A DNA stretch of 36,168 nucleotides from a virus. Every line of letters starts with the position of its first letter. Position 1 is the stretch's first letter. This document shows, in pieces, positions 1 to 36,168 of this stretch. The notes beneath the pieces are model-generated. The model was not told the origin of the DNA. It searched no databases and saw only the letters and a list, made by a program, of their open reading frames with translations. Both the position numbers and the translations under genes were made by a program. Location: IMG/VR virus record IMGVR_UViG_3300035703_001819, positions 1-36,168 of that record; one strand, written 5' to 3'.

Positions 1-214
1 GACCTCTAACGAGATCTTAATGGGCTTTAGAGGAAATAACTTCCTTGAGACTGGTGCGGTTTATGCTCCGTATGTACCGCTTATCATGACACCATTGGTG
101 TATGACCCGGCAAACTTTACGCCGCGCCGCGGGGTAATGACAAGATACGCGAAGAAGATGGTAAGGCCCGAATTCTACGGACGTATCTTTGTTAAAGATC
201 TAAACCGTATCTAA
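1..214 (+). CDS. 23: Major capsid protein, C-terminal end (T4 gp23-like), partial
   Basis: This is the last ~71 codons of a gene that begins before the window. The frame is open from base 2, so the ATG at 20 is an internal methionine and not a start. The C-terminal pattern ETGAVYAPYVPLIMTP, then a PxxFTPRRGVMTRYAK segment and a final RPEFYGRIFVKDL, resembles the conserved end of T4 gp23-type capsid proteins, where YAPYxPL and TRY recur. The protein would form the hexamers of the icosahedral head. A strong terminator follows within 40 bases, as expected for a highly expressed late gene. The assignment rests on family memory of this short tail only. The N-terminus, the prohead cleavage site and the length cannot be seen. 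Confidence 0.8.
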   Translation, partial: TSNEILMGFRGNNFLETGAVYAPYVPLIMTPLVYDPANFTPRRGVMTRYAKKMVRPEFYGRIFVKDLNRI

Positions 215-249
215 TTTTAGATACTCTTTAAGGGAGGTGACTTAAATAA

Positions 250-284
250 AAGGGGAGTTAGGAAACTAACTTCCCTTTTTTTAT
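250..284 (+). terminator. Rho-independent terminator after the capsid gene
   Basis: A 12-bp stem (250-261 with 66-77 of the same hundred, i.e. 266-277) closes a GAAA tetraloop at 262-265. It has one G-U pair (255/272) and runs into a T-rich tract at 276-282. A GNRA loop, a GC-rich stem and a T-tract make this a textbook intrinsic terminator. It would separate capsid transcripts from the endonuclease gene. Confidence 0.9.
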
Positions 285-301
285 TTGTTTTCCATAAAAC
301 T

Positions 302-313
302 TATACTTATATT
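302..313 (+). promoter_or_regulatory. Promoter-like site before the first GIY-YIG gene
   Basis: TATACTTATA at 302-311 overlaps a TATATT box (308-313) that lies 17 bases after TTGTTT (285-290). The ATG at 327 follows 15 bases after the motif. The same 10-mer, or its T variant, precedes several other genes in the window. Promoter function is inferred from recurrence and placement. Confidence 0.5.
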
Positions 314-326
314 AAAGTGGAGTTTT

Positions 327-896
327 ATGGAATTAAATGTAATTTACAAGATATCATCGCCAATTGGAAAAGTGTATATTGGCAGAACTAAAAATTTTAA
401 TGCTAGAATGGCGGAGCATAAATATAATGCTTTAGTTAAAAAATCAATGTATCCAATACATAAAGCAATTAGAAAATATGGTTGGGATAATATGAAAAAA
501 GAAATATTATGTGAGGTTGAAGAATCCAAATGCCAAAAATTAGAAGAAGAATTTATATTAGCATATGATTCAGTTAAGCGTGGGTATAATGGCACTTATG
601 TTGGAGCTGGTGGTGATTTATGGATTGGTCGAAGGGATGATGATTCATATAAGAATTGGATTGAACGAATGAAAATAGTTAATTCCTCCAATAGAATGCA
701 CGGAAAATCGCATTCAAGTGAAGCCAGACAAAAACAAAAGGAAAAAGCAAAAGGTAGATTTTCATTACAATGGTATATAGATGGGAATGGTATAGATGAG
801 GGAACTAGATTATACAAAGAACGATGTGAACATCTAAAAAATAGAAAGCTACACAAAGATGAAAGTGGTAGATTTGCAAAGTCAAATGATCAGTAA
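327..896 (+). CDS. GIY-YIG homing endonuclease with NUMOD3-like DNA-binding segment
   Basis: A free-standing homing endonuclease of 189 residues. The N-terminal nuclease domain (about residues 1-90) shows the VIYKI...KVYIGRT form of the GIY-YIG signature, the conserved Arg in FNARMAEH, and a downstream Glu-rich helix (KLEEEFI). Around residues 125-150 a stretch with NRMHGKSHSSEARQK matches the NUMOD3 style of DNA-binding repeat found in seg/mob-type endonucleases. I chose ATG 327 over the ATG at 285, because 285 adds 14 residues that run through the likely promoter and the family normally starts just before the (V/Y)IYKI strand. The gene sits directly behind the capsid gene with its own promoter-like site, as T4 seg genes often do. 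Its target site cannot be read from this sequence. Confidence 0.85.
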   Translation: MELNVIYKISSPIGKVYIGRTKNFNARMAEHKYNALVKKSMYPIHKAIRKYGWDNMKKEILCEVEESKCQKLEEEFILAYDSVKRGYNGTYVGAGGDLWIGRRDDDSYKNWIERMKIVNSSNRMHGKSHSSEARQKQKEKAKGRFSLQWYIDGNGIDEGTRLYKERCEHLKNRKLHKDESGRFAKSNDQ

Positions 897-920
897 CAAA
901 TGGTAATTATTCATTTTTAA

Positions 921-930
921 TATATTTATA
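921..930 (+). promoter_or_regulatory. TATATTTATA promoter-like motif
   Basis: This is the T variant of the recurrent TATA(T/C)TTATA motif. It lies 30 bases upstream of the ATG at 961 in an otherwise empty gap. A small GTGT-C-ACAC palindrome follows at 932-940. I see no convincing -35 box. Function is inferred. Confidence 0.4.
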
Positions 931-960
931 AGTGTCACACAACACATATAGGAAATTGAT

Positions 961-1251
961 ATGAAACTAACAAAATCAGTACTTAAAGAAATCATTAAAG
1001 AAGAAATCATTAAAGAATTACAAGCAGTGAGTGGTGGTAAAGTTCACCCATTCGTAACTGGTAAAAACATAACCCTCAAAGGTAAAAAGTACCCAGAAGT
1101 TGACTTTGAGTTAGTAAGTATTGACAACAAAACTAAAATTGTCACATTTCGGGTATTAGCACCGAAGAATTTATTTGGTGAATTGGTAAGAATGGATTTT
1201 AGATCTTTAAGAAGAGGCCCGTTTTTCAAAACAGATACATCTAAAATTTAA
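961..1251 (+). CDS. Small protein with KxxLKEIIKEEI N-terminus, unknown function
   Basis: A 96-residue protein. Residues 1-20 form a charged amphipathic helix (KLTKSVLKEIIKEEIIKEL), a style of N-terminus I recall on assorted small proteins of T4-like marine phages. The rest is a basic, beta-rich domain with KGKKYPEVDFELVSI and a final RSLRRGPFF. No catalytic motif, signal peptide or membrane segment is visible. AGGAAA lies 6-11 bases before the ATG. A strong terminator follows, so the gene is its own transcription unit. One possibility is that the helix is a head-targeting tag, given the capsid neighbourhood. That is speculation. Confidence 0.75.
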   Translation: MKLTKSVLKEIIKEEIIKELQAVSGGKVHPFVTGKNITLKGKKYPEVDFELVSIDNKTKIVTFRVLAPKNLFGELVRMDFRSLRRGPFFKTDTSKI

Positions 1252-1264
1252 ATACAAATAAATT

Positions 1265-1298
1265 AAAAAACCTTTACATACACGTAGAGGTTTTTTTG
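1265..1298 (+). terminator. Rho-independent terminator
   Basis: A 13-bp stem (1265-1277 with 1284-1296), including one G-U pair, closes a 6-base loop and ends in seven T residues. It lies 14 bases after the stop codon of the 96-residue protein. Confidence 0.85.
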
Positions 1299-1305
1299 TT
1301 TTATA

Positions 1306-1320
1306 TATACTTATATATAA
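1306..1320 (+). promoter_or_regulatory. TATACTTATATATAA promoter-like motif
   Basis: A copy of the recurrent TATACTTATA motif (1306-1315) lies directly after the terminator T-tract and about 100 bases before the next ATG (1422). This would give that gene an unusually long leader. Function is inferred from recurrence. Confidence 0.45.
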
Positions 1321-1340
1321 CCAATTTAATTATGTTCTCG

Positions 1341-1407
1341 GTTAAGTAGCCGTTAAACATCCGCAAAAGATGTGAAAGAATATGATTGAATAAACTTAAC
1401 GTTTAAC
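1341..1407 (+). promoter_or_regulatory. Leader with two crossing complementary pairs (possible pseudoknot)
   Basis: In the leader of the gene at 1422, GTTAAG (1341-1346) is complementary to CTTAAC (1395-1400), and GTTAAAC (1352-1358) is complementary to GTTTAAC (1401-1407). The two pairings cross, so they could form a pseudoknot or two alternative folds. A short hairpin (ACATC/GATGT, about 1357-1373) lies between them. No known riboswitch class is recognised. In AT-rich DNA, 6-7 base matches can arise by chance. Confidence 0.25.
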
Positions 1408-1421
1408 AAAGGAATACAATT

Positions 1422-2075
1422 ATGCAACATCATAAACTTGCAGAGGAATTGCCATCTGCACATATCACAATAAACAAAAATAAAGTTAAAGTATATCAAG
1501 ATAATACTATTTATTTTGAAAACGGACAAAACTTTGAGATTAACTTAAATAACCCAACTACATACGATGTTTTAGCTAAAATATGGATAAATGGTTATCT
1601 CTGGTTTAAAAGTGGAATTATACTCAACCCAAAATCTAATGTGTATTTAGATAGATATATAGATAAGAATAAATTTAAATTTGAAACTGAAGATGTGACA
1701 TCAAACGAAGAACCAAATGGTCAAATTAAAATATTATTTTATAAAGAATCTACACTAAAATTATCAAATATAAATGCAGTCACTTTATCAAGTATGAGTA
1801 ACACAGCTTCATCTGGAGCCACAACAATATCATATACAGATAAATCAACTCCAAGTATCCAAACTGATATTGATTTTAGTAAATCATTTGCATCAATACA
1901 AGAGTATTTTGATGATTTGCCGATGTATGGTGTAACTTATCATCTTTTATCAAGTCCAACAAAATCGGACGATCCAATGGATATAAATGAAATTAGACAT
2001 TATTGCACCGAATGTGGATACAGGATACGTAAGAGTAGTTGGAAGTTCTGCCCAAAGTGTGGTAATAAACTATAA
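1422..2075 (+). CDS. Probable structural or head-associated protein with C-terminal zinc ribbon
   Basis: 217 residues. Residues ~35-85 form a beta-rich domain (FEINLNNPTTYDVLAKIWING, then GIILNPKSNVYLDRYID and KFKFETEDV). I recall this pattern, a strand plus NPT...VLAKI.ING and a G..L.PG..V.L.R..D block, from conserved proteins of unknown role in large phages and some giant viruses. A Ser/Thr-rich linker (~120-150) follows. The last 25 residues hold a zinc ribbon, C-x2-C-x11-C-x2-C (CTECG ... CPKCG). No signal peptide or membrane helix is visible. It has its own promoter-like site and long leader. A virion or decoration role is inferred from fold style and capsid proximity. It could equally be a regulatory Zn protein. 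Confidence 0.7.
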   Translation: MQHHKLAEELPSAHITINKNKVKVYQDNTIYFENGQNFEINLNNPTTYDVLAKIWINGYLWFKSGIILNPKSNVYLDRYIDKNKFKFETEDVTSNEEPNGQIKILFYKESTLKLSNINAVTLSSMSNTASSGATTISYTDKSTPSIQTDIDFSKSFASIQEYFDDLPMYGVTYHLLSSPTKSDDPMDINEIRHYCTECGYRIRKSSWKFCPKCGNKL

Positions 2076-2080
2076 ATAAT

Positions 2081-2109
2081 TTGACTTTTAGCTATTAAAC
2101 ACTTATATT
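2081..2109 (+). promoter_or_regulatory. Promoter: TTGACT - 17 - TATATT
   Basis: TTGACT at 2081-2086 and TATATT at 2104-2109 are 17 bases apart, 35 bases before the ATG at 2144. Read as a Bacteroidota-type site it is TTTG (2080-2083), 20 bases, TATATTAT, which fits TAnnTT. A TATAAATA octamer also lies just upstream at 2071-2078, overlapping the previous stop codon. Confidence 0.6.
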
Positions 2110-2143
2110 ATATCATTAACCCAAAACATAGTAAATAATCTAT

Positions 2144-2530
2144 ATGAGTAAAATTTATAAAAAAAACCAACAACTTGCAAAAGAACTACAAAAGCGTAAA
2201 TCTTCCAAGCGAGGTAGCGTGGAAGCTCCTGTTGTTGAAATTAAAACACAGACCGAGCCAAAAAAAAGAGGTAGAAAGCGAAAAGCAGAAGCTGCAAGAC
2301 CTAAAAAGAAAAAGTTATATGGCATAATCGAAAAGATGAACGATAGTGGCAAATTTTCATTTGATTACTTGATCGGTAGAAGTGTTAAGATTTTAAATGA
2401 ATATGACGATAGATATGAAGCTGTGATTAGACATCCAGGGTATGAGGGTGTTATTTTTTCTTTTTTAAAGGATGAAATTTCCATTATAGAGAATAAACAA
2501 GCTAAAAAGATGAAAGAATTTTTTGAGTAA
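2144..2530 (+). CDS. Basic, AT-hook-like protein of unknown function
   Basis: 128 residues. The first ~60 are very Lys/Arg-rich and low in complexity, with KKRGRKRK and RPKKKK blocks that resemble AT-hooks or a nucleic-acid-binding tail. From ~60 to the end there is a compact domain (LYGIIEKMNDSGKFSF, then SVKILNEYDDRYEAVIRHPG and VIFSFLKDEISII), which ends in a Lys/Glu helix. DNA or RNA binding is a reasonable inference from the charge. A specific role is not visible. It has its own promoter-like sequence and stands alone between two untranslated gaps. Confidence 0.65.
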   Translation: MSKIYKKNQQLAKELQKRKSSKRGSVEAPVVEIKTQTEPKKRGRKRKAEAARPKKKKLYGIIEKMNDSGKFSFDYLIGRSVKILNEYDDRYEAVIRHPGYEGVIFSFLKDEISIIENKQAKKMKEFFE

Positions 2531-2548
2531 TTGTATATTATTGACGAT

Positions 2549-2565
2549 AGTATTAATTTAATACT
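2549..2565. repeat. Perfect palindrome AGTATTAA-T-TTAATACT
   Basis: 8-bp arms are separated by a single T, in the gap between the basic protein and the RNR gene. The same half-site, AGTATTAA, recurs in the opposite arrangement at 35988-36010. It could be an operator. Being AT-only apart from two bases, it could also be chance. Confidence 0.35.
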
Positions 2566-2596
2566 TTTAATATAATATACAAATAAAAAAAGTTGC

Positions 2597-2674
2597 AAAA
2601 ACGCTCGTTTTTTGATTAAAAGTGTGTATAATAATTTATATATGCTATATTTATATCAATAAATGAGCGTTTTT
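2597..2674 (+). promoter_or_regulatory. nrdJ: Long imperfect hairpin in the RNR leader
   Basis: The arms at 2597-2610 (AAAAACGCTCGTTT) and 2661-2674 (AAATGAGCGTTTTT) pair over 14 positions with one G-U pair. Pairing continues inward after one mismatch: 2612-2616 with 2655-2659, then 2619-2621 with 2650-2652. It ends 26 bases before the RNR start codon. It contains the TATATTTATA motif (2646-2655). A transcript starting from that motif would therefore lack the left arm, and only read-through RNA would carry the full hairpin. It could act as an operator in DNA, or as an attenuator or stability element in RNA. Confidence 0.55.
2646..2655 (+). promoter_or_regulatory. TATATTTATA promoter-like motif before RNR
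   Basis: A T-variant copy of the recurrent motif lies 45 bases before the ATG at 2701, within the right side of the leader hairpin. Function is inferred. Confidence 0.4.
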
Positions 2675-2700
2675 AGTAAAAAAAATAATAAAGGAGTTTT

Positions 2701-4560
2701 ATGGAATTAAGTAATGAGATTTTATCTGACATTACGGTGTATATGAAATATGCAAAGTATGTACCAGATTTAAAAAGAAGAGAGACGTGGAAAGAGATTG
2801 TGGACAGAAATAAAAATATGCATCTTAAAAAATATCCACATCTAAACGAAGAAATTGAGAATGTATATAAATTAGTGTATGACAAAAAGGTTTTACCATC
2901 AATGCGATCTATGCAATTTGCAGGTAAACCGATTGAAATGTCACCAAACAGAATTTACAACTGTGCATATACACCAGTTGATGACTGGCGTGTATTTTCA
3001 GAGGTTATGTTTTTGTTGTTAGGTGGGTCGGGTGTTGGATTTTCAGTTCAAACGCATCACGTAGAGCAATTACCTGAAATTAGAAAACCGAAGCCAGATA
3101 GAGGGCGTAGATGGTTAGTTGCAGATTCAATTGAAGGTTGGGCTGATGCTGTTAAAGTTTTAGTTAAATCATATTTTTACGGTGGTAGCAGAATTTTATT
3201 TGATTTTTCAGACATTAGACCAAAAGGTGCGAGATTGGTTACATCGGGTGGTAAAGCACCAGGTCCTCAACCTTTGAAAGAATGTTTGATTAAATTAGAA
3301 GGAATTTTAGACTCCAAAAAAGATGGTGAAAAACTAAAACCAATTGAAGTTCACGATATTATTTGTCACATTGCGGATGCAGTTTTGGCAGGTGGTATTC
3401 GTAGAGCTGCGCTTATTTCCTTATTTTCTGCTGATGACAATGATATGATTGCGTGTAAATCGGGTAATTGGTGGGAGCTTAACCCACAAAGAGGTAGAGC
3501 AAATAATTCTGCTGTGTTAATTAGACATAAGTTAGAAAAAGAATTCTTTATGGATTTGTGGAAAAAGGTGGAAGCAAGTGGTGCAGGTGAACCAGGCTTT
3601 TATTTATCAAATGATAAAGAGTGGGGTACGAACCCGTGTGTTGAAATTGGACTCCGTGCAAATCAATTCTGTAATTTATGTGAAGTTAATGTTTCTAACA
3701 TAGAGTCACAAGAAGATTTCAATGAAAGAGTTAAAGCCGCATCGTTTATTGGAACGTTACAAGCTGGTTATACTGACTTTCATTATTTGAGACCAGTATG
3801 GCAAAGAACCACTGAAAAAGATGCACTTATTGGTGTTGGGATGACAGGTATTGGTTCTGGTGTTGTTTTAAAAATGGATATGAAACAAGCAGCACGACTT
3901 GTGAAAGAAGAAAATGAGAGAGTTGCAAAACTTATTGGTATAAATAAGGCAGCACGAACAACGTGTGTAAAACCAAGTGGCACAAGCTCACTTGTATTAG
4001 GCACGTCATCTGGTATTCACGCGTGGCACAACGATTATTACATTAGAAGAATTCGTGTTGGTAAAAACGAATCAATTTACAACTATTTAATTCAAAATCA
4101 TCCTGAATTGGTAGAAGATGAATACTTTAGACCACACGATACCGCGGTGATTGGAGTTCCACAAAAGGCACCGGATAATTCAATTCTACGTACAGAATCA
4201 CCAATTCAGTTATTAGAGCGAGTTAAGAGAGTTTCTGGTGATTGGATTAAGACGGGGCATCGTTCTGGTTCAAATAGTCACAACGTATCTGCAACTATCT
4301 CGGTTCGTGACCACGAATGGGATGCTGTAGGTGAATGGATGTGGGAAAATAGAGACAATTACACAGGTCTATCCGTGTTACCTTATATGGGAGGAAGTTA
4401 CACCCAAGCTCCCTTTGAGGACATTACAAAGGAAAAGTATGATCAATTGATGGAAACACTTTCTAACATTGATTTGTCACAAATTTATGAAGAAGATGAT
4501 GATACATCATTGGCTGAAGAATTGGCCTGCTCAGGTCCAGACGGATGTGTAGTGATTTAA
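2701..4560 (+). CDS. nrdJ: Class II (adenosylcobalamin-dependent) ribonucleotide reductase
   Basis: Reduces ribonucleotides to deoxyribonucleotides using a B12-generated thiyl radical. It would supply dNTPs for phage replication. At 619 residues it resembles the monomeric Lactobacillus RTPR type but is about 120 residues shorter. Visible key residues: C88 (NRIYNCAY) and C324 as the redox pair, C313 in NPCVEIG as the radical cysteine with E315 beside it (the 313/324 spacing equals the 408/419 spacing of RTPR), and the C-terminal swinging pair C610 and C616 (ACSGPDGCVVI). GGSGVGFSVQ (~103) is the substrate-loop region. A strong AAAGGAG site precedes the ATG by 4 bases. A GIY-YIG endonuclease and a thioredoxin lie just downstream. 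The shorter length may mean part of the allosteric domain is missing. I did not test this. Confidence 0.95.
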   Translation: MELSNEILSDITVYMKYAKYVPDLKRRETWKEIVDRNKNMHLKKYPHLNEEIENVYKLVYDKKVLPSMRSMQFAGKPIEMSPNRIYNCAYTPVDDWRVFSEVMFLLLGGSGVGFSVQTHHVEQLPEIRKPKPDRGRRWLVADSIEGWADAVKVLVKSYFYGGSRILFDFSDIRPKGARLVTSGGKAPGPQPLKECLIKLEGILDSKKDGEKLKPIEVHDIICHIADAVLAGGIRRAALISLFSADDNDMIACKSGNWWELNPQRGRANNSAVLIRHKLEKEFFMDLWKKVEASGAGEPGFYLSNDKEWGTNPCVEIGLRANQFCNLCEVNVSNIESQEDFNERVKAASFIGTLQAGYTDFHYLRPVWQRTTEKDALIGVGMTGIGSGVVLKMDMKQAARLVKEENERVAKLIGINKAARTTCVKPSGTSSLVLGTSSGIHAWHNDYYIRRIRVGKNESIYNYLIQNHPELVEDEYFRPHDTAVIGVPQKAPDNSILRTESPIQLLERVKRVSGDWIKTGHRSGSNSHNVSATISVRDHEWDAVGEWMWENRDNYTGLSVLPYMGGSYTQAPFEDITKEKYDQLMETLSNIDLSQIYEEDDDTSLAEELACSGPDGCVVI

Positions 4561-4594
4561 TTACTTGTGTTATTGTATAAAAACTTCACAACCT

Positions 4595-4604
4595 TATACT
4601 TATA
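4595..4604 (+). promoter_or_regulatory. TATACTTATA promoter-like motif
   Basis: An exact copy of the recurrent 10-mer lies 19 bases before the ATG of the second GIY-YIG gene, in a 63-base gap after RNR. TTGTAT at 4573-4578 is a weak -35 candidate. Confidence 0.5.
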
Positions 4605-4623
4605 GTAATATAGGTATAATAAT

Positions 4624-5361
4624 ATGGAGTATATTTACAAAATTACAAATAATATAAATAAGAAAGTGTATATAGGAAAATCCAAAGACGTTTCTCGTAG
4701 ATGGAAAGAACACCTATCGCTTGTTGGTAAAAAAAGACATCCGTTTTATGATGCTATTTTACATTATGGAGTTGACAATTTTAGTATTGAAATAGTAGAT
4801 GAAGCGGATAGTCTTTTTATTAATGAATTAGAAAAAAAATGGATTTGGGAATGTGATTCTATAACAAATGGATATAATATGACTGAAGGTGGTACGGGTG
4901 GTGATACATTTTCCAATAAACCAGATGAACTCAAAGAAATTACACGAGAAAAATTGAAGAAACGGCTTATTGAAAATAATCCAATGCATAATCCAATTGT
5001 ATTAGAAAATTACAGAAAACTAATCAAGACTAAAGAATATAGAGAAAAATACAAGAAGGGTGTTGAGTTGAGAGACAATCCAGAATATAGAAAAAAAATT
5101 AGTGAAGGTGTAAAACTTGCATTACAATCACCGGAAAAAAGAAAAAAATGGAGTGAATGTAAGTTAGGGAGTAAAAATGTAAGATGGCTTGGTTATATTA
5201 TAGTATGTGATTTAAGTGGAAATGAAACTATATATAATACATCATCGGAAGCTGCTAGTAAATTATCAATGGCATCTACAACTATTAGAAGACATTGTAT
5301 AAATGAGACGACTCCACTTAGGGGACCATATAAAGGATGGTCGTTTAGATTTAGCAAATAA
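4624..5361 (+). CDS. GIY-YIG homing endonuclease with C-terminal NUMOD1-like HTH
   Basis: 245 residues. Residues 1-95 carry the nuclease: YIYKI...KKVYIGKS, the conserved Arg in VSRRWKEH, and the Glu of NELEKKWI. NGYNMTEGGTGG is the usual GIY-YIG tail. A basic linker (~115-185) holds repeated EYREKYKKG / EYRKKISEG units. The last ~50 residues (YNTSSEAASKLSMASTTIRRH ... GPYKGWSFRF) match the NUMOD1 or intron-endonuclease helix-turn-helix pattern. It is free-standing, with its own promoter-like motif and no visible intron. Phage ribonucleotide reductase genes are frequent homes for such elements, which fits its place directly after RNR. It is not a close duplicate of the endonuclease at 327, since the C-terminal modules differ. 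Confidence 0.88.
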   Translation: MEYIYKITNNINKKVYIGKSKDVSRRWKEHLSLVGKKRHPFYDAILHYGVDNFSIEIVDEADSLFINELEKKWIWECDSITNGYNMTEGGTGGDTFSNKPDELKEITREKLKKRLIENNPMHNPIVLENYRKLIKTKEYREKYKKGVELRDNPEYRKKISEGVKLALQSPEKRKKWSECKLGSKNVRWLGYIIVCDLSGNETIYNTSSEAASKLSMASTTIRRHCINETTPLRGPYKGWSFRFSK

Positions 5362-5362
5362 T

Positions 5363-5533
5363 ATGAAACTTGAAGAAGGTGTAGATTATTATTGGAAAGA
5401 TGGTAGAATGGTATTTACTGAAATATACCATCTACGTCGTGGAAAATGTTGTGGAAATGGGTGTGTGCATTGTGCATATCACCCACCACACATTAAAGGT
5501 AATACCGAAAAAAAAGATGAAAAAAATAATTAA
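5363..5533 (+). CDS. Small cysteine-rich protein (DUF5522-like)
   Basis: 56 residues starting at ATG 5363, two bases after the endonuclease stop codon. An in-frame ATG at 5303 exists but lies inside the endonuclease gene, so I rejected it. The pattern EGVDYYWKDGRMVFTEIYHL, then RGKCCGNGCVHCAYH, matches DUF5522 as I recall it: a short aromatic block followed by C-C-x3-C-x2-C, mainly in Bacteroidota. The cysteines and histidines suggest metal binding. The tail is Lys/Glu-rich. The function is unknown. Its presence is a mild pointer to a Bacteroidota host or to gene capture from one. Confidence 0.7.
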   Translation: MKLEEGVDYYWKDGRMVFTEIYHLRRGKCCGNGCVHCAYHPPHIKGNTEKKDEKNN

Positions 5534-5538
5534 AAGGT

Positions 5539-5567
5539 ATTGACTTTTATGTATTCATTACGTATAT
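5539..5567 (+). promoter_or_regulatory. Promoter: TTGACT - 17 - TATATT with overlapping palindrome
   Basis: TTGACT (5539-5544) and TATATT (5562-5567) are spaced 17 bases, 46 bases before the ATG at 5614. This is one of the best promoter matches in the window. It overlaps an inverted repeat at 5556-5578. Confidence 0.65.
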
Positions 5568-5578
5568 TACATACGTAA
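5556..5578. promoter_or_regulatory. Operator-like inverted repeat ATTACGTAT-N5-ATACGTAAT
   Basis: Perfect 9-bp arms with a 5-base centre cover the -10 box and the expected transcription start. This is the classic position for a repressor site. Which protein binds is unknown. The ribbon-helix-helix protein at 14563 is a candidate. Confidence 0.5.
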
Positions 5579-5613
5579 TAAAAAAACATAAATAAAAATA
5601 AGGAATACTAGTT

Positions 5614-5928
5614 ATGGCAACTCGTTCCGTGATCAAAGTAGAAGGATTCACAACTGCTCAACTTTATAAGCATTGGGATGGTTACCCAAAGGCAACACTC
5701 CCTTGGTTAGAGAAATTCAATTCTGAATTTACACAAAATCGTGGCGTTGATGCCACTTATAAGTTTGCTCAATTGTTACGATCATCTGCGTTTATGGCTG
5801 ATGAATTTGGACTTGATAAATCAACAGATACCGGATGGGGTGTTTATCCATTTGGATCTAATCTTAGTCAAGACTATGAATATATCCTTATGGATGATGG
5901 TTCTGTGAATGTAGTTGAAATAAATTAG
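5614..5928 (+). CDS. Conserved phage protein of unknown function (MATRSVIKVEG family)
   Basis: 104 residues. It begins MATRSVIKVEGFTTAQLYKHW, followed by GYPKATLPWLEKFN and a Trp/Gly/Tyr-rich C-terminal half (DTGWGVYPFG, DYEYILMDDGSV). I recall this type of small protein, opening with (A/G)TRS and a YKHWDGYP segment, from many large phages with no assigned role. It has no cysteine cluster, signal peptide or membrane helix. Its own promoter with an operator-like palindrome and a strong terminator make it a single-gene, probably controlled unit. AAGGAATA precedes the ATG at modest spacing. Confidence 0.75.
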   Translation: MATRSVIKVEGFTTAQLYKHWDGYPKATLPWLEKFNSEFTQNRGVDATYKFAQLLRSSAFMADEFGLDKSTDTGWGVYPFGSNLSQDYEYILMDDGSVNVVEIN

Positions 5929-5957
5929 TTATTCATTTAAAAATTAATGGTTACACT

Positions 5958-5982
5958 ATGGGGCGATAAGCCCCATTTTTTT
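5958..5982 (+). terminator. Rho-independent terminator
   Basis: The stem ATGGGGC/GCCCCAT (5958-5964 with 5970-5976), with loop GATAA and a run of T to 5982, lies 30 bases after the preceding stop codon. Confidence 0.92.
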
Positions 5983-6013
5983 ATAATAAAATATTTTAAT
6001 AAAAGGAATAATA

Positions 6014-6277
6014 ATGATAGAAGTAAAAAAGTTTAGCGCATCATATTGTGCTCCGTGCAAAATCCTAAATCCAATGTTTGACAGGATGAAATATAAAGTT
6101 GATAATAACGTAAAATTTACGTATATTGATATTGAACAAGATGAAGACTCTGCACAGATGTATGGGGTAAGATCCGTTCCTACCGTAGTCATTGAAAAAG
6201 ATGGTATAGAAATGGAACGCTTTGTTGGACTACAACAAGAAATTCAATACTTAAACGCTATAAACAAATTAAAATGA
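6014..6277 (+). CDS. Thioredoxin-like protein with CAPC active site
   Basis: 87 residues with a thioredoxin fold: FSASYCAPCKILNP places the redox pair at C12 and C15, YIDIEQDED gives the next strand, and VRSVPTVV carries the conserved cis-proline. It is shorter than bacterial thioredoxin (~105 residues) and lacks the usual N-terminal extension, as phage versions often do. The active site is CAPC instead of the common CGPC. A likely job is reducing the C-terminal cysteines of the class II ribonucleotide reductase 1.5 kb upstream. The start follows AAGGAA, and the stop overlaps the next start (ATGA), so it is co-translated with the HD-domain gene. Confidence 0.9.
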   Translation: MIEVKKFSASYCAPCKILNPMFDRMKYKVDNNVKFTYIDIEQDEDSAQMYGVRSVPTVVIEKDGIEMERFVGLQQEIQYLNAINKLK

Positions 6278-6930
6278 AAGAATATACTGAAATAGAATTG
6301 TCTGAAAATTACGAAAAGTTCATTAAACTTATCAATCAAGTTTTCAAGGCAAATCCCGAAAGGTTAGAGCGGTTATTGCATATGTATTCCGAAGATGAAT
6401 TGGGGATGAATTTAATGATGTCCCCTGCATCAAGTAACGTTAATTATCATAATGCGTATATTGGTGGTTATTTGGATCACGTAATGAGTGTTATTAAAAA
6501 CTCTTTGCGAATGATGAAAATGTATCAAGAAGCTGGTGGGGTTATAAACTTTACACAAGAAGAATTAATATTTGCAGCTGCACATCACGACTTAGGTAAA
6601 TTGGGATTTGCTGGTAAAATGCACTATGTCCCAAATCCAAGTGAATGGCACGTAAAAAACAAAGGTGAAGTTTATATTTCTAACCCAGACTCATCATATA
6701 TGTCACATAGCGATCGTACTTTCTTTTTATTAAATAGATATCAAATACAATATACAGAAAATGAGTATTTTGGTATTAAATTAGCCGATGGTATCTATGA
6801 TGATGACAATATCAAGTACTATAAAACATTTGATGTTAATAAATATTTAAGATCAAATATCCAATATATTATTCATTGGGCTGATCATATGAGTATGACA
6901 ATTGAGCGTGATGAATACTTTAAAAAGTAG
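6274..6930 (+). CDS. HD-domain phosphohydrolase-like protein
   Basis: 218 residues. The metal-binding HD signature is visible as YLDHVMSVIKN (first His, ~69), AAAHHDLGKLGF (His-Asp pair, ~109-110), and a distal IIHWADHMSM (Asp, ~206). Families with this arrangement hydrolyse phosphate esters of nucleotides or cyclic nucleotides. The gene starts within the stop codon of the thioredoxin and lies in the nucleotide-metabolism block, so a dNTP or nucleotide phosphohydrolase role is plausible. Hydrolysis of a host signal nucleotide is an alternative. The substrate cannot be read from sequence. Confidence 0.8.
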   Translation: MKEYTEIELSENYEKFIKLINQVFKANPERLERLLHMYSEDELGMNLMMSPASSNVNYHNAYIGGYLDHVMSVIKNSLRMMKMYQEAGGVINFTQEELIFAAAHHDLGKLGFAGKMHYVPNPSEWHVKNKGEVYISNPDSSYMSHSDRTFFLLNRYQIQYTENEYFGIKLADGIYDDDNIKYYKTFDVNKYLRSNIQYIIHWADHMSMTIERDEYFKK

Positions 6931-6954
6931 AGTGGAAACTTCTAATGAATTATT

Positions 6955-7899
6955 ATGGAAATAAATAAAATATATCAAGGTAATTCACTTGAAGTTATTA
7001 AATCGTTTCCTGATGAGAGCATAAATACTGTAATCACGTCACCTCCATATTATGGGTTGCGTGATTACGGTGTTGCTGATCAACTTGGATTAGAAACTTA
7101 TGTAGAAGACTATGTCCAAAATTTGGTAAACCTTTTCAAGGAAGTCAAGCGAGTTCTCAAAAAAGATGGCACGGTGTGGTTAAACCTAGGTGACACCTAT
7201 TGGGGTGGTGGTTCAGGTGAGGTGCAAAAAGGTCACACATCAACCCATATGTCCGAAAACATAAAAATAAATTATCACTTATACAAACCAAAAGATCTTA
7301 TTGGAGTCCCTTGGCAAGTTGCGTTTGCTTTACAAGCAGACGGGTGGCATTTAAGGCAAGACATTATTTGGCACAAACCAAACCCAATGCCAGAAAGTGT
7401 GACAGATCGTTGTACACGAAGTCACGAATATATTTTTTTATTATCAAAATCTAGAGTATATTATTTTGATCACGAAAGCATTAAGGAACCTGCAAAACCA
7501 GATAAATCTATTAGGGATAGGGATACTACCAAATTAAATAATACACCTGGTAGAACTAAAATGAAAGGTTTAAAGTCAAATCATTATGAAATGAAGAATA
7601 AACGATCGGTGTGGTCAGTTTCATTAAAACCATTTAAAGATGCACATTTTGCTACATATCCACCCGAACTTATAGAACCTTGTATCCTTGCGGGTTGCCC
7701 AGAGGGTGGTGTAGTATTAGATCCGTTTATGGGAGCAGGAACAACCGCGGTTGTCGCAATAGAAAATAAACGAAATTATGTTGGAATTGAATTAAACCCA
7801 GAATATATTAAAATTGCAGAAGACAGACTTAAACCAATACAAGCGAAACAAGAAACGCTGAAGCACAGCGAATCTGTTGTAAGTAAATTTTTTAATTAA
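6955..7899 (+). CDS. DNA methyltransferase (beta-class, N4-cytosine or N6-adenine)
   Basis: 314 residues. The catalytic motif IV TSPPYYGLRDYG (residues 28-39) comes first, and the SAM-binding motif I LDPFMGAGTTA (from ~255; D256, G260, G262) comes near the C-terminus. This is the beta-class order. The SPPY form is common among N4-cytosine enzymes but also occurs in N6-adenine ones, so the modified base is uncertain. The target-recognition region should lie between residues ~60 and 240. No restriction endonuclease is adjacent, so this is an orphan phage methylase, likely protecting phage DNA from host restriction or marking it. Codon use and base composition match the neighbours. Confidence 0.92.
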   Translation: MEINKIYQGNSLEVIKSFPDESINTVITSPPYYGLRDYGVADQLGLETYVEDYVQNLVNLFKEVKRVLKKDGTVWLNLGDTYWGGGSGEVQKGHTSTHMSENIKINYHLYKPKDLIGVPWQVAFALQADGWHLRQDIIWHKPNPMPESVTDRCTRSHEYIFLLSKSRVYYFDHESIKEPAKPDKSIRDRDTTKLNNTPGRTKMKGLKSNHYEMKNKRSVWSVSLKPFKDAHFATYPPELIEPCILAGCPEGGVVLDPFMGAGTTAVVAIENKRNYVGIELNPEYIKIAEDRLKPIQAKQETLKHSESVVSKFFN

Positions 7900-7911
7900 G
7901 TGGTGATTAAA

Positions 7912-8097
7912 ATGCCAATTAGAGTAGGTGAGTCACACCCAAGTGCGAAATTAACAAATAAACAAGTTATTTCTATACGAGATTTGTGGAGAATTGGGCA
8001 TCGTAATATAAAAGTAATGGCAAAAAACTTTGGTGTTTCACAATCTAATATAAAGAAGATTGTAGAAAATAAAACTTGGAAGCATATAGATAAATAA
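7912..8097 (+). CDS. Small helix-turn-helix protein
   Basis: 61 residues from ATG 7912. An alternative GTG at 7900 is in frame, but GGTGA (7902-7906) sits well placed for 7912. The sequence runs GESHPSAKLTNKQVISIR, then MAKNFGVSQSNIKKIVENKTWKHI. This closely resembles the DNA-binding tail attached to many HNH homing endonucleases (AKLT..QV..IR ... FGVS.S.I..I..GKTWKH). Here it stands alone with no nuclease domain. It may be a remnant of an endonuclease gene or a repurposed small DNA-binding regulator. It ends three bases before the DNA polymerase start. Confidence 0.75.
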   Translation: MPIRVGESHPSAKLTNKQVISIRDLWRIGHRNIKVMAKNFGVSQSNIKKIVENKTWKHIDK

Positions 8098-8099
8098 AA

Positions 8100-10598
8100 A
8101 TGTATCAAAATATATATTACGACAGAAAAACAAATAAAGTTCATATTTGGGACGATAAGAAAGGTTACTATACTTTTGATTACAAAAAATATGCGTACGT
8201 AGAAGATCCAACGGGTGAATATACATCTATTTATGGTCACAAATTGACAAAAACTTATAATGTTGATGGTGATAAAGACGATTACTTTGAAATAGATGTT
8301 CCAGATACAACCCGAATTTTAGTTGATTTATATTATAATGATGATACCCCGTCAGTTGGTCACAAAATATTGACGTTTGACATTGAGGTCGAAATGGATA
8401 GTGGCCGACCTGAACCAGAAAAAGCTGAAAATGAAATTACATCAATTGCTTTGCACGACTCAATCACTGACGATCGTTGGGTTTTGATTTTGGACAAGCA
8501 ACGATTGATTAAGGATAGTGTAGATAATAATGTAACTATCAGTTCATTTAAAACCGAACGTGAATTATTATTAAACTTTTTAAATATCTATATGTCAATT
8601 TCACCCACAATATTGACAGGTTGGAATATTGATAACTTTGACGTTCCGTATCTTTATAATAGATTGAAACGATTATTTGGGGAGCGAACCGCAAATAAAT
8701 TATCACCCATTGGGATTGTAAATTATCATAAATACAGGGAGCGATATTACATTGCCGGTGTATCAGCAATGGATTACTTATTTTTGTATAGAAAATTTAC
8801 TATGTCCGAGCTTGAAAATTACAAGTTGGACACGATTGGTAAAAAAGAAGTCAATATGGGTAAAATAACCTATGAAGGCTCGTTGGACAAATTATTTAAT
8901 ACGAATTTGGAAAAGTTTATTGAGTATAACTTACGAGATATTGATATTGTTATTGCGATTGATAAAAAATTACAATACATTGATCTGGCGCGCAGTATCT
9001 GTCACGCAGGGTGTGTTCCATATGATGAGATTTCATATTCTTCTATTTATTTGGAAGGTGCTATTTTAGCTGACTTAAAAAGAGATAAAATGGTTACCGC
9101 CAATAAACCAAAACGAACGGTTAAGTTTGGTGAAGATGAGGGTAGTTTTATTGGTGCATTTGTTAAGGATCCAATTGTTGGAATTTATAAATGGATTTAT
9201 GACTTGGATTTAACCTCACTATATCCATCTATTATTATGAGTTTGAACATATCTCCAGAAACTAAGGTAGCTAAAATTAATAATTGGGATATGGAACTAT
9301 ATGCAAAAGGTGGATTGGAATTATTAGAATTTAATAATGGTAAAAGTATGTCTTTGGAAAACTTTAATAAGTTTATCAAAGAAGCTAATTTATCTATTGC
9401 ATCTAATGGTGTTTTATATCGTATGGATAAAGAAGGTATTATTCCTAAAATCTTAAAGAAGTGGTTTGACAAGCGAGTTGAATACCGAAAATTAGAATCG
9501 AATTATGGTAAAAAAGGTGATATGGAAAAGTATGCGTTTTATAATAAACGCCAAACCACACAAAAGATTTTGCTTAACTCACTCTACGGGGTGCTTGGAT
9601 TACAATCATTTAGGTTTTTTGACATTGATAATGCTGAAGCTGTTACAACAACTGGTAGAGATATCATTTTAAATACGTCTAAAATGATAAACATAAAGTA
9701 TAATAAAGAACTCAATACACAAAATGTAGATCATAACATATATATTGACACCGATTCAGTATTTTTTAGCGCAGTTCCGCTATTGGACACCCGACATCCA
9801 AATTGGAAAGAATTAGACGATAATTCAATTTCATCTTTGGTTGCTACTATAGCAGGTGAAATGCAAGATTATGTGAATAGTTTTTATGATATATTTTGTA
9901 GACGTATTTTTAATATTGATACACATAGATTTGAAATCAAAAAGGAATTTATATCAAAGTCTGGTATTTGGTTAGCCAAAAAAAGATATGCACAATGGAT
10001 TATATCCAACAATGGTGTCCCAATGGATAAATTAGATGTTAAAGGGTTGGATGTTGTTAGATCATCATTTCCACCAGCTTTCCGTAAATTTATGGCTGAA
10101 ATATTGATGGATATGCTTACCGATAAATCCGTTGAATTTATTGCTGATAAAATATCCAACTTTAAAACAAAATTACCTGAAATTGGGTTACAAAATATAG
10201 CTAAAAATACATCCGTTAAGGAGCTGTCAAAATTTAAAGTAGATAATGGCTCTATGTTCAAATTCCCGTCAGCTTGTCCTGCACACGTAAAAGCTACTAT
10301 TGCATATAACCAACTATTGAGACACTTTAAATGTGGGTTTCAATATGAACCATTTAAGGATGGGTCTAAGGTTAAATGGGTATATTTAAAAAACAATCCC
10401 TATGGGTTAGATGCGCTTGCATTTAATGGTGACGGTGAAGATCCAGAACCAATTGTTGAAATATTAAATCAATATACAGATTATGATAAGATTTTTAATA
10501 GAGAATTATTATCAAAATTTCAAGATATATTTGATTTAATGAAATGGGGATTGGTAATAAACAATAAAAGAAATGCGGAAAAATTCTTTGATTTTTAA
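8100..10598 (+). CDS. 43: Family B DNA polymerase (T4 gp43-like)
   Basis: The replicative polymerase with 3'-5' proofreading, 832 residues (T4 gp43 is 898). Exonuclease motifs: FDIEVEMD with D94 and E96 (Exo I), LTGWNIDNFDVPYLYNR (Exo II), and YNLRDIDIV (Exo III). Polymerase motifs: DLTSLYPSI with catalytic D370 (motif A), KILLNSLYGVLG (motif B), and YIDTDSVFF with D550 and D552 (motif C). All catalytic aspartates expected for both activities are present. The gene follows the small HTH protein without a real gap and is followed by a promoter and the sliding clamp. No intron or split is visible, although phage polymerase genes often carry one. Confidence 0.97.
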   Translation: MYQNIYYDRKTNKVHIWDDKKGYYTFDYKKYAYVEDPTGEYTSIYGHKLTKTYNVDGDKDDYFEIDVPDTTRILVDLYYNDDTPSVGHKILTFDIEVEMDSGRPEPEKAENEITSIALHDSITDDRWVLILDKQRLIKDSVDNNVTISSFKTERELLLNFLNIYMSISPTILTGWNIDNFDVPYLYNRLKRLFGERTANKLSPIGIVNYHKYRERYYIAGVSAMDYLFLYRKFTMSELENYKLDTIGKKEVNMGKITYEGSLDKLFNTNLEKFIEYNLRDIDIVIAIDKKLQYIDLARSICHAGCVPYDEISYSSIYLEGAILADLKRDKMVTANKPKRTVKFGEDEGSFIGAFVKDPIVGIYKWIYDLDLTSLYPSIIMSLNISPETKVAKINNWDMELYAKGGLELLEFNNGKSMSLENFNKFIKEANLSIASNGVLYRMDKEGIIPKILKKWFDKRVEYRKLESNYGKKGDMEKYAFYNKRQTTQKILLNSLYGVLGLQSFRFFDIDNAEAVTTTGRDIILNTSKMINIKYNKELNTQNVDHNIYIDTDSVFFSAVPLLDTRHPNWKELDDNSISSLVATIAGEMQDYVNSFYDIFCRRIFNIDTHRFEIKKEFISKSGIWLAKKRYAQWIISNNGVPMDKLDVKGLDVVRSSFPPAFRKFMAEILMDMLTDKSVEFIADKISNFKTKLPEIGLQNIAKNTSVKELSKFKVDNGSMFKFPSACPAHVKATIAYNQLLRHFKCGFQYEPFKDGSKVKWVYLKNNPYGLDALAFNGDGEDPEPIVEILNQYTDYDKIFNRELLSKFQDIFDLMKWGLVINNKRNAEKFFDF

Positions 10599-10616
10599 TT
10601 TATTTTTTCGTATAAT
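10588..10616 (+). promoter_or_regulatory. Promoter: TTGATT - 17 - TATAAT
   Basis: TTGATT (10588-10593) and a perfect TATAAT (10611-10616) are 17 bases apart, overlapping the end of the polymerase gene and 25 bases before the sliding-clamp ATG. It would allow the clamp to be made in excess of the polymerase. Confidence 0.65.
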
Positions 10617-10641
10617 ATAACATTATAATTTAGGAGTAAAA

Positions 10642-11340
10642 ATGACAAAAAGTAAGTTTGATGGTTTTATAAATAGATATTCATTGGGTGGTGAAATTGA
10701 GTCTGTTTTAATACAGTCCAATGGATCATCATTAAATGTGGGTATTATTTCTGATGATAAAACCTTATTAGGTAATGTATCAGTTAATGATATTGAATTC
10801 CCAGAGGGAAACTTTGGTATCTATACTACATCACTATTAAAACAATTTTTAAGTGTAATGGACGACAACATTAAAGTTGGCACATCGGTTGGTTCATTGC
10901 AATTTACTGATGAAAAGAGCAAAGTGAATTATATGCTAGCGGCAGAGTCTGTAATTCCATCCGTACCACAGATAAAAAAGATGCCAGATTTTAATGTAGA
11001 AATTAGTTTAACTACTGATTTTATTAATAAATTTATTAAATCAAAAAATGCGATGGGTAATGATTCTGACTCATTTACATTTGTAAGTAGAGGTGGCAAT
11101 AGTGAAATTATACTTGGATATTCAACTCAAAATACAAATAGAATATCAATCAAAGTGGATGCGGTAACCGATGGTGATGTTGATCATATTTCATTTTCAG
11201 CTAAATATTTAAAGCAAATATTAACCGTAAATAAAGATACCACTAGCGCCATTATGAAAATTTCATCCGAAGGCTTGGCACATTTGTATTTTACAAATAA
11301 TGAGTACACATCTGAATACTTTTTAGTGGAGTTAAAATAA
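10642..11340 (+). CDS. 45: Sliding clamp (T4 gp45-like)
   Basis: 232 residues, almost the length of T4 gp45 (228). It is a DNA polymerase processivity factor that works as a trimeric ring. The sequence shows the two-domain beta-rich pattern of clamps (IESVLIQSNGSSLNVGIIS ... FGIYTTSLLKQFLSVM in the first half, VEISLTTDFINKFIKS and ISFSAKYLKQIL in the second), with no catalytic motif. In T4 clamps the two halves each start with such a strand-helix unit. Its place between polymerase and clamp loader strongly supports the call. It has its own promoter and a TAGGAG site. The stop codon overlaps the dUTPase start (TAATG). Confidence 0.88.
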   Translation: MTKSKFDGFINRYSLGGEIESVLIQSNGSSLNVGIISDDKTLLGNVSVNDIEFPEGNFGIYTTSLLKQFLSVMDDNIKVGTSVGSLQFTDEKSKVNYMLAAESVIPSVPQIKKMPDFNVEISLTTDFINKFIKSKNAMGNDSDSFTFVSRGGNSEIILGYSTQNTNRISIKVDAVTDGDVDHISFSAKYLKQILTVNKDTTSAIMKISSEGLAHLYFTNNEYTSEYFLVELK

Positions 11341-11783
11341 TGAATAATATTTTATCTGTAAATGTAAAACGAACAAATAAGAATGCGGTAATTCCAAAAT
11401 ATGCAACTATTGGTGATGCTGGTATGGATTTGGTTGCTGTAAGCAAGCATACTGATAAGATAAACAATTTGGTTATTTATGATACTGGATTGGCATTTGA
11501 GATTCCAACTGGTTATGTTGGTCTTGTGTTTCCAAGATCTTCTATACGAAAGTATAGTCTACAACTAACTAATTCAGTTGGTGTTATTGATAGCGGATAT
11601 AGAGGAACGATTCAATTTACATTTAGAATTGTTGATGGTCTCACAGAACCAAAACTATACGACATTGGTGATCGCATTGGGCAAATTATGATTGTCCCGT
11701 ATCCAATTGTTAATTGTATTGAAGTGGATGAATTAAGTGACACCGATAGAGGTGATGGTGGGTTTGGCTCAACCGGTAATTAG
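11340..11783 (+). CDS. dut: dUTPase (dUTP diphosphatase)
   Basis: 147 residues, the usual length for a trimeric dUTPase, which converts dUTP to dUMP and pyrophosphate. All five motifs are visible: AGMDL (27-31), PRSSI (65-69), GVIDSGYRG (81-89, with the catalytic Asp D84), IGQIMIVP (~112-119), and the glycine-rich C-terminal arm RGDGGFGSTG (137-146). It overlaps the sliding-clamp stop codon by one base, so the two are translationally coupled. It keeps uracil out of phage DNA and supplies dUMP for dTMP synthesis. Confidence 0.96.
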   Translation: MNNILSVNVKRTNKNAVIPKYATIGDAGMDLVAVSKHTDKINNLVIYDTGLAFEIPTGYVGLVFPRSSIRKYSLQLTNSVGVIDSGYRGTIQFTFRIVDGLTEPKLYDIGDRIGQIMIVPYPIVNCIEVDELSDTDRGDGGFGSTGN

Positions 11784-11792
11784 GTTTTTATT

Positions 11793-11954
11793 ATGAATGA
11801 CGAACTAAAAAAACTATTAAATCAATATTTGTTGAAACTTTCCGAAAATAATATAAATCTTCAGTCTGAATTTGCACGTGATATGATGGTAAATGATATT
11901 TTAGATATTATAACACCATTCTTAAAAAAAGAAGAAAATATTAATACATATTAA
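11793..11954 (+). CDS. Small acidic helical protein, unknown function
   Basis: 53 residues, MNDELKKLLNQYLLKLSENN then FARDMMVNDILDIITPFLKKEE. It is almost entirely helical, with a regular Leu/Ile spacing. It sits in the 172-base gap between dUTPase and gp44, starts 9 bases after one stop codon, and ends one base before the next ATG, so it fills the operon space exactly. No known family is recognised. It may be a small adaptor of the replication complex, which is only a guess from position. Confidence 0.65.
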   Translation: MNDELKKLLNQYLLKLSENNINLQSEFARDMMVNDILDIITPFLKKEENINTY

Positions 11955-11955
11955 A

Positions 11956-12912
11956 ATGTTTGAAATTGAAAGTGATATATATAAAAAAGACGATAAAGCA
12001 GTAAATTCATTGTGGGTTGAAAAATACAGACCTACTGATTTTACTACTTATGTTGGTAATGAAGATGTTAAAGAGGCATTTGAAAGTTACATTTATGTTC
12101 AAGATATACCACATTTATTATTGTATGGATCGGCTGGTGGTGGTAAAACCACTGCCGCCAAAATCCTAATAAATAAGATAAAATGTGATTTTATGATTAT
12201 AAATGCGTCTGATGAAAATGGTGTTGATACTATACGTGAAAAAATTAAAAACTTTGCATCTACCCAAGGATTTAATCCTTTAAAAATTATTTTGTTAGAT
12301 GAGGCTGATTATTTGACACATCAAGGACAATCCATTTTACGTAATTTAATGGAAACATTTTCTAATCATTGTAGATTTATTTTAACTTGCAACTATGTTG
12401 AAAAAATAATATCACCTATACAAAGTAGATGTCAAACATTCAACATAACACCACCAACAAAAAAAGATGTTGCGAAACAAATATCACACATACTAACAGG
12501 TGAGGGTGTAAAATTTGAAGTTAAAGATTTGGTGCCTATTATTGATAATGGATATCCAGATATGCGTAAAATTATTAATCAGTGCCAACAATCTACGAAA
12601 AAAGGTGTATTGACACCATCTAAAGAAAATTTACTTAACGCTGATTTTAAGACAAACTTGATAGAAATATTAAAATCAAAAGAAGGTAAGCCTGCAAAAT
12701 TTATGTTAATTAGACAGGCAGTTGCTGATTCTAGGATAAAAGATTTCAGTGAAATATATACGCATTTATTTAAGCGATTAGATGAATATGCACCTGAAGG
12801 TAATTATGGGCAATATATAATAACAATTCAAAAAGGACAATACGAAGATAATTTTAGCGTAGATAAAGAGCTATGCTTTATGGCGTGTATTGTAAATTTA
12901 TTAATAATATAA
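11956..12912 (+). CDS. 44: Clamp loader ATPase large subunit (T4 gp44-like)
   Basis: 318 residues (T4 gp44 is 319). An AAA+ ATPase that opens and loads the gp45 ring. It begins with the clamp-loader signature WVEKYRPTDFTTYVG. The Walker A motif is GSAGGGKT (58-65), Walker B is LLDEAD (D115, E116), sensor 1 lies in TCNYVEKI, and the arginine finger is in the SRC motif (IQSRCQTF). The C-terminal collar domain follows from ~220. It should form a 4:1 complex with the small subunit encoded two genes downstream. There is no Shine-Dalgarno sequence, and the start follows the small 53-residue gene by one base. Confidence 0.96.
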   Translation: MFEIESDIYKKDDKAVNSLWVEKYRPTDFTTYVGNEDVKEAFESYIYVQDIPHLLLYGSAGGGKTTAAKILINKIKCDFMIINASDENGVDTIREKIKNFASTQGFNPLKIILLDEADYLTHQGQSILRNLMETFSNHCRFILTCNYVEKIISPIQSRCQTFNITPPTKKDVAKQISHILTGEGVKFEVKDLVPIIDNGYPDMRKIINQCQQSTKKGVLTPSKENLLNADFKTNLIEILKSKEGKPAKFMLIRQAVADSRIKDFSEIYTHLFKRLDEYAPEGNYGQYIITIQKGQYEDNFSVDKELCFMACIVNLLII

Positions 12913-12922
12913 TAGGAGAAAT

Positions 12923-13174
12923 ATGGCTAATTTTTTAGATGGGAAACAACCACCGGCTCAACCTATAAGTTTAACGGTTGATATGGCAGAGACATTAAAG
13001 TGTCAAAATTGTGAGCATACTATATTTGTAGAAGGTATTAAAGTATTAAGATTTTCTAAACTACTAACTGGCACACCACAGGATGTTATACAACCAATCC
13101 CTGTATTTTTGTGTGGCAATTGTGGTGCTGTGAATGAAGAATTACTACCCAAAGAATTAAAAGATAAAACTTAA
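12923..13174 (+). CDS. Small zinc-ribbon protein inside the clamp-loader operon
   Basis: 83 residues. Two C-x2-C knuckles (LKCQNCEHT, ~28-31, and LCGNCGAVNE, ~65-68) flank a conserved-looking core (FVEGIKVLRFSKLLTGTPQD, then IQPIPVFL). I recall similar small proteins next to clamp-loader genes in marine T4-like phages, with no assigned function. A good TAGGAG site precedes the start. It lies between gp44 and the gp62-like gene, with 10 and 1 bases of spacing, so it is co-expressed with the loader. It may be a replication or transcription accessory factor. Late transcription in T4 needs the clamp, so a clamp-linked Zn protein is an attractive but unproven idea. Confidence 0.75.
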   Translation: MANFLDGKQPPAQPISLTVDMAETLKCQNCEHTIFVEGIKVLRFSKLLTGTPQDVIQPIPVFLCGNCGAVNEELLPKELKDKT

Positions 13175-13175
13175 T

Positions 13176-13628
13176 ATGAAAGATGCCAAGACTTTATTTG
13201 ACCACTTAAAAGAAATTACTGAAATTCAAAATCCAAGTTATTTTGATACTTTAAGTGACGCTGATAAAAAAAGTTGGAGTAATTTTTTGATCATTAGGTT
13301 TTTATCTATGAATAGGGATTGGACATCTACATTGGCTGATCTGCAATCTGCAATCCAAACACTAGAACCAGAGTATTTGTATAAAGTTTTAATAGCATTA
13401 ATACCAAAGAAGCGTGTTTATTTAAAATATGTTAAAGGCAAGTCCGACGATAAATATGAGAAATGGTTAGTTGAATTGATATCTAAAGATTTTTATGTAT
13501 CTAAAGCGGATGCTGTGGATTATCTTAATATATTGTATGCAACAAAAGAAGGTAAAGATACTATAATTTATCTCTGTGAAAAGTATGGAACACCCACTGA
13601 TAAAATTAAAAAACTTAAACTAAAATAA
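13176..13628 (+). CDS. 62: Probable clamp loader small subunit (T4 gp62-like)
   Basis: 150 residues, somewhat shorter than T4 gp62 (187). The pattern FLIIRFLSMNRDWTSTLADL, then YLYKVLIALIPKKRVYLKY and SKADAVDYLNILYATKEG, follows what I recall of divergent gp62 proteins (N.x.RxLSMN ... IPKKKxFxKY), which are weakly conserved. Position supports the call strongly: two genes after gp44, in the same operon, and no other candidate for the subunit is present. It has no ATPase motif, as expected for gp62. Similarity alone would give only moderate certainty. Confidence 0.72.
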   Translation: MKDAKTLFDHLKEITEIQNPSYFDTLSDADKKSWSNFLIIRFLSMNRDWTSTLADLQSAIQTLEPEYLYKVLIALIPKKRVYLKYVKGKSDDKYEKWLVELISKDFYVSKADAVDYLNILYATKEGKDTIIYLCEKYGTPTDKIKKLKLK

Positions 13629-13631
13629 TTT

Positions 13632-14513
13632 TTGGAAAATTTAAATACATCATCACCCAAAAAAGTTTCATACTCTCAATATAGTATGTTTTCAACTTGT
13701 GAATATCAATATAAGTTAAAGTATATTGACAAGTTAAGCATTTCATCTGGTAATATTAATACAATCTTTGGATCATCTCTACACTTTACATTACAAGAGT
13801 ATCTTAAAAAAGTATTTAATGTTTCTAAAGTCAAGGCAGATCAAATGGATTTGGATTCTATTTTAATGGAAGAAATGAAAAAAAACTTTACGATTGAAAG
13901 AGAAAAACTGGGTAGTGATGTGTTACCTGCCACAAAATTAGAAATGGAAGAGTATTTTGGTGATGGTATAAATATTATAGAATGGTTTAAGAAAAATTTA
14001 AAAAAGTTTTATTCTAAAACAAGACATGAGCTAATTGGTATAGAATTACCATTGGAATTGGAGATACGTAGTGGCGTTAATTTTACAGGTTTTATTGATG
14101 TGATCCTAAAAGATAAGATTGATGATAAAATAATAATCATAGATTTAAAAACATCTAAAAATGGTTGGAGTAAATGGCAAAAAGATGATCCAATTAAAAA
14201 ATCTCAATTGCTATTATACAAGAAGTTTTATTCTGATATTTTTAATGTACCAATGGATAAAATTACAGTCAAATATCAAATTTTGAAACGAAAACTATAT
14301 GAAAACGTTCAATTTCCAATACCAAGGATATCTGATTTTTGTCCACCAAACGGCAAGCCATCTGTTAATAACGCGCACTCTTCATTTTTACAATTTATAA
14401 ATTCTGTATTTGCAGAAAACGGAGAATACATTGATAGAGTTTACAATAAAAATGTAGGAAAACATTGCCAATGGTGTGAATTTTATAAAAAATATTGCGA
14501 TGGTATAAAATAA
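13632..14513 (+). CDS. PD-(D/E)XK nuclease, Cas4/RecB-like with C-terminal Cys cluster
   Basis: 293 residues. It starts with SYSQYSMFSTCEYQYKLKY, the typical opening of Cas4/AddB-type nucleases with an N-terminal cysteine. The nuclease core is FTGFIDVIL ... KIIIIDLKTSK (Asp, then Asp-x-Lys) with a following QLLLYKKFY helix. The C-terminus holds HCQWCEFYKKYC (C-x2-C-x6-C), so four cysteines could bind an iron-sulphur cluster. The start is TTG at 13632. The next ATG (13686) would remove the SYSQ segment, so TTG is preferred, although no Shine-Dalgarno is visible. It ends the replication operon and probably resects or trims DNA ends during recombination or replication. Confidence 0.85.
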   Translation: MENLNTSSPKKVSYSQYSMFSTCEYQYKLKYIDKLSISSGNINTIFGSSLHFTLQEYLKKVFNVSKVKADQMDLDSILMEEMKKNFTIEREKLGSDVLPATKLEMEEYFGDGINIIEWFKKNLKKFYSKTRHELIGIELPLELEIRSGVNFTGFIDVILKDKIDDKIIIIDLKTSKNGWSKWQKDDPIKKSQLLLYKKFYSDIFNVPMDKITVKYQILKRKLYENVQFPIPRISDFCPPNGKPSVNNAHSSFLQFINSVFAENGEYIDRVYNKNVGKHCQWCEFYKKYCDGIK

Positions 14514-14524
14514 TTTATGTTTTT

Positions 14525-14549
14525 TATATTTATATATACTTATATATAA
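14525..14549 (+). promoter_or_regulatory. Tandem TATATTTATA and TATACTTATA motifs
   Basis: Both variants of the recurrent motif sit back to back (14525-14534 and 14535-14544) in the 49-base gap before the ribbon-helix-helix gene, ending 18 bases before its ATG. This is the only place where the two occur together. Confidence 0.5.
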
Positions 14550-14562
14550 ATGAGGGATATAA

Positions 14563-14760
14563 ATGGAACAAAACAACAAACTAACTACTGTTAAAATTTT
14601 AAATGAAATATACTCAAAGTTCAAACAAACTGCATTTGATACAAATACAACATTACAAAGAGTTGTTAATAGATCATTATACAAATATGTAAATGATGAA
14701 ACTTTTAGGGAATCAATTGACAATGAGCGCAGTTTGATTGTTAGTGGGTCTCAATATTAA
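14563..14760 (+). CDS. Ribbon-helix-helix DNA-binding protein, putative regulator
   Basis: 65 residues. KLTTVKILNEIYSKFKQTAF is followed by TNTTLQRVVNRSLYKYV. This matches the Arc/CopG pattern: an N-terminal strand with alternating polar side chains (TTVKI), helix A, a short turn, then helix B with TLQRVVNRSL. Such proteins dimerise and bind palindromic operators. It stands between the replication block and the sugar cluster with a doubled promoter motif, so it is a good candidate for controlling one of the phage transcription programmes. Operator candidates are the palindromes at 5556-5578 and 31787-31804. The link is inference. Confidence 0.75.
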   Translation: MEQNNKLTTVKILNEIYSKFKQTAFDTNTTLQRVVNRSLYKYVNDETFRESIDNERSLIVSGSQY

Positions 14761-14774
14761 AATCTAATTTATAA

Positions 14775-16163
14775 ATGGATAAAAAGAAAAAAATATTATT
14801 ACTATCGGATGACCTAAGATTGCACAGCGGAATTGCTACAATGAGTCGTGCAATTGTTATGAATACAATTCATAAATATGATTGGGTACAGGTGGGTGCT
14901 GGTATAAATCACCCAGAAGTTGGAAAAATACTAGATATTTCACAGGATATTAAAAATATAACAAATGTACAAGATGCGTCATTGCGCATAATACCTTGGA
15001 ATGGTTACGGCGATGCTTCGCTAATACGACAACTATTAGAGGTAGAAAAACCAGATGCCATATTACATTTTACTGATCCTAGATATTGGGTGTGGCTATA
15101 CCAGATTGAGCACGAAATACGACAGCAATGTCCTATTTTATATTATACTATTTGGGATGATATACCAGATCCACTATGGAATAGAAACTACTATGAAAGT
15201 TGCGATTGGTTAGGTTGTATATCAAAACAAACCTATGGTATCGTTAAGCGTATTGGCAATATAGAAAGTAATACTCGAAACAAGTTTGAAGATTGGCAAG
15301 TATCATATGTACCACACGGAATTAATAGTAATGCGTTTAAACCAACTGAAGTCCCCGATGATTTTAGGAAACAAATAATAGGCGATGCTGACTACAACTT
15401 TATAGTTTTCTGGAGTAATAGAAACATACGTAGAAAGCAACCATCTGATGTGATACTAGGGTTTAAACAGTTTTGTGACACGTTGCCAAAAGATGATGCT
15501 AAAAAATGTTTATTATTAATGCACACTGCTGCAATAGATGAAAACGGAACTGATTTGATTGCAGTTAAAGACGCAATTTGTCCTGACTACGATGTTAAGT
15601 TTTCACAGGGAAAGTTACAAGAAGATCAACTAAACTACTTATATAATTTAGCAGATATAACGGTTAATATTGCCGGTAATGAGGGATTTGGATTAACTAC
15701 TGCCGAATCTGTAATGGCAGGGACTCCAATTGTGGTTAATGTTACAGGTGGTTTACAAGATCAATGTGGATTTAAGAATAAAGAAACAAACTCTTATTTT
15801 ACAGCTGATGATTACATTGATATAAAATCTCTACATAAAAAGAAAGATTGGCTTGAAAAAGTAACCTGGGGTAATTGGGTTTATCCGGTTTGGTCGGTTG
15901 CTCATAAATTAAATGGATCTGTTCCAACACCATATATTTTTGATGATATGGTTAATGTGGACGATTTGACAGATGCGATTTCATATTGGTATAATACAAA
16001 CAAAGAAACCCGTAAGAAATTTGGCATTGAAGGTAGAAATTGGATGATAAACGAAGGTGGACTTGAAGTTAAGAATATGGCCAATGGAATTATTAATGGA
16101 ATTGAAACTACATTAGAAAACTGGAAACCAAGAAAGAAATTTGAAATATATAAAATTCAATAA
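14775..16163 (+). CDS. Glycosyltransferase, GT4-like (GT-B fold)
   Basis: 462 residues, first gene of the sugar cluster. The N-terminal Rossmann half starts KKILLLSDDLRLHSGIATMSR, the usual donor-independent opening of GT-B enzymes. The C-terminal half contains FSQGKLQEDQLNYLYNLADI and NEGFGLTTAESVMAGTPIV, giving the GT4 E-x7-E motif at E303 and E311, which contacts the nucleotide sugar. No membrane segment is visible, so it acts in the cytoplasm. The C-terminus is extended relative to small GT4 enzymes. The gene follows the regulator by 14 bases and is spaced 8 bases from a second GT4. The donor sugar and acceptor cannot be inferred. Confidence 0.88.
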   Translation: MDKKKKILLLSDDLRLHSGIATMSRAIVMNTIHKYDWVQVGAGINHPEVGKILDISQDIKNITNVQDASLRIIPWNGYGDASLIRQLLEVEKPDAILHFTDPRYWVWLYQIEHEIRQQCPILYYTIWDDIPDPLWNRNYYESCDWLGCISKQTYGIVKRIGNIESNTRNKFEDWQVSYVPHGINSNAFKPTEVPDDFRKQIIGDADYNFIVFWSNRNIRRKQPSDVILGFKQFCDTLPKDDAKKCLLLMHTAAIDENGTDLIAVKDAICPDYDVKFSQGKLQEDQLNYLYNLADITVNIAGNEGFGLTTAESVMAGTPIVVNVTGGLQDQCGFKNKETNSYFTADDYIDIKSLHKKKDWLEKVTWGNWVYPVWSVAHKLNGSVPTPYIFDDMVNVDDLTDAISYWYNTNKETRKKFGIEGRNWMINEGGLEVKNMANGIINGIETTLENWKPRKKFEIYKIQ

Positions 16164-16171
16164 AAAATATT

Positions 16172-17431
16172 ATGAATAAACCAACATTAGTATTTAGTGC
16201 CCCAGTATTAACCAGATCAGGATATGGGGATCACGCAAGAGATTTATTAAGATCTATTCGAAAATTAGATAGATTTGATGTAAAAATATTATCGCAAAGA
16301 TGGGGTGAAACTCCATTTACTGAATTAAAAGATGATGATGAGTTTTCTGTTTGGTGCAGAGACCGAATTGTTAAAACAAATTTAACAAAAAAACCTGATG
16401 TATTTATTCAAGTTACTGTGGCAAATGAGTTTCAACCAATTGGTGAGTTTAATATTGGAATAACTGCTGGAGTGGAAACTAATACGGCACCTCACACTTT
16501 TATTGAGGGATGTAATAGAATGGACTTAATATTAGTTCCATCTACATTTGTTAAAGATACACTATTGAATACATCATACGCAGAGGTGAATAAGGAAACG
16601 AACCAAACAATACGCGAATATAAGATAACAAAACCAATACACGTTTTATTTGAAGGTGTTGATGAGTCAGTATATTCACATACACATAATCATAGTTTAT
16701 TGGACAATGTTAGAGAAGACTTTGCATTTCTTTTTGTAGGTCATTGGTTACAAGGTGCACCAGGGGAAGACCGAAAAGATATATATACATTAATAGATGC
16801 GTTTTGCAGCGTGTTTGGAAAAGAACAAACTAAAAACCAACCTGCTCTAATTTTAAAAACATCATCTGCATCTTTTTCTATTATTGATAGAGAGGCTATG
16901 GTTGATAAAATAAAATGGGTTACTAATAAATTCTCAAATGTTCCACCAATATATCTTTTACACGGTGATTTGACAGCAAAAGAAATGTCATCATTATATT
17001 ATGATGAAAAAGTCAAAGCAATGGTTTCTTTTACTAAAGGTGAAGGATTTGGCCGACCGCTATGTGAATTTACATTTACAGGTAAACCTGTTATTGCATC
17101 TAAATGGTCAGGTCAGTTAGACTTTTTAACCAATGAGGGATCAGTTTTAATTGACGGTGAATTGACACCGGTTCACCAATCAGTTGTTAATGATTTTTTA
17201 ATTAAAGAATCAAAGTGGTTCACCGTAAACCCAACAGATGCGTGTAATAAATTGTATGATGTTTGGAAGAACTATAAAAAGTATAATCAAAAGTCAGAAA
17301 TTCTTTCTAAACGAAATAGAAAACAATTTTCACTGTCAAATATGGATTCCAAATTGAAAGATATTTTTGACAATTATGTTAAGGTAAAGGAATTCAAACA
17401 AATAGTATTACCAGAATTAGTTAAGCTATGA
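16172..17431 (+). CDS. Glycosyltransferase, GT4-like (GT-B fold)
   Basis: 419 residues. It opens with LVFSAPVLTRSGYGDHARDL, a GYG-type glycine loop seen in GT4 enzymes. FAFLFVGHWLQGAPGEDRKD marks the start of the C-terminal domain. TKGEGFGRPLCEFTFTGKPV gives the E-x7-E pair at E291 and E299. It is clearly a different subfamily from the preceding gene, not a tandem duplicate. It overlaps the next gene by 4 bases (ATGA). No transmembrane helix is seen. It probably adds one sugar of a multi-sugar glycan. Confidence 0.88.
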   Translation: MNKPTLVFSAPVLTRSGYGDHARDLLRSIRKLDRFDVKILSQRWGETPFTELKDDDEFSVWCRDRIVKTNLTKKPDVFIQVTVANEFQPIGEFNIGITAGVETNTAPHTFIEGCNRMDLILVPSTFVKDTLLNTSYAEVNKETNQTIREYKITKPIHVLFEGVDESVYSHTHNHSLLDNVREDFAFLFVGHWLQGAPGEDRKDIYTLIDAFCSVFGKEQTKNQPALILKTSSASFSIIDREAMVDKIKWVTNKFSNVPPIYLLHGDLTAKEMSSLYYDEKVKAMVSFTKGEGFGRPLCEFTFTGKPVIASKWSGQLDFLTNEGSVLIDGELTPVHQSVVNDFLIKESKWFTVNPTDACNKLYDVWKNYKKYNQKSEILSKRNRKQFSLSNMDSKLKDIFDNYVKVKEFKQIVLPELVKL

Positions 17432-17913
17432 TTAATGAGCCTAATTATTTAAGTCAATATACTCCATACATAAAAAAATATGTAAGAGCATCTCGTCAAA
17501 ATATGACTCCATTGAACATATATAAAATACAAACGTATCGTTATGCGGATGGGGTTGTTAGAAAAAAATTAGGATTGGAAACATCACTTATATTTTCTGT
17601 TGGCATTTATTTAAAAGAGTTATATTGTGTTAGGCTGAATGAAGTTAAACCTACTGAATTTTTTACGTGGAGTATGCGAATATTCAATAAAGATTCATTA
17701 AACGAAATAAAAGATGATGTAATTTCATTTAGGAGTATTATAAAAGAATTCAATGAAAATGGAAGAGAATTGTTTTTAAGTCATATTAAAACATCATCTG
17801 TTATGTATACTAAACAAAATAAGCAAAACTTTAGAACATACACAATATCAAATATAATTTACACACAGGAAGCTGTATTTGATATAGAAAAAATTAAAAA
17901 AATATATGGATAA
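17428..17913 (+). CDS. Conserved phage protein of unknown function in the sugar cluster
   Basis: 161 residues. RASRQNMTPLNIYKIQTYRY, then GLETSLIFSVGIYLKELYC and VRLNEVKPTEFFTW, form a basic N-terminal domain. I recall similar proteins (…TPL.IYKI.TYRY.DG… L.C.KLNE.KP..F…) in large T4-like phages, where they are unassigned and not tied to glycosylation. It has no glycosyltransferase motif, no cysteine cluster and no membrane helix. It overlaps both neighbours, so it is translated with the cluster. It may be an older phage gene into which the sugar block has been inserted around it. Confidence 0.7.
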   Translation: MINEPNYLSQYTPYIKKYVRASRQNMTPLNIYKIQTYRYADGVVRKKLGLETSLIFSVGIYLKELYCVRLNEVKPTEFFTWSMRIFNKDSLNEIKDDVISFRSIIKEFNENGRELFLSHIKTSSVMYTKQNKQNFRTYTISNIIYTQEAVFDIEKIKKIYG

Positions 17914-18550
17914 TAAAATATCATACGCCATAACGGTTTGCAACGAAATACAAGAAATTACAAAATTAGTAACATTTTTAATAGGAACAATTCGAGATCT
18001 CGATGAGATTGTAATTCAATATGATAAAGATAATGTAACACCTGAAGTGTTAGCTTATCTTAATGTAATGGAAACTATAAAAGACAATATAAAAGTTGTT
18101 GGATATCCATTAAATAAAGACTTTGCATCATTTAAAAATAATTTAAAACAAATCTGCAAAGGTGATTGGATCTTTCAAATTGATGCAGATGAAATGTTGG
18201 ACTTATTTTTAGTTAATAATTTACCTACTATATTATCATCAAATGACGTTGAAATGTATCTTATACCAAGGATTAATACTGTCAATGGCATAACTGATGA
18301 ATGGATTAATAAATGGGGATGGGTTACATCTAAAATTGATGGGGTTGATGATCTGGCTATAAACTTTCCCGATTTTCAATATAGAATATTCAAAAATGTA
18401 GATAGTATAAATTGGAAAAACAAAGTACACGAAGTTTTGGATGGGTTTTCTACATTTACGATACTACCAACTGATTATAAATTTTGTTTATTGCACCATA
18501 AAACGTTGGATAAGCAAATTAAGCAAAATGAATTATATAATACTATATGA
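17906..18550 (+). CDS. Glycosyltransferase family 2-like (GT-A fold)
   Basis: 214 residues. It begins KISYAITVCNEIQEITKLV (the GT2 opening strand with CNE), and has WIFQIDADEML with the D-x-D metal site at D93 and D95. KVHEVLDGF near residue 170 matches the acceptor-side His-Glu segment (VHE) of the WaaE/KdtX-like GT2 branch. It is short for the family but appears complete. It overlaps the previous gene by 8 bases and the next by 4, typical of a tightly coupled operon. It would transfer a sugar from a nucleotide donor in the cytoplasm. Confidence 0.85.
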   Translation: MDNKISYAITVCNEIQEITKLVTFLIGTIRDLDEIVIQYDKDNVTPEVLAYLNVMETIKDNIKVVGYPLNKDFASFKNNLKQICKGDWIFQIDADEMLDLFLVNNLPTILSSNDVEMYLIPRINTVNGITDEWINKWGWVTSKIDGVDDLAINFPDFQYRIFKNVDSINWKNKVHEVLDGFSTFTILPTDYKFCLLHHKTLDKQIKQNELYNTI

Positions 18551-19449
18551 AAAAAAGAAAAATAACTTTTATCTATGCGTATGAGGGTGAAACGTGGTCT
18601 ACCCCATTAAGTTTATTAAATGAATTTAAATACTCTAAAAATTGGGAAACTGAAATAGTATCAATCGGGTCTAATTCTACTGGTCATTACCACGAAGATA
18701 ATTTAAAACAATGGGTAGAATCCAAACCTAAAACTGATATAGTATTATTTATGGATTGGGGCAGGTTTTCATCTAATTATTTAAATAAAGAATTAGTAGA
18801 TGCATTTTGGATTCAAGAAAGTGGTGACGATCCGCAAAATTGGAAATTTAATTCACCAAAATGTAAATCATTTCATTTAACTATTACACCAGACTACCCA
18901 TCGTATGAAATGTACACTAAATTGTATAATATAAATGCAATTTGGATGCCACACTGGGCAGACACCAGAATGCACATACCAATGGCTATGCAGACACTGC
19001 CATATTTGGCAGTAACTACACGTGGATATGGTAATTCCGAGTTTTTGGACACATTAACTGATCATTCCAATGGCTCAATTGGGAATAAGAATGGAATGAT
19101 TGGACTAGAGCATTCTAGATTTTTACAAAGCGGTAAAATGGTAGTACAGAACTCAAGATGGGGAGAGGTTACGCGTAGAATTTTTGAGGGAATGGCGTGT
19201 GGTAGAATGGTTGTTACTGATAGATTACATCATTCGCGTAAATTGGAAGAGCTATTTGTAGAAGACGAACACATTGTTTTATATGATAATATGGTAGATT
19301 GTATTGAAAAGATAAACTATTATGCTACACACGACCGAGAGCGAAATAGAATTGCGCAAAATGGGTATCATAGAGTTTTAAATAATCACACACAGCGACA
19401 ACGTGTTGATACTTTAATTCAAGAATGGGAGAAGTTTAAATCATTATGA
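18547..19449 (+). CDS. Glycosyltransferase, CgeB-like (GT-B)
   Basis: 300 residues. The C-terminal half shows SGKMVVQNSRWGEVTRRIFE, then GMACGRMVVTDRLHHSRKLE and a final helix YYATHDRERNRIAQNGYHRV. This is the pattern of the CgeB/Glyco_trans_1_2 group, where the RxFE(G/A)MACG segment binds the donor. The N-terminal half (KITFIYAYEGETWSTPLSLL) is a Rossmann strand-loop. The ATG overlaps the previous stop, and its own stop overlaps the SDR gene start. CgeB-type enzymes are common in glycan and protein-maturation clusters, but the substrate is unknown here. Confidence 0.82.
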   Translation: MKKRKITFIYAYEGETWSTPLSLLNEFKYSKNWETEIVSIGSNSTGHYHEDNLKQWVESKPKTDIVLFMDWGRFSSNYLNKELVDAFWIQESGDDPQNWKFNSPKCKSFHLTITPDYPSYEMYTKLYNINAIWMPHWADTRMHIPMAMQTLPYLAVTTRGYGNSEFLDTLTDHSNGSIGNKNGMIGLEHSRFLQSGKMVVQNSRWGEVTRRIFEGMACGRMVVTDRLHHSRKLEELFVEDEHIVLYDNMVDCIEKINYYATHDRERNRIAQNGYHRVLNNHTQRQRVDTLIQEWEKFKSL

Positions 19450-20291
19450 ATATATTAGTTACAGGTGGTGCTGGCTTTATCGGCACTAATTTAATTAAAA
19501 GATTGCTTAAAGATGGACATTATGTTGAATCTTTGGATAATTATGAAACGGGTTTGGTTGAAAATGAAATTGAAGGTTGTTTTTATTCAAGTTTGGATAT
19601 AGATTCAATGGATTGGTTTGATGGAAAGGGTATAGACGTATGCTTTCATTTAGCGGCACAATCAAGGATACAACCATCGTTTAAAGATCCAATGGAAACT
19701 TTTAGAGCAAACGCAAATGGAACTCAAAAAGTTTTAAATTGGGCTCATAAAAACAATATTAAAGTTATTTATGCAGGCTCATCCTCAAGGTGGCACGATC
19801 CACACATATCACCTTATGCGTTGTCTAAATATTTAGGTGAAGAACTTTGTCATATGTATCGTAAAGTGTATGACTTAAATGTTCAAATTGCTAGATTTTA
19901 TAATGTCTATGGACCACACGAGATACTAGAAGGTGATAGTGCAGCTGTAATTGGAAAATGGAGAAACCAAGTTAAAAATAATCAACCCATTACGATTGTA
20001 GGAAATGGAGAACAGAGAAGAGATTTTACACACGTAGATGATATAGTAGATGGTTTAATTAGAATTATGGACTATAATGGTGACAACTACGAGTGGGAAC
20101 TTGGTACTGGTATAAATCATTCAATCAATGAGGTTTATGAAATGTTTAGAGATAAATTTAATGTGGACTGCATTACTATACCAGATGAAATGGGTAATTA
20201 CAGAGAAACGCAAAGGATAAATAATACTGCACTTGATTTACTTGGATGGTTGCCAGCTGATAAATTAAAAAAATACATAATGGAGTTATAA
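19446..20291 (+). CDS. NAD-dependent sugar epimerase/dehydratase (extended SDR)
   Basis: 281 residues. TGGAGFIG at 6-13 is the NAD(P)-binding glycine motif of extended SDR enzymes, and LDNYETG the cofactor-specificity loop. YAGSSSRW with YALSK (Y124, K128) gives the catalytic Ser-Tyr-Lys set. ARFYNVYGPHE and GNGEQRRDFTHVDD are standard nucleotide-sugar epimerase/dehydratase landmarks. At 281 residues it is slightly short for GalE/RfbB types (~310-340). It acts on a nucleotide-activated sugar, the product of which may feed the aminotransferase and glycosyltransferases of the same operon. Epimerase and 4,6-dehydratase cannot be told apart here. Confidence 0.9.
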   Translation: MNILVTGGAGFIGTNLIKRLLKDGHYVESLDNYETGLVENEIEGCFYSSLDIDSMDWFDGKGIDVCFHLAAQSRIQPSFKDPMETFRANANGTQKVLNWAHKNNIKVIYAGSSSRWHDPHISPYALSKYLGEELCHMYRKVYDLNVQIARFYNVYGPHEILEGDSAAVIGKWRNQVKNNQPITIVGNGEQRRDFTHVDDIVDGLIRIMDYNGDNYEWELGTGINHSINEVYEMFRDKFNVDCITIPDEMGNYRETQRINNTALDLLGWLPADKLKKYIMEL

Positions 20292-20292
20292 A

Positions 20293-20886
20293 ATGTATAG
20301 ATGGGATATTATAAATTTACTTATAAGAAAATATGACTATCGGACATACTTGGAAATTGGAGTACAAAACAAAAATTGTTTTAATAAAGTGAATTGTAAT
20401 TATAAAATATCAGTTGACCCAGACCAAGCAACCGATGCTGATTTTAACATTACGTCAGATGAATATTTTGAAAAATTAAGTTCTAAAGTCAAGTTTGACA
20501 TTATTTTTATAGATGGATTACATCACGATGATCAGTTATTAACTGATATTAAAAATTCATTATTGCATCTAAATGAAGGTGGTACTATTGTTTGTCACGA
20601 TATATTACCTACAACTGAAGCTATGCAACAACGAGCTGACAATGGTGGAGAATGGACAGGTGACGTTTGGAAAGCAATAGCTAACTTACGTGTAAATGAT
20701 ACATCATTACAGATACATACGATTGATACCGATTATGGGTGCGCGGTAATCCAAAGGGGGCACGGAAATTTTTTATATAACACAAACAACAACGATTATT
20801 TAACATACGAATATTATAGTAAGCATAAAAATGAAATGTTAAACGTTATATCACCCACACAATTTATTGAACTTTACAAACTATGA
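20293..20886 (+). CDS. Class I SAM-dependent methyltransferase
   Basis: 197 residues. TYLEIGVQNKNCF is a divergent SAM motif I, ISVDPDQAT the acidic ribose-binding end of strand 2, FDIIFIDGLHHDDQLLTDIK the post-motif strand, and LNEGGTIVCHDI the motif III turn. This is the Methyltransf_24 style often found in polysaccharide and lipid gene clusters, where the enzymes methylate sugars. It is embedded in the operon with 1 base before it and a 4-base overlap after it. O-methylation of a glycan residue is the simplest role, and a protein or DNA target is possible. Confidence 0.85.
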   Translation: MYRWDIINLLIRKYDYRTYLEIGVQNKNCFNKVNCNYKISVDPDQATDADFNITSDEYFEKLSSKVKFDIIFIDGLHHDDQLLTDIKNSLLHLNEGGTIVCHDILPTTEAMQQRADNGGEWTGDVWKAIANLRVNDTSLQIHTIDTDYGCAVIQRGHGNFLYNTNNNDYLTYEYYSKHKNEMLNVISPTQFIELYKL

Positions 20887-21527
20887 ATAAATTTTCAGTT
20901 ATAATACCAACGATATGGAAAGGACCATTTATTATTGACCTATTAGAGCGATACTATCGGTGTAGCTCGGTTGAAGAGGTTATTTTAATAGATAATGATA
21001 TTAACTCACGACCAGCAAACTTACCATTTAATGAAAAGTTAAAATTGATAGAGACACTAGAAAACATTTATGTAAATCCGGCTTGGAACCTTGGGGTGAG
21101 CGTATCAACTTCAAATTACATTACCATTTCAAATGATGATATTTTATTTGATGTAGATGATTATTTTAACTTTCTAAATTCTCTCAATGATCCCTTTGAA
21201 CAATGGGGATTTATCGGCACAAGCTCGGATAATTATGGCGAGCCCCAACCACCTATTAGGCTACAATCCTATGGTTCACACAATAAAGGGGGATGGGCGT
21301 GTTTATTTTCGTTCCATAAATCAATATGGAGAGACATACCCGGGGGCATAAAAATATACTATGGTGATAATTTTATTCATCTATCACCGCACCCAATAAA
21401 TGAAATGATTGGAATTCCAATCTGGACAAAAATGTCATCATCTGCCGATACAAGCGTTGACTGGGTGAAGGAAATCACAGACAAAGACCACATTGAGTGG
21501 ATGAAAATATACCAAACATTAAGATAA
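20883..21527 (+). CDS. Glycosyltransferase family 2-like (GT-A)
   Basis: 214 residues. It opens FSVIIPTIWKGPFIIDLLER, then VEEVILIDNDINSRP, the GT2 strand order. VNPAWNLGVSVSTSNYITIS followed by NDDILFD supplies the acidic metal-site region. The C-terminal third has a Trp-rich segment (GGWACLFSFHKSIW). It is short and may lack the acceptor domain. It overlaps the methyltransferase stop and is 1 base from the next gene. The call is a GT-A-type sugar transferase of unknown specificity. Confidence 0.78.
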   Translation: MNKFSVIIPTIWKGPFIIDLLERYYRCSSVEEVILIDNDINSRPANLPFNEKLKLIETLENIYVNPAWNLGVSVSTSNYITISNDDILFDVDDYFNFLNSLNDPFEQWGFIGTSSDNYGEPQPPIRLQSYGSHNKGGWACLFSFHKSIWRDIPGGIKIYYGDNFIHLSPHPINEMIGIPIWTKMSSSADTSVDWVKEITDKDHIEWMKIYQTLR

Positions 21528-21528
21528 T

Positions 21529-22284
21529 ATGTTAAAATTACCATTAAGCATAGGAATATTGGCGTGGAAATCTGGTCAAACCCTCGTTGATACTTTACAT
21601 TCATATTATATGAATGGTTTATTTGACCTTGTAAATGATACTACTATTTTATTTCAAGAGTTTTCTGATGAAGATATCCAAATCGCTGACCATTTTGGAT
21701 TACCTTATATTGCATTGAGTGATAATATTGGAATTGGAAATGGGTTCTTGACCCTAACCGAAAATGCAAAAAGTGAAAATGTAATGGTGTTGGAGCACGA
21801 CTGGCAATTGATTGAAGGTAAAAAAATAACACGTGACCGATTGGAAAGTGGTATCCAATTATTGGATGGGGGATTTGATGTGGTTAGATATAGACACAGA
21901 ACCGTTCCTGGATACCCGCATTTTTCATTTCGCCATATGGGAAATGAATTAGGATATTATGATGAAGAAATTGGGTGCACGTCTCCACACTTATTAGATT
22001 CCTTGCATTGGTTAGATCCATCGCAAGAATTTGGAGACAAGATCCAAAAACAAGGTGAATATTTTACAACAACATCCCGTTGGGGTAACTGGACAAATAA
22101 TCCGTGTATGTACAAAAAAGAATTTTACATAAATACAGTTACTCCATTTGCAGGAGATGGCATACGTCTTGAAGGTAATATATCAAAGTGGTGGGCAGAA
22201 CAGGAATTTAAAGTGGCACACGGAAGTGGTTTATTTAAACATTATGATCCTATAAAATATGGAATGCAAACTAATAATATTTGA
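21529..22284 (+). CDS. Putative glycosyltransferase (GT-A-like)
   Basis: 251 residues. LPLSIGILAWKSGQTLVDTL opens like a GT2 domain (SIGIL.wks). ENVMVLEHDWQLIE occupies the position of the metal-binding loop, with E89, H90 and D91 in place of a regular D-x-D. The middle is rich in Tyr/His/Arg (VRYRHRTVPGYPHFSFRH). A late TTTSRWGNWTNNPCMY segment would be acceptor-side. The altered metal motif lowers certainty. It overlaps the following fusion gene by 26 bases in a different frame, one of the longer overlaps in the cluster. Confidence 0.65.
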   Translation: MLKLPLSIGILAWKSGQTLVDTLHSYYMNGLFDLVNDTTILFQEFSDEDIQIADHFGLPYIALSDNIGIGNGFLTLTENAKSENVMVLEHDWQLIEGKKITRDRLESGIQLLDGGFDVVRYRHRTVPGYPHFSFRHMGNELGYYDEEIGCTSPHLLDSLHWLDPSQEFGDKIQKQGEYFTTTSRWGNWTNNPCMYKKEFYINTVTPFAGDGIRLEGNISKWWAEQEFKVAHGSGLFKHYDPIKYGMQTNNI

Positions 22285-23626
22285 TTTAGATGGGGTTTTG
22301 GTTTCTACCAAAGACATACACTATTCAACATTGAATCGTGCTCTGCGAGAAGTGGGTGAAAACTATGTTATTACTGAAGCTGAACACCTGTCTATATATG
22401 ATGGGTTAAAAACAACGCAAAAATTAGAGTTACTTACAAAGCATAAGGGGTTAGGTAAAGAGTTTTATGATCAAATCTGGAATAGAAAACAGCAACTGAC
22501 ACTTGATGAAATATCTGCACTGACCGAGGATATGAGACTGATTGAGTTATTTGAAGAACTATCCACTCGGGGTTATAAATTAGCGTGTTGTTCAAATTCT
22601 ATACAACAATCAGTTCTTACGATACTATCCAATATTGGATTGATTAAATATATGGATTTGATTTTATCAAATGAAGATGTGAAAAACTCAAAACCACATC
22701 CTGAAATGTACTGGACTGCAATGTCTATGATTGGTGTATTGCCAGAAGAAACACTTATAGTGGAAGACTCCCCACACGGCTTATTAGCGGCGAGTAGAAG
22801 TGGTGCAAATGTATTACGAGTGGATAGCCCAAAAGATTTGATTTTAACAAAAATTATAAGTAAATTAGAAGAAACTAAAACCAAAAATATGAAACCAAAA
22901 TGGAAAGCTGACAGGTTAAATGTAGTTATACCAATGGCAGGTGCTGGAAGTCGGTTTGAGAAAGCAGGCTATACATTTCCCAAGCCACTCATTGATGTGA
23001 TGGGTAAACCAATGATTCAACTTGTAGTTGAAAATTTAAATATTGATGCTAATTACGTTTACATTGTACAAAAGTCACACAGAGAAAAATATAATTTAGA
23101 TACATTATTAAATCTTATAACACCTAATTGTAATATTATTGAAGTTGATGGTGTTACCGAGGGAGCTGCTTGCACTGTGTTGCTAGCAAAAGAATATATA
23201 AATACCGATTCACCTTTATTACTTGCTAATTCAGATCAGTGGTTAGATTGGGATTCAAATGAATTTATGTATAAAATGAATGAAAGTAATTGTGATGGTG
23301 GTATTGTTACATTTACAGCAATTCATCCAAAATGGTCATTTGCTAAAGTCGATGATCGTGGCTATGTTACTCAAGTCGCTGAAAAAAACCCAATATCTAA
23401 TATTGCAACGGTTGGTGTTTATCATTGGAAACGGGGTGCTGATTTTGTAAAGTATGCAGAGCAGATGATAGAGAAAGACATTAGAGTAAATGGTGAATTT
23501 TATGTTGCACCTGTATTCAATGAAGCAATTGGTGATGCCAAATTAATTAAAATTCACCATATAGAAAAAATGATGGGATTAGGAACACCCGAAGACTTAC
23601 AAACATTTATAAATGAAACAAAATAA
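22259..23626 (+). CDS. Fusion: HAD-family phosphatase/phosphomutase + sugar nucleotidyltransferase
   Basis: 455 residues. Residues ~1-205 form a HAD domain of the beta-phosphoglucomutase type: FDLDGVLV with D9 and D11, a helical cap, LACCSNS as motif II, KPHPEMYW as the Lys, and LIVEDSPHGLLAA as the acidic motif. Residues ~220-455 form a nucleotidyltransferase: VVIPMAGAGSRF (222-233) with the TFPKPLIDVMGKPMI lysine, then NSDQWLDWD carrying the metal-site acid. Together the halves could turn a sugar phosphate into an activated NDP-sugar in a single protein. I checked the join (around 22890-22920) and see one continuous frame. Start ATG 22259 lies inside the previous gene. Which nucleotide and sugar are used is unknown. 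Confidence 0.88.
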   Translation: MECKLIIFDLDGVLVSTKDIHYSTLNRALREVGENYVITEAEHLSIYDGLKTTQKLELLTKHKGLGKEFYDQIWNRKQQLTLDEISALTEDMRLIELFEELSTRGYKLACCSNSIQQSVLTILSNIGLIKYMDLILSNEDVKNSKPHPEMYWTAMSMIGVLPEETLIVEDSPHGLLAASRSGANVLRVDSPKDLILTKIISKLEETKTKNMKPKWKADRLNVVIPMAGAGSRFEKAGYTFPKPLIDVMGKPMIQLVVENLNIDANYVYIVQKSHREKYNLDTLLNLITPNCNIIEVDGVTEGAACTVLLAKEYINTDSPLLLANSDQWLDWDSNEFMYKMNESNCDGGIVTFTAIHPKWSFAKVDDRGYVTQVAEKNPISNIATVGVYHWKRGADFVKYAEQMIEKDIRVNGEFYVAPVFNEAIGDAKLIKIHHIEKMMGLGTPEDLQTFINETK

Positions 23627-23628
23627 GA

Positions 23629-24099
23629 ATGGATCAAAAAATTTTAATATCACACAGAGGAAATTTAAAAGGTAGAATTACTGAACTGGAAAATAAACCA
23701 GAATACATAATGCAAGCCATTGGTAAGGGGTTTGATGTTGAGGTAGATTTTTGGAAATTTGAAAATGACTTTTTTTTAGGTCACGATTCTCCCGAGTATA
23801 AAGTAGATGAGGATTTTTTACTCAATGGTGCGTTATGGTTACACGCAAAAAACTTTCCAGCATTGCAATGGGGAATTGAAGAAAACTTGAATGTATTTTG
23901 GCACGAAACTGATAAAGTTGCAGTTACAAATCACGGTTATATTTGGGCATATCCTGGTGTACTTTGTAAAAATGCAATTACAGTTTTACCAGAAACCTTA
24001 GAAAACATTAGTAAAAGTATTATAGACGAGATTTTTGATGGTATTTGTTCGGACAATATAGAAGATTATTTCAAGGAGTTTTATGGAAAAAATAAATAA
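23629..24099 (+). CDS. Short GDPD/PI-PLC-like phosphodiesterase domain
   Basis: 156 residues. ISHRGNLKG gives the His-Arg pair, GFDVEVDFW the Glu-x-Asp metal ligands, and FFLGHDSPEYKV the third His-Asp segment, in the order and spacing of glycerophosphodiester phosphodiesterase TIM barrels. LWLHAKNFPAL would be the next conserved lysine strand. Standard enzymes are ~250 residues, so this version lacks about a third of the barrel, or is a compact branch seen in glycan clusters. It may cleave or make a phosphodiester link in the glycan. It overlaps the aminotransferase by 17 bases. Activity is uncertain because of the short length. Confidence 0.7.
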   Translation: MDQKILISHRGNLKGRITELENKPEYIMQAIGKGFDVEVDFWKFENDFFLGHDSPEYKVDEDFLLNGALWLHAKNFPALQWGIEENLNVFWHETDKVAVTNHGYIWAYPGVLCKNAITVLPETLENISKSIIDEIFDGICSDNIEDYFKEFYGKNK

Positions 24100-25273
24100 A
24101 CCAATTCAACTATTTAAAGTTTGGATGAATCAAAATACCAAACACGAAGTTGGTAAGGTATTAGATAGTGGTTACATTGGTCAAGGTGCAAAGGTAGATG
24201 AATTTGAAAGCAAACTGCGAGACTACTTTAATAATGATCGCGTTGTAACCTTAAATTCAGGAACATCTGGTTTGCATTTAGCATTACATATGCTGAAGAA
24301 CGCAAACACGACCGTGACTGCTGACGGATATTCTACAACCAAATCAGTTTGGCCAGGTATGGAGTATGGTGATGAGGTATTAGCGACAGCACTAACGTGC
24401 ACTGCATCAAACTGGCCTATTTTAGCAAATGGGTTTAAAATTAAATGGGTGGATATTGACCCAAAAACTTTAAATATGGATTTGGACGATTTGGAAAGAA
24501 AACTCACTCCAAATACAAAGGCTATAATGGCTGTGCATTGGGGTGGATATCCATTAGATTTAGATAGATTAAAAAAAATACAACAAAAATCACTTGAGCT
24601 GTATGGGTTTGAGCCACAAATAATTGAAGATGGTGCCCACTCATTTGGATCTGAATTCAATGGTAAAAAGTTGGGCAACCACGGAAATATGGTTATGTAT
24701 TCTTTACAGGCTATAAAACACATTACGTCAATTGATGGTGGCTTATTGCTTTTACCAAGTCAAGACTTATACAATAGATCTAAATTAATTAGATGGTATG
24801 GCATAGATAGAGAAGGAAATCGTAAAGATTTTAGATGTGAGGCTGATATACCTGAATGGGGATTTAAGTTTCATATGAATGATGTTTGTGCTACAGTTGG
24901 TATGGAAAACTTAAAGGATGTTGATTTTATATTGGGTAAGCATAGAGGTAATGCCCAATTTTATGATACAAATTTGAATGATGTGACTGGTGTAACTTTG
25001 TTAGAAAGAAAACCAAATCACAAATCATCATTTTGGATATATAGTATGTTAGTTGAAAACCGAGATGGTTTCTATAAATGGATGAAGGAGTGTGGGATTG
25101 TAGTATCACAAGTCCACGAGCGAAATGATAAGCATACAACTGTTAGAGATTTTAGATCTCCGCTACCTACATTAGAAAAAACAATAGGCAATGTAGTATC
25201 TATACCCGTCGGTTGGTGGGTAACTGAAGATGAGCGTGAATATATTGTAGATTGCATTAAAAAAGGATGGTAA
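24083..25273 (+). CDS. PLP-dependent sugar aminotransferase (DegT/DnrJ/EryC1/StrS)
   Basis: 396 residues. Transfers an amino group to a keto group on an NDP-sugar. VVTLNSGTSGLHLALHML is the phosphate-binding GTSG segment, AIMAVHWGGYPLDL and IIEDGAHSFGSEFNGKKLG provide the Asp (EDGAH) that holds the PLP ring, and YSLQAIKHITSIDGG contains the Schiff-base lysine K212. IRWYGIDRE is the family RxYG segment. All catalytic residues are present. It follows an NDP-sugar-forming fusion enzyme and precedes an acetyltransferase, so the expected product is an acylated amino sugar (compare perosamine or FdtB/PglE-type pathways). AAGGAG sits just before the start, inside the upstream gene. Confidence 0.94.
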   Translation: MEKINKPIQLFKVWMNQNTKHEVGKVLDSGYIGQGAKVDEFESKLRDYFNNDRVVTLNSGTSGLHLALHMLKNANTTVTADGYSTTKSVWPGMEYGDEVLATALTCTASNWPILANGFKIKWVDIDPKTLNMDLDDLERKLTPNTKAIMAVHWGGYPLDLDRLKKIQQKSLELYGFEPQIIEDGAHSFGSEFNGKKLGNHGNMVMYSLQAIKHITSIDGGLLLLPSQDLYNRSKLIRWYGIDREGNRKDFRCEADIPEWGFKFHMNDVCATVGMENLKDVDFILGKHRGNAQFYDTNLNDVTGVTLLERKPNHKSSFWIYSMLVENRDGFYKWMKECGIVVSQVHERNDKHTTVRDFRSPLPTLEKTIGNVVSIPVGWWVTEDEREYIVDCIKKGW

Positions 25274-25276
25274 ATT

Positions 25277-25870
25277 TTGTATAATCATAAAAACGGAATA
25301 GTATTAAGAAAACTTGAACGTAAAAATTTACCACTATTAAAAGAATTAAAAAATGAAAGTTGGTTTGGCACTCATACTATAAACTTTGTAAATGACGATG
25401 ACCAAGAGCGATGGTTTAATTCATTGAATCCAAATAAAGATTTAATTTTAATTGCAAACTCTACGCCGGTACTAAAAACACAACAACCAGCACGGGGACT
25501 TTTTAAAATTAATAATATAGATTGGGTCAACCGAAAATGTACAGAAGGTCACGATACATTTATAGACCAAAGGGGTTATGGCTATGGTAAATTAATAGTA
25601 GAAGCTGGAACTGATTTTATATTTGAAATTTTAAATATGAACCGAATTGAGTGTGAAATTTTAGAAAATAATATAGCATCACAAAAATGTTGCGAATACG
25701 TTGGATATACCAAAGAGGGTGTAAAACGAAAAGCAATTCATAAATGTGGTCAATATATAGATTCGTATTGTTATGGTATATTATTTGAAGAATGGAAAGA
25801 ATCAGCTAGGGTAAAGGATCTTTATAATGGTATTTGTAATAAATCATACCAACCATTAAATACTAAATAA
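25277..25870 (+). CDS. GNAT-family N-acetyltransferase (RimJ/RimL-like)
   Basis: 197 residues from TTG 25277; no ATG occurs until about residue 115, so a TTG start is needed. GIVLRKLERKNLPLLKELKN is the N-terminal strand-helix, and DQRGYGYGKLIVEAGTDFIF the acetyl-CoA loop (a modified R/Q-x-x-G-x-G/A). LNMNRIECEILENNIASQKC is the last strand-helix with the Asn and Ser that contact CoA, then CEYVGYTKEGVKR. Its place straight after the sugar aminotransferase suggests it N-acetylates the new amino sugar, as in bacterial surface-sugar pathways. Acetylation of a protein N-terminus is the alternative. Confidence 0.88.
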   Translation: MYNHKNGIVLRKLERKNLPLLKELKNESWFGTHTINFVNDDDQERWFNSLNPNKDLILIANSTPVLKTQQPARGLFKINNIDWVNRKCTEGHDTFIDQRGYGYGKLIVEAGTDFIFEILNMNRIECEILENNIASQKCCEYVGYTKEGVKRKAIHKCGQYIDSYCYGILFEEWKESARVKDLYNGICNKSYQPLNTK

Positions 25871-26533
25871 ATGAAAGTAGCACTTGTTTTAAATGGATTA
25901 CCCAGAAATGTAAAAGAAGGATATGAAATTTACTGGAAACATATAATTGAAAACTACGATACGGATGTTTATTTACATTTCTGGGAAGATGCGGATTGGC
26001 AAGATGTATTAAATGTATATAATCCAACTAAATTTATATGTCAGCCACCATTTCCATTTACAAAATATAAAGAAAATGTAACATCTGTAAATGACCCAAT
26101 GGCACGTCCAATTAAAGAATATGATGTTGCTGGAAATTTTACATCATTACCTATGTTTTATTCGTGGCAAAGTGGATATAATTTGATAGATAAGAAATAT
26201 GATTGTATTGTTAGAAGTAGATTTGACTTGGGGTGGGAGGTTCCAATGGACTTATCAAAATTTGATTTGAACAAAATAAATGTAACTAATCACCATTGGG
26301 CAAATTCAAAAATAATTGATGACAATTTACTAATATCAAATCAACAAAATTGTGATTTACTACTTACTGATATATTTGATACTTTTTGTAGTATCATACA
26401 GGGTGATGGTCTTATACACTTTGCCGAACAAAACTTTACTAACATTTTAATTAAAAAGAATTTATATCAATATATATATAAATCAAACGACTTGAATTTT
26501 AAACTATTAAGAGAATTCAAAGTTTGGTATTAA
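25871..26533 (+). CDS. Putative glycosyltransferase-like protein
   Basis: 220 residues. VALVLNGLPRNVKEGYEIYW, then DTDVYLHFWEDADW and YDCIVRSRFDLGWE. This resembles a group of capsule/LPS-cluster proteins with a VALxGxPR opening and a YDxVIRxRxD acidic block, presumed glycosyltransferases. There is no classical D-x-D, and the RSRFD segment (~118-122) is the likely donor site. It starts directly at the GNAT stop codon and is followed by a 19-base gap, one of the larger ones in the cluster. The call rests on general pattern and on context. Confidence 0.6.
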   Translation: MKVALVLNGLPRNVKEGYEIYWKHIIENYDTDVYLHFWEDADWQDVLNVYNPTKFICQPPFPFTKYKENVTSVNDPMARPIKEYDVAGNFTSLPMFYSWQSGYNLIDKKYDCIVRSRFDLGWEVPMDLSKFDLNKINVTNHHWANSKIIDDNLLISNQQNCDLLLTDIFDTFCSIIQGDGLIHFAEQNFTNILIKKNLYQYIYKSNDLNFKLLREFKVWY

Positions 26534-26552
26534 CTTTTAAAACACATTACTT

Positions 26553-27305
26553 ATGAAAATTGGATATATTATACCGTTATACTTTGGTGGTCCTAGGAGT
26601 TACGTTCACCCTAATTGCCAAACTGATACTTTGTTTTACATAAAAACTCAATTTCAATTCATTGAAAAACTGAATACAAAATTAGATAAAGTTTATGTTA
26701 TTTTTGCATTTGATAGTCGTTTAGATGCAGATACCGCACAGGAAATAAGAAACAACTTATTTACATTATGCTCACAATATGAAAATGTAGTGCTACGAGA
26801 GCGAAAAAATTTAGGTGGGTCATACTGCTCTTGGGAATATGCTTTGGATTTGGACAATGGTAAGTGTGATTTCATTTTCTTGACAGAAGATGACTATGTA
26901 TTATGGGATCCTAATGTAGTTGAAGAGGTATTGACATATTTTAATCAATTTGATGATCTACTTTATCTTTGTCAGTGGTGGAAAGAACACCCATATACCG
27001 TACATTATGGAAACATACACCAAGTTATACCGGTACACGCTGCGATGTCTGCTGGTATTATTAATAATAAAATGTATCACAAACTGAAAATAGAAAGAAA
27101 TTTATATTTTAAATTGGTACATGAAGAAGGTTACCAAGCAATGTATGCAAATCAAGCTATGTTTCTTGAGAATTATAGACAAAATGGAATACATATTAGA
27201 GACTGGAGAGAGGTTTTTAGTTCGTATTTTCCTCACGATGATGTTGATTATGGAAATGCAAACGGATTAAAAGTATTAGTTCCAATAACCGAAAAGTTTT
27301 TTTAG
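26553..27305 (+). CDS. Glycosyltransferase-like (GT-A), EDD metal motif
   Basis: 250 residues. IGYIIPLYFGGPRSYVHPN opens the nucleotide-binding domain, then VYVIFAFDSRL. FIFLTEDDYVLWDPNVVEEV supplies an EDD acidic triplet (E112, D113, D114) where GT-A enzymes bind metal and nucleotide sugar. QWWKEHPYTVH and AMSAGIINNKMY follow in the acceptor half. It shares the EDD layout with the next gene (LMEEDDFV), so these two may be distant paralogues. Donor and acceptor are unknown. Confidence 0.72.
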   Translation: MKIGYIIPLYFGGPRSYVHPNCQTDTLFYIKTQFQFIEKLNTKLDKVYVIFAFDSRLDADTAQEIRNNLFTLCSQYENVVLRERKNLGGSYCSWEYALDLDNGKCDFIFLTEDDYVLWDPNVVEEVLTYFNQFDDLLYLCQWWKEHPYTVHYGNIHQVIPVHAAMSAGIINNKMYHKLKIERNLYFKLVHEEGYQAMYANQAMFLENYRQNGIHIRDWREVFSSYFPHDDVDYGNANGLKVLVPITEKFF

Positions 27306-27308
27306 AGT

Positions 27309-28073
27309 ATGGGTAAATTAATAAGTGGTTATTTATGGGCGTGGAGAAATTGGGAAGCTGGTTCTAAATCGGTCGCCACACTAAAAAAGTATTATCCTGA
27401 TGCTGATATTTTTATAAATGTTGATTATGAGGGAGACATTGACACATATGATAAAATATGTAATGAACTGGGATACACATTAAGCGTAAATTCATTTCAA
27501 CTTGGTTATTGTGGGAATTTCGGTGACAGAAATTTGGGTAGAGAGTGTTGGCCGGTTGAATCTTCTGTAGAATGGATGGATCGTTTATACAATGCTTGCT
27601 TAAAAACAGATTCAACTTATATGCTACTAATGGAAGAAGATGACTTTGTATTAAAACCGATTTCAATTTTATCTAATTCGTTTTCAATGGCAACTCACCC
27701 AACATACCCATCACCAGCTGGTGTATATAGAGCTAATCACATACCATCTGAATTTATAACATTTATACAAGAAAATGGTGGCAATTGCACATCAAATGGT
27801 TATGCAGCAGGTGGTGGTACTATTTTTAATAGACACGAAATGATACTTTCGTGGGAAAAGACAAGGTCAATTTTAATTGAAAAATACGATTATTTGAAAG
27901 CAATAAATAAAATAATAGGTTGGCAAGATTATTTGATGCAATTTGTGATGCAAATGGGCGGATATCAAATAATACAGAACAATAAATTATGTGAACATTG
28001 GGAGATACCCGATAGGTGGAAAACATTTGAAATAGTAACTGGATTAAAAGAACATACATTAGTTAGCTTATGA
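27309..28073 (+). CDS. Glycosyltransferase-like (GT-A), EEDD metal motif
   Basis: 254 residues. LISGYLWAWRNWEAGSKSVA opens the domain. STYMLLMEEDDFVLKPIS has acidic residues 109-112 at the metal position. Later AAGGGTIFNRHEMIL and IIGWQDYLMQFVMQ match the acceptor helix region of GT-A enzymes, where a conserved D is often found (WQD). It overlaps the next gene by 4 bases. Sequence order resembles that of the gene at 26553, which suggests an old duplication, but identity looks low. Function in glycan assembly is inferred. Confidence 0.7.
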   Translation: MGKLISGYLWAWRNWEAGSKSVATLKKYYPDADIFINVDYEGDIDTYDKICNELGYTLSVNSFQLGYCGNFGDRNLGRECWPVESSVEWMDRLYNACLKTDSTYMLLMEEDDFVLKPISILSNSFSMATHPTYPSPAGVYRANHIPSEFITFIQENGGNCTSNGYAAGGGTIFNRHEMILSWEKTRSILIEKYDYLKAINKIIGWQDYLMQFVMQMGGYQIIQNNKLCEHWEIPDRWKTFEIVTGLKEHTLVSL

Positions 28074-28876
28074 TAATATTAACAGCAATTACAAACTATA
28101 ATGTAAATGACATTAGACCATTCGTAGAATCATTAAACAAAAGTGGATATGTTGATGGTAAAGTTGCATTGATATACGATGTATCTACTGATGCTATTGA
28201 GTATTTAAAATTAAATGGGTGGGAGTTATATAAAAGTAATTTAAAAGAGCACATAATTCTGCAAAGATTTATAGATGCATATTCTTTACTTGACAATTAT
28301 AAAAACGAAATTGTATTTTGGACTGATATTAAAGATGTTATTTTTCAACGAAACCCGATTGATTGGGTTTCTATTCAATTTGACAATTATTGGAATAAGT
28401 CTGAAATTTTAGCATTTTCAGAATGTATAAGATTAAAAGATGATCCGTGGGCGTGTATTAATTCAGGCACCACGTTTCCATTAGAATGGGAGTGGAATAA
28501 AAATAATATATCATATTGCGCTGGGACAATACTTGGACGTGGCTATGCATTAAAGGATTTGTTTAATGAAATTTACAGATGGTCTAAAACGACATCTAAT
28601 CCAGATCAACTATCAGATCAAGCTGCTTACAACGTTTTGATTAGATTGAATCATTTTAAACATATAGTCGAATTTGTGGAGCAAGAAAATGGATTTGTAA
28701 CACAACTTGGAACGGTTTGGTGTAAGCAGAATGAGTTTTCAGATCACTTAACAGAACCTACACCATTGTGGAAAGATGGACTTTTATGCAATAAAAAGGG
28801 CGAACCATTTTATGTAGTGCATCAATATGATAGAGACCCATTTTTGAAAAATGAATATCTAAATAGATTCAAATGA
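28070..28876 (+). CDS. Glycosyltransferase-like protein with TDIKD motif
   Basis: 268 residues. ILTAITNYNVNDIRPFVESL opens, and EIVFWTDIKDVIFQRNPIDW follows at ~82-101, with D86 and D89 in a TDxxDVxFQ block. This block marks a set of bacterial and algal GT-A enzymes that act on surface glycans. INSGTTFPLEW / SYCAGTILGRGYALKDLFNE supplies the usual glycine-rich acceptor loop, and DQLSDQAAYNVLIRLNHFKH the later DQxxxN helix. It overlaps both neighbours by 4 bases. The call is moderately strong because these three segments are in the expected order. Confidence 0.75.
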   Translation: MIILTAITNYNVNDIRPFVESLNKSGYVDGKVALIYDVSTDAIEYLKLNGWELYKSNLKEHIILQRFIDAYSLLDNYKNEIVFWTDIKDVIFQRNPIDWVSIQFDNYWNKSEILAFSECIRLKDDPWACINSGTTFPLEWEWNKNNISYCAGTILGRGYALKDLFNEIYRWSKTTSNPDQLSDQAAYNVLIRLNHFKHIVEFVEQENGFVTQLGTVWCKQNEFSDHLTEPTPLWKDGLLCNKKGEPFYVVHQYDRDPFLKNEYLNRFK

Positions 28877-29766
28877 AAACATTAATATCAATTTTTATTC
28901 TACCACAAGAAATAGATGATTTAGAACGAACACTAATTCAGTTAAAAAACTCATCTAAATATCTAACTAATACTGATATTATATTTGACATTTCAATTAA
29001 TGTGTCAGAGTATCTTACAGATTGGAGCTCGTCTTATATTCCTAAACAATTCTTTATAGATAAATTTAATGATATTGTAAAGTATATGGATTGGTCTAGT
29101 CCAAAATCAAAATTCAATATAGTAGATGACGAAAGTATAATGGGGTGTGTATCACAGAGACGGGTAAGTTGGTTAACTCACCAAGATGTGGATAATATCC
29201 TATGGCTTGATGTTGATTTGATTTTTGACGAACGAACTCTTTTTTATATATTACACACGGCAACTCAAATTGAAAATGAACTTTATGTAATAACCCCACA
29301 AACGGTTAAATTATGGGATCATACCTGGGATTGTTTGGTAAATGATATGTTCAAAGATAAACCATACGGATATGAAAAAACAGGATGTGATCCTTTTATA
29401 GATAGTGGAATAAAAGATACACCATCTGTAAATTTGATGTTATCACACACAGCTGGTCAACCTGTTATGAAATTTGCAGGTGGTTGGTTTACTTTAATAT
29501 CAAAGAAGTTACTTGATTTAGTAAAAGTTCCAAAATCATTTGGACATTATGGGTTAGAAGATACGTTTATTATGTGGGCTACCCATTCAAAAATACCAAG
29601 TGCTGAACAATTTATACTTAAAAATGTGGTAGTATGTGAGGATTATAAGTATAGAAATAGAAAACACTATTTAAATTACATATCCCCGATTGATAGACGC
29701 GATGAATTTTTAAAATTAGCACATTCTAATTTTACAAATGAACTAATGAATTTGAAAATAAAGTAA
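28873..29766 (+). CDS. Glycosyltransferase-like protein with DVD motif, last of the cluster
   Basis: 297 residues. TLISIFILPQEIDDLERTLI opens. ILWLDVDLIFDERTLFYIL places a D-x-D at D113 and D115. AGGWFTLISKKLLDLVKVPK and FGHYGLEDTFIMWATHSK carry the later G.ED segment found in GT-A enzymes that process polysaccharides (LEDT with its Asp). No membrane helix is seen. It is the final gene of the continuous run. The 38-base gap and a promoter-like motif that follow mark the end of the operon. Confidence 0.75.
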   Translation: MKTLISIFILPQEIDDLERTLIQLKNSSKYLTNTDIIFDISINVSEYLTDWSSSYIPKQFFIDKFNDIVKYMDWSSPKSKFNIVDDESIMGCVSQRRVSWLTHQDVDNILWLDVDLIFDERTLFYILHTATQIENELYVITPQTVKLWDHTWDCLVNDMFKDKPYGYEKTGCDPFIDSGIKDTPSVNLMLSHTAGQPVMKFAGGWFTLISKKLLDLVKVPKSFGHYGLEDTFIMWATHSKIPSAEQFILKNVVVCEDYKYRNRKHYLNYISPIDRRDEFLKLAHSNFTNELMNLKIK

Positions 29767-29770
29767 ACTA

Positions 29771-29780
29771 ATATTTATAT
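29771..29780 (+). promoter_or_regulatory. ATATTTATAT promoter-like motif
   Basis: Near-copy (AATATTTATA, one mismatch to TATATTTATA) 24 bases before the ATG at 29805, in the first real gap after the sugar cluster. Confidence 0.35.
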
Positions 29781-29804
29781 AATACATATAACGGAGACTT
29801 TAAT

Positions 29805-30167
29805 ATGAACGAATACATTGGAATGTTATTACAATCCAGAACACAGGCTCACATTTATCACTTACAAACAACATCATTTGCTAAGCATAAAGCATTGCAA
29901 GAATATTACGAAGGAATTGTTGATCTAATTGATAGTATAGTGGAGGGATACCAAGGTTCTTATGGTATATTGACTGATTATGTTATGAAGTCATCTATTA
30001 AAAACTTGGAAAATAATGATGATGCAACAGATTATATAGAAAACATTAAGAAATTTTGCGAATTAAAAAGAGGTAAATTACCACAAGATAAGTTTTTACA
30101 AAATTTATACGATGAAGTTGATAATCTTATAAATTCAACTCTCTATAAGTTAAAATATCTTTCATAA
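29805..30167 (+). CDS. Conserved phage protein, helical (DUF5856-like)
   Basis: 120 residues. MNEYIGMLLQSRTQAHIYHL, then FAKHKALQEYYEGIVDLIDS and VEGYQGSYGIL. The pattern of a Q/S-R-x2-AH-x-xHL helix followed by a HKAL..YYE helix is what I recall for a small family (DUF5856) common in large phages. The four predicted helices with paired His/Glu look Dps/ferritin-like, but metal-site conservation is not established. Its function is unknown. It has its own promoter-like motif and a CGGAG site before the start. Confidence 0.78.
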   Translation: MNEYIGMLLQSRTQAHIYHLQTTSFAKHKALQEYYEGIVDLIDSIVEGYQGSYGILTDYVMKSSIKNLENNDDATDYIENIKKFCELKRGKLPQDKFLQNLYDEVDNLINSTLYKLKYLS

Positions 30168-30180
30168 GGATTTATATTAG

Positions 30181-30819
30181 TTGGATTTAAACGACATTAA
30201 ATATGGAACAATACCAATTTTTCACGTTGAATCTATAAAAACAGGTTCTGCTATTATAAAAAAGTGTGAAGATAATGGTATTATAGACCATATGCTTAAT
30301 AACCCACCACCCACTAATGATAGTGATGAGACAAAAAATGAATTATTAGAATTACAAACGCTAACAAAAAATGCAAGTGAAGATGATTATAAACTATGTG
30401 ACGTATTGGAGCATAAACATTATGATTTCTTTGCTAAATTCTGTAATAAATTAGGCTTGACGGACGAAACGGAAACAAGTATAAAAGCATTGAGTGAAGA
30501 GTTTGATGGGTTAGTTAATTATATTAAGTTTAAAATAAATAGACCCAGACCACACCAATTAGCAATATATTACGACATTCCGTTATTTCCAATTGTATCA
30601 ACCGATGCAAATTCACCATCTTGGCCATCTGGACATTCCGTTGATTTTTTGATAATATTACATAGATTAAAACAAAAATACCCAAACAATGTAAGTGATT
30701 TTGATTTGTTGTATACTAAAATTAAAGATGTTAGACAATTGAGTGGTGTACACTATCCAAGTGATAAGGATGGTGCTGATACATTGGTTACTATGCTTAT
30801 TGAAAATAATTTGATTTGA
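30181..30819 (+). CDS. Soluble PAP2-like phosphatase
   Basis: 212 residues from TTG 30181, preceded by AAGGA at 30166-30170. Three PAP2/acid-phosphatase motifs appear in order: KFKINRPRP (K-x6-RP, ~118-126), SWPSGH (PSGH, ~149-154), and RQLSGVHYPSDKDGAD (SR-x5-H-x3-D type, His ~193, Asp ~197). No hydrophobic membrane helices are visible, so this is a soluble member, unlike typical membrane PAP2 lipid phosphatases. It removes phosphate from small phosphate monoesters or pyrophosphates, and the substrate is unknown. I recall PAP2-like genes in other marine T4-like phages. Confidence 0.83.
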   Translation: MDLNDIKYGTIPIFHVESIKTGSAIIKKCEDNGIIDHMLNNPPPTNDSDETKNELLELQTLTKNASEDDYKLCDVLEHKHYDFFAKFCNKLGLTDETETSIKALSEEFDGLVNYIKFKINRPRPHQLAIYYDIPLFPIVSTDANSPSWPSGHSVDFLIILHRLKQKYPNNVSDFDLLYTKIKDVRQLSGVHYPSDKDGADTLVTMLIENNLI

Positions 30820-30820
30820 G

Positions 30821-30830
30821 ATATTTATAT
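30821..30830 (+). promoter_or_regulatory. ATATTTATAT promoter-like motif
   Basis: Near-copy (GATATTTATA, one mismatch) of the recurrent motif, directly after the PAP2 gene stop and 22 bases before ATG 30853. Confidence 0.35.
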
Positions 30831-30852
30831 CTATTAATAGGAACTAAATTAA

Positions 30853-31653
30853 ATGTGTGTAATTGTATCTAAAGAAGTGGATAATAAATTCATATTAGCT
30901 AAAAATAGAGATAGAGCGTATGAACCAGTTATAGAAATTGTGCACGAAATTTTAGATGGCGTGGAAGTTGCATATCTACACGATGTAACCACAGATTGGA
31001 GTGAGGGATTAAACGAATTTGGAATTGGAATTGTTAATTCTGCACTTATGGTAGGTCGTGATGAGTATGAAAAGAAAATAGTTAAGAAGAGTGGTAAACC
31101 ATCAAAAGATGGAATAAAAATTAGAAGAGCACTTACACAAAAAACGTTAAAATCTGCAATAAAGTTCGCAGTTCAATTTAATGGTGGCATCAAAGGGCAC
31201 ACATTTGTATCTTCACCTCTTTATATGGTAAGTATAGAATCCACGTCTAAGCACACACCTCATATAGAATTGCAAAACGCAGAAAATCCTGTTGTAAGAA
31301 CTAATCACGGACACATTTTTAGTGATGCCGGATATAGAACAGGTATAAAGTATTTAAGTTCAAAAATGAGAAAAATATCCGCTGAAAATATATTGGATAG
31401 TGTTACAAATTGGAAAGACATATCCAAAATGATGCGAAAGCAATTCTTCAAGCCAAATTCTCAATTAAATATGAGACGAGATACTAAAACTATGTGGACA
31501 TCATCTCAAATGGTATTAAATTTGACTGATCGTATAATGGAAATTACATACTTTGAAGATAAAATTAAAGAGTTTAAAGGTATTAAAAGAAATTTACCAG
31601 ATGGGTATGAGCCAAAAATACAAATTATAGTTCAAAAGGTTAAAAGTAAATGA
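30853..31653 (+). CDS. N-terminal-nucleophile hydrolase (choloylglycine hydrolase / C45-like)
   Basis: 266 residues. Met1 is followed by Cys2, which after Met removal would be the N-terminal nucleophile. FILAKNRDR places the conserved Arg at R19 in the NRD motif, and WSEGLNEFGIGIVNSAL is the 'GxNExGL.I.N' block of this fold. VVRTNHGHIF contributes the mid-protein Asn-His segment typical of the active site, and TMWTSSQMVLNL matches the late strand. This family hydrolyses amide bonds in conjugated acids, peptides or acyl-amines. The host substrate is unknown. The pattern fits both choloylglycine-type and C45/TANGO2-type branches. Downstream ATGA overlap couples it to a tiny basic protein. Confidence 0.8.
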   Translation: MCVIVSKEVDNKFILAKNRDRAYEPVIEIVHEILDGVEVAYLHDVTTDWSEGLNEFGIGIVNSALMVGRDEYEKKIVKKSGKPSKDGIKIRRALTQKTLKSAIKFAVQFNGGIKGHTFVSSPLYMVSIESTSKHTPHIELQNAENPVVRTNHGHIFSDAGYRTGIKYLSSKMRKISAENILDSVTNWKDISKMMRKQFFKPNSQLNMRRDTKTMWTSSQMVLNLTDRIMEITYFEDKIKEFKGIKRNLPDGYEPKIQIIVQKVKSK

Positions 31654-31748
31654 CACATAAAGAGAGACGGGCACAAAATAGAAAAAGAATGCAAAAAAAA
31701 TCTATTAAAGATCAACAGCGCAAGGGTAATTACAAAATAAAAAATTAA
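31650..31748 (+). CDS. Tiny basic protein (32 residues)
   Basis: ATG at 31650 overlaps the previous stop codon (ATGA). It encodes MTHKERRAQNRKRMQKK and ends GNYKIKN: 32 residues, about 12 of them Lys or Arg. Translational coupling and its very positive charge favour a real peptide, perhaps nucleic-acid binding. No family is known. It is too short to be confident. Confidence 0.45.
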   Translation: MTHKERRAQNRKRMQKKSIKDQQRKGNYKIKN

Positions 31749-31755
31749 AAAAATT

Positions 31756-31784
31756 TTGATTTTAACTTTTTAATTTTGTATTTT
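31756..31784 (+). promoter_or_regulatory. Promoter: TTGATT - 17 - TATTTT, before speD
   Basis: TTGATT (31756-31761) and TATTTT (31779-31784) are 17 bases apart. As a Bacteroidota-type site it reads TTTG (31755-31758), 20 bases, TATTTTTA, which fits TAnnTTTG at seven of eight positions. A perfect palindrome follows immediately. Confidence 0.55.
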
Positions 31785-31786
31785 TA

Positions 31787-31804
31787 AGTGTAAATATTTA
31801 CACT
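31787..31804. promoter_or_regulatory. Perfect 18-bp palindrome AGTGTAAATATTTACACT over the speD start point
   Basis: It is exactly self-complementary and starts 3 bases after the -10 box, so it should cover +1. This is a strong operator candidate controlling speD. Confidence 0.55.
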
Positions 31805-31834
31805 AATTTAATCGTTATAAGGAATTAAATATAA

Positions 31835-32185
31835 TTGGATACCATATCACATCATTATCTAATTGAGTTACAAAATGTTGACGCAGATATTTTAAACGAT
31901 AAAGATAAAATAGAAAAAATATTACTCCGTTCAATTGAAGGGAGTGGGGCGACATACATTAATCATTATTTTCATAAGTTTTCACCACAGGGAGTGTCTG
32001 GGGTTATAGTTATTGCTGAATCCCATTTATCTATACACACTTGGCCAGAACGGGCATATGCTGCATTAGATGTATTTACGTGCGGTGACAAATCTATAGG
32101 TGAAACAATAGTTGGTCAAATATTGGCACAATTTAATAACCCAATATCACAAATTAATTATATACAACGAGGGATAATTGAATGA
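31835..32185 (+). CDS. speD: S-adenosylmethionine decarboxylase proenzyme
   Basis: 116 residues from TTG 31835 (AAGGA at 31819-31823). It decarboxylates SAM to give the aminopropyl donor for spermidine. The self-cleavage site is ESHLSIHTWPE: cleavage between E62 and S63 makes the pyruvoyl group on S63, with H68 and C83 (VFTCG) as the processing and catalytic residues. These numbers equal those of the Thermotoga enzyme, which supports the TTG start. SpeD genes are known in marine phages as auxiliary metabolic genes. No spermidine synthase is visible in the window. The stop overlaps the start of the metallophosphatase. Confidence 0.95.
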   Translation: MDTISHHYLIELQNVDADILNDKDKIEKILLRSIEGSGATYINHYFHKFSPQGVSGVIVIAESHLSIHTWPERAYAALDVFTCGDKSIGETIVGQILAQFNNPISQINYIQRGIIE

Positions 32186-32871
32186 CACAAAATACATTAA
32201 TTATATCAGATCTACATATTGGGTCAAGAGCTATAAATCACAAAGCTGTAATTAAATTACTATCAAAAATGGAATTTGATAGATTGATATTATTAGGTGA
32301 TATTATAGATGGCTGGGCATTCAACCGATATAGAAAGTTTAGTAAAAAAGACGTTAAAATTATTAGAAAACTATTAAAGAAATCAGAAAAGATACCAGTT
32401 ATATGGATTGCGGGCAATCACGATGAATTTATACGTGAATACATACCTGTTGAATTTGGAAATATAACTATTGTAAATGAGTATGTTGAAAATGGAATCT
32501 TCTATACACACGGCGATTTGTATGATGGTGTGGTTAAATTAAAATGGTTGGGTAAATTAGGTGCAATTGGGTATGAGCTTGCCATATCAATAGATTCAGT
32601 ATTTAAAGCACTTGGATATAAAAAATCAATATCTAAAATTTTAAAAGATAAAACAAAAGAAGTTGTAAAATTTATTACCAACTTTGAAAATGAAATAGTT
32701 AGGCAGGCAAAAAAGAGAAATTGCAATATCGCAATTTGCGGACATATTCACAAACCAATGGACAAAATCATAGATGGTGTTAGATATATTAATACAGGCG
32801 ATTGGATTGAGAATTATTCATATGTAGTTCAAACCGATACCGAGATCAGTTTGCTAAAATTGGATACTTAA
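32182..32871 (+). CDS. Calcineurin-like metallophosphatase (LpxH-like)
   Basis: 229 residues. The metal motifs appear in order: ISDLHIGS (D10, H12), LLGDIIDGW, IAGNHDEF, then a THGDLYDG and a final CGHIHKPM. This is the UDP-2,3-diacylglucosamine hydrolase (LpxH) layout with HxH at the end. It may act on a UDP- or lipid-linked sugar, or on another nucleotide diphosphate. It overlaps speD by 4 bases and is translated with it. Without the lipid-binding insertion being visible, an LpxH substrate is not assured. Confidence 0.85.
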   Translation: MTQNTLIISDLHIGSRAINHKAVIKLLSKMEFDRLILLGDIIDGWAFNRYRKFSKKDVKIIRKLLKKSEKIPVIWIAGNHDEFIREYIPVEFGNITIVNEYVENGIFYTHGDLYDGVVKLKWLGKLGAIGYELAISIDSVFKALGYKKSISKILKDKTKEVVKFITNFENEIVRQAKKRNCNIAICGHIHKPMDKIIDGVRYINTGDWIENYSYVVQTDTEISLLKLDT

Positions 32872-32879
32872 AAATAATT

Positions 32880-32908
32880 TTGACATTGGTGCAAAAGTTT
32901 CCTATCTT
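32880..32908 (+). promoter_or_regulatory. Promoter: TTGACA - 17 - TATCTT
   Basis: A perfect TTGACA (32880-32885) lies 17 bases from TATCTT (32903-32908), 30 bases before the ATG at 32939. As TTTG (32879-32882) - N20 - TATCTTAT it also fits the TAnnTT form. Confidence 0.65.
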
Positions 32909-32938
32909 ATAGATATCAATTAATCTAAATGAAAATAT

Positions 32939-33088
32939 ATGGAAATGCAATTTGTAAGTCGGCAGTATATCGTTAATCACATATTGGATAAAATCGCAAG
33001 TGGTGTTAATGTAAGTGAATCTGAAATGAATTTACTTACTGATATATCAAAAGATCTATTTAATATAAATGATGATGAGGTAGAATAA
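32939..33088 (+). CDS. Small acidic protein (49 residues), unknown function
   Basis: MEMQFVSRQYIVNHILDKIA then NVSESEMNLLTDISKDLFNI. It ends 2 bases before the next ATG. A 15-codon frame starting at ATG 32929 is a weaker alternative. The protein is helical and acidic with no known family. The strong promoter just upstream and its packing in the operon support it being real. Confidence 0.6.
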   Translation: MEMQFVSRQYIVNHILDKIASGVNVSESEMNLLTDISKDLFNINDDEVE

Positions 33089-33090
33089 TA

Positions 33091-33291
33091 ATGGAAACTG
33101 AAGTTAAGAGTCCTTGGATCACACTCTTAGGATTTTTTGCAATTAATATCTTTGCATTTGCAATTAAGTTATTTATATCCAATATGTGGTATCCAATAAG
33201 TTATTTTGAGTCATTTGGTATATTAATGCTTGGTCTTACTGTAGTTTCAGTAACAATGGAATTTATTATACATTGGAAAAATGATGTATAA
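33091..33291 (+). CDS. Small membrane protein with two helices
   Basis: 66 residues. Two hydrophobic helices: ~9-31 (WITLLGFFAINIFAFAIKLF) and ~38-61 (SFGILMLGLTVVSVTMEFII). They are joined by a short SNMWYPISYFE loop, with acidic and charged ends (METEVKS, HWKNDV). It probably lies in the host inner membrane with both ends on the same side. The role is unknown. Lysis-accessory or superinfection-exclusion functions are possible but not indicated by sequence. It overlaps the next gene by 11 bases. Confidence 0.7.
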   Translation: METEVKSPWITLLGFFAINIFAFAIKLFISNMWYPISYFESFGILMLGLTVVSVTMEFIIHWKNDV

Positions 33292-33523
33292 GTTTATAAA
33301 TATTAACGATGTTAAATACATAGTTAAAAGATCATTTCCATTTTCAAAAGTTAAAGATGAAATGGAGTTACGAGATATACTGCACCTTTATGGTGCAGAT
33401 ACTTTATTGCGTGAAAATAAATCACAGCAATTCGTGTTAGTCTCGAAAGTCGATGATGCTAACATACTAAGCGAAACTGAACTATTAACTGAAAAACAAA
33501 ATGAAATCATTGAAGTCGAATAA
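33281..33523 (+). CDS. Small protein of unknown function (80 residues)
   Basis: MMYKFININDVKYIVKRSFP, then KVKDEMELRDILHLYGADTL, then a Glu-rich end. An initial strand plus helical segment and charged C-terminus is visible, with no catalytic motif. A second Met follows the first, so the start could be 33284. It overlaps the upstream membrane protein and the downstream glycosyltransferase (by 23 bases), so it is part of the same unit. Confidence 0.6.
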   Translation: MMYKFININDVKYIVKRSFPFSKVKDEMELRDILHLYGADTLLRENKSQQFVLVSKVDDANILSETELLTEKQNEIIEVE

Positions 33524-34238
33524 ATTAACAATCGTAATACCCTCTAAAAATGAATTATTTTATATAGGTGGATTGTTAAATGATCTGTCGGAGCAATTAT
33601 TTATTGGTGATATTTTAGATAAGATTGTTATTGCTGATAAATCAACCGATGGTACACAATGTGTAATTGACTTAAAGATTGAAAGGCACCCACACTTACC
33701 GATCGTTATGACAGAAGGTGGGTTCGTTTCCGAAGCAAGAAATAATGGTGCCATTTTATGTGAAACTGAATACATTTTATTTATTGATGCAGATGTGCGT
33801 TTATTTTCACGTCATCACATTTACGATTGTCTTAATGAAATGATAGATCGTAATTTAAAATTGTTTTCGTGTAAATTAAAATCATATTCACCATCAATTA
33901 TGTCCAAATTGGCATTTGGTGCTTATAATTTAGTTCATTCTATTTTAATTAAAAAATACCCATTTGCAATTGGTGGTTTTATGTTGATGCGATATGAAGA
34001 TTTCCTTAAATTTGGTATGTTTAATGAAATGACCACAAACTCGGAAGACTTTTTATTTTCTCAAAATTACAAGCCAACCGAATTTGGCATATCTAGCTAT
34101 CATAAAATTGGACAACCAGATAGACGATTCCAAACAATAGGTTATTTTGGAATGATTAAACATTTATTAGTTAATTTTATAAACTATGTAAGATATGGTA
34201 ACGAACATTTTTATAAAGAAACTAATTATTGGGGCTGA
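33501..34238 (+). CDS. Glycosyltransferase family 2 (GT-A), outside the main cluster
   Basis: 245 residues. LTIVIPSKNELFYIGGLLND, then IVIADKSTDGTQ (the D of the nucleotide-binding strand), EARNNGAILCETEYILFIDADV with the D-x-D at D96 and D98, and a later GGFMLMRYEDFLKFGMFNE acceptor segment ending in TTNSEDFLFSQ (the catalytic ED). It is a well-formed GT2, closer to the classical pattern than the clustered ones. It lies 3.7 kb after the cluster, beside a membrane protein, so it may have a separate role. A hydrophobic stretch near the C-terminus (~220) is short and may be only amphipathic. Confidence 0.88.
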   Translation: MKSLKSNKLTIVIPSKNELFYIGGLLNDLSEQLFIGDILDKIVIADKSTDGTQCVIDLKIERHPHLPIVMTEGGFVSEARNNGAILCETEYILFIDADVRLFSRHHIYDCLNEMIDRNLKLFSCKLKSYSPSIMSKLAFGAYNLVHSILIKKYPFAIGGFMLMRYEDFLKFGMFNEMTTNSEDFLFSQNYKPTEFGISSYHKIGQPDRRFQTIGYFGMIKHLLVNFINYVRYGNEHFYKETNYWG

Positions 34239-34266
34239 TTATTTTAAACAAAAAAACAAAAATTAA

Positions 34267-34276
34267 TATACTTATA
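34267..34276 (+). promoter_or_regulatory. TATACTTATA motif touching a start codon
   Basis: An exact copy of the recurrent motif is followed one base later by the ATG at 34278. If it is a promoter -10 region, its transcript would begin inside that frame, and only the gene at 34396 would be translated from it. Confidence 0.45.
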
Positions 34277-34277
34277 T

Positions 34278-34424
34278 ATGAGCAAAGATTTAGGAAAACT
34301 TATATTAGAACGATTGCAAGTTCAAAACGCACAAAATTCTAATAAAACTATATTATCAGAACAACAATTAAAAATTGTATTAGGGGAGAACAAAAATGAG
34401 CAACAGAGAAGCGGGAAAGGGTGA
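34278..34424 (+). CDS. Small protein (48 residues), uncertain
   Basis: MSKDLGKLILERLQVQNAQN, then a Gln/Asn-rich helix ending RSGKG. It overlaps the following frame by 29 bases. It has no known family. A promoter-like motif abuts its start, which casts doubt on the start or on independent expression. It may be translated from upstream read-through, or begin at a later codon. Confidence 0.4.
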   Translation: MSKDLGKLILERLQVQNAQNSNKTILSEQQLKIVLGENKNEQQRSGKG

Positions 34425-34566
34425 TAGCTCTAGACCGGTTGACTTGCGAGTATTCGAAGAAAACTGGAATAAGATAAATTGGTCAAACTCATCAAACTCA
34501 AATTCAAAATACAATACTAAGTCTATCAATATGGCAAATAAAGCTAATATACGAAAGTCTCAATAA
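34396..34566 (+). CDS. Small conserved phage protein, GKGDxxRPVD type
   Basis: 56 residues. REAGKGDSSRPVDLRVFEEN, then WNKINW and an Asn/Ser/Lys-rich tail. I recall a widespread family of tiny phage proteins with (E/V)GKGDxPRPVDxxxFxxNYDxIF, and the match of that block is clear. It has no assigned function. GGGGAG (34383-34388) lies 8-13 bases before the ATG. It ends 1 base before the next gene. Confidence 0.75.
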   Translation: MSNREAGKGDSSRPVDLRVFEENWNKINWSNSSNSNSKYNTKSINMANKANIRKSQ

Positions 34567-34567
34567 A

Positions 34568-35191
34568 ATGAAATATAACCTAATTAAAATAAATCTAAAT
34601 GAAACTACTTTAAAAAAGTTATTAACAAAACATTCTGATGCTGGATATGTCATTTTAACTGCATTTAGAGGTGAGTTTGACTATAAACAAAATGTAAAAA
34701 GAAACCAACTATTAAAAGCAGATATTGACAAGTCTGGATATAGTTACATTCCTGTATGGGGTGGGTTTATTGAAACTGATGTTGAAAGTGGTGAACAAAA
34801 AGAAGTTAAAGAGCGATCATTTATTATTCTAAACTTTCAAAGAGGTACGAATGAACCAATGGGTGATAGCGAAGATTTAAAAGAATTAGGTAGAAAGCTA
34901 TGTAAAAAGTATGCTCAAGAATCATACTTGTATAAACCACAGGGCAAAGAAACAAAAGCGTATTATTTAACTGCAACTGGTAAAGTTGATATGGCATTTA
35001 GTACTGCGACACCAACTAAATCTGTTGATATGTATTTTACTAATTTAGCAAAATCATCAAAAAAGGCGGTTGGTAAGAAGGCATTTACATATAGAGAGGG
35101 TGTTATTTGGTTAGCGCAATCACCAAAAACACTAGCAGAAGCGTATAAAAGAATGGGTGAGGTATTTTTTAGGTTAAAAACAAAGGATTAA
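34568..35191 (+). CDS. Conserved protein of unknown function (DUF3293-like?)
   Basis: 207 residues. SDAGYVILTAFRGEFDYKQN, then QLLKADIDKSGYSYIPVWGG and FIETD, then RSFIILNFQRG. A strand with ITAFRGE, a helix with N/R/L..DI, and a VWGGF strand resemble the DUF3293 type and similar phage proteins I recall, which are uncharacterised. The C-terminal half is rich in Lys, with VDMAFSTATPTKSVDMYFT. No nuclease or kinase motif is visible. Confidence 0.6.
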   Translation: MKYNLIKINLNETTLKKLLTKHSDAGYVILTAFRGEFDYKQNVKRNQLLKADIDKSGYSYIPVWGGFIETDVESGEQKEVKERSFIILNFQRGTNEPMGDSEDLKELGRKLCKKYAQESYLYKPQGKETKAYYLTATGKVDMAFSTATPTKSVDMYFTNLAKSSKKAVGKKAFTYREGVIWLAQSPKTLAEAYKRMGEVFFRLKTKD

Positions 35192-35192
35192 T

Positions 35193-35291
35193 ATGAATTT
35201 AATTGATTCCATTTTTACATTAATGATTCTAACTTTAAGTGTTGTTATTGTGGTTTCTGTATTTTTTCCAAAAGATAATATGAAAAAATGA
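35193..35291 (+). CDS. Tiny single-span membrane protein (32 residues)
   Basis: MNLIDSIFTLMILTLSVVIV continues through a hydrophobic helix (~6-25) and ends KDNMKK. It starts 1 base after the previous stop and overlaps the next gene with ATGA. One transmembrane helix with a positive C-terminus fits a small phage membrane peptide. Function is unknown. Confidence 0.6.
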   Translation: MNLIDSIFTLMILTLSVVIVVSVFFPKDNMKK

Positions 35292-35554
35292 GAACAGTTA
35301 TAAAAAACAATATTGGTGAGTCTATAATGTATGAGTTTATCGATTCAACAAAAATAAGATTAACTTGTAATAAAATAAAAAGGCATATATCTTACGATGA
35401 TGATGTTTTAGTTATGTATGATTTTGAAGGCGGACCAAACTTAACTAAAAATGGCAATATAGAAATTAATGGCACTGAATATAAAATAGCCGATATCAAA
35501 ATTTCGAAACCCCAATACGATAATATGATTGAGCTAATATTACATATAATATAA
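35288..35554 (+). CDS. Small beta-rich protein (88 residues), unknown function
   Basis: MRTVIKNNIGESIMYEFIDS, then KIRLTCNKIKRHISYDDDVL and a GNIEINGTEYKIADIKIS strand pair. It appears to be a small all-beta domain. No known family is recognised. The ATG overlaps the upstream stop. Confidence 0.6.
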   Translation: MRTVIKNNIGESIMYEFIDSTKIRLTCNKIKRHISYDDDVLVMYDFEGGPNLTKNGNIEINGTEYKIADIKISKPQYDNMIELILHII

Positions 35555-35569
35555 AACAATATATAATTT

Positions 35570-35953
35570 ATGAAAAAACAGGTTTTAACAGATAGTGGAA
35601 GTTATTACACAGATTACCCCATAGTTGAAATAGATATACAAGATAAATCACCCCTAGATTGGTTAGATGAAAACCGAGCTATTATTATTAACGAATCGGT
35701 GACTGCAGCTGAAAAAATACTATATGATAACATTGATCAATTTGTTCCTATTATTAAATTAACTGGCAACAAATTACATAATTTTGTAGAAACAAAGCCG
35801 AATAAGTCCTCGTTTATATTACTAGGACTGGATAAAAATGATATAACTAATGTTATAGAAAAATCTATGCAATGGTGCATTGACACTGAAGAATATGAAT
35901 TATGTCATAGAATTAAATTATTGCAAGAATTGATAGATAATCAATCTATGTAA
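35570..35953 (+). CDS. Protein of unknown function (127 residues)
   Basis: VEIDIQDKSPLDWLDENRAI, then AAEKILYDNIDQFVPI and a helical C-terminus with QWCIDTEEYELCHRIKLLQE. The final helix recalls a UVR-type helical pair in style only. No catalytic motif, signal or membrane segment is seen. It closes the phage operon. A 120-base untranslated gap with two inverted repeats follows. Confidence 0.6.
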   Translation: MKKQVLTDSGSYYTDYPIVEIDIQDKSPLDWLDENRAIIINESVTAAEKILYDNIDQFVPIIKLTGNKLHNFVETKPNKSSFILLGLDKNDITNVIEKSMQWCIDTEEYELCHRIKLLQELIDNQSM

Positions 35954-35963
35954 TATGATGAGT

Positions 35964-35979
35964 TTAACCTATGGGTTAA
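35964..35979 (+). repeat. Inverted repeat TTAACC-TATG-GGTTAA
   Basis: 6-bp arms with a 4-base loop begin 11 bases after the last phage stop codon. This could be a weak terminator stem, but no T-tract follows. Confidence 0.3.
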
Positions 35980-35987
35980 TGTAAAAA

Positions 35988-36010
35988 TTAATACTAAAAA
36001 TTAGTATTAA
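35988..36010. repeat. Inverted repeat TTAATACTAA-AAA-TTAGTATTAA
   Basis: Perfect 10-bp arms with a 3-base centre, 29 bases before the receptor-like gene. It shares the AGTATTAA/TTAATACT half-sites with the palindrome at 2549-2565. It could be a terminator-like or operator element. Confidence 0.4.
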
Positions 36011-36038
36011 TAATTAAAACGCCAAAGTGCGTAAATTA

Positions 36039-36168
36039 ATGAAAAAAAATCAATATATGAGAAAAATAAAACAATCATTATTGACGTTTTTGCTTGTGTT
36101 CGTAACTTCATTGAGTTACGGACAGGTGACAACTTCAACAATTTCAGGTACAGTTAAAGATAATAACG
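36039..36168 (+). CDS. N-terminus of an exported SusC/TonB-dependent receptor-like protein (partial)
   Basis: The frame runs off the window end after 43 codons. MKKNQYMRKIKQSLLTFLLV starts a typical signal peptide: two Lys-rich stretches, a hydrophobic core (SLLTFLLVFVTSL) and a likely cleavage site after SYG, at Q29. TTSTISGTVKDNN then follows, matching the start of the carboxypeptidase-regulatory-like domain (ISG.V.D.N) on Bacteroidota SusC/TonB-dependent receptors and other exported proteins. An alternative start at 36057 keeps the same signal. The rest is unseen, so a TonB receptor, a CarboxypepD-repeat surface protein or a phage tail adhesin are all possible. Confidence 0.75.
   Translation, partial: MKKNQYMRKIKQSLLTFLLVFVTSLSYGQVTTSTISGTVKDNN

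Follow-up and report, generated by a model that had tools for sequence, protein, structure and literature searches.

For about 20 years, clusters of glycosyltransferase (GT) genes in T4-like phages have been read as host-changing LPS genes or as possible stuffer DNA. The T4-like cyanophages P-SSM2, S-SSM7 and S-SM2 carry large clusters of GT and sugar-enzyme genes that vary between relatives (PMC3037559, PMC2984593, PMC7824862), with 24 LPS genes in P-SSM2 (PMC2984593), and the P-SSM2 clusters were interpreted by the authors as a means of host-surface modification (PMC2984593, PMC7824862). The host recognition cluster of pelagimyophages, which is non-syntenic and flanked by VrlC and gp14 within the structural region, mixes GTs with tail-fibre genes; these phages also have collagen-repeat structural proteins, and their GTs, too, were interpreted mostly as modifying the host surface (PMC7029224). 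Moraphages, freshwater jumbo phages marked by HSP70/DnaK, possess four core orthologous groups of GTs (PMC12619734). Glycosylation of the virion itself is described for Mimivirus and other Megavirinae and for chloroviruses, in which GTs, a C4 aminotransferase, an acetyltransferase and a methyltransferase are combined in one cluster (PMC10117803, PMC9614988). Mimivirus displays 4-N-acetyl-viosamine on its fibrils, and its clusters combine GTs with viosamine enzymes (PMC10117803); the structure of the chlorovirus GT B736L is solved and its acceptor is unsettled (PMC9614988).

GT clusters in T4-like phages are thus already known; what sets apart the locus described here is its fixed place, its conserved gene order and the probable gp2 gene inside it. 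Whereas the LPS clusters of cyanophages are sporadic and lie near hli, phoH and tRNA genes, and the pelagimyophage cluster is placed among structural genes, this island is syntenic among relatives and comes after the replication genes. Unlike the giant viruses, which infect eukaryotes and whose glycans have been measured, it is known from genes alone and lacks a 4,6-dehydratase.

A glycan gene island downstream of the T4-like replication core

The window, that is, the whole stretch of 36,168 nucleotides (a 36 kb IMG/VR record) analysed here, encodes in its left part ribonucleotide reductase, gp43 polymerase, gp45 clamp, dUTPase, the gp44 and gp62 clamp loader and an exonuclease. That the core is T4-like is confirmed by gp43, gp45, gp44 and gp62 upstream of the island (PHROG matches at 8100, 10642, 11956 and 13176) and by a gp23-type major capsid protein in four long relatives (PF07068, E <= 8e-75), the window stopping short of the capsid genes. 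A DNA methyltransferase gene is located at 6955-7899. The island itself consists of 18 plus-strand ORFs at 14775-29766, nearly gapless as a sequence-only reading had it, with a largest gap of 19 bases and many overlaps of 4-26 bases (Table 1). Its genes were annotated by Pfam and PHROG library searches, in some cases with solved-structure relatives or AlphaFold/Foldseek, and comprise 11 GT-like genes, six sugar-related enzymes and one non-enzyme gene, so that soluble GTs and donor-sugar enzymes are encoded together by the virus. The earlier reading of the 18 genes as a glycan-assembly operon needs correction at 17428-17913, which is probably T4 gp2; likewise, the range it gave delimits the island and not the glycan genes of the window, given a further GT2 gene downstream. 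At 30181, beyond the island, there is a PAP2-like gene, which is not a conserved neighbour.

Table 1 Genes of the glycan island and a further glycosyltransferase gene of the window.
Feature	Position	Strand	Evidence
GT4a, GT-B glycosyltransferase, first island gene	14775..16163	+	PF00534 E 6e-9; phrog_2170
GT4b, GT-B glycosyltransferase	16172..17431	+	phrog_2170 E 5e-20; weak PF00534; 52/52 islands
Probable T4 gp2-type DNA-end protector (virion head gene)	17428..17913	+	gp2 HMM, profile-profile, Foldseek
GT2a, GT2-like GT-A glycosyltransferase	17906..18550	+	weak PF00535; phrog_37334; 47/52 islands
CgeB-like GT-B glycosyltransferase	18547..19449	+	PF13524 (Glyco_trans_1_2) E 8e-27
Extended SDR, nucleotide-sugar epimerase type	19446..20291	+	PF01370 E 8e-48
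SAM methyltransferase, putative sugar O-methylation	20293..20886	+	PF13578 (Methyltransf_24) E 5e-9
GT2b, GT2-like glycosyltransferase	20883..21527	+	PF00535 E 3e-4 (weak)
GTc, putative, GT-A-like, motif only	21529..22284	+	no library match; 62-73% identity to relatives
HAD (beta-phosphoglucomutase-like) + sugar-1-phosphate nucleotidyltransferase fusion (HAD-NT)	22259..23626	+	PF13419 (HAD_2) E 9e-32; PF00483 (NTP_transferase) E 6e-12
Compact GDPD-like protein	23629..24099	+	phrog_34507; no Pfam match
DegT/S13-type nucleotide-sugar C4 aminotransferase (predicted)	24083..25273	+	PF01041 E 2e-68
GNAT acetyltransferase, putative amino-sugar N-acetylation	25277..25870	+	PF13302
GTd, putative, GT-like	25871..26533	+	phrog_13607; 34/52 islands
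GTe, putative, GT-A-like, motif only	26553..27305	+	no library match; one relative, L002, 56%
GTf, putative, GT-A-like, motif only	27309..28073	+	relatives found; no solved relative
GTg, putative, GT-A-like, motif only	28070..28876	+	relatives 58-62% identical; no solved relative
GTh, GT-A glycosyltransferase (predicted from model), last island gene	28873..29766	+	no sequence match; AlphaFold pLDDT 92.8
Further GT2, outside island	33501..34238	+	PF00535 E 5e-12; phrog_841 GtrB-like

Conserved order and turnover of sugar cassettes

A search of phage DNA for near matches to the window found none, and the exonuclease and PAP2 proteins as queries in viral scans yielded no relatives; a viral scan for the HAD-NT fusion gave 360 relatives, of which 80 were kept. 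The HAD-NT gene served to retrieve most loci, so its frequency in the islands follows from the sampling. An island starting at GT4a is present in 52 loci or records, and all 48 islands that have four or more backbone genes share one order, GT4a-GT4b-GT2a-CgeB-GTc-HADNT-GTf-GTg-GTh. The island follows gp44-gp62-exonuclease, as it also does in relatives of 266 and 274 kb that are near complete and in the Microcystis phage Mel-JY01 (PP395634). Two loci are independent of the HAD-NT sampling, namely L085, which was fetched via gp44 rather than via a glycan gene and has the island, and the isolate Mel-JY01; in two others (L089 and L090), gp62 is not followed by an island. Mel-JY01 is the nearest named phage (polymerase 49% identical); its GT cluster occupies the corresponding position, has GT4a split into two ORFs and yielded no relative of the HAD-NT fusion or of DegT. 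The comparison with related phages that had been proposed as a check therefore bears out a phage-owned glycan-assembly operon within a T4-like core: 52 relatives with the island at the same place and in the same order rule out a recent host insert. The supposedly unusual size of the cluster did not survive the comparison, given that island length ranges from 8.8 to 20.0 kb with a median of 14.0 kb, so that 15 kb is ordinary among these islands, and that P-SSM2 has 24 LPS genes (PMC2984593).

Within this frame, the sugar cassettes (aminotransferase, epimerase, methyltransferase) are gained, lost and reshuffled as in a serotype locus. On the tree of exonuclease, GT4a and GT4b, there were at least six changes each for DegT and the epimerase, five for CgeB and three for the methyltransferase, and two pairs of loci with close backbones (L020/L058 and L009/L032) differ in DegT. 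Median identity to the window is 79% for DegT and 73% for HAD-NT versus 56% for gp44 and 52% for the polymerase; that the two sugar enzymes are more similar between phages points to either exchange or strong constraint.

Nothing indicates a cyanophage (psbA/psbD, PF00124, in 0 of 17 records), and membership in the moraphages, which these phages resemble as large, mostly freshwater aquatic viruses with GTs in the core genome, is not supported by the HSP70/DnaK mark, found in none of the 17 records. A Bacteroidota promoter is enriched in G003, G012, G001 and Mel-JY01 and not in the window; the T4 late promoter TATAAATA shows no enrichment there either, which says nothing on the timing of expression.

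Predicted donor sugars and glycosyltransferases

The HAD half of the fusion matches beta-phosphoglucomutase (E 7e-21), with H21 and K77 aligned to H20 and K76 of 1lvh and the R49 region not conserved, and the nearest relative of the nucleotidyltransferase half is the nucleoside-diphosphate-sugar pyrophosphorylase 4evw (E 1e-24). The fusion could convert a hexose phosphate to an NDP-sugar, the HAD half serving as a mutase or a phosphatase. The same fusion is found inside the GT clusters of S-CAM9 and B23 (53-59% identity) and, often with a GDPD-like neighbour, in the genomes of Legionella, SAR86, Pelagibacteraceae and Methylophilaceae, with surface-glycan genes nearby. The GDPD-like gene comes after HAD-NT in 24 islands and is also present in 20 cellular loci, and the H-R, E-x-D and G-H-D motifs of its product are invariant in 11 relatives.

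The SDR looks like an epimerase rather than a dehydratase: six relatives share the active site GSSS...YxxxK, the best solved relatives are UDP-glucose 4-epimerases, and the T-D-E motif of NDP-sugar 4,6-dehydratases, sought in the SDR of six relatives, is absent. Of the previous assignment as epimerase or dehydratase, only the former is retained. The DegT protein aligns over its full length with CalS13 (4zas, E 3e-119) and also with 4xau (E 1e-129), and its K212, presumably the PLP lysine, is invariant among relatives; by sequence similarity, it groups with CalS13 and AtmS13, the S13 C4-aminotransferase type. CalS13 we take to be a C4 sugar aminotransferase. AtmS13 has been postulated to place the amine at C4 (PMC10951976). 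With no dehydratase motif in the SDR, the host or a further phage gene must supply the 4-keto substrate of DegT, and the suggestion that the cluster alone can make an aminated sugar is not upheld. In 14 of 18 cases the GNAT gene comes after DegT, which fits N-acetylation of an amino sugar, although its nearest solved relatives acetylate polyamines and its match to a PseH model fell below the cut-off. A search for solved relatives of the methyltransferase found none.

Among the GTs, GT4a was detected in all 17 records tested, and its best solved relative is B736L (E 8e-13). The AlphaFold model of GTh matches GT-A enzymes in Foldseek (E 2.5e-7, probability 1.0; 267 matches at E <= 0.001), and on this model GTh is assigned a GT-A fold. 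The genes starting at 21529, 25871, 26553, 27309 and 28070 are putative GTs, recognised by conservation and by DxD-like motifs identified by eye, with no named library match.

Probable virion genes inside the island

The gene at 17428-17913 has no match in Pfam or PHROG. Nevertheless, three modest but agreeing lines of evidence indicate that it is probably T4 gp2, the DNA-end protector, and not a glycan enzyme. An HMM of annotated gp2 proteins, run on every ORF of the related loci, ranked this family first (E 4e-4 and 0.009); profile-profile comparison of the family with gp2 gave p 0.0034 and, under other settings, p 0.032, with unrelated alignments at 0.46 or above; and two annotated gp2 proteins in BFVD matched a model of the gp2-like protein in Foldseek (probability 0.97 and 0.98, E 0.008 and 0.015). 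Comparison of the model with PDB folds, including a second look, produced no convincing match. The gene overlaps both of its GT neighbours and, judging from this spacing, is probably co-transcribed with them. T4 gp2 is a head protein and is, to our knowledge, not a known glycan acceptor.

Three relatives, G012, L038 and L045, have between gp2 and GT2a a gene for a tail fibre with collagen repeats and 33-40% Ser+Thr (PF01391, E 5e-34 in L045 and 5e-31 in L038). Five more contigs have a collagen-repeat fibre gene directly upstream of GT2a, and at this position about 20 other islands encode a small protein rich in Ser and Thr. Such a fibre neighbour accompanies 8 of 55 GT2a genes versus 36 of 2576 other genes (p 2e-6), a value that is not independent evidence because the contigs are related; indeed, GT2a is identical in L040, L051 and G012. 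The in-island fibre belongs to one clade only, with GT2a at least 75% identical within the clade and about 50% identical to that of the window. In the window, nothing lies between gp2 and GT2a, and Ser/Thr-rich ORFs of 200 amino acids or more are absent throughout.

Export parts and the glycan acceptor

No TM segments were predicted in the island proteins of the window, and none of the 768 genes of the 52 islands encodes a membrane protein of Wzx/Wzy size; cellular loci with the same HAD-NT module include proteins with 8-13 TM segments. A Wzx-type flippase (PF13440) was found in 0 of 14 island-bearing records and in all 14 control genomes, and an initiating phosphoglycosyltransferase (PF02397, WecA-type enzymes lying outside the search) in 0 of 14 and 9 of 14, respectively. 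The expectation that the cluster polymerises a heteroglycan is accordingly not supported, and the lack of a flippase, an initiating transferase and a Wzy-like protein argues for a cytosolic acceptor. GTs acting on the LPS core or on inner-membrane lipids also work without a flippase of their own.

The favoured target is a virion protein. We consider it somewhat more probable than its negation that the island is a phage-owned modular locus that glycosylates virion (fibre) proteins in the host cytosol with a variable glycan. This reading draws on the missing export parts, the probable gp2 in the middle of the operon, the fibre gene in the islands of one clade and the giant-virus GT as nearest relative of GT4a, together with the S13 type of DegT and the 4-N-acetyl-viosamine fibrils of Mimivirus (PMC10117803); by this analogy, the island most likely works like virion glycosylation in giant viruses. 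Counting against it are the restriction of the fibre to one clade and its absence from the window, the unsettled acceptor of B736L, the flippase-independent action of GTs on LPS core or lipids and the published host-surface reading of similar clusters. From the genes, we infer the acceptors (most likely fibre or head/tail surface proteins), the sugars, the order in which the GTs would act and any benefit to the phage. Activation of a sugar phosphate would fall to the HAD-NT fusion, and diversification of the donor sugars to the epimerase, the C4 aminotransferase, the GNAT and the methyltransferase; about 11 soluble GTs would build a short oligosaccharide directly on the acceptor, with no lipid carrier, flippase or polymerase. 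A cassette swap would then change the 'serotype' of the particle.

In the main alternative, the enzymes would remodel the surface of the infected cell, either its LPS or some other glycan, against superinfection, so that competitors, or progeny of the same phage, could no longer adsorb. This is how the P-SSM2 clusters (PMC2984593, PMC7824862) and the pelagimyophage GTs (PMC7029224) have been read, bacterial loci with the HAD-NT/GDPD pair have WavE-like, LicD-like and flippase-like genes next to it, the high turnover fits O-antigen-like diversity, and host export machinery could be borrowed; nonetheless, the missing initiating transferase, flippase and Wzy-like protein and the virion genes inside the island make host-surface modification rather unlikely.

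Improbable is a GT-built oligosaccharide on a modified DNA base, protecting against restriction and CRISPR, even though the core is T4-like, the island adjoins replication genes, the window encodes a DNA methyltransferase, and T4 and relatives glucosylate hydroxymethylcytosine in DNA by means of phage GTs (PMC6024577). Thymidylate-synthase-family genes were found in 4 of 17 related records, and those of the near-complete G003 and G012 encode an ordinary thymidylate synthase (LGLPFN), not a dCMP hydroxymethylase; the complete Mel-JY01 genome has no gene of this family, yet carries GT4a, GT4b and GT2a. Eleven GTs with aminated and methylated donors also appear too many for a DNA glycan, and we know of none on this scale. 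Least probable of all is a small glycolipid or free glycoconjugate for envelope remodelling, rather than a polymer or virion coat, made via the GDPD-like protein of the island and the PAP2-like protein, the gene for the latter being outside the island and not conserved beside it and the number of GTs being too high for a simple glycolipid.

Implications for T4-like phages

Taking virion glycosylation further, we tentatively envisage, as a doubtful but possible case, a large lineage of uncultured T4-like aquatic phages whose tail fibres, collagen-like and rich in Ser and Thr, would bear a serotype-switching glycan encoded by the phage and built co-linearly with virion assembly. It would be the bacterial-virus counterpart of the Mimivirus fibrils, with cassette exchange amounting to antigenic variation. 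A locus that is conserved and ordered, encodes no export parts and includes a probable virion gene, joined in some relatives by the gene for a Ser/Thr-rich collagen fibre, makes glycosylated virions directly testable, with Mel-JY01 as a named isolate and with specific candidate acceptors now available. If virions are indeed glycosylated in this manner, serotype-like variation would act on phage particles too.

Genes around and within the glycosyltransferase island

One GIY-YIG homing endonuclease gene lies at either side of the ribonucleotide reductase region of the window (two in all), and the island is followed by a run of genes in which the Ntn-hydrolase-like protein was assigned by eye. 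Among the relatives, five loci (L020, L043, L055, L057 and L058) carry a dUTPase-like gene inserted between GT4a and GT4b, the first two island genes, and in two members of the collagen-fibre clade, L038 and G012, a subtilase-domain protein adjoins the collagen fibre within the island.

Coordinates of the features discussed
Feature	Location	Remarks
GIY-YIG homing endonuclease gene	window 285-896
GIY-YIG homing endonuclease gene	window 4624-5361
PAP2-like phosphatase, then Ntn-hydrolase-like protein, S-adenosylmethionine decarboxylase, metallophosphoesterase	window 30181-32871	after island
Subtilase-domain protein	L038:3525-5114	PF00082
Subtilase-domain protein	G012:C1:133647-135212	
Split GT4a, Mel-JY01	L084:21442-22933	two adjacent ORFs
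Multi-GT-domain protein, Mel-JY01	L199:4750-8430	1226 aa; GT4, GT9-like, TibC-like domains

Among the cellular loci (L134-L197), a nucleotidyltransferase-HAD-GDPD module, either fused or encoded by separate genes, recurs next to surface-glycan genes. It is seen in Legionella, where a LicD-like gene adjoins it, and also in SAR86, Pelagibacteraceae, CPR bacteria and archaeal MAGs.

Microcystis phage Mel-JY01

In Mel-JY01, GT4a is split, and the structural genes are close to a multi-GT-domain protein that includes a TibC-like domain, TibC being a cytosolic protein glycosyltransferase. The recorded host of this phage is Microcystis, and the Bacteroidota-type promoter TTTG-N-TAnnTTTG is enriched in locus L084 (11 observed vs 4.3 expected); the host label may merit a check.
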